Assembly: GCA_944385665.1 (NCBI GenBank)
Contig: CALWYB010000012.1
Location: 1 to 54,531, forward strand
Origin: an uncultured Oscillospiraceae bacterium
Lineage (GTDB): Bacteria; Bacillota; Clostridia; Oscillospirales; Oscillospiraceae
Length of the DNA: 54,531 bases
Direction: 5' to 3'
Shown here: positions 1-54,531 of the stretch, piece by piece
Position numbering within the stretch: the stretch's first letter is position 1
How the letters are laid out: every line of letters starts with the position of its first letter
Notes under the pieces: model-generated
Seen by the model: only the letters and a program-made list of their open reading frames with translations
The model's database searches: none
Told to the model about the DNA's origin: nothing
Position numbers and translations under genes: made by a program

Positions 1-378
1 GCCATCATCATCATGGGCCTCACCGGCCAGGACGGGGACTGGGAGGAGCACATCCTGTCCACCGCCAAGATGATCAACGCCATGAAGCCCCGGCATCTGT
101 CCGCCATGACCTTCGCCCCCGCCAAGGGAACCCCTCTGGGGGAGGACGTGCTGGCCGGACGGTTCCAGGTGTGTACCCCCGACCAGATTCTGGAGGAGTG
201 CCACCTGCTCATTGAAAATCTGGACGTGGCCCCCCTCCACTTTACCAGCAACCACGCCTCCAACTACCTGCCGCTGAAGGGCGGCCTGCCCGAGGACCGG
301 CAGAAGTTTTTGGACCTGCTGGACCAGGCTCTGGCGGGGAAGATCCGTCTGCGCCGGACCCTGAACCGTGGAATCTGA
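1..378 (+). CDS. Radical SAM protein, C-terminal part (5' end outside window)
   Basis: The reading frame is open from base 1 and ends at TGA 376-378, so this is the last 125 codons of a longer gene. The catalytic CxxxCxxC half is not in the window. The visible part looks like the tail of a COG1032/Elp3-like radical SAM protein: a segment on how findings map to thresholds (AMTFAPAKGTPLG) followed by a conserved tail with SNHASNYLPLKG and LPEDRQKFLDLLDQAL. The family call rests on remembered resemblance of that tail, not on active-site residues. A hairpin follows 20 bases after the stop, so the gene probably ends its transcript. The substrate cannot be named. Confidence 0.6.
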   Translation, partial: AIIIMGLTGQDGDWEEHILSTAKMINAMKPRHLSAMTFAPAKGTPLGEDVLAGRFQVCTPDQILEECHLLIENLDVAPLHFTSNHASNYLPLKGGLPEDRQKFLDLLDQALAGKIRLRRTLNRGI

Positions 379-397
379 ATTTTTCGTAGAATTGTAC

Positions 398-429
398 AAA
401 CGCGGGACGTGTTAGCACGCCCCGCGTTT
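398..429 (+). terminator. Hairpin after the radical SAM gene
   Basis: AAACGCGGG (398-406) pairs with CCCGCGTTT (421-429), and inside it CGTG (408-411) pairs with CACG (416-419) around a TTAG loop. The U-tract is weak, so this is a probable rather than a strong intrinsic terminator. Confidence 0.5.
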
Positions 430-671
430 GCTTAAGAGACAAGAAAACCGCGTATGTTTCGACTTAAGCGTGAGATAAAGAAGTCCTGTTTTCGGACTGG
501 AAACAGGTTAGCAGAAAAAGTTTGAATATTTTTCATGAAAATCTTTCAATTTTGAATTTCATCTGCTATAATATGCTTTAACAAGTTAATGTGAGCAGGC
601 CGACCATGGCGGTGGCCGGAGCGCGGGGGCGATTTGCCCCGGAATTGGAATCAGAGGAGAGAGGGTTCCCC
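430..671 (+). other. Intergenic region upstream of the mrp operon
   Basis: No gene is seen here. It holds two overlapping, mutually exclusive inverted repeats near 482-507 (AGTCC/GGACT and CCTGTTT/AAACAGG), an AT-rich stretch, the operon promoter at 544-572 and a leader of about 90 bases ahead of mrpE. Confidence 0.5.
544..572 (+). promoter_or_regulatory. Sigma-A-type promoter of the mrp operon
   Basis: A perfect -10 TATAAT (567-572) carries an extended-10 TGC (564-566). A weak -35 TTTCAA lies at 544-549 with 17-bp spacing. Predicted transcription start is near 579. Confidence 0.7.
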
Positions 672-1145
672 TTGTTTTTGTTGTTGTTCCTCATTTGGAT
701 TGTCCTGAACGGAAGATTGAACTGGGAAGTGGTGCTCATAGGCGCGGCGGTCTCCGCCGCGCTCACTTGGCTTGCCCGCACCGTGCTGAACCTGCCTGCC
801 TGGGGAGGACTGCGTATGATGCAGCGGCTCCCCAGGGTATTTTTATACCTTTTTTACCTGTTTGGTCAGGTGGTGGTGTCCAATCTCCAGGTGATGGAGC
901 GCATTCTCTTCCCGAAAAAGCGGAGGGGGGGCGGCCGGCTGGTGTGGTTCCGCACTGATTTGAAGGAGGAGGGCACCCGACTCACCCTGGCCAATTCCAT
1001 CACCCTCACCCCGGGGACGGTGACGGTCTCCCTGAAAGGGGACCGCCTGTGTGTCCATGCCCTGGATGAGGAGTTTGCCAAGGGAGCAAAGGAAAATGGT
1101 TTTGCGCCCCGCCTGGCGCGCTGGGAGGAGGGAGACCATGGCTGA
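672..1145 (+). CDS. mrpE: Mrp-type Na+/H+ antiporter subunit E
   Basis: Small membrane subunit of the multi-subunit Mrp (Mnh/Sha) cation/proton antiporter, 157 residues from the chosen start, the usual size for MrpE. Three hydrophobic segments fill the N-terminal half, followed by a soluble tail containing NSITLTPGTVTVSL, the conserved MrpE signature. I chose TTG 672 because a strong purine-rich ribosome site (AGAGGAGAGAGG, 652-663) sits 8 bases upstream; the in-frame GTG 591 would add 27 charged residues in front of the first membrane helix and lacks such a site. First gene of a ten-gene operon; its stop overlaps the mrpF start. MrpE is thought to help assembly and activity of the complex. 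Confidence 0.9.
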   Translation: MFLLLFLIWIVLNGRLNWEVVLIGAAVSAALTWLARTVLNLPAWGGLRMMQRLPRVFLYLFYLFGQVVVSNLQVMERILFPKKRRGGGRLVWFRTDLKEEGTRLTLANSITLTPGTVTVSLKGDRLCVHALDEEFAKGAKENGFAPRLARWEEGDHG

Positions 1146-1440
1146 GTGTACGCCGGTGCTGACAGGTGTGCTGGTGGGGGTGCTGTGTGTGCTGACCCTG
1201 GTGCTGCTGGCCTGTCTGGCCCGGGCCATCCGGGGACCCCGGTACACCGACCGGCTCATTGCCCTGAACATGATCTGTACCGTGGTCATTTTGCTGCTGA
1301 GTGTGCTGTCCTACCTGCTGGGTGCGTCCTACCTGGTGGATGTGGTCATCCTTTATGGACTGCTGAACCTGCTGGCGGTGGCGGTGCTCAGCCGGATCTC
1401 CATCCGGCGGCACCGGGAGAGAAGGGAGGAGGAGCCATGA
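1138..1440 (+). CDS. mrpF: Mrp-type Na+/H+ antiporter subunit F
   Basis: 100-residue subunit with three predicted membrane helices, matching MrpF/MnhF (PF04066). The second helix begins after RGPRYTDRLIALN, the family hallmark. ATG 1138 overlaps the mrpE stop (1143-1145) and has GGAGGAGGGAG just upstream, so translation is coupled. The C-terminus is short and highly charged. Upstream in-frame starts inside mrpE are rejected because they would add a non-homologous arginine-rich extension. Confidence 0.92.
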   Translation: MAECTPVLTGVLVGVLCVLTLVLLACLARAIRGPRYTDRLIALNMICTVVILLLSVLSYLLGASYLVDVVILYGLLNLLAVAVLSRISIRRHRERREEEP

Positions 1441-1766
1441 CCATACGTACCGTGCTGGGAGCGGTCCTCATCTGCCTGGGGGTGGTGGTGGTGCTCATCG
1501 CCGCCCTGGGGCTGTTCCGCTTCAAGGAGACCCTGGATCTCATCCACGCCGGAGCCTTGGCCGACACCATGGGGGTGTTCCTGGTGCTGGCGGGGGTGAT
1601 GGTGCTGTGGGGCTTGACGGTGGCCACCGCCAAGCTGGCCCTGGCCCTGGTGATCCTGTGGGTGACCAACCCGGTCTCCGCCCACCTCATCGCCCGCATG
1701 GAGCTGGTTACCGGCCGGGGCATCGAGCCCGACCAACTGCCGGGAGAGGGGGAGCAGGAGCTATGA
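1437..1766 (+). CDS. mrpG: Mrp-type Na+/H+ antiporter subunit G
   Basis: 109 residues and three membrane helices, as in MrpG/MnhG/PhaG (PF03334). Diagnostic pieces are GLFRFKETLDLIHA, then ADTMGVFLVLAG, then TNPVSAHLIAR. The ATGA overlap with mrpF (1437-1440) fixes the start and implies coupled translation. In Mrp and Mbh complexes this subunit is part of the small-subunit cluster next to the MrpA C-terminal region. Confidence 0.92.
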   Translation: MTIRTVLGAVLICLGVVVVLIAALGLFRFKETLDLIHAGALADTMGVFLVLAGVMVLWGLTVATAKLALALVILWVTNPVSAHLIARMELVTGRGIEPDQLPGEGEQEL

Positions 1767-2023
1767 TCGTGCTGGAAGTGCTGCTGCTGGCCTTTTTGGT
1801 GTTCTGCGCCCTGGCCACCGTGCTGGGCAAGAAGATGGTGTCCTCCATCATCATCTTCATGTCCTACTCGGCGGTCATGTCCATTTTGTGGTTTTTGCTG
1901 GAGTCCCCCGACCTGGCCATCACGGAGGCCGCCGTGGGGGCGGGGGTGACCAGCCTGCTGTTTTTCCTCACCCTGCGGAAAATCAATGCGGTGAAGGGGA
2001 TGGAGAAGGATGAAGAATCATAA
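1763..2023 (+). CDS. DUF4040/MbhD-like subunit of the antiporter complex
   Basis: 86 residues, three hydrophobic helices, with the DUF4040 core PDLAITEAAVGAGVTSLLFF. In classical Mrp this segment is fused inside MrpA; in membrane-bound hydrogenase (Mbh) operons it is the separate MbhD. The start overlaps the mrpG stop by four bases, and its end overlaps the next gene. The free-standing form and its place after the E-F-G genes follow the Mbh order (A-B-C-D). Confidence 0.85.
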   Translation: MIVLEVLLLAFLVFCALATVLGKKMVSSIIIFMSYSAVMSILWFLLESPDLAITEAAVGAGVTSLLFFLTLRKINAVKGMEKDEES

Positions 2024-3023
2024 CGTCCGGGAGGACTGGTACCACCGCTTTCTCCGCTGGGCGGGGGGCGAGGAGCCCGAGGGAGCCGAGGGACCCGAGG
2101 ATCCGGAGCGGGCCGAGTTCCAGGAGTACCTGGAGTACATCGAGGCCCACGGCTATATGGAGTTCGGGGCCTACCGCCTGATGCGCTTCCGTCAGCGCCG
2201 GGAGAAGGGCCTGGAGGACCCCCGGGGTTCTCTCCACGGTCCACCCGCCCCTGAGCCGGAGCCCGTCCATCCGCCCCGGCACCACCGCCCGGGCAAGCTG
2301 CGCAATCAGATCCTGCTCTACCGGGTGCTCAGCGCCGTGATTGTGATTACCCTGGCGGCTATCTTCCTGGTGGTCACCATGAACCTGCCTCTCTTCGGCC
2401 GGGCGGACAGCCCGGCGGTGAACGAGGTGTCCCAGCGCTATCTGGAGCAGGGCCTGGAGGAGACGGGGGCGGTGAACGCCGTCACCGGCATGATTTTGGA
2501 CTACCGGGCTTTTGATACCTTCGGGGAGTCGGCGGTGCTCTTTGCCGCCGCCATGAGCACCCTGCTGCTGCTCCACAGCCCGAAAAGCCGGATGCGCACC
2601 TTCCGGGGGCCGGACCAGGTCCTCTCCCAGGTGGGGCGGCGGGTGCTGCCCGTCATTCTGCTGTTCGGAGTCTATGTGGTGGTCAACGGCCACCTGAGCC
2701 CCGGCGGCGGATTTTCCGGCGGAGCCATTCTGGGCGGCGGTCTGATTCTGGCCTCCCTGGTGCTGGGGGAGGAGCGGATGGCCCGGATGCTGCCCGCACC
2801 CCGTACCTCTAAGATTACCGTCACCTGCCTGCTGGCCTACGGGCTGATGAAGGGATACTCCTTCTACACCGGGGCCAACCACGTGGGCTGGGAGGTGCCC
2901 AAGGGGATTCCCGGGGCTATTCTCAGCGGAGGGTTCATCCTGCCGCTGAATCTATGTGTGGGCATCATCGTGGCCTGCACCATGTATACCTTTTACTCAC
3001 TGTTTCTGGAAGGGGAGGGATAA
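2010..3023 (+). CDS. mrpB: MbhE-MnhB fusion subunit (MrpB-like) with charged N-terminal extension
   Basis: 337 residues. About 100 N-terminal residues are soluble, rich in Glu, Pro and Arg, and unlike standard MrpB. A membrane helix follows at about 107-130, then an MbhE-like stretch (ETGAVNAVTGMILDYRAFDT), then the MnhB/MrpB domain (PF04039) with NGHLSPGGGFSGGAILGGG. Standard MrpB is about 140 residues, so this gene joins the MbhE-like tail of MrpA to MrpB. ATG 2010 lies inside the end of the DUF4040 gene, giving a 14-base overlap. I do not know what the N-terminal extension does; a cytosolic contact or assembly role is only a guess. Confidence 0.85.
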   Translation: MKNHNVREDWYHRFLRWAGGEEPEGAEGPEDPERAEFQEYLEYIEAHGYMEFGAYRLMRFRQRREKGLEDPRGSLHGPPAPEPEPVHPPRHHRPGKLRNQILLYRVLSAVIVITLAAIFLVVTMNLPLFGRADSPAVNEVSQRYLEQGLEETGAVNAVTGMILDYRAFDTFGESAVLFAAAMSTLLLLHSPKSRMRTFRGPDQVLSQVGRRVLPVILLFGVYVVVNGHLSPGGGFSGGAILGGGLILASLVLGEERMARMLPAPRTSKITVTCLLAYGLMKGYSFYTGANHVGWEVPKGIPGAILSGGFILPLNLCVGIIVACTMYTFYSLFLEGEG

Positions 3024-3025
3024 CT

Positions 3026-3403
3026 GTGCTGGAGACCATTTTGCAGCAGCGCTACTACATCACCGCCGTGCTGCTGTTCAGCATCGGCTTTGTCACCCTG
3101 TTTCTCCACCCCAACCTCATCAAGAAGATCATCGGCCTGAATCTGATGGACACGGCGGTGTTTCTCTTCCTGGCCTCCATGGGCTACATCGAAGGGGGAG
3201 CCGCCCCCATTGTAGAGGAGGGAGCCAAGGCCTCCCAGTACATTAACCCGGTGCCCGGCGGCCTGGTGCTCACCGGCATCGTGGTGGCGGTGAGCACCAC
3301 CGCCCTGTTTCTGGCCCTGACCATCCGGCTCTACCGCCAGTACCACAGCGTCAACCTGGACGTGATCCTCATGCTGGCCTGGGAGGGCAAGGCGGAGGAC
3401 TAA
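3026..3403 (+). CDS. mrpC: Mrp-type Na+/H+ antiporter subunit C (NuoK-like)
   Basis: 125 residues with three membrane helices, homologous to MrpC/NuoK (PF00420). The family signatures HPNLIKKIIGLNLMDTAVFLF and NPVPGGLVLTGIVVAVSTTA are present. The start is GTG 3026, three bases after the mrpB stop, with AAGGGGAGGGA as ribosome site; earlier in-frame ATGs lie inside mrpB. In Mrp, MrpC bridges the small subunits and the MrpD-type antiporter subunits. Confidence 0.9.
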   Translation: MLETILQQRYYITAVLLFSIGFVTLFLHPNLIKKIIGLNLMDTAVFLFLASMGYIEGGAAPIVEEGAKASQYINPVPGGLVLTGIVVAVSTTALFLALTIRLYRQYHSVNLDVILMLAWEGKAED

Positions 3404-3433
3404 AACCCTGCTATGGGAGAGGAGGTGAAGCGA

Positions 3434-4915
3434 ATGCCCCTTACATACAATATCCCCATGTTCAGCATCCTCCTGGTGCTGATGAGCGCTATGGTTATCC
3501 CCTTCTTTTCAAAAAAGAGCTGGGGACTGAACCTGATCCGCGGGGTGGAAGTGGTGGTGGCTGCCCTGTCGGCGGTGCTGCTGGTCCAGCTGTCTGGGGC
3601 GGGGGAGAGCTTCACCTATCAGATGGGCCACTTCCCGGCCCCCTGGGGCAATCTCCTGCGCTGCGGTCCCCTGGAGGCCCTGCTGGCCCTGGTGTTCAGC
3701 CTGGTGATGATCCTGTCCCTGTGCGCCGGGGCGGAGGACATCCGCCGGGATGTGCGCGCCGACCGGCAGGGGAGCTACTGTGTGCTCATGCAGCTGCTGT
3801 TTGGGTCGCTGCTGGCCATGATCTACACCGACGACCTGTTTACCGCCTACGTCTTTATTGAGATCGCCGCCGTCACCGCCTGCATGGCGGTGGTGGCCAA
3901 GGAGAGCGGACGGTCGGTGGTGTCTGCCATCCGCTACCTGATTTTCAGCTGCCTGGGCTCTGGCCTGGTGCTGCTGGGGATCGCCCTGCTCTACTGCATC
4001 ACCGGACAGCTCCTCTGCTCCAGCCTGGAGCAGGCAGTGATGGAGCTGGTGGCCACCCGAACCTATTCTCTGCCTCTGGTGGTGTCTGCCCTGCTCATGA
4101 CCCTGGGCCTGAGCATCAAAAGCGCCCAGTTTCCCTTCCACGCCTGGCTGCCCGACGCCCACGCCAGCGCCACCACCGCCTCCAGCGCGGTGCTCTCCGG
4201 CCTGGTGCTGAAAGGCTACCTCATCATCCTGCTGAAACTGATCCTGCGGGTGTACGGTCCCTCTCTGCTGGCTACCACCTATATGGACGACCTGCTGTTT
4301 CTCCTGGGACTCACCGGGATGCTTTTTGCCTCGGTGGCGGCGCTGCGCCAGGAGGAGGTCAAGAGCATGATCGCCTACTCCTCCTCTGCTCAGATCTCCT
4401 ACATCTTCCTGGGGCTGGGCCTGGGGACTGACGCGGGGCTCATTGCTGCCTGCTACCAGATTCTGGCCCACGCCATGACCAAGTCTATGATCTTCTCGGG
4501 AGCGGGAGCCATGATCCGGGCCAGTGGGGGAGGACATTACTGGAGCCAGCTCCGGGGCGCTGCCCGCCGGGCGCCTCTGGGCGGGCTGGCCTTCACCGTG
4601 GGCGGCCTGTCCCTGTGCGGCCTGCCCCTGTTGGCGGGCTTTTCCGCCAAGTACTGCCTGGCCATCGCCGCCCTGGACGCCCAGTGGCAGACCGCCCCGG
4701 CTCTCTTCGGCCTGGCGGCCAGCTCGGTGCTCAACGCCATGTACTACATCCCCGCCATCCTGGCCATCTGGGGCCGGGGCAAGGAGGGGGAGCGGCTCCC
4801 CTGGAAGTGGGAGCGGGAGGGTGCGCTGGCGCTGTTCCTCCTGTGCAACGTGGTGCTGGGCACCGCCTTCGGCCCTGTCCGGGACCTGATTGAGCAGGGC
4901 CTGAACCTGTTTTAA
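3434..4915 (+). CDS. mrpD: Antiporter-like subunit 1 (MrpD/NuoN type)
   Basis: 493-residue polytopic protein of the proton-conducting transporter family (PF00361). Charged residues required for ion transfer in NuoL/M/N and MrpD are all visible: Glu143 (TM5), Lys229 (TM7, in SIKSAQFPFHAWLPDAH), Lys260 (TM8) and Lys406 (TM12, in GFSAKYCL). I take ATG 3434 because GAGAGGAGGTG lies just upstream; ATG 3413 has no such site. It directly follows mrpC, as MrpD and MbhH do in their operons. First of four homologous large subunits in a row. Confidence 0.88.
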   Translation: MPLTYNIPMFSILLVLMSAMVIPFFSKKSWGLNLIRGVEVVVAALSAVLLVQLSGAGESFTYQMGHFPAPWGNLLRCGPLEALLALVFSLVMILSLCAGAEDIRRDVRADRQGSYCVLMQLLFGSLLAMIYTDDLFTAYVFIEIAAVTACMAVVAKESGRSVVSAIRYLIFSCLGSGLVLLGIALLYCITGQLLCSSLEQAVMELVATRTYSLPLVVSALLMTLGLSIKSAQFPFHAWLPDAHASATTASSAVLSGLVLKGYLIILLKLILRVYGPSLLATTYMDDLLFLLGLTGMLFASVAALRQEEVKSMIAYSSSAQISYIFLGLGLGTDAGLIAACYQILAHAMTKSMIFSGAGAMIRASGGGHYWSQLRGAARRAPLGGLAFTVGGLSLCGLPLLAGFSAKYCLAIAALDAQWQTAPALFGLAASSVLNAMYYIPAILAIWGRGKEGERLPWKWEREGALALFLLCNVVLGTAFGPVRDLIEQGLNLF

Positions 4916-4945
4916 GACGAAACCCATCGGAAAGGAGGTGGGGGA

Positions 4946-6415
4946 GTGGACGGAATCCTGCTTCTCTTGCCCATCTTGGTGCCCATCCTGGGCGGCCTGG
5001 CTGTGCTGGGCATCCACAATATGAATACCCGGCGGGTGACCGTCACGCTTCTGCTGCTCTTTCAGATTTTTGTGGTGCTGGAGGTCTCCCGGAACGACAC
5101 CGGCCCCTTTGTGCTGCTTCGCCTTACCCAGGGGGCGCGGCTGGTGCTCCAGGGGGACTCATTGGGGCGGCTGTTTGCCAACCTTATCTGTCTTATCTGG
5201 TTTGCGGTGGCCGTCTTTGCCTTTGAGTACATGAACCATGAGGGTCACCGGGAGCGGTTCTTCGGCTTCTATCTTATGACCCTGGGCGCTCTGATGGGGA
5301 TCTGCTTTGCGGGCAATCTGGTAACGCTCTACCTCTTTTATGAGATGATGACCCTGCTGTCTGTCCCTCTGGTCCTCCACATCGGCACCCGAAAGGCCTT
5401 CGAGGCGGCCTACCGCTACCTGGGCTTCTCGGTGGCGGGGGCGGGACTGGGCCTGCTGGGATTGTTTGTCCTCCAGGGCTACTGCACCACCGACCTGTTT
5501 ACCCCCGGAGGCGTACTGGACCTTGCCCGGGCAGGGGAGGACCGCACCCTGCTGCTGGGCGTGTTCGTGGTGATGGCGGTGGGCTTTGGCTGCAAGGCGG
5601 GCATGTTCCCCCTCCACGCTTGGCTGCCCATCGCCCATCCGGTGGCCCCGGCTCCCGCCTCGGCGGTGCTCTCCGGCCTCATCACCAAGATGGGTGTGCT
5701 GGCCCTGCTGCGGGTGGCCTACTACCTGTTCGGCTGGGAGTTCCTGGACGGCTCCTGGGCGCAGATGGTGGTGCTGGTGCTCGCCCTCATTACCGTGTTT
5801 ATGGGCTCCACCCTGGCCCTGCGGGAGGATACCCTGAAAAAGCGGCTGGCCTACTCCACCGTCAGTCAGGTGTCCTATGTCATCTTTGGCCTGATGCTGT
5901 TCCACCCCGTGGCTTTGGAGGGAGCGCTGCTCCAGGTGATTTTCCATGCCGTGGCCAAAAATGCCCTGTTCCTGGCCACCGGCTCGGTCATTTACCAGAC
6001 CCACATCACCCAGGTCTCCCAGATGCGGGGCGTAGGTGTGGCGTGCAGCTTCACCATGTGGAGCTTCGCCCTGTCCGCCCTGTCCCTGGTGGGCATCCCC
6101 CCCACCGGCGGCTTTGTCAGCAAGTGGCTGCTGGCCCAGGGAGCCCTGGAGGCGGGGGACTTCACCCTGGCCTGCTGGGGCATCGGGGTGCTGATGGTGT
6201 CCGCTTTGCTGACGGCGGGCTACCTGCTGCCCATCGTCATCCGGGCCTTTTTCCCGGGAAAAGATTTTGACCACGAGAGCGTCATCAAGCAGCAGGACAC
6301 CTGGCTTATGTGGACTACTCTGTGCCTGCTCACCGCGGCGGTGGTGCTGCTGGGCATGTTCCCCAACTGGCTGGAGGCCGGACTGGGGGCGGTGGTGGAG
6401 CCCCTGTTCGGATAA
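4946..6415 (+). CDS. Antiporter-like subunit 2 (NuoM/MrpD type)
   Basis: 489-residue paralogue of the preceding subunit, PF00361 family, about 14 membrane helices. Key charged residues are kept: Glu133, Lys217 (in GCKAGMFPLHAWLP), Lys248 (in ITKMGV) and Lys393 (in FVSKWLL), so it should be competent for ion transfer rather than a relic. GTG 4946 has AAAGGAGGTG five bases upstream. A 69-bp stretch (5622-5690) is nearly identical to the same position in the fourth subunit. Extra antiporter-like subunits beyond A and D are not part of canonical Mrp. Confidence 0.85.
   Translation: MDGILLLLPILVPILGGLAVLGIHNMNTRRVTVTLLLLFQIFVVLEVSRNDTGPFVLLRLTQGARLVLQGDSLGRLFANLICLIWFAVAVFAFEYMNHEGHRERFFGFYLMTLGALMGICFAGNLVTLYLFYEMMTLLSVPLVLHIGTRKAFEAAYRYLGFSVAGAGLGLLGLFVLQGYCTTDLFTPGGVLDLARAGEDRTLLLGVFVVMAVGFGCKAGMFPLHAWLPIAHPVAPAPASAVLSGLITKMGVLALLRVAYYLFGWEFLDGSWAQMVVLVLALITVFMGSTLALREDTLKKRLAYSTVSQVSYVIFGLMLFHPVALEGALLQVIFHAVAKNALFLATGSVIYQTHITQVSQMRGVGVACSFTMWSFALSALSLVGIPPTGGFVSKWLLAQGALEAGDFTLACWGIGVLMVSALLTAGYLLPIVIRAFFPGKDFDHESVIKQQDTWLMWTTLCLLTAAVVLLGMFPNWLEAGLGAVVEPLFG
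5622..5690 (+). repeat. 69-bp direct repeat, copy 1
   Basis: Matches 8617-8685 with three mismatches, including a 34-base identical run (5644-5677). It encodes the TM7-TM8 loop (LPIAHPVAPAPASAVLSG). Identity at silent positions is higher than in the rest of these paralogues, which may reflect gene conversion or strong codon bias. Confidence 0.8.
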
Positions 6416-6446
6416 TATTTGACTGGAAAGAAGGAGGTGAGAACCC

Positions 6447-7913
6447 ATGCTTATGCTGTGCGCCATTTTGTTCCCCATGCTGGCCGGACTGGGTCTGGCA
6501 GCCTGGCGGCCCCAGAGCCGGATCGCCCGGCAGAACTACGTGCTGGCTGCGGCCTGCGGTACGTCCGCCCTGGCTCTGGGGGCGGTATTTACCCTGCGGG
6601 GCGGCCCCCTGTTCACGCTGCTGGTCATGGGGGATCACCTGTCCATCGCCTTCCGGGTGGACGGCCTGTCCTGCCTGTTCGCCGCGCTAGTGTCGGTGCT
6701 GTGGCCTCTGGCCTGCCTGTATGCCGTGGAGTATATGAGCCGGGAGGGGCATGAGAACCGGTTTTTCACCTTCTACCTAGCCAGCTTCGGCGTGACCCTG
6801 GGCATCGCCTTCTCGGCCAACGCCCTCACCATGTACCTCTTCTATGAACTGCTCACCCTGGCCACCCTGCCCCTGGTGATGCACGCCATGGACAGCAAGG
6901 CCCGCTACGCCGGGCGGGTGTACCTTACCTACTCCATGTGCGGGGCGGCCCTGGGCTTTCTGGCCATGGTCATGCTGCTGGAGCACGGGGGCACCGTGTT
7001 TCAGTTCGGGGGCAGTTTGGTATGCCCCGCCGGCAAGGAGGATACCTTGCGGGCGGCCTATGTGCTGGGCTTTTTCGGCTTCGGCGTGAAGGCGGCGGTG
7101 TTCCCGGGACACAAGTGGCTGCTGCGGGCCTCGGTGGCTCCCACGCCGGTGACCGCCCTGCTCCACGCAGTGGCGGTGGTGAAGGCGGGGGTGTTTGCCG
7201 TCACCCGCCTCACCTGGTACGGCTACGGCCCCGCCCTTCTTCGGGGCTCCTGGGCCCAGTATCTGGTGATGGGAGCGGCCATCTTTACCATTGTGTACGG
7301 CTCCTCCAAGGCCCTGCGCACCAAGCACTTAAAGCGCCGCCTGGCCTGGTCCACCATCAGCAACCTGTCCTATGTGCTGCTGGGGGTGACCACCCTGACC
7401 ACCGCCGGACTGGCGGCGGGAATGGTCCATATGATTTTCCATGCGGTATTGAAGATCACCCTGTTTTTCTGCGTAGGCGCGGTCCACTACAAGCTCCACC
7501 GGGACTTTGTCCCCGACGTGGAGGGCTGCGGCGTGCTGATGCCCATTGTGTTTGGCTGCTTTGCCACGGCGGGCCTGGGCCTGATGGGCGTGCCGCCTCT
7601 GGCGGGCTTTACCAGCAAGTGGATGCTGGCCACCTCGGCGGTGGGACTGGGGGAGGGGATCGGCTATCTGGCCGCGGCAGCGCTCATTTTATCCGCCCTG
7701 CTCACCGCACTGTACCTCATGCAGATCGTGCTGCTGGCCTTTTTCCCCCGGCAGAACCGGCAGCTTACCGTCCGGGTGCCCCGACAGGCCCGGCGGGACC
7801 CGGGCATCCGCATGACCCTGCCCCTCACCGTGCTGTCGGCGGGATCGGTGGTGTTGGGGTTGGGGGCCAACCATCTGGTCACCGTGGTAAACACTCTGCT
7901 GGGCGCGGGGTAA
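6447..7913 (+). CDS. Antiporter-like subunit 3 (NuoM/NuoL type)
   Basis: 488 residues, PF00361 family. It is the most divergent of the four around TM7-TM8: VFPGHKWLLRASVAPTPV followed by ALLHAVAVVKAG, a form typical of NuoL/MrpA-like members rather than the LP-x-AHP form of its neighbours. Charged residues are still complete: Glu134, Lys215, Lys246, Lys391, plus an additional Lys in GHKWLL. ATG 6447 is preceded by AAGAAGGAGGTGAG. It lies between the two copies of the 69-bp repeat. Confidence 0.85.
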   Translation: MLMLCAILFPMLAGLGLAAWRPQSRIARQNYVLAAACGTSALALGAVFTLRGGPLFTLLVMGDHLSIAFRVDGLSCLFAALVSVLWPLACLYAVEYMSREGHENRFFTFYLASFGVTLGIAFSANALTMYLFYELLTLATLPLVMHAMDSKARYAGRVYLTYSMCGAALGFLAMVMLLEHGGTVFQFGGSLVCPAGKEDTLRAAYVLGFFGFGVKAAVFPGHKWLLRASVAPTPVTALLHAVAVVKAGVFAVTRLTWYGYGPALLRGSWAQYLVMGAAIFTIVYGSSKALRTKHLKRRLAWSTISNLSYVLLGVTTLTTAGLAAGMVHMIFHAVLKITLFFCVGAVHYKLHRDFVPDVEGCGVLMPIVFGCFATAGLGLMGVPPLAGFTSKWMLATSAVGLGEGIGYLAAAALILSALLTALYLMQIVLLAFFPRQNRQLTVRVPRQARRDPGIRMTLPLTVLSAGSVVLGLGANHLVTVVNTLLGAG

Positions 7914-7946
7914 GGTATTTCATTTCATAGAAAGGAGGGAGAGAGG

Positions 7947-9956
7947 ATGTCGGATCTGCTGCTGATGCTGGTGTTCCTGCCTATGGCGGCGGGGGCCTTT
8001 GCATTCTGGATGGGCCTTGCCTACCCCAAGGCCCGGGACACCGTGGTGCTGGCGGTGACCGTGCTGGAGACCATGATGGTAGCCACCCTGTGGACCGGTC
8101 CGGTGCTGGAGAGCGGGATCGACGGCTTCTGTGGTCTGGGCATCCGCTTTGCCTCGGGCGATTTCCATACCCTGATGGCCACCCTCACTGCCACAGGCTG
8201 GCTGGCGGCCACCATCTTCTGTCGGGAGTACATGGCCCACGTGGCCCGTCAGAACCGGTACTACCTCTTCTGGCTCATGACTCTGGGGGCCACCATGGGG
8301 GTATTTTTGTCCGCCGACCTGTTTACCACCTTTATTTTCTTTGAGGTCATGTCCTTTACCTCCTTTGTCACCGTCATCCAGACCGAGGAGCCCGATGCCC
8401 TCCAGGCGGGGGACACCTACCTGGCGGTGGCGGTGATCGGCGGCCTGGCCGCGCTGACGGGGCTGTTTCTCCTCTACTACCAGCTGGGTACCCTGGAGTT
8501 TGACGCCATGCGGGAGGCGGCCGCCGCCCTGGAGGACCGGGGCGTCCTGTGGGCCTCCGGCATTCTCATCCTCATCGGCTTTGGGGCCAAGGCGGGCGCT
8601 TTCCCCCTGCATATCTGGCTGCCCACCGCCCATCCGGCGGCCCCGGCTCCCGCCTCGGCGGTGCTCTCCGGCGTCATCACCAAGACGGGGATCTACGGGG
8701 TGCTGGTGTTGTCCACCACCATCTTCCTCTACGACGGAGGATGGGGGATGCTGCTGGCGGCCATCGGCGGCATCACCATGGTATTGGGGGCGGCGCTGGC
8801 GGTGTGCTCCATCGACCTCAAGCGCACCTTCGCCTGCTCCTCCATCTCCCAGATCGGCTTTATCCTGGTGGGGGTCTCCATGCAGTGCCTGCTGGGACAC
8901 CACAACGCCCTGGCGGTGGACGGAACCATCCTCCACATCTTCAACCACTCCCTCATTAAGATGGTCCTCTTTCCCGCCGCCGGCGTCATCCACCTGTCCA
9001 CCCACTCCTACGATCTCAACGACGTACGGGGCTTTGGCCGAAAAAAGCCGGTGCTGGCGGTACTGATGGGGGTGCCCATGCTCAGTCTGGCGGGCCTGCC
9101 TCTGCTCAACGGCTATGTGAGCAAGACCCTGCTCCACGAGAGCATTGTGGAGTATATCGCTCTGGCTCCCCAGTACGGGGTGCTGTTCACCGGCCTGGAG
9201 TGGCTGTTCCTGCTGTCTGGCGGACTGACTCTGGCCTACATGCTCAAGCTGTTTGTCTGCCTCTTCCTGGAGCGCAACACCCTGCCCGAGAAGGCCCTGG
9301 AGAAGAAGTGGCACGGCCCCAAGCCCTACATCGCCCCCGCCACCGCGGCCACCATGGGGGTCTATGTTCTGGTCATGGCCTTTTTGGGGACCACCCCCAA
9401 CGGGGGCATGGACAGCCTGGCCGCCCTGGGGCGCAGCTTTCTCCACGGGGAGGGGCCGGAGCACCCGGTGGCCTACTTCTCCGCCGTTAACCTGCGGGGG
9501 GCGGCCATCTCCGTGGTAATCGGCTCCCTGGTCTACCTGCTGGCGGTGCGGAAGCTGCTCATCCGCCGGGAGCGGTATGTGAACCCCATCCCCGGCTGGA
9601 TGAATCTGGAGCTTGGGCTCTACCGGCCCGCGCTGCGTTTTGCCGCCCAGGCGGCCATCGTGCTGGCCACCCTGGTGGACCGTATCCTGCCCCGGCTCAT
9701 CTTCCACGGCATTCCCAGCCTCTTTGCCCGGGGGCACCAGAGCCTGCTGAAGCTGCGGGACAAGGCGGTCACCGCCCTCACCGGGGCGGAGTACACCCCC
9801 CGGCCCAGCGTGGAGCAGGCGGCGGACGACTACCACTTCGCCTTCTACTCCGACGACCCCCGCCGCTCGGTGGGCTTTGTCCACTCTCTGGCCTTCGGCC
9901 TGATGCTCACCGGCCTGGGGCTGGTGTTCGGGCTGCTGTTCATCCTGCTCCATTAA
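7947..9956 (+). CDS. Antiporter-like subunit 4, long form (NuoL/MrpA-N type)
   Basis: 669 residues, the longest of the four: a PF00361 core followed by about 190 extra residues with an amphipathic/soluble part (near YTPRPSVEQAADDYHFAFYS) and a final membrane helix, recalling the lateral helix plus last TM of NuoL or MrpA. Charged residues are Glu133, Lys215 (in GAKAGAFPLHIWLPTAHP), Lys246 and Lys393. AAAGGAGGGAGAGAGG precedes ATG 7947. Last gene of the operon; a strong terminator follows at 10019. Confidence 0.85.
   Translation: MSDLLLMLVFLPMAAGAFAFWMGLAYPKARDTVVLAVTVLETMMVATLWTGPVLESGIDGFCGLGIRFASGDFHTLMATLTATGWLAATIFCREYMAHVARQNRYYLFWLMTLGATMGVFLSADLFTTFIFFEVMSFTSFVTVIQTEEPDALQAGDTYLAVAVIGGLAALTGLFLLYYQLGTLEFDAMREAAAALEDRGVLWASGILILIGFGAKAGAFPLHIWLPTAHPAAPAPASAVLSGVITKTGIYGVLVLSTTIFLYDGGWGMLLAAIGGITMVLGAALAVCSIDLKRTFACSSISQIGFILVGVSMQCLLGHHNALAVDGTILHIFNHSLIKMVLFPAAGVIHLSTHSYDLNDVRGFGRKKPVLAVLMGVPMLSLAGLPLLNGYVSKTLLHESIVEYIALAPQYGVLFTGLEWLFLLSGGLTLAYMLKLFVCLFLERNTLPEKALEKKWHGPKPYIAPATAATMGVYVLVMAFLGTTPNGGMDSLAALGRSFLHGEGPEHPVAYFSAVNLRGAAISVVIGSLVYLLAVRKLLIRRERYVNPIPGWMNLELGLYRPALRFAAQAAIVLATLVDRILPRLIFHGIPSLFARGHQSLLKLRDKAVTALTGAEYTPRPSVEQAADDYHFAFYSDDPRRSVGFVHSLAFGLMLTGLGLVFGLLFILLH
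8617..8685 (+). repeat. 69-bp direct repeat, copy 2
   Basis: Second copy of the repeat at 5622-5690. Recombination between the copies would be in frame and would fuse antiporter-like subunits 2 and 4 while deleting subunit 3. Confidence 0.8.
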
Positions 9957-10018
9957 CGAAAAAATCCATCGAAACGGGTCAGACAATAAAAAATATCCCA
10001 CATCCTCCAAAAGTATGA

Positions 10019-10077
10019 AACCTCCTGTCCGGGAGATACTGAATGACACAGTATCCCGGAAGGAGGTTCTTTTTTTG
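10019..10077 (+). terminator. Strong intrinsic terminator of the mrp operon
   Basis: AACCTCC (10019-10025) pairs with GGAGGTT (10062-10068); TCCGGGA and ATACTG (10028-10041) pair with CAGTATCCCGGA (10049-10060). The stem is followed by an eight-base stretch of T (10070-10076). It separates the operon from sigG. Confidence 0.9.
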
Positions 10078-10124
10078 CCCCCGCCCGGGCCATACGAGAC
10101 AGTCACCGGCGGGAGGTTTTGGAT

Positions 10125-10895
10125 ATGCTGAATAAGGTGGAGCTGTGCGGGGTGAATACCGCCAAGCTGAAGGTGCTGAAGAACGAGGAGACCCAGGCCC
10201 TGCTGCGCCGGGCCAAGGAGGGGGACAAGCAGGCCCGGGAGGAGCTCATCGCCGGGAATCTTCGGCTGGTGCTGTCGGTGATCCATAAGTTTGCCAACCG
10301 GGGAGAGAATGTGGACGACCTGTTCCAGGTGGGGTGTATCGGCCTCATCAAAGCCATTGACAACTTCGACACCTCCCTGGACGTGAAGTTTTCTACCTAC
10401 GGTGTCCCGATGATTGTGGGAGAGATCCGCCGTTATCTGCGGGACAACAGTGCCATGCGGGTGTCCCGGGCCATGCGGGACACCGCCTATAAGGTGCTCC
10501 AGGCCAAGGAGGCCTACATTGCCCAGCACCAGAAGGAGCCCAGTGTGGAGGAGATCGCCCAGATGCTGGGCATAAAAAGGGAAGAGGTGGTCTTTGCTCT
10601 GGACGCCATCCTGGACCCGGTGTCCCTGTACGAGCCCATCTACTCCGACAGCGGGGATACGGTGTGCGTGATGGATCAGGTGAAGGACAGCCGGAACACG
10701 GACGAGATGTGGCTGGAGCACATCGCCCTGAAGGAGGCGGTGTCCCGGCTCAGCGAGCGGGAGCAGAAGATTCTGGCTATGCGCTTTTACCAGAGCAAGA
10801 CCCAGGTGGAGGTTTCCCGGGAAATCGGCATCTCCCAGGCCCAGGTGTCCCGGCTGGAGAAGAACGCCCTGCGGCAGATCCGAAAGGAGTTATAA
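10125..10895 (+). CDS. sigG: RNA polymerase sporulation sigma factor SigG
   Basis: 256-residue sigma-70 family protein that directs late forespore transcription. The N-terminus (NKVELCGVNTAKLKVLKNEE) is the SigG-specific leader. Region 2 holds NLRLVLSVIHKFANRGENVDDLFQVGCIGLIKA with the DNA-melting segment KFSTYGVPMIVGEIRRYLRD. Region 3 holds EPSVEEIAQMLGI, and region 4 the helix-turn-helix SKTQVEVSREIGISQAQVSR. Start ATG 10125 has GGGAGG 8 bases upstream. It stands alone here between the mrp terminator and convergent cstA, not beside spoIIGA-sigE as in Bacillus. I see no clear promoter in the short gap before it. Confidence 0.93.
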   Translation: MLNKVELCGVNTAKLKVLKNEETQALLRRAKEGDKQAREELIAGNLRLVLSVIHKFANRGENVDDLFQVGCIGLIKAIDNFDTSLDVKFSTYGVPMIVGEIRRYLRDNSAMRVSRAMRDTAYKVLQAKEAYIAQHQKEPSVEEIAQMLGIKREEVVFALDAILDPVSLYEPIYSDSGDTVCVMDQVKDSRNTDEMWLEHIALKEAVSRLSEREQKILAMRFYQSKTQVEVSREIGISQAQVSRLEKNALRQIRKEL

Positions 10896-10932
10896 AAAAT
10901 CCCGCCCGACAGAGCAGCGCTCTGCCGGGCGG
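10893..10932 (-). terminator. Terminator between convergent sigG and cstA
   Basis: CCGCCCGACAGAGC (10902-10915) pairs with GCTCTGCCGGGCGG (10919-10932) with one mismatch. Six or seven A residues at 10893-10899 give a U-tract on the - strand, so it ends cstA transcription well; it can also stop sigG transcripts less efficiently. Confidence 0.8.
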
Positions 10933-10960
10933 CCAAATGATGCAGAAATCGGAGTGTTGG

Positions 10961-12418
10961 TTACGCGGCCAGCTTGGTCACGTCGTCCTTGTGGCCCATC
11001 CACTCCCGCACGATGAAGATGCCGAAGAACACCACAGCCACGATGATGCCCACAGGGTAGGCGATGGCGGTGGACATGTTCAGGCACTCGGGAGCCTGGA
11101 TGAAGTAGGTCACGGACACAGCGGACATAAAGGTGGCAGGCAGCGCGGCCATCATGCAGGCGATGGGGGGGAAGCCGTTGCGGTGCAGATACACAGCGCC
11201 GGCCCACAGCACCATCATAGCCAGAGTCTGGTTGGACCAGGAGAAGTACTTCCACAGGGTGGCAAAGTCGCCCCACTGGGTGAGCAGTGCGCCCACGCCC
11301 AGCACAGGCACGGACAGCAGCAGGCGGTACTTCCAGTTGTGCTGGTCAATGTGGAACCAGTCGGCCAGAGTCAGACGGGCGGAACGGAAGGCGGTGTCGC
11401 CGGAGGTGATGGGGCAGGCAATAACGCCCAGCAGAGCCAGAACGCCGCCCACAGGGCCCATCATGGTGGAGCAGATGTTCTCCACGACCACGGACTGACC
11501 ACCGGCCAGCGCGTCGTTCAGAGCGCCCACGGTGCCATAGAAGGTGACGCCGGCGGCGGCCCAAATGAGGGCGATGACGCCCTCGGTGACCATGGCGCCG
11601 TAGAAGATTGTGCGGCCCTCTTTCTCAGAGGTCATGCAGCGGGCCACCATGGGGGACTGGGTGGCATGGAAGCCGGAGATGGCGCCGCAGGCCACGCTGA
11701 CGAACATCTGAGCCCAGATGGGGGTGTTGGCGGGATGGCCCATGCCTTCCACGCCGATGTACTGCCACATCTCAGGCATCTGAGCGCGGTAGTTGCTGTC
11801 AAAGAGCATCACGCCGGCAATGCCCACGGCCATGATAATGAGGCAGGCGCCGAAGATGGGGTAGAGCTTGCCGATGACCTTGTCGATGGGGAGGAAGGTG
11901 GCGATGAAGTAGTAGATCAGAACCACGGCCAGCCAGAAGTTGGCGTCCAGGGTGTCGGGGGTGAGGATGGCCAGCAGCTGGGCGGGGTTCTTGGAGAAGT
12001 TGACGCCCACCAGGATCAGCAGAATCACGGAGAACACCCGCATGACCTGGAGCATGAACTTGCCCAGATACTTACCTACGATCTCCGAGATGGAGGCGCC
12101 GTCATGCCGCTCACTGAGCATGCCGGACAGATAGTCATGTACACCGCCGCCCAGGATGGTACCAAAGACGATCCACAGGTACACCCGGGGCCCCCAGCAG
12201 GCGCCGGCCAGGGCGCCGAAGATGGGACCCAGACCGGCGATGTTCAGCAGCTGAATGAGGAACAGCCGCCAGGTCTTCATGGGGGTGTAGTCCACGCCGT
12301 CGGGGTGGGCCACCGCGGGGGTCTGGCGATCATCGACCCGGAAGACCTTCTCGATGAGCTTGCTGTACAGCGCGAAGCCCACGATCAGGACCACCAGAGA
12401 GATCAGGAACGTAATCAT
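10961..12418 (-). CDS. cstA: Carbon starvation protein A, peptide/pyruvate transporter
   Basis: 485-residue integral membrane protein of the CstA family (PF02554 with the C-terminal DUF4161 region). Recognisable blocks are NIAGLGPIFGALAGACWGP, GGGVHDYLSGMLSERHDG, SGFHATQSPMVARC and ACPITSGDTAFRSARL. Length is in the range of the short Gram-positive CstA group. Start ATG at 12416-12418 is preceded by AGGAGGG. CstA members import peptides or pyruvate, and which one applies here cannot be read from sequence. It has its own promoter and a roughly 178-base leader with attenuator-like structure. Confidence 0.92.
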   Translation of the reverse strand: MITFLISLVVLIVGFALYSKLIEKVFRVDDRQTPAVAHPDGVDYTPMKTWRLFLIQLLNIAGLGPIFGALAGACWGPRVYLWIVFGTILGGGVHDYLSGMLSERHDGASISEIVGKYLGKFMLQVMRVFSVILLILVGVNFSKNPAQLLAILTPDTLDANFWLAVVLIYYFIATFLPIDKVIGKLYPIFGACLIIMAVGIAGVMLFDSNYRAQMPEMWQYIGVEGMGHPANTPIWAQMFVSVACGAISGFHATQSPMVARCMTSEKEGRTIFYGAMVTEGVIALIWAAAGVTFYGTVGALNDALAGGQSVVVENICSTMMGPVGGVLALLGVIACPITSGDTAFRSARLTLADWFHIDQHNWKYRLLLSVPVLGVGALLTQWGDFATLWKYFSWSNQTLAMMVLWAGAVYLHRNGFPPIACMMAALPATFMSAVSVTYFIQAPECLNMSTAIAYPVGIIVAVVFFGIFIVREWMGHKDDVTKLAA

Positions 12419-12596
12419 AATCTTTTCCCTCCTACGATTGCCGCACCGCCTGCTCCGCCAGGGGTGCGAAAAAATCGGCGTGCGGAGCCGCCGCCCCACA
12501 GTGGCATCATTTGGATTTTTTGTAAAACACTGTGCGAGTCCGGAACACACAACCGGACCCCGGGCGAAGGCAGACCGGCCAGTCCGCCTCCTAAGC
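12419..12596 (-). promoter_or_regulatory. Structured leader of cstA with attenuator-like hairpins
   Basis: Read on the - strand, the leader has a hairpin GTCCGG/CCGGAC (12553-12558 with 12538-12543), a pair CACAGTG/CACTGTG, and a small terminator: CGGCG (12489-12493), loop, CGCCG (12476-12480), then a run of U (12469-12474). The terminator loop contains GCTCCGC (12482-12488), which is complementary to GCGGAGC just downstream (12452-12458), so terminator and alternative pairing exclude each other. No known riboswitch class is recognised. Confidence 0.5.
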
Positions 12597-12602
12597 GGCT
12601 CT

Positions 12603-12630
12603 ATTATAACATCTAAGGGAGGGAAGTCAA
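12603..12630 (-). promoter_or_regulatory. Promoter of cstA
   Basis: On the - strand TTGACT (12630-12625) and TATAAT (12608-12603) are separated by 16 bp. Predicted start of transcription is near 12596. Confidence 0.75.
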
Positions 12631-12683
12631 CCCTCTGTTTGTAGAATCTAACAGTTAATTTCCTGTTAAAAAATTTTTTACTG

Positions 12684-12720
12684 GCAAAAAGAGAGGAAGC
12701 GGCCGCGTAACGGCTGCCTC
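12684..12720 (-). terminator. Terminator of the ZIP transporter gene
   Basis: On the - strand GAGGCAGC and GCTTCCTC pair with one mismatch around a GC-rich loop, followed by TCTTTTT. Confidence 0.65.
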
Positions 12721-12737
12721 AGCAAGTTAAGGCCGGG

Positions 12738-13520
12738 CTAACCCAGTGCCACATCCAAAATCATCATTAACAAAAAGCCCACCATCACCCCGTAAGTACC
12801 GCCGTGAGTCTGGTGGTCGTGTCGCAGGTTGGCCTCGGGGATGAGCTCCTCCACCACCACGTAGAGCATGGCGCCCGCCGCAAAGGAGAGAAGCCAGGGC
12901 AGCGCCAGCTGTACCGACCCCGCCGCCAGCACGGTGAGCAGGGCGGCGATGGGCTCCACCGCGCCGGAGGCCGCCCCGATGAGAAAGGATTTGGTGCGGC
13001 TCAAGCCCGCCTGACGCAAAGGCAGGGAGATAGCCGCCCCCTCGGGGAAGTTCTGGATGCCGATGCCCAGGGCCAGAGCGCCGGCGGCGGGGAGCAGCTC
13101 CTCCTGTCCCTGGGCGGCCAGGGCGAAGGACACCCCCACCGCCATGCCCTCGGGGATGTTGTGCAGGGTGATGGCCAGGATGAGCAGCAGGTTCTGAGCC
13201 CCGCTGCGGCGGCGGAGAAGCTCCGGGGAGAAGTGGGGGAGCAGGCCGTCCATGGCCACCAGGAAGAGGATGCCCAGGGCGGAGCCTCCCGCGGCAGGCA
13301 GCCAGCCGGGCAGGCCCAGCGCCTGGGCCTCCTCGATGGCGGGGATGAGCAGGGACCACATGCTGGCGGCGATCATCACCCCGGCGGCAAAGCCCAGCAT
13401 GATGCGGTGAAGGCTGGGGGAGACCTGATTGCGGAAGAGAAAGACCATGGCCGCGCCCAGGGCGGTCATACAAAAGGTGAAGCCGGTTCCGCTGCCGGCC
13501 CAGAGAAGCGCTTGTGCCAA
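12738..13520 (-). CDS. ZIP family divalent metal transporter
   Basis: 260-residue membrane protein of the ZIP family (PF02535), which brings Zn2+ or other divalent metals into the cytoplasm. The metal-site motif HNIPEG is at 120-125 in TM4 and QNFPEG at 156-161 in TM5; here the first position of the second motif is Gln, as in many GufA-type ZIPs. The last 40 residues carry a His-rich loop (LRHDHQTHGG), a likely metal-sensing or binding loop. The start is TTG 13520, with AAAGGAG eight bases upstream on the - strand. Monocistronic, divergent from pyrH. Exact metal unknown. Confidence 0.88.
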   Translation of the reverse strand: MAQALLWAGSGTGFTFCMTALGAAMVFLFRNQVSPSLHRIMLGFAAGVMIAASMWSLLIPAIEEAQALGLPGWLPAAGGSALGILFLVAMDGLLPHFSPELLRRRSGAQNLLLILAITLHNIPEGMAVGVSFALAAQGQEELLPAAGALALGIGIQNFPEGAAISLPLRQAGLSRTKSFLIGAASGAVEPIAALLTVLAAGSVQLALPWLLSFAAGAMLYVVVEELIPEANLRHDHQTHGGTYGVMVGFLLMMILDVALG

Positions 13521-13813
13521 ACAAAAAACTCCTTTCCAAGCCGAAGTGCGGCGGGGACTCCGGCGGATATAATAAAGGGTGCGCTGTCTCAGGCTATGAC
13601 GGAAGGACCCCAGAGGTGCGGGACGGGGAGCACAGGGAGAAAGGAAAAAAATTTACCTAAAACCCCTAGGCAAACGGGAATAATTACGGTAAAATAAGAG
13701 GCGATATGAAACCGGGAAGGACGGGGAAGAGAGAGCGGCCACGTGCCTGAAGTTAGGCGGGCCGGCCCGGCGCCTTCTCACACTATGAAATAAGGAAATA
13801 AGGAGTGTTTCCC
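13521..13813. other. Divergent intergenic region between ZIP transporter and pyrH
   Basis: No gene is seen. AT-rich hexamers occur on both strands (for example TATAAT-like sequence near 13568-13573 and TAAAAT near 13691), but I could not pair them with convincing -35 boxes. The pyrH operon promoter must lie here or be unusual. Confidence 0.4.
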
Positions 13814-14530
13814 ATGGAGAAGCCCAAATATAAACGTGTTCTGCTGAAAATCAGCGGCGAGGCTCTGGCCGGCGACGCCAGCCGCGGCCTGGACTTTCAG
13901 GTCATCGAGCAGGTCTGCGACGTGGTGAAAAAGTGCGTGGGCCTGGGTGTCCAGGTGGGCATCGTGGTCGGCGGCGGCAACTTCTGGCGGGGCGTCAAGG
14001 ACGGTGGAGACCAGATGGTCCGGGTCCGCTCCGACCACATGGGCATGCTGGCCACCGCTATCAATGCCCTGGCGGTAGCCGACGTGCTGGAGCAGAAGGG
14101 CGTGGAGGTCCGGGTACAGACCGCCATCGAGATGCGGGCTGTGGCTGAGCCCTATATCCGTTCCCGTGCCATCCGCCACCTGGAGAAGGGCCGCGTGGTC
14201 ATCTTCGGCTGCGGCACCGGCAACCCCTTCTTCTCCACCGATACCGCCGCCGTGCTGCGGGCTGCTGAGATCGACGCCGAGGTCATCCTGCTGGCCAAGA
14301 ACATCGACGGCGTCTACTCCGCCGACCCCAAGAAGGAGCCCGGCGCGGTGAAGTACGACTCCATCAGCTACAGCGAGGTGCTGGCCAAGCGCCTGCAGGT
14401 GATGGACTCCACCGCCACCTCCCTGTCCATGGACAACAAGATCCCCGTGCTGCTCTTTGCCCTGAAGGACCCGGAGAACATCCTGCGGGCCGTGATGGGA
14501 GAGAAAATCGGCACCATCGTCCAGGGCTGA
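13814..14530 (+). CDS. pyrH: UMP kinase
   Basis: 238-residue hexameric bacterial UMP kinase of the amino-acid-kinase fold; converts UMP to UDP with ATP. Signatures are [24 protein letters not shown], the UMP/GTP region around [13 protein letters not shown] and the ATP-side [18 protein letters not shown] 13814 is eight bases after AAGGAG; the nearby GTG 13805 lies on the ribosome site itself. It starts the conserved pyrH-frr-uppS-cdsA-dxr-rseP-ispG-polC run. Confidence 0.95.
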
Positions 14531-14579
14531 GCCCCTCCAGGACGGTTTTTACCTTTAGTTCAGAAAGGAAGATCAGACT

Positions 14580-15134
14580 ATGAGCCCTGAGACGAAAGCT
14601 TATGACCAGAAAATGCTGAAAACCATCGACGTGGTGAAGGCCAACTTCGCCTCCGTCCGGGCCGGCCGGGCCAACGCCGGCGTGCTGGACCGGATCTCCG
14701 TGGAGTATTACGGCACCCCCACCCCCCTCAACCAGGTGGCGGCCATCTCCTCTCCCGATCCCCGCACCCTGATGATCCAGCCCTGGGACGGCACTCTGCT
14801 GAAGGCCATTGAGAAGGCCATCCAGACCTCCGACCTGGGCATCAACCCCCAGAACGACGGCCGGGTCATCCGCCTGTCTTTCCCCCAGCTCACCGAGGAG
14901 CGCCGCAAGGAGTTGACCAAGCAGGTGCGCAAGTACGGTGAGGAGGGCAAGGTTGCCCTGCGCAACATCCGCCGGGACGCCATGGACGACTTCAAGAAAA
15001 AGAAGAAGGCCTCCGAGATCACCGAGGATGATCAGAAGGAGCTGGAGAAGGAGCTTCAGGACCTGACCGATAAGCGCTGCAAGGACATCGACGAGTTGAC
15101 CGTGAAAAAAGAGCAGGAGCTCATGGCGGTATAA
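14580..15134 (+). CDS. frr: Ribosome recycling factor
   Basis: 184 residues, the standard RRF length (about 185). Splits post-termination ribosomes together with EF-G. The typical features are VRAGRANAGVLDRISVEYYG near the N-terminus, PLNQVAAISSPDPRTL, and the basic helix with RNIRRDAMD and KKKKKASEITEDD in domain I. AGAAAGGAAG precedes ATG 14580. It lies directly after pyrH, as in most bacteria. Confidence 0.96.
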   Translation: MSPETKAYDQKMLKTIDVVKANFASVRAGRANAGVLDRISVEYYGTPTPLNQVAAISSPDPRTLMIQPWDGTLLKAIEKAIQTSDLGINPQNDGRVIRLSFPQLTEERRKELTKQVRKYGEEGKVALRNIRRDAMDDFKKKKKASEITEDDQKELEKELQDLTDKRCKDIDELTVKKEQELMAV

Positions 15135-15165
15135 CCGCGGTATAACAGTGCAATAAATACGCAAG

Positions 15166-15196
15166 ATGCAGAAAGGAATCCTCCCTTCTGCATTTT
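15166..15196 (+). terminator. Weak terminator-like hairpin between frr and uppS
   Basis: ATGCAGAA (15166-15173) pairs with TTCTGCAT (15186-15193), followed by a short T run. It may attenuate transcription into uppS. Confidence 0.45.
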
Positions 15197-15243
15197 GCCT
15201 GCTTTTGGACGTTTCCCAAAGGCAGCGGGAAGGGACATAAGTT

Positions 15244-15990
15244 ATGGCATTTTTTAGACCCAAGGAGGACCGGCAGGTCCAAGTGGATTTTGACCATCTG
15301 CCCCGGCACATTGCCATTATTATGGACGGCAACGGGCGCTGGGCCAAAAAGCGGGGGCTGCCCCGTACCGCCGGCCACGCCGCCGGCGCGGAAAACTTCC
15401 GCACCATCGCCACCTACTGCAAGGACATCGGCCTGGACTACCTCACCGTCTACGCCTTTTCCACGGAAAACTGGAAGCGGCCGGCGGAAGAGGTGGGGGC
15501 CATCATGGGCCTTTTGAAGAAGTATCTGCTGGAGGCCATCGGCCGCATGGAGCGGGACCGGGTGAAGATGGAGTTTTTCGGCGACCTGTCGCCTTTGACT
15601 CCGGAGCTGCGGGAGCTGTGTGAGCGCACCCGGGAGATCTCCAAGCACTACGAGGGCTGTCAGGTGAACATCTGCCTCAACTACGGCGGCCGGGACGAGC
15701 TGCTGCGGGCGGCCCGGGCCTATGCCCAGGACTGTCTGGACGGCAAGGCCGACCCCGGGGACCTGGGGGAGGAGCAGTTTTCCAACTACCTGTTCTCCCG
15801 GGGCGTACCCGACCCCGACCTGGTGATTCGGCCCAGCGGGGAGCTACGCCTGTCCAACTTCCTGCTGTGGCAGTCCGCCTATGCGGAATTTTACTTCACC
15901 GACGTGCTATGGCCCGACTTCACCAAGGAGGAGCTCCTTAAGGCTATTGCGGCCTTCCAGGGCCGCTCCCGCCGGTTTGGAGGTGTATGA
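15244..15990 (+). CDS. uppS: Isoprenyl (undecaprenyl diphosphate) synthase
   Basis: 248-residue cis-prenyltransferase that extends farnesyl diphosphate with IPP to the C55 carrier of cell-wall synthesis. The catalytic and substrate motifs are visible: HIAIIMDGNGRWAKKRGL, GHAAGAENFRTIA, YAFSTENWKRP, then RPSGELRLSNFLLWQSAYAE. It ends at TGA 15988-15990, two bases before cdsA. The DOXP genes dxr and ispG further down supply its precursors. Confidence 0.95.
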   Translation: MAFFRPKEDRQVQVDFDHLPRHIAIIMDGNGRWAKKRGLPRTAGHAAGAENFRTIATYCKDIGLDYLTVYAFSTENWKRPAEEVGAIMGLLKKYLLEAIGRMERDRVKMEFFGDLSPLTPELRELCERTREISKHYEGCQVNICLNYGGRDELLRAARAYAQDCLDGKADPGDLGEEQFSNYLFSRGVPDPDLVIRPSGELRLSNFLLWQSAYAEFYFTDVLWPDFTKEELLKAIAAFQGRSRRFGGV

Positions 15991-15991
15991 C

Positions 15992-16810
15992 TTGCTGACA
16001 CGGATTCTCGTGGCTGTGGTATTGGCGCCCCTGTTCTTTATCGTCCTGTTTTTCCTGGACTCCATCTGGCTGGCGGCGCTGATGGCCTTTATTTGCGCCA
16101 TGGCATCCTTTGAGCTGCTGCGGGCCACCAAGGTGGCCCACCACAACGGCATGTACTTCGTTACCGCCATCTCGGCGGCAGCCATCCCGGTGGGCTGCTG
16201 GCTGGGTCTGGGCGCTCTGGTGGTGCCGGTGGCCACGGTATTTCTCATGCTCACCCTGTTTGGCATCGCCATTCGCCTGTATGACGAGGAGCGGGCGGTA
16301 CGGGTTGAGGACGTGTTCATGTGCATCTTTGGGGGGCTGGTGATCCCCCTGTGTCTGTCCGCCCTGGTGGAGCTCAAGTGCATGGACCACGGCCAGTACC
16401 TGGTGCTGCTGCCCGTCATCTGTGCCTTCCTCACCGACGCGGGAGCCTATTTTGCCGGGGTGTTTTTGGGAAAGCACCGGGGCATCACCAAGGTCAGCCC
16501 CAACAAGTCCCTGGAGGGTTACATCGGCGGCATCCTGTCCGGCGGGATCTTCCTGCTGCTCTACGGCCTGCTCCTGCAGCAGTTTGCCGGCCTGGCGGTC
16601 TCCCTGCCCCGGATGGCGGTGTACGGACTCATCGGCAGCGCCGTCACCGAAGTGGGCGACCTGTCCTTCTCCCTGATCAAGCGGCAGTTCGGCATCAAGG
16701 ACTACGGAAACCTGCTGCCCGGACACGGAGGGATGCTGGACCGGTTTGACTCCATGACCTTTGCCGCCCCCACCTTGCTGATTCTGGTGGCGCTGATCCC
16801 CGCATTTTGA
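15992..16810 (+). CDS. cdsA: Phosphatidate cytidylyltransferase
   Basis: 272-residue membrane enzyme that makes CDP-diacylglycerol from phosphatidic acid and CTP. Multiple helices precede the CDP-alcohol signature near the C-terminus (SLIKRQFGIKDYGNLLPGHG followed by GMLDRFDS). The start is TTG 15992, two bases after the uppS stop, served by GGAGG at 15979-15983 inside the end of uppS; this gives MLTRILVAVVLAPL, the common CdsA beginning. GTG 15983 overlaps that ribosome site and is less likely. Confidence 0.92.
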   Translation: MLTRILVAVVLAPLFFIVLFFLDSIWLAALMAFICAMASFELLRATKVAHHNGMYFVTAISAAAIPVGCWLGLGALVVPVATVFLMLTLFGIAIRLYDEERAVRVEDVFMCIFGGLVIPLCLSALVELKCMDHGQYLVLLPVICAFLTDAGAYFAGVFLGKHRGITKVSPNKSLEGYIGGILSGGIFLLLYGLLLQQFAGLAVSLPRMAVYGLIGSAVTEVGDLSFSLIKRQFGIKDYGNLLPGHGGMLDRFDSMTFAAPTLLILVALIPAF

Positions 16811-16816
16811 TCTGCC

Positions 16817-16850
16817 GCGGCGCGCGAAGGGGACTTCGCGCGCCGCTTCT
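16817..16850 (+). terminator. Perfect 13-bp stem with GNRA loop between cdsA and dxr
   Basis: GCGGCGCGCGAAG (16817-16829) pairs fully with CTTCGCGCGCCGC (16834-16846) around a GGGA tetraloop. The tail TTCTTCAT is only partly U-rich, so it may be a terminator, a pause, or an mRNA-stabilising end. Confidence 0.6.
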
Positions 16851-16890
16851 TCATCGGGGCTGTGCCCCGGAGTGAAAGGAGTGTAACGAC

Positions 16891-18036
16891 ATGAGATCCT
16901 GCTGCATTTCCCTGCTGGGTTCCACCGGCTCCATCGGCCGGCAGTCCCTGGAGGTGATCCAGGCCTGCGGTATGAAGGTGGGAGCTCTCACCGCCAACTC
17001 CAACGTGGAGCGGATGGAGGAGCAGGCCCGGCAGTTTTTGCCCAAGCTGGCCGTCATGATGGACGAGAAGGCCGCCGCTGACCTGAAGGCGCGCCTGGCC
17101 GACACCCCGGTGCGGGTGGCTGCCGGGATGGAGGGCCTGCTGGAGGCCGCCGAGCTTCCCCAGGCCGACACGGTGATCACCGCCGTGGTGGGAATGGTGG
17201 GCCTGCGTCCCACCATGGCCGCCATCCGGGAGGGCAAGCGCATCGCCCTGGCCAACAAGGAGACCCTGGTGTGTGCCGGACAGCTGGTGATGGAGGAGGC
17301 CCGGGACTATGGGGCCAAGATCGTGCCGGTGGATTCGGAGCACTCCGCCCTGTTCCAGTCCCTCCAGTGCTGCAAGGATCGCGGCGAGGTGAAGCGGCTG
17401 ATCCTCACCTGCTCCGGCGGCCCCTTCTTCGGCAAGACCCGCCAGGAACTGCAAGGGATGACAAGGAAAGAAGCTTTGCAGCATCCCAACTGGTCCATGG
17501 GGGCCAAGATCACGGTGGACTCGGCCACCTTGATGAACAAGGGCCTGGAATTTATGGAGGCCATGCACCTCTACCAGATGCCCCCGGAGAAAATTTCCAT
17601 TGTCATCCATCGGGAGAGTATCATTCACTCCCTGGTGGAATACTGTGATAACGCGGTGATCGCCCAGCTGGGGGCGCCTGACATGCGTCTGCCCATCCAG
17701 TACGCCCTCACCTGGCCGGAGCGGGTGCCGGGTCCCGCCGATCCCCTGGACCTGTGCTCCTGCGGCCCCCTCACCTTTGCCCAGCCCGACACCGACACCT
17801 TCCAGTGTCTGGCGCTGGCTCTGGAAGCGGCAAAGACCGGCGGCACCGCCGGGGCCATCCTCAACGGGGCCAACGAGGCCGCCGTGGCCCTCTTTCTGGA
17901 GGGCAAAATCGGCTTTTTGGATATTGCGGACCGGGTGCGCCTGGCCATGGAGCAGGTGCCGGTCATCCAGGACCCGTCCATGACTCAGGTGTTGGAGGCC
18001 GACGCCGCCGCCCGGGAGGCGGTCCTGTCTATCTAA
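16891..18036 (+). CDS. dxr: 1-deoxy-D-xylulose-5-phosphate reductoisomerase
   Basis: 381 residues, second step of the DOXP isoprenoid pathway (DXP to MEP, NADPH and Mn2+/Mg2+ dependent). The NADPH-binding loop LGSTGSIGRQSLEVI is at the N-terminus. Metal and substrate residues lie in VPVDSEHSALFQ and in VDSATLMNKGLEFMEA. The flexible lid lies near MTRKEALQHPNWSMG. GAAAGGAG precedes ATG 16891. Followed by rseP, as in many Firmicutes. Confidence 0.95.
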   Translation: MRSCCISLLGSTGSIGRQSLEVIQACGMKVGALTANSNVERMEEQARQFLPKLAVMMDEKAAADLKARLADTPVRVAAGMEGLLEAAELPQADTVITAVVGMVGLRPTMAAIREGKRIALANKETLVCAGQLVMEEARDYGAKIVPVDSEHSALFQSLQCCKDRGEVKRLILTCSGGPFFGKTRQELQGMTRKEALQHPNWSMGAKITVDSATLMNKGLEFMEAMHLYQMPPEKISIVIHRESIIHSLVEYCDNAVIAQLGAPDMRLPIQYALTWPERVPGPADPLDLCSCGPLTFAQPDTDTFQCLALALEAAKTGGTAGAILNGANEAAVALFLEGKIGFLDIADRVRLAMEQVPVIQDPSMTQVLEADAAAREAVLSI

Positions 18037-18073
18037 CGAAACCCTTACTCTGGCTGCTTTTTTTGGAGGTCCT

Positions 18074-19138
18074 ATGCTCTATATTCTTGTTGCCATCCTC
18101 ATGTTCGGCGTGCTCATCGCCGTGCACGAATTCGGTCACTTCATTACCGCCAAGCTGTTCGGAATCCGGGTCAATGAGTTCTCCATCGGAATGGGACCCG
18201 CTCTGCTCAAAAAGGAGAAAGGGGAGACCCTTTACAGTCTTCGCCTGCTGCCCATCGGCGGATACTGCGCCATGGAGGGGGAGGACGAGGAGTCGGACGA
18301 TCCCCGGGCCTTCGGCAACGCGGCGGGCTGGAAGAAAGTGATCGTGCTGGTGGCCGGAGCCTTTATGAATTTCCTCACCGGCCTCATCATCGTGCTGGTG
18401 CTGTACGCTCCAGCCCAGGGCTTTTATCAGGAGACCTATGCCGGGGCCATGGAGGGCTACGGCACGGAGGACTGCGGCCTCCAGGAAGGGGACCGTTTTC
18501 TCTCCGTGGACGGCCACAAGGTGCTCACCTACGGCAACGCTCAGTTCTATCTGGGCCGCGCCGGAGACACCATGGACCTGGTGGTGGAGCGCAACGGCGA
18601 GAAGGTCTATCTGAACAACGTATCTCTGCCCCGGCAGGAGCGCACGGACGAGGAGGGCAACACTACCAATTACCGGGGTATCATCATCGGAGCCCAGGTC
18701 ATGCCCGCCAATCTGGGTACCAAGCTGCTCTACGGCTGGAATACCACCCTGGACTATGTGCGTCTGGTGTGGGTGAGCTTGGGCGACCTGGTGCGGGGCG
18801 CGGTGGGCATCAAGGACCTGTCGGGACCGGTGGGCATCGTGGACACCATGTCCCAGGTGGGCAGCCAGTCTCCCACGTTGGGAGCGGCGGTCCAGAACCT
18901 GCTGTGGCTGGCGGCCCTCATCGCGGTGAACCTGGCGGTGATGAACCTGCTGCCTCTGCCCGCTCTGGACGGCGGAAGGGTGTTCTTCCTGGTGCTTAAC
19001 GGGGTGCTGTACCTCCTGTTCCGCCGGAAGATCGACGCCAAGTATGAGGGGTACGTCCATCTGGCGGGGCTGGCGGCCCTGATGACCCTGATGCTGTACG
19101 TCACCTTCAGCGACATCGGCAAGATTATTGCAAGATAG
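18074..19138 (+). CDS. rseP: RIP metalloprotease, site-2 protease RseP
   Basis: 354-residue intramembrane zinc protease (M50). The HEFGH zinc motif is at residues 18-22 in the first helix, a PDZ domain is in the middle (near QEGDRFLSVDGHKV), and the third zinc ligand sits in NLLPLPALDGGRV (LDG at 298-300). It cuts transmembrane regulators such as anti-sigma factors; the substrate here is unknown. GGAGG precedes ATG 18074. The stop is followed at once by a run of hairpins. Confidence 0.93.
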   Translation: MLYILVAILMFGVLIAVHEFGHFITAKLFGIRVNEFSIGMGPALLKKEKGETLYSLRLLPIGGYCAMEGEDEESDDPRAFGNAAGWKKVIVLVAGAFMNFLTGLIIVLVLYAPAQGFYQETYAGAMEGYGTEDCGLQEGDRFLSVDGHKVLTYGNAQFYLGRAGDTMDLVVERNGEKVYLNNVSLPRQERTDEEGNTTNYRGIIIGAQVMPANLGTKLLYGWNTTLDYVRLVWVSLGDLVRGAVGIKDLSGPVGIVDTMSQVGSQSPTLGAAVQNLLWLAALIAVNLAVMNLLPLPALDGGRVFFLVLNGVLYLLFRRKIDAKYEGYVHLAGLAALMTLMLYVTFSDIGKIIAR

Positions 19139-19144
19139 CTTTTT

Positions 19145-19338
19145 TCTCGTCCTTTTCTCTCGTCCTTTTCTCGAGAGAAAAGGACCAAAAGAGCTTTGGC
19201 GCAAACCTTCGGTTTGCTTCTGCCATTTCTTTCAGCTTGCAAAGGAAATAGAACTTGTGCAAAATGTAATTTTGCACTGGAAAGTTTTTGCCCCGCTTTT
19301 TACAAAAAGCGGGTGGGGTCCAGGGGTAACACCCCTGG
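19145..19338 (+). repeat. Multi-hairpin intergenic element between rseP and ispG
   Basis: Five perfect inverted repeats lie in under 200 bases: GTCCTTTTCTC/GAGAAAAGGAC (19162-19185), GCAAACC/GGTTTGC (19201-19217), GTGCAAAA/TTTTGCAC (19257-19277), CCCGCTTTTT/AAAAAGCGGG (19292-19313) and CCAGGGGT/ACCCCTGG (19320-19338). The first is preceded by a tandem copy of its left arm. The block resembles dispersed extragenic hairpins known from Oscillospiraceae genomes and shares its GCAAA-TTC-TTTGC unit with 49438-49454. Confidence 0.75.
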
Positions 19339-19357
19339 CGGGAGGAGGAGAACAGAC

Positions 19358-20395
19358 ATGACCAAGCAGATCAAAGTAGGCAATGTCCTGGTGGGCGGCG
19401 GCGCACCGGTGTCCATCCAGTCTATGACCAACACTCGCACCGACGACGTGGAGGCCACCCTGCGCCAGATCCGGGAGCTGGCCGCCGCCGGGTGTGAGAT
19501 CGTCCGGGTGGCGGTGCCCGACATGGCGGCCGCCAAGGCGGTGGGCAAGATCAAAGAGCAATGCCCGCTGCCCCTGGTGGTGGACATCCACTTCGACTAC
19601 AAGCTGGCTCTGGAGGCCATCGCTGCCGGAGCGGACAAGGTGCGCATCAACCCGGGCAACATCGGGGGAGAGGACCGGGTGAAGGCGGTGGCCGACGCCT
19701 GCCGCCAGAAGAACATCCCCATCCGCATCGGGGTCAACGGCGGCTCTCTGGAGAAGCCTCTGCTGGCCAAGTACGGCGGCGTGTGCCCCGAGGCCATGGT
19801 GGAGTCCGCCTTCGGCCACATCAAGTTGCTGAACAAGTTTGACTTTGACGATATCTGCGTGTCGCTGAAATCTTCCAGCGTGCCCATGACCATGAAAGCC
19901 TATCAGATCATGTCGCTGAAAAGCGATTATCCTTTACATATCGGCGTGACCGAGGCGGGCACGGTCCGCATGGGTACCCTGAAATCCGCCGTGGGCATCG
20001 GAGGCCTGCTGGCCCTGGGCATCGGCGACACCATGCGGGTGTCCCTGTCCGCCGACGCGGTGGAGGAGGTGTACGCCGCCCGGGACATTCTGAAGGCCGC
20101 GGGTGTGCGGAAGGAGGGGGCGGAGCTGGTGTCCTGTCCCACCTGCGGGCGCACCCGCATTGATCTCATCTCCTTGGCCGGAGAGGTGGAGGAGCGGCTC
20201 AAGACCGTGGACAAGCCCATCACCGTGGCGGTCATGGGCTGCGTGGTCAACGGCCCCGGTGAGGCCAGCGCCGCCGACTGCGGCATCGCCGGCGGGGTAG
20301 GCGAGGGCCTGCTGTTCAAGAAGGGCCAGATCGTGAAAAAGGTGCCCCAGGACCAGCTGGTGGACGAGCTGTTCGCCCTCATCGACACTCTGTAA
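19358..20395 (+). CDS. ispG: 4-hydroxy-3-methylbut-2-en-1-yl diphosphate synthase (IspG)
   Basis: 345 residues, short bacterial GcpE form. It reduces ME-cPP to HMBPP using a [4Fe-4S] cluster. Cluster ligands are visible as Cys260 and Cys263 (SCPTCGRTRID), Cys295 (MGCVVNGPGE) and Glu302, the same spacing as in E. coli. The TIM-barrel part begins with VSIQSMTNTRTDD. ATG 19358 follows GGAGGAGGAG; in-frame upstream codons would translate through the hairpin element and are rejected. Confidence 0.95.
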   Translation: MTKQIKVGNVLVGGGAPVSIQSMTNTRTDDVEATLRQIRELAAAGCEIVRVAVPDMAAAKAVGKIKEQCPLPLVVDIHFDYKLALEAIAAGADKVRINPGNIGGEDRVKAVADACRQKNIPIRIGVNGGSLEKPLLAKYGGVCPEAMVESAFGHIKLLNKFDFDDICVSLKSSSVPMTMKAYQIMSLKSDYPLHIGVTEAGTVRMGTLKSAVGIGGLLALGIGDTMRVSLSADAVEEVYAARDILKAAGVRKEGAELVSCPTCGRTRIDLISLAGEVEERLKTVDKPITVAVMGCVVNGPGEASAADCGIAGGVGEGLLFKKGQIVKKVPQDQLVDELFALIDTL

Positions 20396-20421
20396 TCGCA
20401 TAAACACAAAGGAGAGGCGCA

Positions 20422-23400
20422 ATGTCCCAAAAGATACCCTTTTTAGAGATGTTCGCCGCCCTGACCCAGTGGCAGGAGTTTGTCAACGCCATGGAGGGGT
20501 GGCTGATCGTAGAGGCCGCCATCGACCGGAAGAGCCGCAGCGCGGTGGTGACGGTGGAGGGGGCCGACGGAGCCGGTCCCAACCTCATCGCCCAGGCGGA
20601 GGAGGCGGTGGCCCGGTGCTACGGGTTAAATTCTGTCAGGTTAAAACACTTTACAGAGAAGAAGCCGGAGGCGGTCACGCCCCCGGCTCCTCAGCCTGCC
20701 CCGGAGAAGGCTCCCGCGGCCCAACCTGCCCCGCAGAAAGCGGCTCCAGCCGCTCCGGCCGTTGCCCCCAAAACGGAGCCGGCGCAGCCGGCCACACCTC
20801 CTGCCGTCTCTCAAAAGCCTCAGGAGCCCCAGGACGCCTTCGCCCGGGCGGAGGCCATCCGGGCCGCCGCGCTGAAAAAAGTGAAGCGGGCCGCCCCCTC
20901 TGCCTCCGGGAAAAAAGGGGAGAAGAAGGACAATGGCCGGGCCATCTTCGGCAAGGTCATCAAGCGCGCCCCGGTGCCCATCGGGGAGCTGGAGCTGGAC
21001 ATGGGCATGGTGGTCATCGAGGGAGATGTGTTCGCCATCGAAAACCGGGAGCTGAAGAAGCGCAACTCCTGGGTGATGGCCTTTGACGTCACCGACTACA
21101 CCAGCTCCATCCGGGTGAGCAAGTTTTTCCCCCAGGCCGACGAGGCAAAACCTTTGGTGGACGGGATCAAGAAAGGAATGCACCTTGTCATCCAGGGCCG
21201 GCTGAATATGGACCGGTTCTACGGCGACATGGTGCTGGAGCCGGTGGCCGTGATGGCGGGCAAGAAAGAGATGCGCATGGACAACGCCCCGGAGAAGCGG
21301 GTAGAGCTCCATCTGCACACCACCATGTCCGCCATGGACGCCCTCACCGCCGTAGGTCCCAAGCTGGGGCCGGAGAAAAACGTGGTGAAGCGGGCGGAGG
21401 CCTGGGGACACCGGGCCATCGCCATCACCGACCACGGGGTGGCCCAGTCCTTCCCGGACGCATGGCACTCCGCCAAGAACATCAAGCTCCTCTACGGCGT
21501 GGAGGCCTACTTTCTCAACGACGTGGACGACCGGGTGGTGGTCCACGGCCAGCCCTGCCAGGACTTTTCGGAAGAAATCGTCTGCTTTGACATTGAGACC
21601 ACCGGCCTCAATAAGCGGCGGGAGGTCATCATTGAGATCGGCGCAGTGGTGCTGAAAAACGGGGAGATCACCGATCAATTTAATACGTTCGTGGCTCCCG
21701 GGCGCATCCTCAGCCCGGAGATCATCCACCTTACCGGCATCACCGACGAGATGCTGGTGGGCGCCCCTTCGCAGGAGGAGGCCCTGCGGGCATTCCTGGA
21801 CTTCGTGGGGGACCGTCCCCTGGCCGCCCACAACGCCGAGTTCGACATGGGATTTATCTCTGTCGGCTGCCGGAAATACGGGATTCCCTTTACAAATCCC
21901 TCGGTGGACAGCCTGATTCTGGCCCAAAACCTGCTGCCCGAGCTGGGCAAGTACAAGCTGGACATTGTGGCGGAATATCTCCAGCTGCCCGCCTTCAACC
22001 ACCACCGGGCCAGCGACGACGCCGCCACGGTGGCCTATATGCTGCCCCCCTTCTTTGAGAAGCTGGAGGCCATGGGGGTCCACCGTCTGGAGGACATCAA
22101 CGCCGCCATGCCCAAGCTGCGCAAGGGCGGAAAGGCCCGGCGGCAGCCCAAGCACCTCATCGTGCTGGCCAAGAACCAGACGGGGCTACGTAACCTCTAC
22201 AAGCTTATCTCCCTGGCCCACCTGGAGCACTTCAAGCGCTACCCCATCATGCCCAAGTCGGTGATCAACGAGAATCGGGAGGGGCTCATCATCGGCTCGG
22301 CCTGCGAGGCGGGAGAGCTGTTCCAGGCGGTGACGGCGGACAAGGACTGGGAGGAGCTCAAGCGAATTGCCTCCTGGTACGACTTTTTGGAGATCCAGCC
22401 CATCTGCAACAACATGTTCATGCTCCGCAAGGGCATGGTCCGCTCCGAGGAGGAGCTGCGGGACTTCAACCGCACGGTGGTGCGGCTGGGGGAGGAGCTG
22501 GGCAAGCCGGTGTGCGCCACCGGCGACGTCCACTTTCTGGACCCGGAGGATGAGATCTACCGCCACATCCTGCTGGCCTCCAAGGGCTTTGAGGACGCGG
22601 ACGAGTCCCTGCCCATCTACTTCAAAACCACCGAGGAGATGCTCCAGGAGTTTGCCTATCTGGGCAAAGAGAAGGCCTACGAGGTGGTGGTGAAGAACAC
22701 CAACCTCATTGCCGACTGGTGCGACCCCATCAAGCCTCTGCCTCAGGGGCTGTTCGCCCCGAAACTGGAGGACTCCGACGGGGAACTGAAGCGGCTGGTG
22801 TGGGGGAAAGCACATGAGCTTTACGGCGATGAGCCTCCGCAGATCGTGGTGGACCGGATCAACGTGGAGCTGGGCGACATCATCCGGTGTAAATACGACG
22901 TGATCTACATGTCCGCCCAGAAGCTGGTGCAGAACTCCCTGGAGCACGGCTATCTGGTGGGCTCACGAGGCTCGGTAGGTTCCTCTCTGGTGGCCTTCAT
23001 GTCGGGCATCACCGAGGTAAACTCCCTGCCCGCCCACTACCGCTGTCCCAAGTGCAAGCACTCCGACTTTGACTACGCCCAGGACCCCGCCCACCCCTAC
23101 GGCTGCGGGGCGGATATGCCAGACGCCAACTGTCCCATCTGCGGCACCCCCTACAAGAAGGACGGCTTCAATATCCCCTTCGAAACCTTCTTGGGCTTCG
23201 GCGGCGACAAGGTGCCCGATATCGACCTGAACTTTTCGGGCGAGTACCAGTCCAGCGCCCACAAGTATACCTTTGAGCTGTTTGGACAGACCCACGTGTT
23301 CCGTGCCGGTACCATTGGCACCGTGGCGGAGAAGACCGCCTTTGGCTACGTGAAAAAGTACCTGGACGAGCGGGGAAAGATGGCCTCCAAGGCGGAGGAG

Positions 23401-24657
23401 AACCGGCTGGCCATCGGCTGTACCGGCGTGAAGCGCACCACGGGACAGCATCCCGGCGGCATGGTGGTCATCCCTCAGGACAAGGAGATCTACGACTTCT
23501 GTCCCGTGCAGCACCCCGCCGACGACCCCAACAGCGACATTGTCACCACCCATTTTGAATATCACTCCATGGAGAGTAACCTGCTGAAGCTGGACATGCT
23601 GGGACACGATGATCCCACCATGATCCGCATGCTGGAGGACCTCACCGGGGTAAACGCCCGCACCGACATTCCCCTGGACGACAAGGACACCATGTCCATC
23701 TTTCAGTCCTCCAAGGCCCTGGGCTATGAGAACGACAAGATCCTGGGTCCCACCGGCGGCACCGCTATCCCGGAGTTTGGCACCAGCTTTGTCCGGGGCA
23801 TGCTGGAGGACACCCAGCCCGACCAGTTCGACATCCTGGTGCGGCTGTCCGGCTTCTCCCACGGCACCGACGTGTGGCTGGGCAACGCCAAGGACCTCAT
23901 CACCTCCGGCACCGCCAAGGTCAGCGAGGCCATCGGCTGCCGTGACGATATCATGCTGTTTTTGATCTCCAAGGGTATGGACCCCAAGCGCTCCTTCAAG
24001 ATCATGGAGGCGGTGCGTAAGGGCAGAGGCCTCCCAGAGGGGGCGGAGGACGAGATGCGGGAGCACGGGGTGCCCGAGTGGTACATCGGCTCTTGTAAAA
24101 AAATCGCCTACCTGTTCCCCAAGGCCCACGCCGTGGCCTACGTCATGATGGCCTTCCGCATCGCCTGGTTCAAGGTCCACCGGCCTCTGGCCTTCTACGC
24201 CGCCTACTTCTCCATCCGGGCCAAGGCCTTTGACGAGGCCTACATGTGCCGGGGAATGGACGTGTGCCAGAAGAAGATGCGGGAGATCGTGGCCAAGGAC
24301 AAGGAGGCCTCCGCCGTAGAGCAGGACATGCTCACCACCCTGGAGGTGTGCTACGAGTTTTACCTGCGGGGCTTCACCTTCCGGCGCATGGACCTCTATC
24401 AGTCCGACGCCATCCACTTCAAAATGGATCTGGAGAACAAGGCCCTGATCCCGCCCTTTGTGTCGGTGGCCGGTCTGGGCGAGACGGCGGCCCTGTCCCT
24501 GGCGGAACAGCGGGAAGGGAAGCAGTTCATCTCCATTGAAGAGGTGGCCGCCGCCTGTCCGAAAGTCTCAAAAACGCATATTGAACTTTTGAAGGAAGCT
24601 GGAGCGTTCGGGGATTTACCCGAAACCAGTCAGCTGAACCTGTTTTCCATGTTTTAA
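20422..24657 (+). CDS. polC: DNA polymerase III alpha subunit, PolC type
   Basis: 1411 residues, the replicative polymerase of low-GC-lineage Gram-positives with built-in 3'-5' exonuclease. In order: N-terminal domain; a Pro/Ala/Gln-rich linker (about 77-150) that is longer than usual; an OB fold; PHP domain (RVELHLHTTMSAMDALT, about 294); exonuclease inserted in PHP (FDIETTGLNKRREVIIEIGAV, about 388); zinc-binding Cys4 (CPKCKH and CPICG, about 875-910); and the polymerase aspartates in VPDIDLNFSGEYQ (about 932). AAAGGAGAGG precedes ATG 20422. Last gene of the pyrH cluster; terminator at 24661. Confidence 0.96.
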   Translation: MSQKIPFLEMFAALTQWQEFVNAMEGWLIVEAAIDRKSRSAVVTVEGADGAGPNLIAQAEEAVARCYGLNSVRLKHFTEKKPEAVTPPAPQPAPEKAPAAQPAPQKAAPAAPAVAPKTEPAQPATPPAVSQKPQEPQDAFARAEAIRAAALKKVKRAAPSASGKKGEKKDNGRAIFGKVIKRAPVPIGELELDMGMVVIEGDVFAIENRELKKRNSWVMAFDVTDYTSSIRVSKFFPQADEAKPLVDGIKKGMHLVIQGRLNMDRFYGDMVLEPVAVMAGKKEMRMDNAPEKRVELHLHTTMSAMDALTAVGPKLGPEKNVVKRAEAWGHRAIAITDHGVAQSFPDAWHSAKNIKLLYGVEAYFLNDVDDRVVVHGQPCQDFSEEIVCFDIETTGLNKRREVIIEIGAVVLKNGEITDQFNTFVAPGRILSPEIIHLTGITDEMLVGAPSQEEALRAFLDFVGDRPLAAHNAEFDMGFISVGCRKYGIPFTNPSVDSLILAQNLLPELGKYKLDIVAEYLQLPAFNHHRASDDAATVAYMLPPFFEKLEAMGVHRLEDINAAMPKLRKGGKARRQPKHLIVLAKNQTGLRNLYKLISLAHLEHFKRYPIMPKSVINENREGLIIGSACEAGELFQAVTADKDWEELKRIASWYDFLEIQPICNNMFMLRKGMVRSEEELRDFNRTVVRLGEELGKPVCATGDVHFLDPEDEIYRHILLASKGFEDADESLPIYFKTTEEMLQEFAYLGKEKAYEVVVKNTNLIADWCDPIKPLPQGLFAPKLEDSDGELKRLVWGKAHELYGDEPPQIVVDRINVELGDIIRCKYDVIYMSAQKLVQNSLEHGYLVGSRGSVGSSLVAFMSGITEVNSLPAHYRCPKCKHSDFDYAQDPAHPYGCGADMPDANCPICGTPYKKDGFNIPFETFLGFGGDKVPDIDLNFSGEYQSSAHKYTFELFGQTHVFRAGTIGTVAEKTAFGYVKKYLDERGKMASKAEENRLAIGCTGVKRTTGQHPGGMVVIPQDKEIYDFCPVQHPADDPNSDIVTTHFEYHSMESNLLKLDMLGHDDPTMIRMLEDLTGVNARTDIPLDDKDTMSIFQSSKALGYENDKILGPTGGTAIPEFGTSFVRGMLEDTQPDQFDILVRLSGFSHGTDVWLGNAKDLITSGTAKVSEAIGCRDDIMLFLISKGMDPKRSFKIMEAVRKGRGLPEGAEDEMREHGVPEWYIGSCKKIAYLFPKAHAVAYVMMAFRIAWFKVHRPLAFYAAYFSIRAKAFDEAYMCRGMDVCQKKMREIVAKDKEASAVEQDMLTTLEVCYEFYLRGFTFRRMDLYQSDAIHFKMDLENKALIPPFVSVAGLGETAALSLAEQREGKQFISIEEVAAACPKVSKTHIELLKEAGAFGDLPETSQLNLFSMF

Positions 24658-24660
24658 GTA

Positions 24661-24700
24661 AAAAGGACCCCGGAACTCATAGAGCTCCGAGGTCCTTTTG
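24661..24700. terminator. Bidirectional terminator between polC and the LTA-synthase-like gene
   Basis: AAAAGGACC plus CGGAACTC pairs with GAGCTCCG plus GGTCCTTTT around a short loop; A and T tracts flank both sides, so it serves both convergent genes. Confidence 0.85.
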
Positions 24701-24701
24701 C

Positions 24702-26807
24702 TTATTCCCGGGGAAATAGGAGATTGTAGAAGTCGTTTTCCACGATCATAGGGGTGCAGGCCAGGCGGTATTCCACCTGCTTTTTCATGGCGGAGACATA
24801 CTGGTCCTGCTCCTCCTGGGACATAGTCACCCCCGGAGCGGGGGTAAAGGTCTGGGAGAAGCGGTCGTAAAAGCCCCGGTCGCTGCGCCAGCTCTGGGAG
24901 GTGAAGATGGCCAGCCCCTCGCTGTCCGAGAGAATATCCCGTCCCGCCAGCATCCGGCTGTCGTACTCCAGCCCCAGCAGGTTGGAGACGGTGGGCAGGA
25001 TATCCACCTGGCAGCACACCTTGTCCACCTGCACCGGCTCCTTCATGCTGGCCGACCAGAGAATGAGGGTGTTTTTGTACACGTCAAAGTCGATGGCCGA
25101 CTCGTTGAGGGCCTCCAGATCCTGAGAGCTGCCGAAGCTGCGACCGGACAGCTCCTCCAGCACGCCGGCGTTGGAGTAGGGAATGTGGTCCCCGGTGGCG
25201 ATGATAAGGGTCTTGTCCAGCTTGCCTGCCGCCTCCAGCTTGTCCAGCAGCAGGGCCAGGGCGCGGTCGGCCTCCATGACGGTAGCCATATAGTTCTGGG
25301 TGGTCTGGGAGTAGGAGAGGGCACGGACCGTCTCCAGATAGGGCTGGACGATGCGGTTGTTCACATAGGGCATGTGGCCGCTGATGGTGAGGTAGTAGAC
25401 GTGGAATGGCTCCGTGCTGTTTATGTAGTCGTCCACGCTGTTCTCGATGACCTGAGTGTCCCGGGCGGGCCAGGCGATCTCGCCGTCGGCGTTGGTGTCC
25501 AGCGCCAGACCGGTGCCGAACTGCTTCCATGTGTAGCCCAGGTTGGAGTGGGATGCCTGACGGCCGTACATATCGTAGTTGCCGTGGTAGCCCAGTACCT
25601 GGTAGCCCGCCCGGCCCAGCTGCTGGGCCAGGGAGAAGTAGCAGTTGGTGCCCAGCACTCCGGTGCGCTTCATGGTGATGGGATTGCCGTTTTTCGGGTA
25701 GAGGCCCAGCAGGGTCTGACACTCTCCGTTGGAGGTGCTGGTGTAGTGGAGGGCGGTGTAGTAGTTGGAAAAGACGAAGCCCTCGTGGGAGAGCTTGTAG
25801 AGGGTGGGGGTAAGTTCCGGGTCGATGGCGTAGCCGGAGAACCCCTCGATGACCAGCTGGATGACATTGTAGCCCTCAAACATGCCGGTATACTCATTTT
25901 TCTTGGTGGAGGTGGTGCTGTTGAAGTAATTGGCCAGCCAGGCCACGTCCTCATTGGGGGCGTTGGCGGCCAGCGACTCCAGATCCACGTCCATCACGTT
26001 GGGGGAGGTGTCCACCACCGGCTGCTCCCCCACGGCGGGGACATCCCCGGAGCTTCCGGCCTGGGCGGAGCCGCCGGGCTCGCTCAGGGCGCCGAAGTCG
26101 GAGTCCAGGTTGGCTTTGGGGGGAAAGAGCATGTGCTTGACGTCCAGGCGCAGCATAGTCACCAGCCCCAGCTGTTCCACCTGGTCCTCCAGGTTGGTGT
26201 CGGAGGCGTAGAGCTTGGCGGGGGTGAGGTCCCCGGGCCAGGGGGCGTGGACTGCGACCAGCCCCAGCAGGTGGAACACCACCGCCCCGGCGGCAAAGAG
26301 CAGAGCGCTGCGGCGGGCGGGGCGCTTCTCCGCCAGGAAGGGCTTGGCCAGACATGCCAGCAGAAGGGTGGGCAGAAACAGCAGGATCAGCAGGGGTAGG
26401 GTGTCCAACAGGGCGGCAAAGAGAACCCCGGAGTAGTCGCCTAGGCGGTTGCCGGCGGCGGTCTCCAGGGTGCTGAGGGGGTAGTAGGCCTGGAGGGTGC
26501 GCTTGGCCAGAAACTCTCCGGCAAACAGGAGGGAGAGCAGGAGAGAGAGAAGCACCGTCAGCCGCCGGTTTACCTTGGGGGAGAAGAGCACCGAGCAGAG
26601 CGCCAGCAGGCATCCCGCCGACAGGGAGAAGAGGGCGTAGATGGGGAAATAGGTCATGTGGGCGCCTGCGGCCAGATGGAGTACCGTCTCCAGATAGACC
26701 AGAAGCAGGGGAAGATAGAACCCCAGAGTCCAGGCTGGGAGCCTGGGCCGGGGGGGCGGCGGAGCGACATGCTGCCCGTGATAAGGATGTGGATGCGGCA
26801 ATTCCAT
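24702..26807 (-). CDS. LTA synthase family protein (sulfatase-fold phosphoglycerol transferase)
   Basis: 701 residues. Five membrane helices (about 28-188) are followed by an extracellular alkaline-phosphatase/sulfatase domain (PF00884) as in LtaS. Expected active-site parts are visible: Glu321 (VIQLVIEGFSG), the nucleophile Thr358 (STSNGE), YHGNYDMYGRQ, TISGHMPYV and GDHIPYS. It should transfer glycerol phosphate (or a related head group) to a glycolipid or glycan; the exact polymer is not determinable. A stretch of low complexity (about 235-275) links membrane and catalytic parts. Start ATG 26807 has AGGGGGT upstream; own promoter at 26865-26893. Confidence 0.88.
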   Translation of the reverse strand: MELPHPHPYHGQHVAPPPPRPRLPAWTLGFYLPLLLVYLETVLHLAAGAHMTYFPIYALFSLSAGCLLALCSVLFSPKVNRRLTVLLSLLLSLLFAGEFLAKRTLQAYYPLSTLETAAGNRLGDYSGVLFAALLDTLPLLILLFLPTLLLACLAKPFLAEKRPARRSALLFAAGAVVFHLLGLVAVHAPWPGDLTPAKLYASDTNLEDQVEQLGLVTMLRLDVKHMLFPPKANLDSDFGALSEPGGSAQAGSSGDVPAVGEQPVVDTSPNVMDVDLESLAANAPNEDVAWLANYFNSTTSTKKNEYTGMFEGYNVIQLVIEGFSGYAIDPELTPTLYKLSHEGFVFSNYYTALHYTSTSNGECQTLLGLYPKNGNPITMKRTGVLGTNCYFSLAQQLGRAGYQVLGYHGNYDMYGRQASHSNLGYTWKQFGTGLALDTNADGEIAWPARDTQVIENSVDDYINSTEPFHVYYLTISGHMPYVNNRIVQPYLETVRALSYSQTTQNYMATVMEADRALALLLDKLEAAGKLDKTLIIATGDHIPYSNAGVLEELSGRSFGSSQDLEALNESAIDFDVYKNTLILWSASMKEPVQVDKVCCQVDILPTVSNLLGLEYDSRMLAGRDILSDSEGLAIFTSQSWRSDRGFYDRFSQTFTPAPGVTMSQEEQDQYVSAMKKQVEYRLACTPMIVENDFYNLLFPRE

Positions 26808-26864
26808 GAGAGGACCCCCTGCTAGATCGAAGAATGTTACCGATTTTTCCGGATGTTAACATAA

Positions 26865-26893
26865 ATTATACCACGGAGGGCGGGGGAGACCAA
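26865..26893 (-). promoter_or_regulatory. Promoter of the LTA-synthase-like gene
   Basis: On the - strand TTGGTC (26893-26888) and TATAAT (26870-26865) are 17 bp apart, with TGG in front of the -10. Confidence 0.75.
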
Positions 26894-26937
26894 GAAAAAA
26901 ATTCTTGAGATTCGGTTACAAAAGCCGGGAAAGGTTA

Positions 26938-26970
26938 CAAAAAAGCCCGCAGGCCAAAGGACCTGCGGGC
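26938..26970 (-). terminator. Terminator of desulfoferrodoxin gene
   Basis: On the - strand GCCCGCAGG pairs with CCTGCGGGC (26962-26970 with 26945-26953), followed by TTTTTTG. Confidence 0.85.
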
Positions 26971-26990
26971 AAATAAAGGCAAATAGGGGA

Positions 26991-27359
26991 TTAGGCCATC
27001 CACAAACCATGGAGGTTGCAGTAGGCGTAGGCGGCCACCACTTCGTCCCCCTCGGCCAGAGCAAAGACGGCCTGGGGCTTGTCGTTGGGGGTGAGGTGCT
27101 TGATCTGCTGGCCCTGCTTGGTCTCCAGGGCGATCCACTGGATGAAGTGCTCGGGGATCATGGGGTGCTCCACAGAGCCCACCTTCACCGTGACGGCGGA
27201 GCCGCTGACGCTGATGACGGGGACGTGCTTCTCCACGGCGGCGTCGGTGGTGCCGGGGACGATCTCGGTCATCTTCTGGCCGCAGCACATCACGGGCACG
27301 CCGCTGTTGTTGACAAAGGTGACGATGTTGCCGCAGTGTTCGCAGACATAAAATTTCAT
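26991..27359 (-). CDS. dfx: Desulfoferrodoxin (two-iron superoxide reductase)
   Basis: 122-residue cytosolic protein that reduces superoxide to hydrogen peroxide in anaerobes. The N-terminal desulforedoxin-like domain has Cys6, Cys9, Cys25 and Cys26 for center I. The superoxide-reducing center II ligands are His45 (EKHVPV), His65, His71, Cys114 and His117 (YCNLHGLW). Start ATG 27359 is preceded by AGGAGG; the upstream in-frame ATG 27377 overlaps that site. Monocistronic, with its own promoter and an inverted repeat in the leader. Confidence 0.93.
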   Translation of the reverse strand: MKFYVCEHCGNIVTFVNNSGVPVMCCGQKMTEIVPGTTDAAVEKHVPVISVSGSAVTVKVGSVEHPMIPEHFIQWIALETKQGQQIKHLTPNDKPQAVFALAEGDEVVAAYAYCNLHGLWMA

Positions 27360-27382
27360 AGCAAAAACCTCCTGCAAAATGG

Positions 27383-27410
27383 GGACAGAATCAAGCCTTA
27401 GCTTCTGTCC
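27383..27410 (-). promoter_or_regulatory. Inverted repeat in the dfx leader
   Basis: GGACAGAA (27383-27390) and TTCTGTCC (27403-27410) are perfect inverted arms between promoter and ribosome site. It can form an RNA hairpin followed by a short U run on the - strand, or be a protein operator. Confidence 0.45.
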
Positions 27411-27421
27411 GGTTCGGGGAA

Positions 27422-27451
27422 ATTATACCCTGACCGGCGGGGGAAAGTCAA
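27422..27451 (-). promoter_or_regulatory. Promoter of dfx
   Basis: On the - strand TTGACT (27451-27446) and TATAAT (27427-27422) with 18-bp spacing. Confidence 0.75.
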
Positions 27452-27572
27452 TGATCTGGTCCCCTTTCTTTTCCGGAGCGGGGAACAAAAGAAGAGAGGG
27501 CGGCGTAGGCGTTTAGGAGAAAATTTGAAGGGAAAATTCATGAAATTTTCATTCTTCCGGCCCCAAATAAGG

Positions 27573-27601
27573 TTGCCATTGGAAGTGGAATATCGTATAA
27601 T
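27573..27601 (+). promoter_or_regulatory. Promoter of the cdaA operon
   Basis: TTGCCA (27573-27578) and TATAAT (27596-27601), 17 bp apart. Transcription should start near 27608, leaving a leader of about 100 bases. The rest of the 27360-27709 gap holds the dfx promoter and AT-rich sequence, with no gene. Confidence 0.8.
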
Positions 27602-27709
27602 ACATAAGATAGGCGTATAGAGTTTATTTACCTGGTTTCGTTCGTGCGGCGTCCGGTGAGAGGACCGGCCCGCTGTGATTGATTTGAGGCAGAAAAAGGG
27701 GAGATTACG

Positions 27710-28603
27710 TTGCTGCAGACCATATTCACCTTCTTTCAGGAGGAGATCCCGTTTTTGAGCACCATCAAGGTGGCGGATCTGATCGATGTGGCGATCCTCT
27801 CCATGGTGATCTATAAAGCCCTGTGGCTGATGCGAAAAAGCAGCTCCGGGCGGGTGCTGCGCGGGGTTGCCGTGCTGATTCTGGCCATGATCCTGGCCTA
27901 CGGCTTCCGGCTGACCGCCACCGGCTACCTGCTCAACAAGGTGGTGGAGTACGGCCTGCTGATGCTGGTCATCCTCTTCCAGCCGGAGCTGCGTCAGGCC
28001 CTGGAGCGGATGGGCAGCGGCAAGCTCAGCGATGTGTTTTCCACCTCCCGCCCCCTGCCACTTCACGATATGGACACCGCCATCACCCAGACGGTAGAGG
28101 CCTACACCTCCATGTCCAAGGACAAGGTGGGCGCGCTGATGGTCTTTGAGCGGAAGAACCTGCTGGACGACGTCATTAAGACGGGTACCGCTCTGGACTG
28201 CTCCGTCTCCAGTGAGCTTTTGAAGAACCTGTTCTGGAACAAGGCCCCCCTCCATGACGGAGCGGTCATCGTTCGGGACGGCCGGATCGTGGGGGCGGGC
28301 TGCATGTTGCCCCTGTCGGGCAATACCAACCTGAGCCGGGATCTGGGCATGCGCCACCGGGCGGGCATCGGCATGAGCGAACACTCCGACGCGGTGGTGG
28401 TCATCGTCTCGGAGGAGACCGGCTCCATCTCCGCGGCGGTGGGCGGGATGCTCAAGCGGCACCTGGCCCCTGAGACGCTGGAGCGGCTGCTGCGCAATGA
28501 GCTGATGGCCGACGACGGCAGCGGGGAGGAGAAGAACCGCCCTGCCATGCAGCTGCTGACCAATCTGTTTGCCTGGGGGAAAAAGGAGGAGGATAAGGAA
28601 TGA
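27710..28603 (+). CDS. cdaA: Diadenylate cyclase CdaA (DacA)
   Basis: 297 residues. Makes the second messenger c-di-AMP from two ATP at the membrane. Three N-terminal helices (to about residue 90) precede the DAC domain (PF02457). Catalytic motifs are Asp183-Gly-Ala (PLHDGAVIVRDG) and Arg215-His-Arg (LGMRHRAGIGMSE). The start is TTG 27710 with AAGGGGAGA upstream, giving MLQTIFTFFQ; no closer ATG exists. ATGA overlap with cdaR. In Firmicutes the trio is cdaA-cdaR-glmM; glmM is not here. Confidence 0.94.
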   Translation: MLQTIFTFFQEEIPFLSTIKVADLIDVAILSMVIYKALWLMRKSSSGRVLRGVAVLILAMILAYGFRLTATGYLLNKVVEYGLLMLVILFQPELRQALERMGSGKLSDVFSTSRPLPLHDMDTAITQTVEAYTSMSKDKVGALMVFERKNLLDDVIKTGTALDCSVSSELLKNLFWNKAPLHDGAVIVRDGRIVGAGCMLPLSGNTNLSRDLGMRHRAGIGMSEHSDAVVVIVSEETGSISAAVGGMLKRHLAPETLERLLRNELMADDGSGEEKNRPAMQLLTNLFAWGKKEEDKE

Positions 28604-29832
28604 TCAACCGTTTGCGTGAGAGCCGGTGGTTCTTTGTCCTCCTGTCCATCCTGCTGGCTGTGTTGGTATGGATGTATGTCCGGGACGTGGAAAATCCCGC
28701 CCAGGACAGAACCTACTACGGGGTGGAGATCCAGATATCCGGCGAACGGGTGCTGGAGGAGCGGGGGCTGACGGTGGCCTCCCTGTCTCAGAAAACCGTG
28801 AACATCAAAGTCGTGGCGCCCATCAGTGTGCTCAACGACTTAGACTCCGACAACATCACCGCCACCATTGACGTGTCCCAGTGCTCGGCGCCGGGGGAGT
28901 ATCAACTGGCCTGTACTCCCAAGCTGCCCAGCAACATCGATACCAGCGGGGCTTATTTCCCCGACTCGGCCCAGATCATTACCGTGACCATCGACAACCT
29001 GGCCACCGAGACCAAGAACGTGGAGCTGAAGCTGGAAGGCAGCGTGGCCGACGGCTATCAGGCGGGCACCCCGGTCTTTGATCCGGAGACCGTGGAGCTC
29101 AGCGGCACTGCGGAACAGCTCGCCCAGGTGAGTCGGGTGGTGGTGGTCCTGGAGGCGGACGACCTGAAGGAGACCTACTCCGGACGGCTGCCCCTTACCA
29201 TGCTGGATGAAAACGACCAGCCCATTACCGACACCAACGTGAGCCTGAGCGAGGACTCCGCCTACCTTACCCTACCGGTGGGCGTGATGAAGGAGGTCCC
29301 CCTGACGGTGAGCTTTATTGCCGGCGGCGGCGCCACCGGCAACGGCGACGTGGACGTGAAGATCGAGCCTGCGACCATCAACGTCATCGGCACGGAAGAC
29401 GCGGTGGCCGGGCTCACTGAGATCTCTCTGGGCAGCATCGACCTGTCCACGGTGCTGGACACCAGTACCATCACCATGCCCATCCGTCTCTCCTCCGCTC
29501 TGGACAATGCCTCGGGCATCACGGAGGCTCAGGTGACTGTCACGGTCAAGGGACTGGCCACCCGGTCTATGGACGTGTCCAACATTCAGATTACCAACGT
29601 TCCCGACCCGTATGAGGTGGAGAAGGTGACCCAGACCCGCACCATCGTGATCCGGGGCAGCGAGAGCGCCCTGGAGCAGGTGGACCCTAACCAGGTGTGG
29701 ATCGTGGCCGATATGTCCAAGATTACCGCCACGGGGACCAACTCCGTGCCGGTGACCGTCTACCTCAACGCCAGCGATGAAGTGGGTGTTGTGGGAGAAT
29801 ATAAGATTGTGGTCAACATCAAGAAGAAATAG
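28600..29832 (+). CDS. cdaR: YbbR-domain protein, CdaA regulator CdaR
   Basis: 410 residues. One N-terminal membrane anchor (about 8-27) is followed by several YbbR repeats (PF07949) outside the membrane, each with a pattern like KTVNIKVVAPISVLNDL and ending in alternating beta-strand sequence. CdaR binds CdaA and tunes c-di-AMP synthesis. ATG 28600 overlaps the cdaA stop (ATGA), so expression is coupled. Confidence 0.9.
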   Translation: MINRLRESRWFFVLLSILLAVLVWMYVRDVENPAQDRTYYGVEIQISGERVLEERGLTVASLSQKTVNIKVVAPISVLNDLDSDNITATIDVSQCSAPGEYQLACTPKLPSNIDTSGAYFPDSAQIITVTIDNLATETKNVELKLEGSVADGYQAGTPVFDPETVELSGTAEQLAQVSRVVVVLEADDLKETYSGRLPLTMLDENDQPITDTNVSLSEDSAYLTLPVGVMKEVPLTVSFIAGGGATGNGDVDVKIEPATINVIGTEDAVAGLTEISLGSIDLSTVLDTSTITMPIRLSSALDNASGITEAQVTVTVKGLATRSMDVSNIQITNVPDPYEVEKVTQTRTIVIRGSESALEQVDPNQVWIVADMSKITATGTNSVPVTVYLNASDEVGVVGEYKIVVNIKKK

Positions 29833-29859
29833 TTTCAGTTCTGGAGGCAAACAAGCGTC

Positions 29860-30276
29860 ATGAATCAGAGTGCCATTGTAAAAAAGGAAGTCCGGGAGGG
29901 CGTGGTGGAGGTCTCTCTGCTGCGCCAGGTAGAGTGCGGGCTCAGCTGCGGCGGCGACTGCGCCGGCTGCATGCAGAAGCCCCAGGGAGAGATCCTGGCC
30001 CTGGCCAGCAACCCCATCGGCGCCAAACCGGGGGAGCGGGTGGAGGTGGAGGCCACCTCCGGCAGCTCCATCGGTATCGCCCTGCTGATCTTCGCCATCC
30101 CCTGTGTGTTCCTGGTGCTGGGCTACCTGCTGGGGCAGGCCCTGGGAATGGGGGAGATGCCCTCGGTGGGCATGGCCGGTCTGGGTCTTGTGGTGGGCTT
30201 TCTGCCCGCCGTGCTGGTGAACCGGGCCATTACCCGGCGGCAGCAGCCCGAGTTTCTGATCTTGCGCCAGTTCTGA
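29860..30276 (+). CDS. RseC/MucC-like SoxR-reducing system protein
   Basis: 138 residues resembling RseC_MucC (PF04246): an N-terminal soluble part with a Cys cluster (VECGLSCGGDCAGCMQ) followed by two membrane helices (about 68-90 and 105-127). In Proteobacteria RseC takes part in reducing SoxR and in sigma-E control; in clostridia the role is unclear, though many lie by rnf clusters. The four close Cys suggest a metal or redox site. ATG 29860 follows TCTGGAGGCAA. Sits 27 bases after cdaR. Confidence 0.78.
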   Translation: MNQSAIVKKEVREGVVEVSLLRQVECGLSCGGDCAGCMQKPQGEILALASNPIGAKPGERVEVEATSGSSIGIALLIFAIPCVFLVLGYLLGQALGMGEMPSVGMAGLGLVVGFLPAVLVNRAITRRQQPEFLILRQF

Positions 30277-30286
30277 GGAACCGGTC

Positions 30287-31159
30287 ATGTTCGGCTACGT
30301 CAGACCGGTACGGGATGAGCTGAAGTGCCGGGACTTTGACTTGTACCGGGCCGCCTACTGCGGGCTGTGCCGGTGCATGAAAAAGCGGTGCGGCTGGACG
30401 TCCACCTGGTTTCTCAATTACGATTTTACCTTTCTGGCCCTGCTGCTCACCCCGGGGGAGGAGCCCTATACCCCCTGCCGGAAGCGCTGCTCGGTCAAGC
30501 CCTTTCTCAAAAAAACCATGTGCCCCGCCAGTCCCGCTTTGGAGTTGGCGGCGGACGAGAGCGTGGTGCTCACTTGGTGGCAGCTGCGGGACAAGATCCA
30601 GGACGAAGGGTTCTGGAAGGGCCTGCCCGCTCGGGGGCTGTCTGTGCTGCTGGGGCGCTCCTACCGAAAAGCGGCCCGGCACTGTCCCGACTTTGACCGG
30701 ACGGTGAGGGAGCGGCTGGGAGAGCTGAGCGCCCTGGAGAGGGAAAACTGCCCCTCCATCGACCGCACGGCGGACACCTTTGCCCGCCTGCTCCAGGCTG
30801 CGGCCCCCGCTACCGGCGACCCCCTGCGGGACCGGCCGCTGGAGGAGCTGCTCTACCACCTGGGCCGGTGGATCTATTTGATCGACGCCCAGGACGACCT
30901 GGAGGAGGACGCCCAGGCCGGGCGCTACAACCCGGTGGCCGCCCGCTTTGGCCCCCAGGGGAATCGGGAGGCCCTGGAGCTGACGCTGAATCACTCCCTC
31001 AACCGCATGTATTCCGCCGCCCAGCTGCTGTCCTTCGGCCGGCGCTGGCCGGTGATCGAGAATATCCTGTACCTGGGGCTGCCCCTGGTGCAGCGGGCTG
31101 TCTTGGAGGGCAGCTGGAAGCAGATCCAAAAACAAACGATATGGAGACAGAATCAATGA
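30287..31159 (+). CDS. DUF5685 family protein
   Basis: 290 residues. The start [28 protein letters not shown] is typical of DUF5685, a clostridial family without known function. Cysteines cluster in the first 85 residues ([14 protein letters not shown], then PCRKRCSVK and KKTMC), which could bind metal. Mid-protein there is an acidic motif [17 protein letters not shown], like the DDxxD-type metal sites of helical enzymes acting on diphosphates, but that likeness is only suggestive. Helical throughout, no signal peptide. The stop overlaps the J-domain gene. Confidence 0.75.
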
Positions 31160-31761
31160 GAGATCCCTACACCGTCTTGGGCGTCAGCCCCAATGCCAGC
31201 GATCAGGAGATCAAGAAAGCCTACCGGGAGCTGGCCCGGAAGTATCATCCGGACAACTACGTGGACAATCCTCTGGCCGATCTGGCCGAGGAGAAGATGA
31301 AAGAGATCAACGAGGCCTACGAGGCCATCCAGAAGCAGCGCAGCGGAGGCGGCAGCAGCTATCAGAGCAGCAGCTCCTCCTCCGGCGGCTACCAGGGGGG
31401 CTATCAGCAGCAGCGGCAGTACAGCGGCAATCCCACCTATGCCCGGGTGCGCAACCTCATCAATATGGGGGATCTGAACACCGCCGAGCAGCTGCTCAAT
31501 GAGGTGCCTCAGCACGGGGGCGAGTGGTACTTCCTGCGGGGAAGCATCGCCTACCGCCGGGGCTGGCTGGACGAGGCCATGCAGAATTACAGCCTGGCCG
31601 TCCAGATGGAGCCGGGCAACATGGAGTACCGCCAGGCCCTGAACATGATGCAGCGGGGCGGCCAGGCCTACCGGCCCTACGCCTCCGCCGGCGGCATGGA
31701 CGGTCTGGACTGCTGTACCACCATGCTGTGCCTCAACTGCCTGTGCGGAGGGTGTAACTGA
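31156..31761 (+). CDS. J-domain protein with TPR-like and Cys-rich C-terminus
   Basis: 201 residues. A J domain fills the first 65 residues ([20 protein letters not shown], with the HPD tripeptide in [11 protein letters not shown]), so it should stimulate a DnaK-type ATPase. A Ser/Gly/Gln-rich linker follows (about 68-95), then a helical TPR-like repeat ([20 protein letters not shown]) and a tail with a run of Cys ([15 protein letters not shown]). There is no DnaJ zinc finger or C-terminal substrate domain. ATG 31156 overlaps the DUF5685 stop and is nine bases from GGAG; ATG 31141 is less well placed. Confidence 0.82.
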
Positions 31762-31762
31762 C

Positions 31763-32293
31763 ATGGCCGGGCGGGCGTCTGATGCCACCCGGCGCACGGC
31801 GCTGGGCGGCGTGCTGGCCGCGGGCAGTTTGGCTGTGATGTGGCTGGCCAGCATTGCTCCTTCCGGCAGCCTGGGGTTGACGGCGGCGGCGGGGCTGTTC
31901 CCGGTGGGAGCAGTCATCGTGGCGGGCCGTCCCGCCGGCCTTCTGTGCTGGGCGGCGGCCTCGGTGCTGGGCCTTCTGCTGCTGCCCAACAAGGGCGTGG
32001 CCCTCATGTACCTGTGCTTTTTGGGCCTCTATCCGGCGGTAAAGAGCCGCATGGAGAATGTAAAGAGCCGGGTTTTGGAGTGGGTGGGCAAGTTTGCCTT
32101 CTTCAACGTGGCCCTGAGCATCTGCTGGTTTGTGTTCCGCAGCCTGTTTCTGCCGGCCCTGCCCCAGTGGATCGGGGAGAAGACTTGGCTGGTCTACGCG
32201 GCAGGCAACGTGGTCTTTCTCATCTATGACATCGCATTGACCCGCCTCATCGGGGCGGTGATGGTGCGCCTGCGGCCCCTGAAGGGGCGGTAA
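31763..32293 (+). CDS. Small polytopic membrane protein, function unknown
   Basis: 176 residues with about five hydrophobic helices and a basic segment in the middle (LYPAVKSRMENVKSRV). I do not recognise a characterised family; it resembles the small YybS/ECF-like membrane proteins often left hypothetical in Oscillospiraceae. It starts one base after the J-domain gene stop, so it is the last gene of the cdaA operon. Function cannot be stated. Confidence 0.7.
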   Translation: MAGRASDATRRTALGGVLAAGSLAVMWLASIAPSGSLGLTAAAGLFPVGAVIVAGRPAGLLCWAAASVLGLLLLPNKGVALMYLCFLGLYPAVKSRMENVKSRVLEWVGKFAFFNVALSICWFVFRSLFLPALPQWIGEKTWLVYAAGNVVFLIYDIALTRLIGAVMVRLRPLKGR

Positions 32294-32321
32294 GGCGGCG
32301 CCCATCTTTGCCGGCAGCGGG

Positions 32322-32348
32322 TTGCCATTTCCCTTTGCCGGGTACAAT
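32322..32348 (+). promoter_or_regulatory. Possible promoter of the yicC operon
   Basis: TTGCCA (32322-32327) and TACAAT (32343-32348) with a short 15-bp spacer. A small palindrome ATAAACCG/CGGTTTAT (32368-32386) follows. Confidence 0.45.
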
Positions 32349-32420
32349 CCAGATCAGAGCAACCATGATAAACCGAGCCGGTTTATTCCGCAGACACTAT
32401 GACATAAGGAAGTGACCCCC

Positions 32421-33299
32421 ATGGTCAAAAGTATGACCGGTTATGGACGGGCCGAGGATACCCTCAACGGCTGTACCATCACCGTGGAGCTGCGCTCCGT
32501 CAACAACCGCTATCTGGACTGCAACGTCCGCATGCCCCGGCTGTACCTCTTCGCGGAGGAGACCATCAAAAGCCGGGTACAGAACACCATTTCCCGGGGA
32601 AAGGTGGACGTGTTTGTCACCCTGGACGCCACAGAAGGAGAACAGGTCCAGGTGTCGGTGAACCAGCCCCTGGCCGACGGCTACTACGCCGCCCTGAAAG
32701 AGCTGGCCGGGCGTTACGGCCTGTCCCAGGACATCTCCGTGTCCCTCCTGTCCCGGTTCCCCGACGTGCTGCTGGCGGAAAAGGCGGAGGAGGACGTGGA
32801 GCAGCGGGCCCAGGACATCTGTACTGTACTGGACCGTGCCCTTGCCGACTTCGACCAGATGCGCACCCGGGAGGGGGCGCGGCTGGAGGCCGACGTACTC
32901 TCCCGGGCCAATCGCATCGAGGAGCTGGTGGGCCAGGTGGAGGAGCGCTCCCCCCAGACCGTGTCCGAGTACCGCGCCAAGCTGGAGGCCCGGATGAAGG
33001 AAGTGCTGGAGAACACCCAGCTGGACCCCGCCCGCATTCTCACCGAGGCGGCCATCTTCGCCGACAAGGTGGCGGTGGACGAGGAGACGGTGCGTCTGCG
33101 CAGCCACATCGGCCAGCTGCGGCACATGCTGGAGCAGGGGGGCGCCACCGGGCGCAAGCTGGACTTCCTCATTCAGGAGTTCAACCGGGAGGCCAACACC
33201 ATCGGCTCCAAGTGCAGCGACCTGGACATCGCCCGCCATGTGGTGGACATTAAGGCCGAGATCGAGAAGATCCGGGAGCAGGTACAGAACATCGAGTAA
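32421..33299 (+). CDS. yicC: YicC family endoribonuclease
   Basis: 292 residues. N-terminal YicC domain (MVKSMTGYGRAE, then ELRSVNNRYLDCNVRMP) and C-terminal DUF1732 with SDLDIARHVVDIKAEIEKIREQVQNIE. YicC proteins are hexameric RNases acting on RNA such as RyhB in E. coli; Bacillus relatives are conserved but less studied. ATG 32421 is preferred over GTG 32412 because AAGGAA lies the right distance upstream. Leads the yicC-remA-gmk-rpoZ-priA run. Confidence 0.9.
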   Translation: MVKSMTGYGRAEDTLNGCTITVELRSVNNRYLDCNVRMPRLYLFAEETIKSRVQNTISRGKVDVFVTLDATEGEQVQVSVNQPLADGYYAALKELAGRYGLSQDISVSLLSRFPDVLLAEKAEEDVEQRAQDICTVLDRALADFDQMRTREGARLEADVLSRANRIEELVGQVEERSPQTVSEYRAKLEARMKEVLENTQLDPARILTEAAIFADKVAVDEETVRLRSHIGQLRHMLEQGGATGRKLDFLIQEFNREANTIGSKCSDLDIARHVVDIKAEIEKIREQVQNIE

Positions 33300-33311
33300 G
33301 GAGGACGCCCA

Positions 33312-33575
33312 GTGAAGCTCATCAACATTGGATTCGGCAACATGATCTCCGCCGGGCGGCTCATTGCCATTGTCAGTCCCGAGTCGGCCCCCATCAAGCG
33401 GATGGTCCAGGAGGCCCGGGACCGGGGGGTCCTCATCGACGCCACCTACGGCCGCCGCACCCGGGCGGTACTCATTATGGACAACGACCACCTGGTGCTC
33501 TCCGCCCTCCAGCCGGAGACGGTAGCCAACCGGGCGGCCGGGGAGAAGGACAGTACAGAGGAGGAAGCGGAATGA
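33312..33575 (+). CDS. remA: RemA/DUF370 family regulator
   Basis: 87 residues. The family opening [29 protein letters not shown] is complete. In Bacillus subtilis RemA is a DNA-binding activator of matrix operons that forms oligomeric rings. GTG 33312 has AAGGAGG upstream. The stop overlaps gmk. Its placement next to gmk is the standard Firmicutes order. Confidence 0.9.
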
Positions 33576-34189
33576 TCCGAAAGAAAGAAAAAGGGCAGCT
33601 CATCGTCCTGTCCGGCCCCTCCGGGGTGGGCAAGAGCACGGTGATTGCCGAGCTGCTCAGCCAGCGCAGCGACATCTATTTCTCCGTCTCCTACACCACC
33701 CGGCAGCCCCGGGTGGGGGAGCAGAACGGAGTGAACTACAACTTCGTCTCCCGGGAGGAGTTTGAGGGCATGATCGCGCGGGACGAGCTGCTGGAGTATG
33801 CCGAGTATGTGAACAACTACTACGGCACCTCTCTGAAGCTCATCCGGGACAAATTGGAGGCGGGCATTGACGTGCTGCTGGACATCGAGGTCCAGGGCGC
33901 CGCCAAGGTGCGCTCCCGCTGCCCCGACGCCCTGTTCATTTTCATCATTCCCCCCTCCTTTGAGGAGCTCTCCCGCCGCCTTCACGGCCGTCACACCGAC
34001 AGCGAGGACGTGATCCAGGGGCGGCTGGCCAAGGCCCGTCAGGAGGCCACGGAAATTTCCAAGTACGACTATCTGGTTATCAACGACAAGGTTTCCAACG
34101 CGGTCTCGGAGATCGAGGCCATCCTCACCTCCGCCCAGTGCCGCGTGGAAAACCGGAAATCTATTTATGAAGGAGTTTTTGCGTTATGA
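33572..34189 (+). CDS. gmk: Guanylate kinase
   Basis: 205 residues; phosphorylates GMP to GDP. P-loop [10 protein letters not shown] is at about 12-21, and the GMP-binding residues lie in [17 protein letters not shown]. The lid region contains [16 protein letters not shown] 33572 overlaps the remA stop (ATGA). Its own stop overlaps rpoZ, so remA, gmk and rpoZ form one translationally coupled unit. Confidence 0.95.
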
Positions 34190-34389
34190 TGCTCTATCCT
34201 GCTATGAAGGACCTGCTTAAGAAGGTGCCCAGCCGCTATCAGCTGGTGAATGTGGTGGCCAGCCGGGCCCGTGAGATTGCCAGCGAGGCCGAGATGTCCG
34301 GGGAGCCCCTGGACGAGAAGCCGGTGAGCATTGCCATCCAGGAGGTGGCCGACGGCAAGCTGGACGAGCGGCTCAATCAGGCGGGCTGA
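34186..34389 (+). CDS. rpoZ: RNA polymerase omega subunit
   Basis: 67 residues, the compact Firmicutes omega. Recognisable by PAMKDLLKKVPSRYQLVNVVASRARE and KPVSIAIQEVADGKL. Two adjacent ATGs (34186 and 34189) are possible, both served by AAGGAG near 34170. Overlaps the gmk stop. coaBC, often found between rpoZ and priA, is absent. Confidence 0.92.
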   Translation: MMLYPAMKDLLKKVPSRYQLVNVVASRAREIASEAEMSGEPLDEKPVSIAIQEVADGKLDERLNQAG

Positions 34390-34418
34390 TCTTCGGTCCG
34401 CCCGGAGCGATCATCTGA

Positions 34419-34464
34419 AAAGGGCGGGAGCAATGGACCAGAGCGCGCCGTTGTTCCGCCCTTT
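34419..34464 (+). terminator. Terminator-like hairpin between rpoZ and priA
   Basis: AAAGGGCGG (34419-34427) pairs with CCGCCCTTT (34456-34464); inner bases extend the stem with wobble pairs. Weak U-tract, so partial termination is more likely than a full stop. Confidence 0.4.
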
Positions 34465-34490
34465 CTTAAACGGACAAGGAGGGACGCGAC

Positions 34491-36944
34491 ATGGGGTGCG
34501 TGGTGGCCAAGGTCGCCGTATCCAAGGCGGTCTACGCCATCGACAAGCCCTATGACTACCTGGTCCCCGGTCCCCTGGAGGACCGGCTGGAGCCAGGGAT
34601 GCGGGTGCTGGTGCCCTTTGGGTCGGGTAACCGGGGGTCCGACGGCATCGTGCTGGCCCTGAGCCGTAGGGAGTCGGGGGGCGGCCTGAAGGCCGTCACC
34701 GCCGCCCTGGACCAGGAGCCGGTGCTGGACCACCAGGGCCTCCAGCTGGCCCTTTGGATGCGGGAGCGGTACTTCTGTACCGTCTACGACGCGGTGAAGG
34801 CCATGCTGCCCACCGGGCTCTACTACGCCCTGCGGGACTGCGTGGAGCTGAAGGTGGACCGGGAGGGGGCCTATGAGGCCGCCCAGGGCTCTGCCGCCGC
34901 GGAAAAACTGGTAGAGATGCTGCTGGCCTGGAACGGCCAGGGGGAGCTGGAGCAGATCCGGGCGGGCTTCGGCCCCAAGGACCCAACGCCCGCCATCCGG
35001 TACCTGGTGGAGCGGGGAGCGGCGGAGATCGTCACCAGCGCCCAGCGTGGGGTAGGGGACAAGACGGAGCGGCTGGCCGTGCTGGCCATGCCCTCGGAGG
35101 AGGCCATGGCCCTGGTCACACCCCGGCGAAAGACCGCACCCCTGCGCTACTCGGTCACCGAGCTGCTCTGCCAGCTGGGAGCGGCTAGCACCAAGGAGCT
35201 GTGCTACTTTACCGGGGCCTCTATGAATACCATCAAGTCCCTGCAAAAAAGCGGCATCCTCACCCTGGAGCACCAGGAGGTGTTCCGCCGGGTACAGCTG
35301 GACGACGTGCCCCCCAAGCCGCTTCCCCAGCTCAATGAGGAGCAGCAGGCCGCCCTGGAGGGACTGGACCGGCTGTGCCGGGAGAAAAAGCCCGCCGTGG
35401 CCCTGCTGTACGGGGTGACGGGCAGCGGCAAGACCCAGGTGTATATCCGCCTCATCCAGCAGGTGCTGGACCGGGGGGGCAGCGCCCTGGTGCTGGTGCC
35501 CGAGATCGCCCTGACCCCCCAGCTGCTGCGGGTGTTTGCCGCCCACTTTGGGCAGGAAATTGCGGTCCTTCACAGCTCCCTGCCTGCCGGGGAGCGGTAC
35601 GACGAGTGGAAGCGGGCCCGGCAGGGCAAGGCCCGGGTGGTCATCGGCACCCGGTCGGCGGTGTTCGCCCCCTTGCAGAACCTGTCTCTCCTCATCCTGG
35701 ATGAGGAGCAGGAGGGGAGCTACAAGTCGGAGAACAGCCCTCGCTACCACGCCCGGGACGTGGCCAAGTACCGCTGCGTCCAGGACAACGCCCTGCTGGT
35801 GCTGGGCTCCGCCACGCCTGCGGTGGAGACCATGTACAGCGCCCGGGAGGGGGTCTACCACCAGTTTACCCTCACCCAGCGCTACAATCAAAAGGCCCTG
35901 CCCCAGGTCCACATCGTGGACCTGAAGGAGGAGCTGCGGCAGGGAAATGGGGGAGCCATCAGCGGCCTGCTGGCCCGGGAGATCGGGGACAATCTGACCC
36001 GGGGGGAGCAGACCATCCTGCTCCTCAACCGCCGGGGAGCCAGCCGTATGGTCTCCTGCGGGGAGTGCGGCCAGGTGCCCCAGTGTCCCCGGTGTTCCGT
36101 GAAGCTCACCTACCACTCGGCCAACGGGCGGCTCATGTGCCACTACTGCGGCTACTCCCAGCCCCTGCCTCCCGCCTGTCCCGCCTGCGGCGGGAAGCTC
36201 AACTTCATCGGCGTGGGCACGCAGCGGGTGCAGGAGGAGCTGGAGGAGCGGTTCCCTGGAGTGGAGGTGCTGCGGATGGACTCAGACACCGTCACCGCCG
36301 CCCACTCCCACGAGAAGATTTTAGAGCAGTTCCGCTCCGGCAAGGCGCCCATCCTGTTGGGCACCCAAATGGTGGCCAAGGGGCTGGACTTTGAAAATGT
36401 GACCCTGGTTGGCGTAGTGCTGGCCGACCAGTCCCTGTTTGTGGACGACTTCCGGGCGGGGGAGCGGACCTTCTCCCTGCTCACCCAGGTGGTGGGCCGG
36501 GCGGGCCGGGGGGAGAAGACGGGCCGGGCGGTGATCCAGACCTTTACCCCCGACCACGACGTCATCCGGTTTGCCGCCCGCCAGGACTACGAGCACTTCT
36601 ACCAGCAGGAGATCCAGCTGCGCCGCCTGCGCCGGGAGCCCCCCTTCCGGGACATCTTTGTCCTCACTGCCTCGGGACCGGAGGAGACAGGGATGCTGCG
36701 GTGCTGCGTGAAGCTGCGCCAGACCCTGGAGGGCGCCCTGGGACGGTTTGACCAGGCGTGGGAGCTGCTAGGGCCTGCTCCGGCGGCGGTGGCCAAGGTG
36801 AACAACCGCTACCGCTACCGGCTGACCCTGTCCACCAAGAACTGCCGCCCGGTGCGGGAGCTGCTGGGCCGGCTCATTGCCCAGGCCCATCAGGACCGGG
36901 AAAACCGGGGCATTTCCATCTATGGAGATATGAACCCCTATTAG
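34491..36944 (+). CDS. priA: Primosomal protein N', replication restart helicase
   Basis: 817 residues. N-terminal 3'-end-binding domain (AKVAVSKAVYAIDKPYDYLVP), then helicase with Walker A GVTGSGKTQ, motif II written DEEQ rather than the common DEEH (LILDEEQEGSYKSEN), and an insert with four CxxC pairs for two zinc ions (CGECGQVPQCPRC, then CHYC and CPACGG). Motif VI lies near QVVGRAGRGEKTGRAVIQT. It reloads the replisome at stalled forks. ATG 34491 follows CAAGGAGGGA. Confidence 0.95.
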   Translation: MGCVVAKVAVSKAVYAIDKPYDYLVPGPLEDRLEPGMRVLVPFGSGNRGSDGIVLALSRRESGGGLKAVTAALDQEPVLDHQGLQLALWMRERYFCTVYDAVKAMLPTGLYYALRDCVELKVDREGAYEAAQGSAAAEKLVEMLLAWNGQGELEQIRAGFGPKDPTPAIRYLVERGAAEIVTSAQRGVGDKTERLAVLAMPSEEAMALVTPRRKTAPLRYSVTELLCQLGAASTKELCYFTGASMNTIKSLQKSGILTLEHQEVFRRVQLDDVPPKPLPQLNEEQQAALEGLDRLCREKKPAVALLYGVTGSGKTQVYIRLIQQVLDRGGSALVLVPEIALTPQLLRVFAAHFGQEIAVLHSSLPAGERYDEWKRARQGKARVVIGTRSAVFAPLQNLSLLILDEEQEGSYKSENSPRYHARDVAKYRCVQDNALLVLGSATPAVETMYSAREGVYHQFTLTQRYNQKALPQVHIVDLKEELRQGNGGAISGLLAREIGDNLTRGEQTILLLNRRGASRMVSCGECGQVPQCPRCSVKLTYHSANGRLMCHYCGYSQPLPPACPACGGKLNFIGVGTQRVQEELEERFPGVEVLRMDSDTVTAAHSHEKILEQFRSGKAPILLGTQMVAKGLDFENVTLVGVVLADQSLFVDDFRAGERTFSLLTQVVGRAGRGEKTGRAVIQTFTPDHDVIRFAARQDYEHFYQQEIQLRRLRREPPFRDIFVLTASGPEETGMLRCCVKLRQTLEGALGRFDQAWELLGPAPAAVAKVNNRYRYRLTLSTKNCRPVRELLGRLIAQAHQDRENRGISIYGDMNPY

Positions 36945-36966
36945 GGGAATGCGATAAAGGAGGAAC

Positions 36967-37476
36967 ATGGCTATGGCCGTAAGAGAGATTTTGACCCGGG
37001 GGGAGAGCGCCCTCACCAAGGTGTGCCATCCGGTGACCAAGTTTGACCAGAAACTGTGGGATCTGATCGACGACATGAAGGAGACCCTGGCCGAGGCCGG
37101 GGGCGTGGGCCTGGCTGCCCCTCAGGTGGGCATTCTGCGCCGGGTGGTCATCGTCATCAACGAGGCCGACGAGGTGCTGGAGCTGGTGAACCCGGAGATC
37201 GTGGCCCAGCAGGGGGAGCAGGACGGCCTGGAGGGCTGCCTGTCTGTGCCCGGCCTGTGGGGCTTTGTGAAGCGCCCGGAGTGGGTGAAGGTGAAGGCCC
37301 AGGACCGCTTCGGCAAGGAGTATGAGGCGGAGGGCACCGGTCTCACCGCCCGGTGCTTCTGCCACGAGCTGGCCCACCTGGACGGCCACCTGTACACCGA
37401 ACTCACCGACAAGCTCTACAACAGCGAGGAGCTGGACGAGCTGATGGACCAGCAGGCCCAGGAGGAGCAGGCATGA
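36967..37476 (+). CDS. def: Peptide deformylase
   Basis: 169 residues; removes the formyl group from nascent proteins. All three motifs are visible: GVGLAAPQVG, EGCLSVP with the metal Cys, and CHELAHLDGHLY with the HExxH metal site. AAAGGAGGA precedes ATG 36967 (ATG 36973 is also possible). It overlaps fmt by four bases, pairing the enzymes that remove and add the formyl group. Confidence 0.95.
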   Translation: MAMAVREILTRGESALTKVCHPVTKFDQKLWDLIDDMKETLAEAGGVGLAAPQVGILRRVVIVINEADEVLELVNPEIVAQQGEQDGLEGCLSVPGLWGFVKRPEWVKVKAQDRFGKEYEAEGTGLTARCFCHELAHLDGHLYTELTDKLYNSEELDELMDQQAQEEQA

Positions 37477-38396
37477 GAATCGTCTTTATGGGCACCCCCG
37501 ACTTCGCCGTCCCCTCTCTGGAGGCCCTGGTGGCGGCGGGCCACAACGTGTGCGGGGTGTTCTGCCAGCCGGACAAGCCGGTGGGCCGGCACCAGAACAA
37601 ACTCCAGCCCCCGGCGGTAAAGGTGTGTGCCCAGAGCCACAACATCCCCGTCTTTCAGCCCACCAAGCTGCGGGACGGTACCGCTCTGGCCCAGCTGAAG
37701 GAGCTGGCCCCGGAACTCATCGTGGTGGCGGCCTACGGCCGCATCCTCCCCGACGACATTCTGGCCCTGCCCCCCAAGGGGTGCATCAATGTCCACTCGT
37801 CCCTGCTGCCCAAGTACCGGGGGGCCGCCCCCATCAACTGGGCGGTGGTAAACGGGGAGAAGGAGACCGGGGTGACCATCATGTATATGGCCACTGAGCT
37901 GGACGCAGGGGACATCATCGACCAGGTGAAGACCCCCATCGACCCCGACGAGAATGTGGAGGCGGTCCACGACCGCCTGGCCCAGCTGGGCGGGGAGCTG
38001 CTGGTGAAGGTGGTGGCCGACATTGCCGCCGGCACTGCCAAGCGTACCCCCCAGGACCACAGCCAGGCCACCCTGGCCCCTATGCTCTCCCGGGCCCTCA
38101 GCCCCATCGATTGGAGCCGCAGCGCCAAGGAAATTCACAACCAGGTCCGGGGCCTGACCCCCTGGCCCGCCACCTCTACCGACATTTTGGGGGACACCAT
38201 CAAGGTGTTCGCCGTGGAGGAACCGGGGACGGAGACCAAGAAGGCGCCCGGCACGGTGATCGCCGCCGGAAAGGCGGGAATCGACGTGGCCTGTGGGGAT
38301 GGCAAGGTGATCCGCTTGACCGAGATCCAGGCTCCCGGCTCCCGGCGGATGTCGGCGGCCAACTACCTGGCCGGACATCCGGTGACGGTGGGCTGA
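37473..38396 (+). CDS. fmt: Methionyl-tRNA formyltransferase
   Basis: 307 residues; formylates initiator Met-tRNA using 10-formyl-THF. The N-terminus MRIVFMGTPDFAVPSLEAL, the catalytic INVHSSLLPKYRGAAPINWA and the C-terminal tRNA-binding domain are complete. ATGA overlap with def fixes the start. A 107-base AT-rich gap follows before rsmB and may hold a promoter I could not define. Confidence 0.95.
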   Translation: MRIVFMGTPDFAVPSLEALVAAGHNVCGVFCQPDKPVGRHQNKLQPPAVKVCAQSHNIPVFQPTKLRDGTALAQLKELAPELIVVAAYGRILPDDILALPPKGCINVHSSLLPKYRGAAPINWAVVNGEKETGVTIMYMATELDAGDIIDQVKTPIDPDENVEAVHDRLAQLGGELLVKVVADIAAGTAKRTPQDHSQATLAPMLSRALSPIDWSRSAKEIHNQVRGLTPWPATSTDILGDTIKVFAVEEPGTETKKAPGTVIAAGKAGIDVACGDGKVIRLTEIQAPGSRRMSAANYLAGHPVTVG

Positions 38397-38503
38397 GGCC
38401 GGACCGAATACAGACTGAACTATACTAAACTATTGTGTAAGGTATAAACAATTTACAGATAAGATATTCCAAGGATTTGAGAAAGAGAGAAGGGGCGAGA
38501 GTG

Positions 38504-39841
38504 ATGGATGCACGGGAGGCGGCACTGTTGACGCTGAATACCTGCCACCGGCAGGGAGGCTGGTCGGACGGCGCGCTGAAAAAGCAGCTGGCCGCCGGGG
38601 GACTGGAGGGCCGGGAGGCCGCTCTGGCCACCCAGCTGTGCTTTGGAGTGGTGCAGAATGAGATGCTTCTGGACTTCTACCTCTCCAAGTTCTCCAACAT
38701 CCCCCTGCGGCGCATGGAGAGCAAGGTGGTGCAGGCTCTCCGCCTGGGGCTGTACCAGATGCTCTTTTTGAGCAAAATTCCCCAGAGCGCGGCGGTAAAC
38801 AGCTCGGTGGAGCTCACCCGCACCCACTGCAAGAACCCCCGGGCGCCGGGGATGGTCAACGCCATCCTCCGCAGCATCCAGCGGAATTTGAATCAGCTGC
38901 CCACCATCCCCCAGAACGACCCGGCCCAGTATCTCAGCACCCTATACAGCCACCCGGTATGGCTGGTGGAGCTGCTGCTGCCTCTGCTGGGCAGCGAGGG
39001 GACGGCGGAATTTCTCCAGGCTGATAATAGCCACCCCGCCATCACCGCCATGGTGAACACCACCAAGGCCACCGCCCAGGAGACGGCGGAGCGGCTGGCT
39101 GAGCAGAAGGTGGAGGTCACCCCCCACCCCTGGCTGGAAAACTGTCTCATTCTGAATAAGACGGGCAATCTGGAGCGGCTGGACGCCTATCAGCAGGGTC
39201 TTTTCTACATCCAGGACCCGGCTTCCCGGCTGATGGCCATGGCCTCGGGAGCCGCGCCCGGGATGCGGGTGCTGGACGTGTGCGCCGCCCCCGGCGGCAA
39301 GAGCTTTGCCGCCGCCATCCAGATGGAGAACCAGGGGGAGATTATCTCCTGCGACCTCCATCCCCACAAGAAGAAGCTGATCCAGGCCGGAGCCGACCGG
39401 CTGGGCCTGTCCATCATCACCCCCATGACCGCCGACGGCAAGGTGCGGCGGGAGGAGTGGGAGTCCGCCTTCGATCTGGTGCTGGTGGACGCCCCCTGCT
39501 CCGGTTTGGGTGTCATCCGGAAAAAGCCGGATATCCGCTACAAGGACCCCAAGCCCCTGGAGGGCCTGCCCCAGGTGCAGGAGGCTATTCTGGAAAACGC
39601 CGCGGGCTATGTAAAGCCAAACGGCTTGCTCATGTACTCCACCTGTACCGTTCTGCCCCGAGAGAACCAGGAGGTGGTGGATGCCTTCCTGCAAAAGCAC
39701 CCGGAGTTTGTCCGGGAGGGGTTCATCTTGCCCGGTCCGGCGGGGGAGGTGCCCCAGGGGGAGATCACCCTGTGGCCTCAGGTCCACGGCACCGACGGAT
39801 TCTTCATCTGCAAACTGCGAAAGGGAGGGGAGCCCTCTTGA
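38504..39841 (+). CDS. rsmB: 16S rRNA m5C967 methyltransferase RsmB
   Basis: 445 residues. The N-terminal NusB-like RNA-binding domain (AALLTLNTCHRQGGWSDGAL) is followed by an SAM-dependent methyltransferase: DVCAAPGGKS (SAM), DAPCSGLGVIRKKPD with the release Cys, and YSTCTVLPRENQ with the catalytic Cys. ATG 38504 is chosen over upstream TTG 38477 and GTG 38501 because AAGGGGCGAG is well spaced. The stop overlaps rlmN. Confidence 0.93.
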   Translation: MDAREAALLTLNTCHRQGGWSDGALKKQLAAGGLEGREAALATQLCFGVVQNEMLLDFYLSKFSNIPLRRMESKVVQALRLGLYQMLFLSKIPQSAAVNSSVELTRTHCKNPRAPGMVNAILRSIQRNLNQLPTIPQNDPAQYLSTLYSHPVWLVELLLPLLGSEGTAEFLQADNSHPAITAMVNTTKATAQETAERLAEQKVEVTPHPWLENCLILNKTGNLERLDAYQQGLFYIQDPASRLMAMASGAAPGMRVLDVCAAPGGKSFAAAIQMENQGEIISCDLHPHKKKLIQAGADRLGLSIITPMTADGKVRREEWESAFDLVLVDAPCSGLGVIRKKPDIRYKDPKPLEGLPQVQEAILENAAGYVKPNGLLMYSTCTVLPRENQEVVDAFLQKHPEFVREGFILPGPAGEVPQGEITLWPQVHGTDGFFICKLRKGGEPS

Positions 39842-40914
39842 CCGATATCAAGTCCATGACCCTGGAGGAGCTGACCGCCTGGCTCAAGAGCCAGGGAGAG
39901 CCCGGCTTCCGGGCCAAGCAGATCTTTCGCTGGATCTACCGGGGGGTCACATCCTTTGATGAGATGACCGACCTGTCCAAGTCCCTGCGGGAGAAGCTGA
40001 AGGAGACCTGCTTTCTCACCGTGCCTAAGGTGGCCCGTAAGCAGGTGTCCCAGCTGGACGGTACCATTAAATATCTCTGGGAGCTGGGGGACGGCAACTG
40101 CATCGAGACGGTGCTCATGCGCTATAAGCACGGCAACACCGTCTGCGTCTCCAGCCAGGTGGGTTGCCGTATGGGGTGCGCCTTCTGTGCCTCCACCCTG
40201 GCGGGCAAGGTGCGAAATCTGACCCCCGCGGAGATGGTGGACCAGGTGCTCTTTACCCAGCTGGACAGCGGCGCCCCCATCTCCAACATCGTGCTGATGG
40301 GCATTGGGGAGCCCCTGGACAACTTTGACACGGTGATGAAGTTTCTCACCCTGGTCAACCACCCCGATGGGCTGAATATCGGCATGCGCCACATCTCCCT
40401 GTCCACCTGCGGATTGGTAGATCAAATTGACAAATTGGCCCAACGTGGGTTACAATTAACGTTGTCTGTCTCCCTGCACGCCCCCGATGACGAGACCCGG
40501 TCCAAAATCATGCCGGTGAACCGCGCGGTGGGGGTGGAGCGGCTGATGGACACCTGCCGCCGGTACTTTGAGGTCACCGGGCGGCGGATCTCTTATGAGT
40601 ACGCCATGATCGACGGAGTCAACGACTCCGACCGCCAGGCCGACCTGCTGGCCGGCCTGCTGAAGGGGACGCCGGGGCATGTGAACCTCATCCCCCTCAA
40701 CGACGTGGAGGAGAGCCCCCTGAAGCCCAGCCGCCGGGTGGCGGCCTTCCAAAAACGCCTGGAGCACCACGGCGTCACCGTCACCGTCCGCCGCAGGCTG
40801 GGCAGCGACATTGACGCCTCCTGCGGTCAGCTGCGGCGCAAGGCCATGGGGGAGAAAGCAAGAAAACAGGAAGGCGGTCTCAGGGACGCCGGAAGAAAGG
40901 AAGATGTGCCATGA
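39838..40914 (+). CDS. rlmN: 23S rRNA/tRNA adenine-C2 methyltransferase RlmN
   Basis: 358 residues, radical SAM enzyme that methylates A2503 of 23S rRNA and A37 of some tRNAs. The cluster motif CRMGCAFC is in SSQVGCRMGCAFCAS; the second catalytic Cys lies in DIDASCGQLRRK near the C-terminus. The start is TTG 39838, overlapping the rsmB stop, with GGGAGGGGAG upstream, and gives MTDIKSMTLEELTAWLK. Its end overlaps prpC. Confidence 0.94.
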   Translation: MTDIKSMTLEELTAWLKSQGEPGFRAKQIFRWIYRGVTSFDEMTDLSKSLREKLKETCFLTVPKVARKQVSQLDGTIKYLWELGDGNCIETVLMRYKHGNTVCVSSQVGCRMGCAFCASTLAGKVRNLTPAEMVDQVLFTQLDSGAPISNIVLMGIGEPLDNFDTVMKFLTLVNHPDGLNIGMRHISLSTCGLVDQIDKLAQRGLQLTLSVSLHAPDDETRSKIMPVNRAVGVERLMDTCRRYFEVTGRRISYEYAMIDGVNDSDRQADLLAGLLKGTPGHVNLIPLNDVEESPLKPSRRVAAFQKRLEHHGVTVTVRRRLGSDIDASCGQLRRKAMGEKARKQEGGLRDAGRKEDVP

Positions 40915-41639
40915 ATGTGTGGGGTATCACCGACCGCGGTGTGATCCGGACACAGAATCAGGACGCCTTCGCCCACCAGATCCTGCCCGACGGGCGGGTG
41001 GTGGCCCTGGTGTGCGACGGCATGGGCGGAGCAAAGGCCGGCAATGTGGCCAGTTCCATGGCGGTGGACATCTTCATGCGAGAGTTTTTACAGGACGAGG
41101 GCCGGGTTGGACAGTCCAACCGGAGCCGGATGGAGCGCTCCGCGGCCAGCGCCAACGAGCAGATCTTCCACCGGGCCGTCACCGAGCCCGACTGCGGCGG
41201 CATGGGCACCACCATCGTGGCCGCCCTGGTGGAGGATGGGGAGGCCCTGATCCTCAACGAGGGGGACAGCCGGGCCTACCACCTGTCGGAAGAGAAGGGG
41301 ATCGTCCGGGTGACCCGGGACCACTCCCTGGTGGAGGACCTGGTGCAGCGGGGGGAGCTGACCCCCGACCAGGCCAGAGTCCATCCCCACAAGAACCTGA
41401 TCACCCGCGCTCTGGGTGCAGAGCCGGATCTGCGGGCGGATCTGTTCCTCCAAAAGCTCAGGGAGGGAGATTTTCTGCTGCTGTGCAGCGACGGGCTGAG
41501 CAATGTGGTCTCCGAACAGGAGATTTTGTACGAAGTGATCCATGGGGGCGAGGCGTGCACCTGCTGCCGCCGCCTGCTGGATATCGCCCTGCACCGGGGG
41601 GCGCCGGACAATGTGACGGCGGTGCTGATTCAGTGCTGA
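40911..41639 (+). CDS. prpC: PP2C-type Ser/Thr phosphatase (PrpC/Stp)
   Basis: 242 residues. Metal-binding PP2C motifs are all present: DRGVIRTQNQDAF, CDGMGGAKAGN, NEGDSRAYHLS, CSDGLSN and GAPDNVTAV. It reverses phosphorylation by the adjacent PASTA kinase. ATG 40911 overlaps the rlmN stop, with AAGGAAG upstream. The prpC-prkC-rsgA order matches Bacillus. Confidence 0.93.
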   Translation: MNVWGITDRGVIRTQNQDAFAHQILPDGRVVALVCDGMGGAKAGNVASSMAVDIFMREFLQDEGRVGQSNRSRMERSAASANEQIFHRAVTEPDCGGMGTTIVAALVEDGEALILNEGDSRAYHLSEEKGIVRVTRDHSLVEDLVQRGELTPDQARVHPHKNLITRALGAEPDLRADLFLQKLREGDFLLLCSDGLSNVVSEQEILYEVIHGGEACTCCRRLLDIALHRGAPDNVTAVLIQC

Positions 41640-41705
41640 CGTGTAACGCCCAAACCAGTCAAACCCCAGCCCCACTGGGAAAGCCTACAAAGGAGGATAT
41701 TTACC

Positions 41706-43742
41706 ATGGATCAGTACATCGGTAAATTACTCGACAATCGATATGAAATTCTGGAACTCATCGGTGTGGGCGGCATGGCCCGGGTCTACAAGGCCCGCTG
41801 CCACCGGCTCAACCGTCTGGTGGCCATCAAGATCCTGCGGGATGACCTGGCCCAGGACGCCGAGCTGCGCCGCCGCTTCCATGACGAGTCCCAGGCCGTG
41901 GCCATGCTGTCTCACCCCAACATCGTGGCCGTGTATGACGTGAGCCGCTCCTCCGACATCGAATACATCGTCATGGAGCTCATCGACGGCATCACGCTCA
42001 AGCAGTACATGCAGAAGAAGGGGAACAAGCTCAACTGGCGGGAGGCCCTCCACTTCATCACCCAGATCGTGAAGGCCCTGGGCCACGCCCACAGCCGGGG
42101 CATCATCCACCGGGACATCAAGCCCCACAACATTATGGTGCTCCGGGACGGCAGCGTGAAGGTGGCCGACTTCGGCATCGCCCGGGTGACCTCCGGGGGC
42201 CACAGCACCCTCACCCAGGAGGCCCTGGGTTCGGTGCACTACATCTCCCCCGAGCAGGCCCGGGGCAGCCACATCGACGCCCGCTCCGACCTGTACTCTG
42301 CCGGCGTGGTGCTCTACGAGATGATTACCGGCCGCCTGCCTTTCGAGGGGGACACCCCCGTCTCGGTGGCCATCCAGCACATCAACTCCATTCCCCTGTC
42401 TCCCCGGGAGATCGATCCCACCATTCCCGAGGCGCTGGAGGCCATCACCATGAAGGCCATGGCCCCCAACCCGGACAACCGCTACCCCTCCGCCGACGCC
42501 ATGCTGGCTGACCTGGAGGAGTTCCGCAAGAATCCCAACATCAACTTCGATTACAGCCCCAGTGAGCTGCTCCCCGAGGAGGAGGACCTGGAGCGTACCC
42601 AGATCCACATGACCACCTCCCACGGTTCCCACGGCACATCGGGCCGCCGGGAGATGAACCAGTCCCGGTCCGAGCGCCCGGAGCGGCGCAGCCGCCGGGT
42701 GGAGGACGAAGAGGACGAGGACGAGGAGGACGAGCGCCGGGGACCCAACTGGCCCATCATCGGCGCAGTGGCCGCTATCCTGGTCTTTGTGGCCGCCCTG
42801 GTGTTCATCATGTTCTCCACCGTCTTTTCCGGCAGCTTCCAGGCGGGAGAAACCAAGCGGGTGCCTCAGGTGACCGGCCTTCTGTACAGCGAGGCCTCGG
42901 AAGACACCGACCTGCTGGGCGACTTCACTCTGGAGATCGTCCAGGAGAAGGAGAGCGACCAGCCCGCCGGCACCATTATCAGCCAGGATCCCACCGCCAA
43001 CAGCACCGTCACCGCCAACACCGGCACGGTGATCCAGGTGGTGCTCAGCACTGGAAAGGCCAACGAGGTGCTTATGCCTAACATGCTGGATAAGGACTAC
43101 CGGGATGCCAACAGTGACCTGAACACCCTGGCCAAGAAGAACAACCTGACCCTGAAGATCGACTTCACCTCCAAGACCGAGTATAACGACGAGATCGAAA
43201 AGGATCACGTCATCTCCACCATCCCCGCGGAGGGCGAGGCCCTTACCGACGGCACCACCGTGTATCTGGTAGTCAGCCTGGGCAAGGATACTCAGCCGGT
43301 GGATATGCCCGGGCTGCTGGGCAAAACCGAGGATATGGCCCGTAAGATGCTGGACAGCGTGGGCCTGGACATCGGCAGTGTGCAGCACGAATACAGCAGC
43401 GACTACCCGGAGGGCCAGGTGTGCTTCCAGTCGGTGAACGAGGGGAGCAAAGTGGATCAGGGTACTCAGATCAACATCATCATCAGCGACGGCCCCGACC
43501 CCAACACCCAGCCCATCCCCAGCGAAGTAACCAAGACGGTCACCTTCCCCCTGCCCGATACCGGCACCACCGTTAACGTGGAGGTCTATGACGCCCAGGG
43601 CAGCAGGCTGCATAGCGGGAGCTACGACACCAACCTGGAAAGCGGCTTCCAGCTGGACCTGAAGGGAACCGGCAAGCAGGTGTACACCGTGTATATCGAC
43701 GGCGCCAAGTCCTACGACCAGACAGTGGACTTTGACAGCTGA
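41706..43742 (+). CDS. prkC: PASTA-domain Ser/Thr protein kinase PrkC
   Basis: 678 residues. The cytosolic kinase has the glycine loop GVGGMARVYKA, VAIKIL, HRDIKPHN (about 134-141), DFGIARV and a Ser/Thr-rich activation loop. A charged linker, one membrane helix (about 347-373) and extracellular PASTA repeats follow (three visible, from residue 385 on), then a C-terminal beta-rich tail (VTFPLPDTGTTVNVEVYDAQG). It senses muropeptides or lipid II and in spore formers helps germination. AAAGGAGGA precedes ATG 41706. Confidence 0.94.
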   Translation: MDQYIGKLLDNRYEILELIGVGGMARVYKARCHRLNRLVAIKILRDDLAQDAELRRRFHDESQAVAMLSHPNIVAVYDVSRSSDIEYIVMELIDGITLKQYMQKKGNKLNWREALHFITQIVKALGHAHSRGIIHRDIKPHNIMVLRDGSVKVADFGIARVTSGGHSTLTQEALGSVHYISPEQARGSHIDARSDLYSAGVVLYEMITGRLPFEGDTPVSVAIQHINSIPLSPREIDPTIPEALEAITMKAMAPNPDNRYPSADAMLADLEEFRKNPNINFDYSPSELLPEEEDLERTQIHMTTSHGSHGTSGRREMNQSRSERPERRSRRVEDEEDEDEEDERRGPNWPIIGAVAAILVFVAALVFIMFSTVFSGSFQAGETKRVPQVTGLLYSEASEDTDLLGDFTLEIVQEKESDQPAGTIISQDPTANSTVTANTGTVIQVVLSTGKANEVLMPNMLDKDYRDANSDLNTLAKKNNLTLKIDFTSKTEYNDEIEKDHVISTIPAEGEALTDGTTVYLVVSLGKDTQPVDMPGLLGKTEDMARKMLDSVGLDIGSVQHEYSSDYPEGQVCFQSVNEGSKVDQGTQINIIISDGPDPNTQPIPSEVTKTVTFPLPDTGTTVNVEVYDAQGSRLHSGSYDTNLESGFQLDLKGTGKQVYTVYIDGAKSYDQTVDFDS

Positions 43743-44623
43743 TGGAAGGAATCATTACAAAAGCCCTCAGCGGCTTCTACTATGTGGATGACGGCGCCGG
43801 CACGGTGACCGCCTGCCGGGGGCGCGGAAAGCTGCGCCATGAGAAAATGACCCCTTTGGTGGGGGACCGGGTGGCGTTCACCCCGCTGGATAACGGACAG
43901 GGAGCGCTGGACGCCATCCTGCCCCGGAAAAACCAGTTTGCCCGGCCCGCCGTGGCCAACATCGACCAGCTGGTCATCATCGCCTCCCAGTCCATCCCGG
44001 TGACCGACCCCTTCCTCATTGACCGGGTCATTGCCATCGCCGAAGGAAACCACTGCGAGAGCATCGTGTGCGTCAACAAGTGCGACCTGGCCTCCGGGGA
44101 GGAGCTGGTGGAGCTCTACCGGGGCGCGGGCTACCAGGCTCTGGCGGTGAGTGCCGAGACCGGGGAGGGTATCGACCAGTTGAAGGAACTGATTTCTGGC
44201 AAGGTATCCGCCTTTACAGGAAACTCCGGCGTGGGCAAGTCCAGCATCCTCAACGCCCTGGAACCGGGCATCGCCCTGAAGACCGGGGAGGTCAGCGACA
44301 AGCTGGGCCGGGGCCGGCACACCACCCGCCACGTGGAGCTGGTGCGGCTGAGCTGCGGCGGCGTGGTGGCGGACACTCCGGGGTTCTCGTCCTTTGACGT
44401 GGACAGGATGGAGCTGTGCCGCAAGGAGGAGCTGGCCGGACGGTTCCGGGAGTTTGCTCCCTACGTGGACCAGTGCCAGTTTCAGGACTGCGCCCATGTG
44501 AAGGAGAAGGGATGCGCCGTGCTGGCGGCGGTGAAGGCGGGGAAGATCGCCAAGAGCCGCCACGACAGCTACGTGCGCCTCTACGAGCAGGCCAAGCAGA
44601 TCCCCGACTGGGAACGAAAATAA
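43742..44623 (+). CDS. rsgA: Ribosome small-subunit-dependent GTPase RsgA
   Basis: 293 residues, a circularly permuted GTPase for 30S maturation. N-terminal OB fold, then G4 (NKCD, 112-115), G1 (GNSGVGKSS, 160-168) and G3 (DTPG, 211-214) in the permuted order, and a zinc site from Cys245, Cys250, His252 and Cys258. The start overlaps the prkC stop by one base. In Bacillus rpe, thiN and spoVM follow; here spoVM follows directly after a terminator. Confidence 0.94.
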   Translation: MEGIITKALSGFYYVDDGAGTVTACRGRGKLRHEKMTPLVGDRVAFTPLDNGQGALDAILPRKNQFARPAVANIDQLVIIASQSIPVTDPFLIDRVIAIAEGNHCESIVCVNKCDLASGEELVELYRGAGYQALAVSAETGEGIDQLKELISGKVSAFTGNSGVGKSSILNALEPGIALKTGEVSDKLGRGRHTTRHVELVRLSCGGVVADTPGFSSFDVDRMELCRKEELAGRFREFAPYVDQCQFQDCAHVKEKGCAVLAAVKAGKIAKSRHDSYVRLYEQAKQIPDWERK

Positions 44624-44631
44624 ACCTTTTC

Positions 44632-44664
44632 TGCGGGACGCCTTGAGGCGTCCCGCATTTTTTG
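44632..44664 (+). terminator. Terminator after rsgA
   Basis: TGCGGGACGCC (44632-44642) pairs perfectly with GGCGTCCCGCA (44647-44657) around TTGA, then a run of T. It ends the yicC-to-rsgA transcript. Confidence 0.92.
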
Positions 44665-44685
44665 TGTCAAAGGAGGGGGGCGGGC

Positions 44686-44693
44686 CATATACT
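44686..44693 (+). promoter_or_regulatory. Sigma-E-like -10 element before spoVM
   Basis: CATATACT matches seven of eight positions of the sigma-E -10 consensus CATACANT. No strong -35 is visible 13-15 bases upstream, so the call leans on the gene's known mother-cell regulation. Confidence 0.45.
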
Positions 44694-44725
44694 AAAGTAC
44701 AGTCTGTCAGGAGGGAGGCATATAC

Positions 44726-44806
44726 ATGGGCATTGTGGTGGTACGCTCCCCGAAGTGTCTGCGGGGTCTGCTGCGCCGGCTGTTTGGCCTGCGCCGGGAG
44801 CCGTGA
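44726..44806 (+). CDS. spoVM: Stage V sporulation protein M (SpoVM)
   Basis: 26-residue amphipathic peptide, MGIVVVRSPKCLRGLLRRLF then GLRREP, exactly the length of Bacillus SpoVM. It keeps Pro9, the hydrophobic/basic alternation and the position of the Gly residues. SpoVM inserts on the convex forespore membrane and anchors SpoIVA. ATG 44726 has AGGAGGGAGG just upstream and strong terminators on both sides. Synteny (prpC-prkC-rsgA then spoVM) supports the call, and sipL and spoIVA follow. Confidence 0.88.
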   Translation: MGIVVVRSPKCLRGLLRRLFGLRREP

Positions 44807-44811
44807 GGGAC

Positions 44812-44860
44812 CTCCCCCTTTCAAACTCTGCGGGTTTGAAGGGGGGAGTCTTGTTTTTTC
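44812..44860 (+). terminator. Terminator after spoVM
   Basis: A 15-bp stem: CTCCCCCTTTCAAAC (44812-44826) with GTTTGAAGGGGGGAG (44834-44848), one wobble pair, then CTTGTTTTTTC. Confidence 0.9.
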
Positions 44861-44883
44861 ATACATAAGGGGCCTCTCCGGCG

Positions 44884-44891
44884 CATATAGT
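44884..44891 (+). promoter_or_regulatory. Sigma-E-like -10 element before sipL
   Basis: CATATAGT matches seven of eight positions of CATACANT; ATACATAA-type AT-rich sequence lies about 16 bases upstream as a weak -35. Confidence 0.45.
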
Positions 44892-44949
44892 GTCCCAAAG
44901 CCGGAAAGCCCGCCGCGGCGGGACACTCAAGGAAAAGGGAGAGGACAGT

Positions 44950-46476
44950 ATGGAATTGGAATTTGACCGGGAAGTGACCCACTGCTATGAGGTGGTTTCC
45001 AGCGGGACGGTGTGCCAGGAGGAGACTCTGGAGACCATCGTTCCCGACGCCTGTCCGGACATGCTGCGCATCGTGGCCGTGTGTGCCCAGGCCACCCTCA
45101 ACGGCAAGCAGGCCCGGGAGGGGCTGGCGGAGGTCAGTGGCAGTGTGCGGGCGGTGGTGCTCTATCAGCCGGAGGAGGGAGGCGGTCTGCGCCGCCTGGA
45201 GGCAGCCCTGCCCTTCACCAGCCAGATGGAGGCGCCGGGACTCACGCCCCAGGGAACGGTGTACGCCTGCGCCCGGGTGCGGGGGGCGGAGGCCCGGGCC
45301 CTCAATCCCAGAAAAGTGCTGCTGCGGGTGGATCTGGCGGTGGAGGTCACTGCCTTCCAACCCACCGAGCACATGGTCTGCCAGGCGGTGCTGGAGCCGG
45401 AGGAGCACAAGGTGGAGCAGATGATCGCCCAGGCGGAGACCTACCAGCTGTGCGCCGTCCAGGAGAAGCCCTTTCCCTTTACCGACCAGATCCGGTTGAA
45501 CGGCGGCCAGGGGGAGGGGATGGAGGTGCTCTCCTGCCAGGCCCAGCCCGTGTGCGGGGAGTGTAAGCTCATCGGCAGCAAGCTCATCTTCAAGGGTACT
45601 GTGGAGCTCCAGCTGCTGGTCCAGGAGGCGGGAGGCGCCCTGACTCCCTACCGGGAGTCCATGCCCTTCTCCCAGGTGATGGAGGTGCCCGGCATGGGCG
45701 AGGGGGGCGAGTGCCGGATGGATCTGGAGCTTACCCAGGTCAGTTGCCTGCCCAGCGGGGAGGATGGACGCAGTCTGGAACTCACCCTGGACCTGCTGGC
45801 TCAGGCCCAGGTGTGGTGCCGCCGTCCGGTGCAGCTCTTGCAGGATCTGTACAGCACCGCCTGGGAGACCCAGGTGGACCGGGAGGAACAGACCCTTTGG
45901 AAGCTGGTGGACCAGTCCAGCCGGGCTCAGAATGTGCGGGAGCTGCTGGAGACCGGGGCCATGCCCCGGAGCGTGGTGGACAGCTGGGTCAATCTGGGGG
46001 AGATCACCCAGAGCCGGGAGGGAAATGAGATCGTGCTCACCGGTTCGGCCCTGGTTACCGTCCTCTATCTGGACGAGGAGGAGGCGGTGCAGGCCTTCCA
46101 GCGCACTCTGCCCCTCAGCTGCCGCCTGGAGGCCCCTGCCGGGGCAGTGTGCCGCTGCCACCTGCTGTGTCCGGGAGAGGTGTTTGCCACCCCGGCGGCG
46201 GGCGGTCTGGAGGTGCGCTTCACCGCCGAATTCCAGTTCCAGCTCCTCCAGCCCCAGCGGGCGCTGGCGGTGAGCTCCGCTTCCCTGGGAGACCCCCGGA
46301 GCAAGCAGGAGGGGCAGCAGCCCTCGGTGGTGCTGCGCCTGGCCTCGCCGGGAGAGACCCTGTGGGACATTGCCAAGGCCTACGCCACCACCCAGAACCA
46401 GATCCTCCAGGCCAACCAGCTGGAGGAGGGGAGCCTGCCCACGGGAAAAATGCTGCTCATCCCATCTTCCTTTTAA
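44950..46476 (+). CDS. sipL: SipL-type spore coat protein (DUF3794 + LysM)
   Basis: 508 residues. DUF3794/SPOCS-type repeats fill the first 440 residues (for example ETLETIVPDACPDMLRIVA), and a LysM domain closes the protein (SPGETLWDIAKAYATTQNQI, then LPTGKMLLIPSSF). Clostridioides SipL has the same build and size and tethers SpoIVA at the forespore, replacing Bacillus SpoVID. The position between spoVM and spoIVA strongly supports this role. GGGAGAGGA precedes ATG 44950. Confidence 0.88.
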   Translation: MELEFDREVTHCYEVVSSGTVCQEETLETIVPDACPDMLRIVAVCAQATLNGKQAREGLAEVSGSVRAVVLYQPEEGGGLRRLEAALPFTSQMEAPGLTPQGTVYACARVRGAEARALNPRKVLLRVDLAVEVTAFQPTEHMVCQAVLEPEEHKVEQMIAQAETYQLCAVQEKPFPFTDQIRLNGGQGEGMEVLSCQAQPVCGECKLIGSKLIFKGTVELQLLVQEAGGALTPYRESMPFSQVMEVPGMGEGGECRMDLELTQVSCLPSGEDGRSLELTLDLLAQAQVWCRRPVQLLQDLYSTAWETQVDREEQTLWKLVDQSSRAQNVRELLETGAMPRSVVDSWVNLGEITQSREGNEIVLTGSALVTVLYLDEEEAVQAFQRTLPLSCRLEAPAGAVCRCHLLCPGEVFATPAAGGLEVRFTAEFQFQLLQPQRALAVSSASLGDPRSKQEGQQPSVVLRLASPGETLWDIAKAYATTQNQILQANQLEEGSLPTGKMLLIPSSF

Positions 46477-46485
46477 AAGCGGCGG

Positions 46486-46518
46486 AACACGCGCCCCGAG
46501 ATCGGGGCGCGTGTTTTT
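46486..46518 (+). terminator. Terminator after sipL
   Basis: AACACGCGCCCCGA (46486-46499) pairs perfectly with TCGGGGCGCGTGTT (46502-46515), followed by T residues. Confidence 0.9.
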
Positions 46519-46537
46519 GTGTAGGGGAAGGGCCGGT

Positions 46538-46565
46538 TCTATTTCACAGCTTATCCTCATACAGT
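46538..46565 (+). promoter_or_regulatory. Sigma-E-type promoter of spoIVA
   Basis: CATACAGT (46558-46565) is a full match to the sigma-E -10 CATACANT. TCTATTT (46538-46544), 13 bases upstream, resembles the -35 KMATATT. Confidence 0.7.
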
Positions 46566-46606
46566 GGTAACGAAATACCAAGGCAAGCCAAAAGGGAGGA
46601 ATGGCA

Positions 46607-48085
46607 GTGGAAGAACGCAAGATCTATGAGGATATCGCCCACCGGACGGACGGCGATATCTACATCGGGGTGGTAGGGCCGGTGCGCACCGGCAAGTCCA
46701 CCTTTATCAAGCGGGTGATGGAGAGCCTGGTCATCCCTAACATCGAAAACGTCTACCGCCGGGAGCGGGCCCGGGATGAGCTGCCCCAGAGCGGCTCGGG
46801 CCGCACTATCATGACGGCGGAGCCCAAATTCGTCCCCGAGGAGGCGGTGACCGTCTCCATGGATGGGTCGGCGGCCTTCCAGGTGCGGCTCATCGACTGC
46901 GTGGGCTATATGGTGCCCGGGGCGGTGGGTCAGCTGGAGGGAGAGACGGAGCGGATGGTCACCACCCCCTGGTTTGACCATGAGATCCCCATGTCCGAGG
47001 CCGCCGAGGTGGGCACCCGGAAGGTGATTGCCGAGCACTCCACCATCGGCATCGTGGTCACCACAGACGGGACCATCACAGAAATTCCCCGGGAGGACTA
47101 CCTGGAGGCGGAGGAGCGGGTGATCCGGGAACTCAAAGAGCTGGGCAAGCCCTTCCTGGTGCTCCTCAACTCCGCCCATCCCAACTCGGAGCGGGCGCGG
47201 GCCATCCGGGACGAGATCGCTCAACGCCACCAGGTCACCTGCGTGGCCGCCAATTGCCTGGAAATGGAGGAGGAGGACGTGAGCGCCTTGCTCAAGCAGG
47301 TGCTCTACGAGTTCCCTCTTAAGGAGATGGACCTGTTTCTGCCCCCCTGGGTGGACGCCCTGCCCCAGGAGCACCCCATCAAAGCCGCCCTCTACGAGGC
47401 CATCCGCCAGGGGGCAGGCCAGCTGGGCCGCATCCGGGACGTGGAGCAGGCGGTGGAGTCCATGGGGGAGTGCGAACAGGTCAGCCAGGCCCGGGTGACC
47501 TCCATCGACCTGGGCACCGGCCTGGCCTGCGTCAGCCTGGAGCTGCCCCGCTCCCTGTTCTATGACACCATCTCCCAGCAGTCCGGCTTCCAGATCGGCA
47601 ACGACGGGGATCTGATGGCCCTGCTCACCCAGCTGGCCCAGGTGAAGGCCTCCTACGACAAGGTGGCCGACGCTCTGAAAGAAGTAGAGGAGACGGGCTA
47701 CGGCATCGTGGTGCCCTCCATCGACTCCCTGGTGCTGGAGGAGCCAGAGATCGTGCGGCAGGGGGGACGCTATGGCGTACGATTGAAGGCAAGCGCCCCC
47801 TCAATCCACATGATCCGGGCAGATATTGAGACCGAGGTATCACCTATTGTGGGCAGCGAGAAGCAAAGCGAGGAGATGATCCACTACCTGCTCCAGGAGT
47901 TTGAGGGGGACACGGCCAAGATCTGGCAGTCCAACATTTTCGGCAAGTCCTTCCACGAACTGGTGGGGGAGGACCTGAACGCCAAGGTCAAGCGCATGCC
48001 AGAGGACGCCCGGGAGAAGCTGCGGGAGACCCTCCAGCGCATCATCAACGAGGGCTCCGGCGGACTCATCTGCATTATTTTATGA
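46607..48085 (+). CDS. spoIVA: Stage IV sporulation protein A, coat morphogenetic ATPase
   Basis: 492 residues. The N-terminal TRAFAC-type ATPase has Walker A GPVRTGKST (24-32) and a Walker B region near RLIDCVGYMVPGA. A middle domain follows, and a C-terminal part ends GSGGLICIIL, like other SpoIVA. It polymerises on the forespore as the base of the coat, anchored by SpoVM. I take GTG 46607, seven bases after AGGGAGG, giving MEERKIYEDIAHRTDGDIYI which aligns with known SpoIVA starts; ATG 46601 touches the ribosome site. Confidence 0.95.
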   Translation: MEERKIYEDIAHRTDGDIYIGVVGPVRTGKSTFIKRVMESLVIPNIENVYRRERARDELPQSGSGRTIMTAEPKFVPEEAVTVSMDGSAAFQVRLIDCVGYMVPGAVGQLEGETERMVTTPWFDHEIPMSEAAEVGTRKVIAEHSTIGIVVTTDGTITEIPREDYLEAEERVIRELKELGKPFLVLLNSAHPNSERARAIRDEIAQRHQVTCVAANCLEMEEEDVSALLKQVLYEFPLKEMDLFLPPWVDALPQEHPIKAALYEAIRQGAGQLGRIRDVEQAVESMGECEQVSQARVTSIDLGTGLACVSLELPRSLFYDTISQQSGFQIGNDGDLMALLTQLAQVKASYDKVADALKEVEETGYGIVVPSIDSLVLEEPEIVRQGGRYGVRLKASAPSIHMIRADIETEVSPIVGSEKQSEEMIHYLLQEFEGDTAKIWQSNIFGKSFHELVGEDLNAKVKRMPEDAREKLRETLQRIINEGSGGLICIIL

Positions 48086-48120
48086 GGAAAAGCGCCTCTC
48101 AGTTCGGGAGGCGCTTTCCT
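48086..48120 (+). terminator. Terminator after spoIVA
   Basis: GGAAAAGCGCCTCTC pairs with GGGAGGCGCTTTCC around AGTTC; it begins right after the stop codon. Confidence 0.85.
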
Positions 48121-48121
48121 A

Positions 48122-48151
48122 TTGCGGGTGAGGGCGGAGGGGTGGTATAAT
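48122..48151 (+). promoter_or_regulatory. Promoter of the malic enzyme gene
   Basis: Extended -10 TGGTATAAT (48143-48151) with a weak -35 TTGCGG (48122-48127). Confidence 0.6.
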
Positions 48152-48233
48152 GAGCCTATATTATGTCCCGGACGGGGGACAAGGAAACAAAACAAATCTT
48201 TTGTTGACTCACATAGAAAGAGAGGAACTGTTT

Positions 48234-49400
<1,167 letters not shown>

Positions 49401-49412
<12 letters not shown>

Positions 49413-49454
49413 AAGAAAGCTTGGCAAAGAACGTTGTGCAAAGCTTCGCTTTGC
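49401..49454 (+). repeat. Hairpin element spanning the malic enzyme stop codon
   Basis: AAGCTTTCTT (49401-49410) and AAGAAAGCTT (49413-49422) form a perfect 10-bp stem across the stop codon. GCAAAGC/GCTTTGC around TTC (49438-49454) follows. The second hairpin and the CTCTG after it resemble 19201-19221. Confidence 0.65.
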
Positions 49455-49540
49455 CTCTGAGTCTGCAAGGGTGACGGTGGACCAAACTAGGTTCCAGCGG
49501 TTCACAAAGGGAAAAACAGGGATAACCTCAGCAAGGCATA
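49455..49540 (+). other. Intergenic stretch without recognised features
   Basis: Between the hairpin element and the T-box-like remnant I see no gene, promoter pair or known RNA motif. Confidence 0.4.
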
Positions 49541-49670
49541 CCCTGTGCAGAGCCTCCCAGACGGAGAAAGAGGGGACTGGTGGGCTTCACCCGTTATGGC
49601 CAGAGAGTCACACATTCCGCAAGGCCTCTGCCGCGAGGCAGGGGCGGACCAGAGCAGGTAGATAAATTTA
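49541..49670 (+). other. Decayed T-box leader copy
   Basis: Resembles the 3' half of the T-box at 50081-50230: the two share CTCTGCCGCGAGGCAGGGGC (49626-49645 and 50190-50209) and similar flanks. The T-box sequence itself is broken: AGAGCAGGTAGAT instead of AGAGGTGGTACCGC. No specifier loop or terminator hairpin can be found, so regulation through tRNA should be lost. Confidence 0.65.
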
Positions 49671-49707
49671 TTTCTGACGAGGAAGGCAGGTGGACCGTGT
49701 GGATACC

Positions 49708-49949
49708 ATGATGTGTCCCTACTGTGGGAAGGAAATGAACCGCGGCCAGTTATACGGTCTCTCACAAAAAGCCGTGTTTTGGCTTCCAGAGGGGTGTCGC
49801 CTTCCGATGTTGGCTGGGCTAGTGAGCGGAACATTCAAAGCCTGAAGGGGAGAGTGCTGGGTAAAGTCACGAAAATCGGCTTTTTTCCCAAAAAGCTGCC
49901 GGGCACGTTTCTCTGCCCGGACTGTAACATCCTTATCACAAAATTGTGA
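49708..49949 (+). pseudogene. Frameshifted small zinc-ribbon protein gene (PF20097-like)
   Basis: One frame starting at ATG 49708 (or GTG 49699) reads MMCPYCGKEMNRGQLYGLSQ and KAVFWLPEG, and stops at 49843-49845. The +2 frame continues with ERNIQSLKGRVLGKVTKIGF, then FPKKLPGTFLCPDCNILITKL to TGA 49947-49949. Joined near 49820-49826 they form an 80-residue protein with CPYC at the start and CPDC at the end, a four-Cys zinc ribbon like the PF20097/DUF6487 proteins. A small indel, or less likely programmed frameshifting, separates the halves. It lies right behind the decayed T-box. Confidence 0.7.
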
Positions 49950-49970
49950 GACGATGGCGCAAATCGGCCC

Positions 49971-49999
49971 TTGACAATCCCTGAAAACTATGCTACAGT
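49971..49999 (+). promoter_or_regulatory. Promoter of the T-box/EamA/tyrS operon
   Basis: Perfect -35 TTGACA (49971-49976), 17-bp spacer, -10 TACAGT (49994-49999) with TGC in front. Confidence 0.85.
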
Positions 50000-50005
50000 T
50001 CCTTT

Positions 50006-50269
50006 ATTGCGAGGAAAAGGATTTTAGCAGAGCGCGTCCCTGCGCAGAGAGCCCCCGGCCGGTGAAAGGGGGAGAGGGTGCCCTGTGAACTTACCCCTTG
50101 GAGCAGCCGCCTGAAGCGCTGATTGGCGTGGGTAGGGGACAGGCCGGGTTTCGCCCGTTACTGCGAGGGAGTCACGCACTCCGTAAGGTCTCTGCCGCGA
50201 GGCAGGGGCGAACCAGAGGTGGTACCGCATTTCATGCCCTCTGTCCGAACTTCGGACAGAGGGCTTTTT
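50006..50269 (+). promoter_or_regulatory. T-box leader, probably tyrosine-specific
   Basis: Stem I shows the conserved AGAGAGC and GGTGAAAG elements, with a specifier region GTGAACTTACCCC where TAC (50092-50094) is a Tyr codon. The T-box sequence AGAGGTGGTACCGC is at 50215-50228, followed by the terminator helix 50236-50269. Uncharged tRNA should bind and prevent termination. The Tyr reading rests on the codon and on tyrS downstream; other frames of the loop would read Leu, Thr or Asn. Confidence 0.85.
50236..50269 (+). terminator. Regulated terminator of the T-box
   Basis: GCCCTCTGTCCGAA (50236-50249) pairs perfectly with TTCGGACAGAGGGC (50251-50264), then TTTTT. Confidence 0.9.
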
Positions 50270-50289
50270 CCGTGGAAAGGGGGCATGAT

Positions 50290-51147
50290 ATGACCAAGAG
50301 CCAAACGGGCACCCTATGTGTGTTTGCCGCCGCTCTTCTGTACAGCATCGGGGGACTGTGCATCAAGCTCATTCCCTGGAACGGCATGGCCATCAACGGC
50401 GGACGCACCGCCATCGCCCTGGTGGTGATTGGTGGCTACCTCGTTTTGGTCAGGCATCCCCTGCGCCTCAACCGCTGGATCGCACTGGGAGCGGTTTCGG
50501 TCTTTGGCTGCAACGCCCTGTTCTCCATGGCCAACAAGCTGACCACCGCGGCCAACACCATCGTCCTCCAGTTTACCGCCCCCATCTTTGTCCTGCTCAT
50601 CACCCTGCTGTTCTTTCACCGCCGTCCCCAAAAGCTGGATGTCATCACCTGCGTGGTGGTCTTTGGCGGCGTGGTGTTCTTCTTTTTGGACAGCCTGGAG
50701 ATGGGAGGGGGGCTGGGCAACCTGCTGGCTCTCCTGTCCGGTCTGGCCTACGCTGGGGTGTTCCTCCTCAATGACCTGCCTGACAGCGACGCCATCTCCT
50801 CCGTGTTCTGGGGAGATGTGCTCTCGGCCATTACCGGGCTGCCGTTTCTTGTCAAGGAAACGGACTTTTCAGCCCCTGCCGTTACAAGCCTTGTGGTGCT
50901 TGGGGTGTTCCAGGTGGCGGTGGCCTATATCCTGCTCACCCATGGCCTCAAGACCACGCCCCCGGTCACAGCCAGCCTGGTCTCCGGCATTGAACCGGTG
51001 CTCAATCCCATCCTGGTGGCGGTATTTTACGGAGAGAAGATGGGTCCCATGGCCCTCGTCGGGGCGGCCATTGTCATCGGCGGCGTCATCGTCTACAACG
51101 TCTGCCGGGCAAAGCAGCAGAAACCAGAGAAAATACGTGGAAATTAA
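50290..51147 (+). CDS. EamA/DMT family transporter
   Basis: 285 residues with ten predicted helices as two EamA repeats (PF00892). The second repeat ends in the usual signature (SLVSGIEPVLNPILVAVFYGE). Such proteins often export amino acids or metabolites, and the T-box in front suggests a link to tyrosine or another aromatic compound; this is inference. AAAGGGGG precedes ATG 50290. The gene ends 26 bases before tyrS and no terminator lies between, so the two are cotranscribed. Confidence 0.88.
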   Translation: MTKSQTGTLCVFAAALLYSIGGLCIKLIPWNGMAINGGRTAIALVVIGGYLVLVRHPLRLNRWIALGAVSVFGCNALFSMANKLTTAANTIVLQFTAPIFVLLITLLFFHRRPQKLDVITCVVVFGGVVFFFLDSLEMGGGLGNLLALLSGLAYAGVFLLNDLPDSDAISSVFWGDVLSAITGLPFLVKETDFSAPAVTSLVVLGVFQVAVAYILLTHGLKTTPPVTASLVSGIEPVLNPILVAVFYGEKMGPMALVGAAIVIGGVIVYNVCRAKQQKPEKIRGN

Positions 51148-51173
51148 CATATTTGATAAAGGAGTAAAGGAAT

Positions 51174-52397
51174 ATGACTTGCTACGAAGAACTGAAGGCC
51201 CGGGGCCTCATCGCCCAGGTCACCAACGAGGAAGAGATCTCCAAGATGATCAATGAGGGCCGCGCCGTTTTCTACATTGGCTTTGACCCCACCGCCGACT
51301 CCCTCCACGTGGGTCACTTCATGGCCCTGTGCCTGATGAAGCGGCTCCAGATGGCGGGCAACCGGCCCATCGCCCTCATCGGCGGCGGCACCGGCATGAT
51401 TGGCGACCCCTCCGGCCGCACCGACATGCGCTCCATGATGACCGTGGAGACCATCCAGCACAACTGCGACTGCTTCAAAAAGCAGATGGAGCGCTTCATT
51501 GAGTTCGGCGAGGGCAAGGCTATGATGCTCAACAACGCCGACTGGCTCATGAAGCTCAACTACATTGAGGTTCTCCGGGATGTGGGCGCCTGCTTCTCGG
51601 TGAACAACATGCTCCGGGCCGAGTGCTACAAGCAGCGCATGGAGAAGGGCCTGAGCTTCCTGGAGTTCAACTACATGATCATGCAGTCCTACGACTTCTA
51701 CTACCTCTTCCAGCACTACGGCTGCAACATGCAGTTCGGCGGCGACGACCAGTGGTCCAACATGCTGGGCGGCACCGAGCTCATCCGCCGCAAGCTGGGC
51801 AAGGACGCCCACGCCATGACCATCACCCTGCTGCTCAACTCCGAGGGCAAGAAGATGGGCAAGACCGCCAAGGGCGCCGTGTGGCTGGACCCCAACAAGA
51901 CCTCTCCCTACGAGTTCTATCAGTACTGGCGCAACGTGGGTGACCAGGACGTGCTCAAGTGCCTGCGCATGCTCACCTTCCTGCCTCTGGAGCAGATCGA
52001 CGAAATGGACAAGTGGGAGGGCAGCCAGCTCAACACCGCCAAGGAGATCCTGGCCTTTGAGCTGACCAAGCTGGTCCACGGCGAGGAGGAGGCCAAGAAG
52101 GCTCAGGACGCGGCCAAGGCTCTGTTTGTGGGCGGCGGCGACATGAGCAACGTGCCCTCCACCACCCTCACCCAGGACAATCTCACCGACGGCTCCATCG
52201 GCATCCTGGACCTGATGGTCACCTGCAAGCTGGCCCCCTCCAAGAAGGAGGCCCGCCGTCTGGTGGAGCAGGGCGGTGTCACCGTCAACGACCAGAAGGT
52301 GGCCGACGTGAACCAGCGCTACACTGCAGACGACCTGTCCGGCGACGGCCTGATGATCCGCAAGGGCAAGAAGGTCTTCCACCGGGCTCAGCTGTAA
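51174..52397 (+). CDS. tyrS: Tyrosyl-tRNA synthetase
   Basis: 407 residues, class I synthetase. The HIGH-type motif is LHVGH in [12 protein letters not shown], and the KMSKS-type motif is KMGKT in [24 protein letters not shown] binds tyrosine and tRNA. A C-terminal S4 domain ([21 protein letters not shown]) is present. AAAGGAG lies before ATG 51174. It should respond to the T-box upstream of the EamA gene. Confidence 0.95.
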
Positions 52398-52411
52398 GAA
52401 ACCATAGAAAC

Positions 52412-52440
52412 AAGGGCCGGGGTAAAGCCTCGGCCCTTTC
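52412..52440 (+). terminator. Terminator after tyrS
   Basis: AAGGGCCGGGG (52412-52422) pairs with CCTCGGCCCTT (52429-52439) with one wobble; T residues are few. Confidence 0.65.
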
Positions 52441-52458
52441 CATATAGGAGGCATGTGT

Positions 52459-53620
52459 ATGAAACCCCTGTCCGCCCGAACGGGCACCTTTACCGACTCG
52501 GTGATCCGCCGCATGACCCGGGTGTGCAACCAGTGCGATGCGGTGAACCTGTCCCAGGGCTTTCCCGACTTTGACCCGCCCCAGCCTCTGCTGGACCGGC
52601 TCTCCCAGGTGAGCCGGGAGGGACCCCATCAGTATGCGGTTACCTGGGGGGGCGGAGAACTTCCGCCAAGCCCTGGCCGCCAAGCAGAGCCATTTTATGG
52701 GCCTGCCCATCGACCCGGACCGCCAGGTGCTGGTCACCTGCGGCTCCACCGAGGCCATGATGTGCGCCATGATGACGGTGGTGGACCCGGGGGACAAGGT
52801 GGCGGTGTTTTCCCCCTTCTATGAAAATTACGGGGCGGACGCCATCCTCTCCGGAGCCCAGCCCATCTATGTGCCCCTGGTGCCGCCGGAGTACCACTTT
52901 GATCCGGAGGTGTTGGAGGACGCCTTCCGCCAGGGGGCCAAGGCCCTGATCCTGTGCAACCCCTCCAATCCGTGCGGCAAGGTATTTACCTTGACAGAGC
53001 TTGAGACCATTGCATCCCTGGCGGAAAAGTACGACGCCTATGTCATTACCGACGAGGTCTACGAGCACATCGTCTACGCGCCATACCGGCATACCTACTT
53101 TGCCAGCCTGCCCGGTATGTTCCAGCGCACCATTTCGTGCAGCTCCCTGTCCAAGACCTACTCCATCACCGGCTGGCGGCTGGGCTATCTCATCGCCCCG
53201 GCGGAGATCATTGAAGTGGCCAAGAAGGTCCACGACTTCCTCACCGTGGGGGCGGCGGCTCCTCTCCAGGAGGCGGCCATTCCCGGGCTGACCATGGGGG
53301 AGGAGTACTACGCCCAGCTCCAGCAGACTTACGCCAAGAAGCGGGAGTTCTTCCTGAACGGGCTGGACGACCTGGGTATCCGCCACAACGTGCCCCAGGG
53401 GGCCTACTACGTGATGCTGGACATTTCGGAATACGGATACGACAGCGATCTCGCCTTCTGCGAGGATCTGGCCACCAAGGTGGGCGTGGGGGCCGTTCCC
53501 GGCTCCAGTTTCTTCCGGGAGGATGTGAACCATCTCATTCGGCTCCACTTTGCCAAGCGGGAGGACACGTTGGCTCAGGCTCTGGACCGGCTGAGCGGTA
53601 TCAGCAAGCTGAAGAAATGA
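52459..53620 (+). pseudogene. Class I/II aminotransferase, interrupted by a +1 frameshift
   Basis: The N-terminal 64 codons (MKPLSARTGTFTDSVIRRMT, ending HQYAVTWG) are in one frame; the rest (AENFRQALAAKQSHFMGLP onward) is in the next. The break lies in a run of seven G (52646-52652); six would restore TWGAENFRQAL, the family sequence. Everything else is intact: ILCNPSNPCGK, DEVYEHIVY, and SSLSKTYSITGWRLGY with the PLP lysine. The product would be about 386 residues, like PLP aminotransferases acting on aromatic or methionine-related keto acids. ATG 52459 is seven bases after TAGGAGG. Sequencing error, true mutation or phase variation are all possible. Confidence 0.85.
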
Positions 53621-53652
53621 AAAAATCCGCACCCCACGGGGTGCGGATTTTT
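53621..53652. terminator. Bidirectional terminator between the aminotransferase and tcdA
   Basis: AAAAATCCGCACCCC pairs with GGGTGCGGATTTTT around ACG; A and T tracts let it work on both strands for the convergent genes. Confidence 0.9.
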
Positions 53653-53657
53653 GATGC

Positions 53658-54401
53658 TCAGAATTGCCCTAAGTCCCGAATGACTGCGCTGGCCACCACC
53701 AGTCCGGCGGCGGCGGGGACAAAGGAGATGGAGCCGGGGGTGGAGCGCCGGGCAGAGGAGCGTGGCCGGGTATCCGTTCCGGCAGGAGCATCCTCTTCGA
53801 CGCTCTGGCGGGGGGAGAGGGGCTCCTCGGTGGAGTAGACCACCTTCAGATGGGTGATGCCCCGCTTCCGCAGCTCCTTGCGCATGACCCGGGCCAGGGG
53901 ACAGCCCTGGGTCTTGCTCAGATCGGTGACCCGGAAGGCGGTGGGGTCCAGTTTGTTTCCGGAGCCCATGGCACTGAGAATCGGAACTTGTAAAGCAGTA
54001 CACCTTTCCACTAAATCCAGCTTGGCTGCCACCGTGTCGATGCAGTCCACCACGTAGTCGTACTGGGTAAAATCCACCTTTTCGGCGTTTTCCGGCAGGT
54101 AAAACATGCGGATGGCCTCCACCTGACAGGCGGGATTGATGTCCCGTACCCGCCGGGCCATCACCTCCGCCTTGGGCTGGCCCAGGGTGGAGTGGAGGGC
54201 CACGATTTGGCGGTTCAGATTGCTCTCGGACACGGTGTCATCGTCGTAGAGGTGTAAAGTGCCAATACCTGCTCGTGCTAGGGCCTCAACGCAAAAGCCA
54301 CCCACGCCGCCCACGCCGAATACAGCTACCCGGGCTTGGGCCAGGCGGTCCAGGGGTTCGTCTCCGATGAGCAGGCGGGTGCGGGAAAACTGGTCTGACA
54401 T
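53658..54401 (-). CDS. tcdA: tRNA threonylcarbamoyladenosine dehydratase (ThiF family)
   Basis: 247 residues, E1-like fold. It cyclises t6A37 of tRNA to ct6A using ATP. The nucleotide loop GVGGVGGFCVEALARAGIG, the adenylation residues in DDDTVSESNLNRQIVAL and DCIDTVAAKLDL mark the family; SKTQGCPLARVMRKELRKRG is typical of the TcdA/CsdL branch. A disordered stretch (about 203-225) is Pro/Ser/Arg-rich. ATG 54401 follows AAGGGAG. The promoter is on the - strand near 54436. Confidence 0.92.
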   Translation of the reverse strand: MSDQFSRTRLLIGDEPLDRLAQARVAVFGVGGVGGFCVEALARAGIGTLHLYDDDTVSESNLNRQIVALHSTLGQPKAEVMARRVRDINPACQVEAIRMFYLPENAEKVDFTQYDYVVDCIDTVAAKLDLVERCTALQVPILSAMGSGNKLDPTAFRVTDLSKTQGCPLARVMRKELRKRGITHLKVVYSTEEPLSPRQSVEEDAPAGTDTRPRSSARRSTPGSISFVPAAAGLVVASAVIRDLGQF

Positions 54402-54435
54402 AGAAATACTCCCTTAATATGATGTGGTGTTCTTT

Positions 54436-54441
54436 AGTATA
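54436..54441 (-). promoter_or_regulatory. Probable -10 element of tcdA
   Basis: On the - strand TATACT with an extended TGG in front. A -35 is not clear. Confidence 0.5.
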
Positions 54442-54456
54442 CCACAGGCCGGGCCG

Positions 54457-54531
54457 TTACACCAGCTGGTAAAATAGGCCGTGCTGGACGCAGTACCAAT
54501 AGAGCTTTCCGTGGCCGATCCGGGGCAGGCG
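54457..54531 (-). CDS. C-terminal end of an unidentified gene (partial)
   Basis: On the - strand a frame open to the window edge ends at TAA 54459-54457 and reads RLPRIGHGKLYWYCVQHGLF followed by YQLV. It is only 24 residues, so it may be the end of a real gene on the right or chance. I do not recognise it. Confidence 0.35.
   Translation of the reverse strand, partial: RLPRIGHGKLYWYCVQHGLFYQLV

Follow-up and report, generated by a model that had tools for sequence, protein, structure and literature searches.

The ten genes at 591-9956 (+) of the window, the whole stretch of 54,531 nucleotides analysed here, probably encode one stand-alone, redox-free Mrp of group 3, a cation/proton antiporter whose proton module is extended. 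Antiporter function appeared well supported at the sequence level because the putative cation path is conserved (see below). Group-3 Mrp is already known as a kind, and what is new here is the presence of four large subunits on that scaffold. A literature search revealed neither a description of this multi-subunit antiporter of Clostridia nor a characterised close homologue of the exact operon.

Open reading frames and Pfam searches bore out the gene order and orientation proposed initially, E-F-G-mbhD-(MbhE+MnhB)-C-D1-D2-D3-A4, all on the forward (+) strand. The ten proteins belonged without exception to Mrp/Mbh families, each above the curated Pfam cut-off (MNHE, MrpF_PhaF, PhaG_MnhG_YufB, MbhD, MnhB together with MbhE, Oxidored_q2 and four times Proton_antipo_M); exact gene starts were chosen by us. 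Gene mrpE/mnhE (MbhA-type, 591..1145, starting at GTG 591 or ATG 606; PF01899, E=2e-30) is followed by mrpF (MbhB-type, 1138..1440; PF04066, E=1e-8), mrpG (MbhC-type, 1437..1766; PF03334, E=3e-19) and mbhD/DUF4040 (86 aa, 1763..2023; PF13244, E=1e-18), the last being a stand-alone counterpart to the initial portion of the C-terminal domain found in MrpA. Next come an MbhE + MnhB fusion (337 aa, 2010..3023; PF20501 and PF04039), which matched subunit E of MBS (6u8y_E, E=4e-24), and an mrpC/nuoK-like gene (MbhG-type, 3026..3403; PF00420, E=2e-20). The remainder is occupied by four full-length antiporter-like subunits, D1 (500 aa, 3413..4915; PF00361, E=6e-50), D2 (489 aa, 4946..6415; E=4e-51), D3 (488 aa, 6447..7913; E=3e-47) and A4 (669 aa, 7947..9956), which were the only PF00361 matches in their own genome (2.63 Mb, 95.5% complete). 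An extended -10 promoter element, TGctataat (564..572, +), lies in our reading upstream of the operon and was absent from the list returned by a consensus promoter scan, while a hairpin with T run resembling an intrinsic terminator lies 3' of the operon (10005..10078, +; dG -31.5 kcal/mol, z -5.3). The range initially given for the block, 544-10077, is thus compatible with a transcription unit.

Group-3 Mrp systems are defined by E, F, G, B (MbhD/E-type), B' (MbhF/MnhB-type), C and D genes in one operon, in irregular order (PMC5703873, PMC8415708). The operon displayed this entire gene set by Pfam, together with the cation-path residues; the usual make-up is one to three large subunits, which is not a defining feature, and here there are four. 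Systems of groups 1 and 2 are recognised by an MrpA with fused C-terminal MbhD/MbhE, whereas here MbhD is a separate 86-aa gene and MbhE is fused to MnhB; their canonical members (Bacillus, Anoxybacillus, Dietzia; 7qru, 6z16, 7d3u) share the proton-channel fold and key residues but have two proton subunits. The scaffold had first been likened to Mbh, but proved closer to MBS and group-3 Mrp than to MBH itself, since the MbhE-MnhB fusion recalls MBS subunit E and D1 is nearest to MbsH. Both MBS (membrane-bound sulfane sulfur reductase, 6u8y; with fused MbhE-MbhF) and MBH (6cfw) display the same small-subunit set, but also contain redox subunits (J, K, L, M, N), and their antiporter-like subunits number two and one, respectively.

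Among stand-alone systems, mrpEFGBB'CD of Pyrococcus furiosus (CPA3), for which Na+ was reported as the coupling ion, likewise begins with E-F-G, keeps the MbhD/E- and MbhF-type domains apart, and has C and D but, in the source's account, no redox module (PMC8415708); it differs by a single antiporter-like subunit instead of four and by the absence of the MbhE + MnhB fusion. Group-3 clusters with duplicated mrpD are listed in PMC5703873, where that of Aphanothece was shown to act as Na+/H+ antiporter. The clusters of Aphanothece (mrpCD1D2EFGAB), Microbacterium (mrpFGBCDDAE) and Synechocystis, compared here by description only, display more than one D gene and no redox module that is mentioned, but two or at most three large subunits as named (PMC5703873, where the A gene of cyanobacteria is given as a B type as well). 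The three-subunit Mrp loci of Peptoclostridium acidaminophilum (L146), Clostridium mobile (L117) and C. pascui (L125) share the order E-F-G-MbhD-MbhE-MnhB-C-D1-middle-A4 and the A4 type, but have one middle subunit instead of D2 and D3, and separate MbhE and MnhB genes. A plasmid of the haloarchaeon Halomicrococcus (L145) carries E-F, DUF4040, MnhB, C and three proton-channel subunits, the middle one grouping with D2/D3; in contrast to A4, its third subunit is nearer to MbsH' and the rhizobial second MrpD, and a G gene is not annotated in the plasmid table. None of these four loci displayed a complex-I-like redox match in the fetched stretch.

A search of related genomes for the ten-gene block, suggested in the initial annotation, uncovered a conserved locus type. 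All four large subunits occurred in 72 of the 100 fetched loci and all ten genes in 62, with identical gene order in 58 of these complete loci; therefore, the arrangement is not due to chance. Three of the four deviating loci departed from it solely through an ORF start set too far upstream, and the fourth had an extra subunit. Judged by record titles, most hosts were animal-gut Clostridia; among Clostridia the operon is common rather than a one-off. Two observations count against the preferred reading: the distribution is patchy, the only other genome of the same genus that was searched being without any PF00361 match, and in one locus (L049, genome G107) D2-D3-A4 were present while D1 and the small subunits were absent from the 2.9 kb remaining upstream on the contig.

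The putative cation path was strongly conserved among these loci: Asp38 (61/63) and Arg39 (63/63) of MrpF, Pro79 of MrpG (64/65), Asp50 and Glu55 of MbhD (both 66/66), Arg166, Asp169 and Glu173 of the MbhE part (68/68) and Asp42 of the C subunit (69/69), which presumably sits at the proton/cation junction. We equated these residues by motif with those named for Mrp and MBH in PMC7419157. Two details count against this assignment and the function drawn from it: in a linear alignment MbhD Glu55 falls four residues before the MrpA Glu with which it is equated, that place being Gly59 (66/66), and the C subunit displays Phe/Tyr at the site of MBH His41. As for the large subunits, the Glu and Lys residues placed by alignment in what we take to be TM5 (Glu) and TM7, TM8 and TM12 (Lys) are present in all four window sequences and all four look competent, as first annotated. 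Columns of the TM5 Glu, TM7 Lys and TM12 Lys were invariant across relatives (70, 73, 73 and 70 rows for the four subunits), as was a Lys three turns on (window K357, K338, K336 and K338); the TM8 position of D3 is K in 59/73 and N in 14/73. The TM8 His switch of the NuoL/MrpA type is kept in D3 (H240, 73/73, by column comparison), whereas Ser occupies the position in D2 (73/73) and A4 (70/70).

The products would assemble into one complex with the linear membrane order cation module (E, F, G, MbhE-MnhB), MbhD/C junction, D1, D2, D3 and A4. H+ would be pulled in by the membrane potential via half-channels of the four antiporter-like subunits, and Lys/Glu couples would relay the change in charge from subunit to subunit as far as D1 and on to the junction (Asp42 of C, Glu55 of MbhD). 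There, a cation, most likely Na+ and possibly K+, would be released outward past Asp169/Glu173 of MbhE; its way in from the cytoplasm would lead through MrpF Asp38 and MrpG. A4 would cap the far end, its presumed lateral helix bracing the row. A raised H+/Na+ ratio, as first suggested, is plausible; in the least certain part of the proposal, each extra subunit would add one H+, exceeding the two H+/Na+ modelled for two-subunit Mrp, and the extra H+ per Na+ could allow a fermenter with weak potential to hold a Na+ gradient. With one H+ per subunit and one Na+, arithmetic gives an equilibrium Na+ gradient of 1000-fold at -60 mV and 100,000-fold at -100 mV, which is more than a cell should need and counts against the proposal.

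It is rather unlikely that the same machine works in reverse, with Na+ (or K+) in and H+ out, for acid tolerance of acid-making fermenters. The fermentative life of gut Clostridia, to which most hosts belong, would suit this, and an Rnf/Nqr-type protein, a possible source of a Na+ gradient, was found in 17/20 carriers. Moreover, a mutant of the stand-alone group-3 Mrp of P. furiosus was more acid-sensitive, which was read as Na+ in/H+ out (PMC8415708). At several H+ per Na+, however, arithmetic indicates that one Na+ is too weak to drive that many H+ out against the potential; reversal would take a ratio near 1:1 or several Na+ in each cycle. Neither Rnf/Nqr (85/100 in other genomes) nor V-type ATPase (17/20 carriers against 72/100 others) displayed a genomic link to the operon, which also counts against our preferred reading. 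That the cation is K+, Ca2+ or another ion instead of Na+ is unlikely as well: the multi-subunit Mrp of Thermomicrobium roseum is reported to display Ca2+/H+ exchange in E. coli vesicles (PMC5703873) and K+ is described as bound in the Anoxybacillus Mrp structure (PMC7419157), but the residues of the cation path look like those of Mrp and MBH systems linked to Na+, though they do not fix the ion.

Trees of the four large subunits with Mrp, Mbh and Nuo-type relatives, also called for initially, placed D1 with MbsH/NuoN-like proteins (nearest solved chain 6u8y_H, MbsH, E=2e-50), and D1 is predicted to adjoin the small subunits in the membrane. D2 and D3 are paralogues and share their type with the one middle subunit that three-subunit operons have. 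A4 is distinguished by a C-terminal extension predicted to consist of TM15, a presumed lateral helix and TM16. Its model displayed TM15 at 513-538, a helix at 554-612 (pLDDT about 50-68) and a last helix at 640-668; in the L084 orthologue, helices were predicted at 569-597 (pLDDT 73-84), 600-630 (48-61) and 700-721 (the last). In structure comparison MrpA/NuoL aligned with the A4 model to residue 575-589 and a few NuoL to about 615 at an rmsd near 5, while rank 1 was an MrpD, over the core. Several smaller Mrp complexes sharing the small subunits and D1 but swapping D2, D3 or A4 by condition are improbable. The TM8 His/Ser difference could mark D2 and D3 as alternatives with different properties, and the 11 terminator-like matches within the operon region, against an expectation of 7.6 (sd 2.9), leave room for internal stops; yet the fixed order with one of each gene in 58/62 complete loci, the strong hairpin 3' of A4 and the fact that A4 is the only subunit long enough for the presumed lateral helix (669 aa against 488-500) argue for one complex.

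Redox partners were searched at both locus and genome levels. Seventeen redox queries at E 1e-6 gave no match in 70 of the 72 four-subunit loci and one isolated Fe-S-type match in each of the other two. No neighbour family was common to more than 6/72 loci, the commonest being, in our reading, ABC ATPases (6/72, in mixed positions). No complex-I-like redox module thus lay inside or beside the block, in agreement with the initial annotation of an operon free of a redox module, and a NuoBCDI- or hydrogenase-type module lying always just outside the operon was looked for and not found. Of the 20 genomes counted as carriers (70-100% complete overall), 18 were free of matches to NuoH (PF00146) and NuoD/NiFe (PF00346), including the operon's own and six given as 97-100% complete; in the same searches, each was above cut-off in 6 of the 26 genomes covered and in 11/14 control genomes. 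The other two carriers have a separate Mbh-like operon on another contig, with its own antiporter-like subunit. The operon thus lacks the redox module with MbhM (NuoH) and MbhL (NuoD/NiFe) of MBH, MBS and Mbx, as well as the Q-module, with NuoH and NuoD, of respiratory complex I, 2M and green types included. The 2M complex I, the rhizobial green complex I and Complex_I_3 of Manganitrophaceae likewise have extra antiporter-like subunits, four or five of them side by side (PMC9040806; Ensifer operon), but are redox-driven pumps with NuoB-I, whereas the present operon has a cation-exit module and no redox part. Although these redox types are the complexes with so many such subunits described in PMC9040806, relatives of D3 include MrpD of an Ensifer complex I operon and a partner could be missed in some of the incomplete genomes, the above searches, aimed at known redox families, make it very improbable that the block serves as membrane arm to a redox enzyme, or another one, with a soluble partner encoded elsewhere, as initially considered.

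For complex I as for Mrp, it is not settled how many H+ each antiporter-like subunit moves and whether the subunits work singly or together in a row; PMC9568556 describes Mrp stoichiometry as unknown. In the known redox complexes that have four or five pumps, redox chemistry confounds the H+ count; here, three, four and once five subunits occur on the same redox-free scaffold, which would allow the ratio to be determined directly for each subunit number. We tentatively consider a gear series, possible though doubtful, in which proton subunits would be added or lost as entire modules (one or two, three, four, five) while the cation module stays the same, each addition raising the H+:cation ratio and helping gut fermenters with weak pmf to sustain a Na+ gradient; in the four-subunit form, D3 (TM8 His switch) and D2 (Ser) might divide the work. 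Many animal-gut Clostridia appear to have this operon as their multi-subunit antiporter, three-subunit versions being found in Clostridium, Peptoclostridium and a haloarchaeon, and a five-subunit version once.

The block consisted of ten genes on the + strand of the window, running from 591 (or 606) to 9956 and either overlapping or separated by short gaps. Its reading in the initial annotation as an Mrp/Mbh-like operon with four large antiporter-like subunits was borne out by Pfam, since all ten proteins matched over curated cut-offs. The small-subunit genes coded for MrpE, MrpF, MrpG, MbhD, an MbhE+MnhB fusion of 337 aa (hereafter EB) and MrpC/NuoK. The large subunits, all of the Proton_antipo_M type (PF00361), were D1 (500 aa), D2 (489 aa), D3 (488 aa) and A4 (669 aa), and they accounted for all PF00361 matches in the window's genome. 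No NCBIfam model reached its curated cut-off among the matches listed (the full list for the six small proteins, the top 25 for the large subunits). An extended -10 box was found upstream of the block and a terminator-like hairpin (z -5.3) directly 3' of A4. In the following stretch (10119-14530), a sigma-70-family sigma factor gene (regions 2, 3 and 4) came first, then CstA and ZIP-type transporter genes on the - strand; an AA_kinase gene on the + strand of this stretch is presumably UMP-kinase-like.

This block is widespread and conserved. PF00361 was matched in 32 of the 120 genomes of the window's family, and 16 of the 120, the window's included, had a tandem run of at least four on a single contig (one of them, G101, with its contig ending inside the fourth). 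Four further genomes (G016, G025, G106 and G107) were counted as carriers from matches split over contigs or from an incomplete set, the status of the first three resting on matches on two contigs each. At the order level, four tandem matches on one contig occurred in 14/245 genomes (window's included) from five families. As the initial annotation had proposed, related genomes were searched for the block, and the order E-F-G-MbhD-(MbhE/MnhB)-C-D1-D2-D3-A4 was recovered in all 15 further family loci read, including one with a fifth, D1-like large subunit (L036) and one whose A4 is cut by the contig end (L048). Scanning GTDB species genomes with a D3 alignment gave at least 584 matches, of which the best 80 came mostly from Lachnospiraceae, Oscillospiraceae and other Clostridia, many of them from animal guts according to their titles. 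Named strains with four subunits were Hungatella hathewayi WAL-18680 and Butyricicoccus pullicaecorum ET57; Clostridium mobile and C. pascui displayed three.

Together with 20 fetched family loci, these best 80 matches formed a set of 100 loci. D1, D2, D3 and A4 were all present in 72 and all ten genes in 62, with an identical gene order in 58 of the latter; the remaining four comprised one locus with an extra D1 and three that differed only through an ORF start set too far upstream. The 28 loci set aside were Mrp of other types or with three subunits, blocks truncated at contig ends, L098 (D3 split over two ORFs) and L049. This last locus (6697-14323, G107:C261) carried D2-D3-A4, with no D1 or small-subunit match and no N in the 2.9 kb of contig remaining upstream; it is either a rearranged block or a misassembly. 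In the five-subunit locus L036 (3351-14498, G018:C44), the second D1-like subunit was deep-branching and lay between D1 and D2.

The initial annotation had also noted the lack of a redox module, and this held when 103 loci were searched by tblastn with 12 E. coli Nuo/Hyf redox proteins and five family proteins: 70 of the 72 four-subunit loci were without a match at E 1e-6 (17 queries). The other two displayed one isolated match each, NuoG-like in L039 and ferredoxin-like in L118; the former (L039:2788, E 1e-14) lay about 4 kb from the block and was seen in one genome only. The four remaining loci with matches were L144 (Ensifer complex I), two separate Mbh-like operons (L052 and L053) and a Spirochaetia MAG (L138, HyfC/NuoH-like neighbour). 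In the last (8135-21203), a three-subunit Mrp was followed a few kb further on by HyfB- and HyfC-like genes. At least 2 kb of flank was available upstream in 56 and downstream in 54 of the 72 loci. The most frequent flanking family, ABC ATPases, was common to 6/72 loci, in mixed places, followed by three families in 4/72 each, one of them directly upstream and, in our reading, methyltransferase-like.

A redox partner encoded in trans was made unlikely for 18 of the 20 carriers by the absence of matches to PF00146 (NuoH type) and PF00346 (NuoD/NiFe type); leaving out G016, G025, G106 and G107, the redox-free count was 14/16. Neither family was matched in the window's own genome. Among the 26 genomes searched, 20 of which were counted as carriers, PF00346 was found in six and PF00146 in seven at E 0.001 and six over cut-off, the seventh match lying inside one of the antiporter-like subunits of G010 itself. 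These searches do work, because matches were obtained in family genomes devoid of the block (in G004, G051 and G066, PF00361, PF00146 and PF00346 occurred on one contig) and each of both families was found in 11 of 14 named control genomes. In the two exceptional carriers, G046 and G094, the matches belonged to a distinct operon on another contig; this operon had one antiporter-like subunit of its own. These Mbh-like operons (L052, G046:C111; L053, G094:C73) held NuoD- and NuoH-type genes and one subunit of about 645 aa, and coexist with a four-subunit block in one genome. No association worth claiming was observed with Rnf/Nqr (PF03116) or V-type ATPase (PF01813) across the 120 family genomes; the window's genome carries both PF03116 and a V-type ATPase subunit, PF03116 is nearly universal (102/120) and neither tracks the block.

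Residue conservation was counted on rows of at least 80% of the window protein length, with helix numbers that we presume from alignment. Of the residues that the initial annotation had credited to all four large subunits, TM5 Glu, TM7 Lys and TM12 Lys were invariant in D1 (70 rows), D2 (73), D3 (73) and A4 (70), as was a further Lys (K357, K338, K336 and K338 of the window proteins, respectively). The TM8 Lys was likewise invariant in D1, D2 and A4 but not in D3 relatives, where it was replaced by Asn in part (K59/N14). A TM8 His was found in 73/73 D3 rows and in all 11 subunits compared of the middle type, i.e. the kind between D1 and the last large subunit of three-subunit blocks (ten of them in such Mrp-like blocks, the eleventh in Ensifer complex I); Ser occupied this column in D1 (69/70), D2 (73/73) and A4 (70/70). 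D3 thereby retains the His that MrpA has in TM8 (His248), for which a switch between proton paths has been proposed (in the portion consulted of PMC9568556).

Small subunits were also well conserved, with F Asp38 in 61/63 rows, G Pro79 in 64/65, MbhD Glu55 in 66/66, MbhE Asp169/Glu173 in 68/68 and C Asp42 in 69/69. Judged by motif, they may correspond to the cation-path residues MrpF Asp35, MrpG Pro86, MrpA Glu706/Asp792/Glu796 (given with MbhD Glu69) and MbhG Asp37 named in passages of the Anoxybacillus Mrp paper (PMC7419157). Two observations were counted against this equation: in an ungapped overlay on MrpA, MbhD Glu55 fell four residues before the MrpA Glu, Gly59 (66/66) being at that place, and the position of MBH His41 was Phe or Tyr in C of 68/69 rows.

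Among solved structures, the sequence neighbour of EB was MBS subunit E (fused in both) and that of D1 was MbsH; those of D2 and A4 were MbhH and MrpD, and those of D3 MbhH, NuoL and MrpA. In a quick tree of 91 rows, D1, D2, D3 and A4 of ten four- or five-subunit loci each formed their own clade (the extra D1 of L036 standing apart). D2 and D3 were sisters (98) and fell into one clade (100) with the middle subunits of three-subunit blocks (from Clostridium, Peptoclostridium, Halomicrococcus, two proteobacteria, a spirochaete and others) and the Ensifer complex I one. From this clade we infer that the fourth subunit probably arose by duplication of the middle type. A more careful tree of 37 rows retained D2 (97/91) and D3 (100/99) but grouped D3 with the middle forms of three-subunit blocks to the exclusion of D2 (81/75); by the AU test, a clade of D3 and clostridial middle forms was not rejected (p 0.227). 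A single clean account of the D2/D3 duplication was therefore dropped, and D2 and D3 are claimed only as paralogues of the middle type.

Blocks of the same gene order but with three large subunits, and lacking complex-I-like redox matches, were present in Peptoclostridium acidaminophilum and Clostridium; Halomicrococcus displayed one with another third subunit, again without such a match. Genes for anaerobic sulfite reductase, located upstream of the Peptoclostridium mrpE at a distance of about 6 kb, were taken as unrelated. Within the window's family, L050 (6677-14501, G032:C17) held a three-subunit Mrp whose subunits grouped with the haloarchaeal/proteobacterial type, and L051 (7169-12850, G010:C1) a different small Mrp, E-F-G-EB-C followed by two very similar tandem antiporter-like subunits of 528 and 533 aa. 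These two subunits (end branches 0.13 and 0.23) seem to stem from a recent, independent duplication.

We take the block to be a single antiporter whose subunits would form a row: the cation module first, then D1 at the junction, followed by D2 and D3 as the middle members and by A4 at the opposite end. A model of 2 H+ per Na+ has been proposed for two-subunit Mrp, with the stoichiometry called unknown (PMC9568556, in part). Two more subunits might raise this to up to 4 H+ per Na+, a key proposal that we hold with more doubt than confidence because simple arithmetic makes such a ratio excessive at -100 mV; its use would be confined to low potentials or to cycles that move more than one Na+. Extra pumping subunits are already known in redox complexes (2M, green and Complex_I_3, according to sections of PMC9040806), as are duplicated D genes in group-3 Mrp clusters, one of them written with D, D and A (in extracts of PMC5703873). 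What seems new is the four-subunit (once five-subunit) Mrp devoid of a redox module, of which no description was found among the matches listed in the open-access literature searched.

The idea of a lateral helix growing with subunit number was rejected, as A4 tail lengths past residue 535 (window numbering) overlap: 110-217 aa (median 155.5, n=70; window 134) in four-subunit loci, 202 aa in the five-subunit L036 and 117, 123, 134 and 216 aa in four three-subunit loci. A motif containing 'GEN' was absent from A4 in 61 of 70 rows, single in six and present in two copies in three (L034, L045 and L047), where it lay in the presumed lateral-helix region, as if this had been lengthened by internal repeats.
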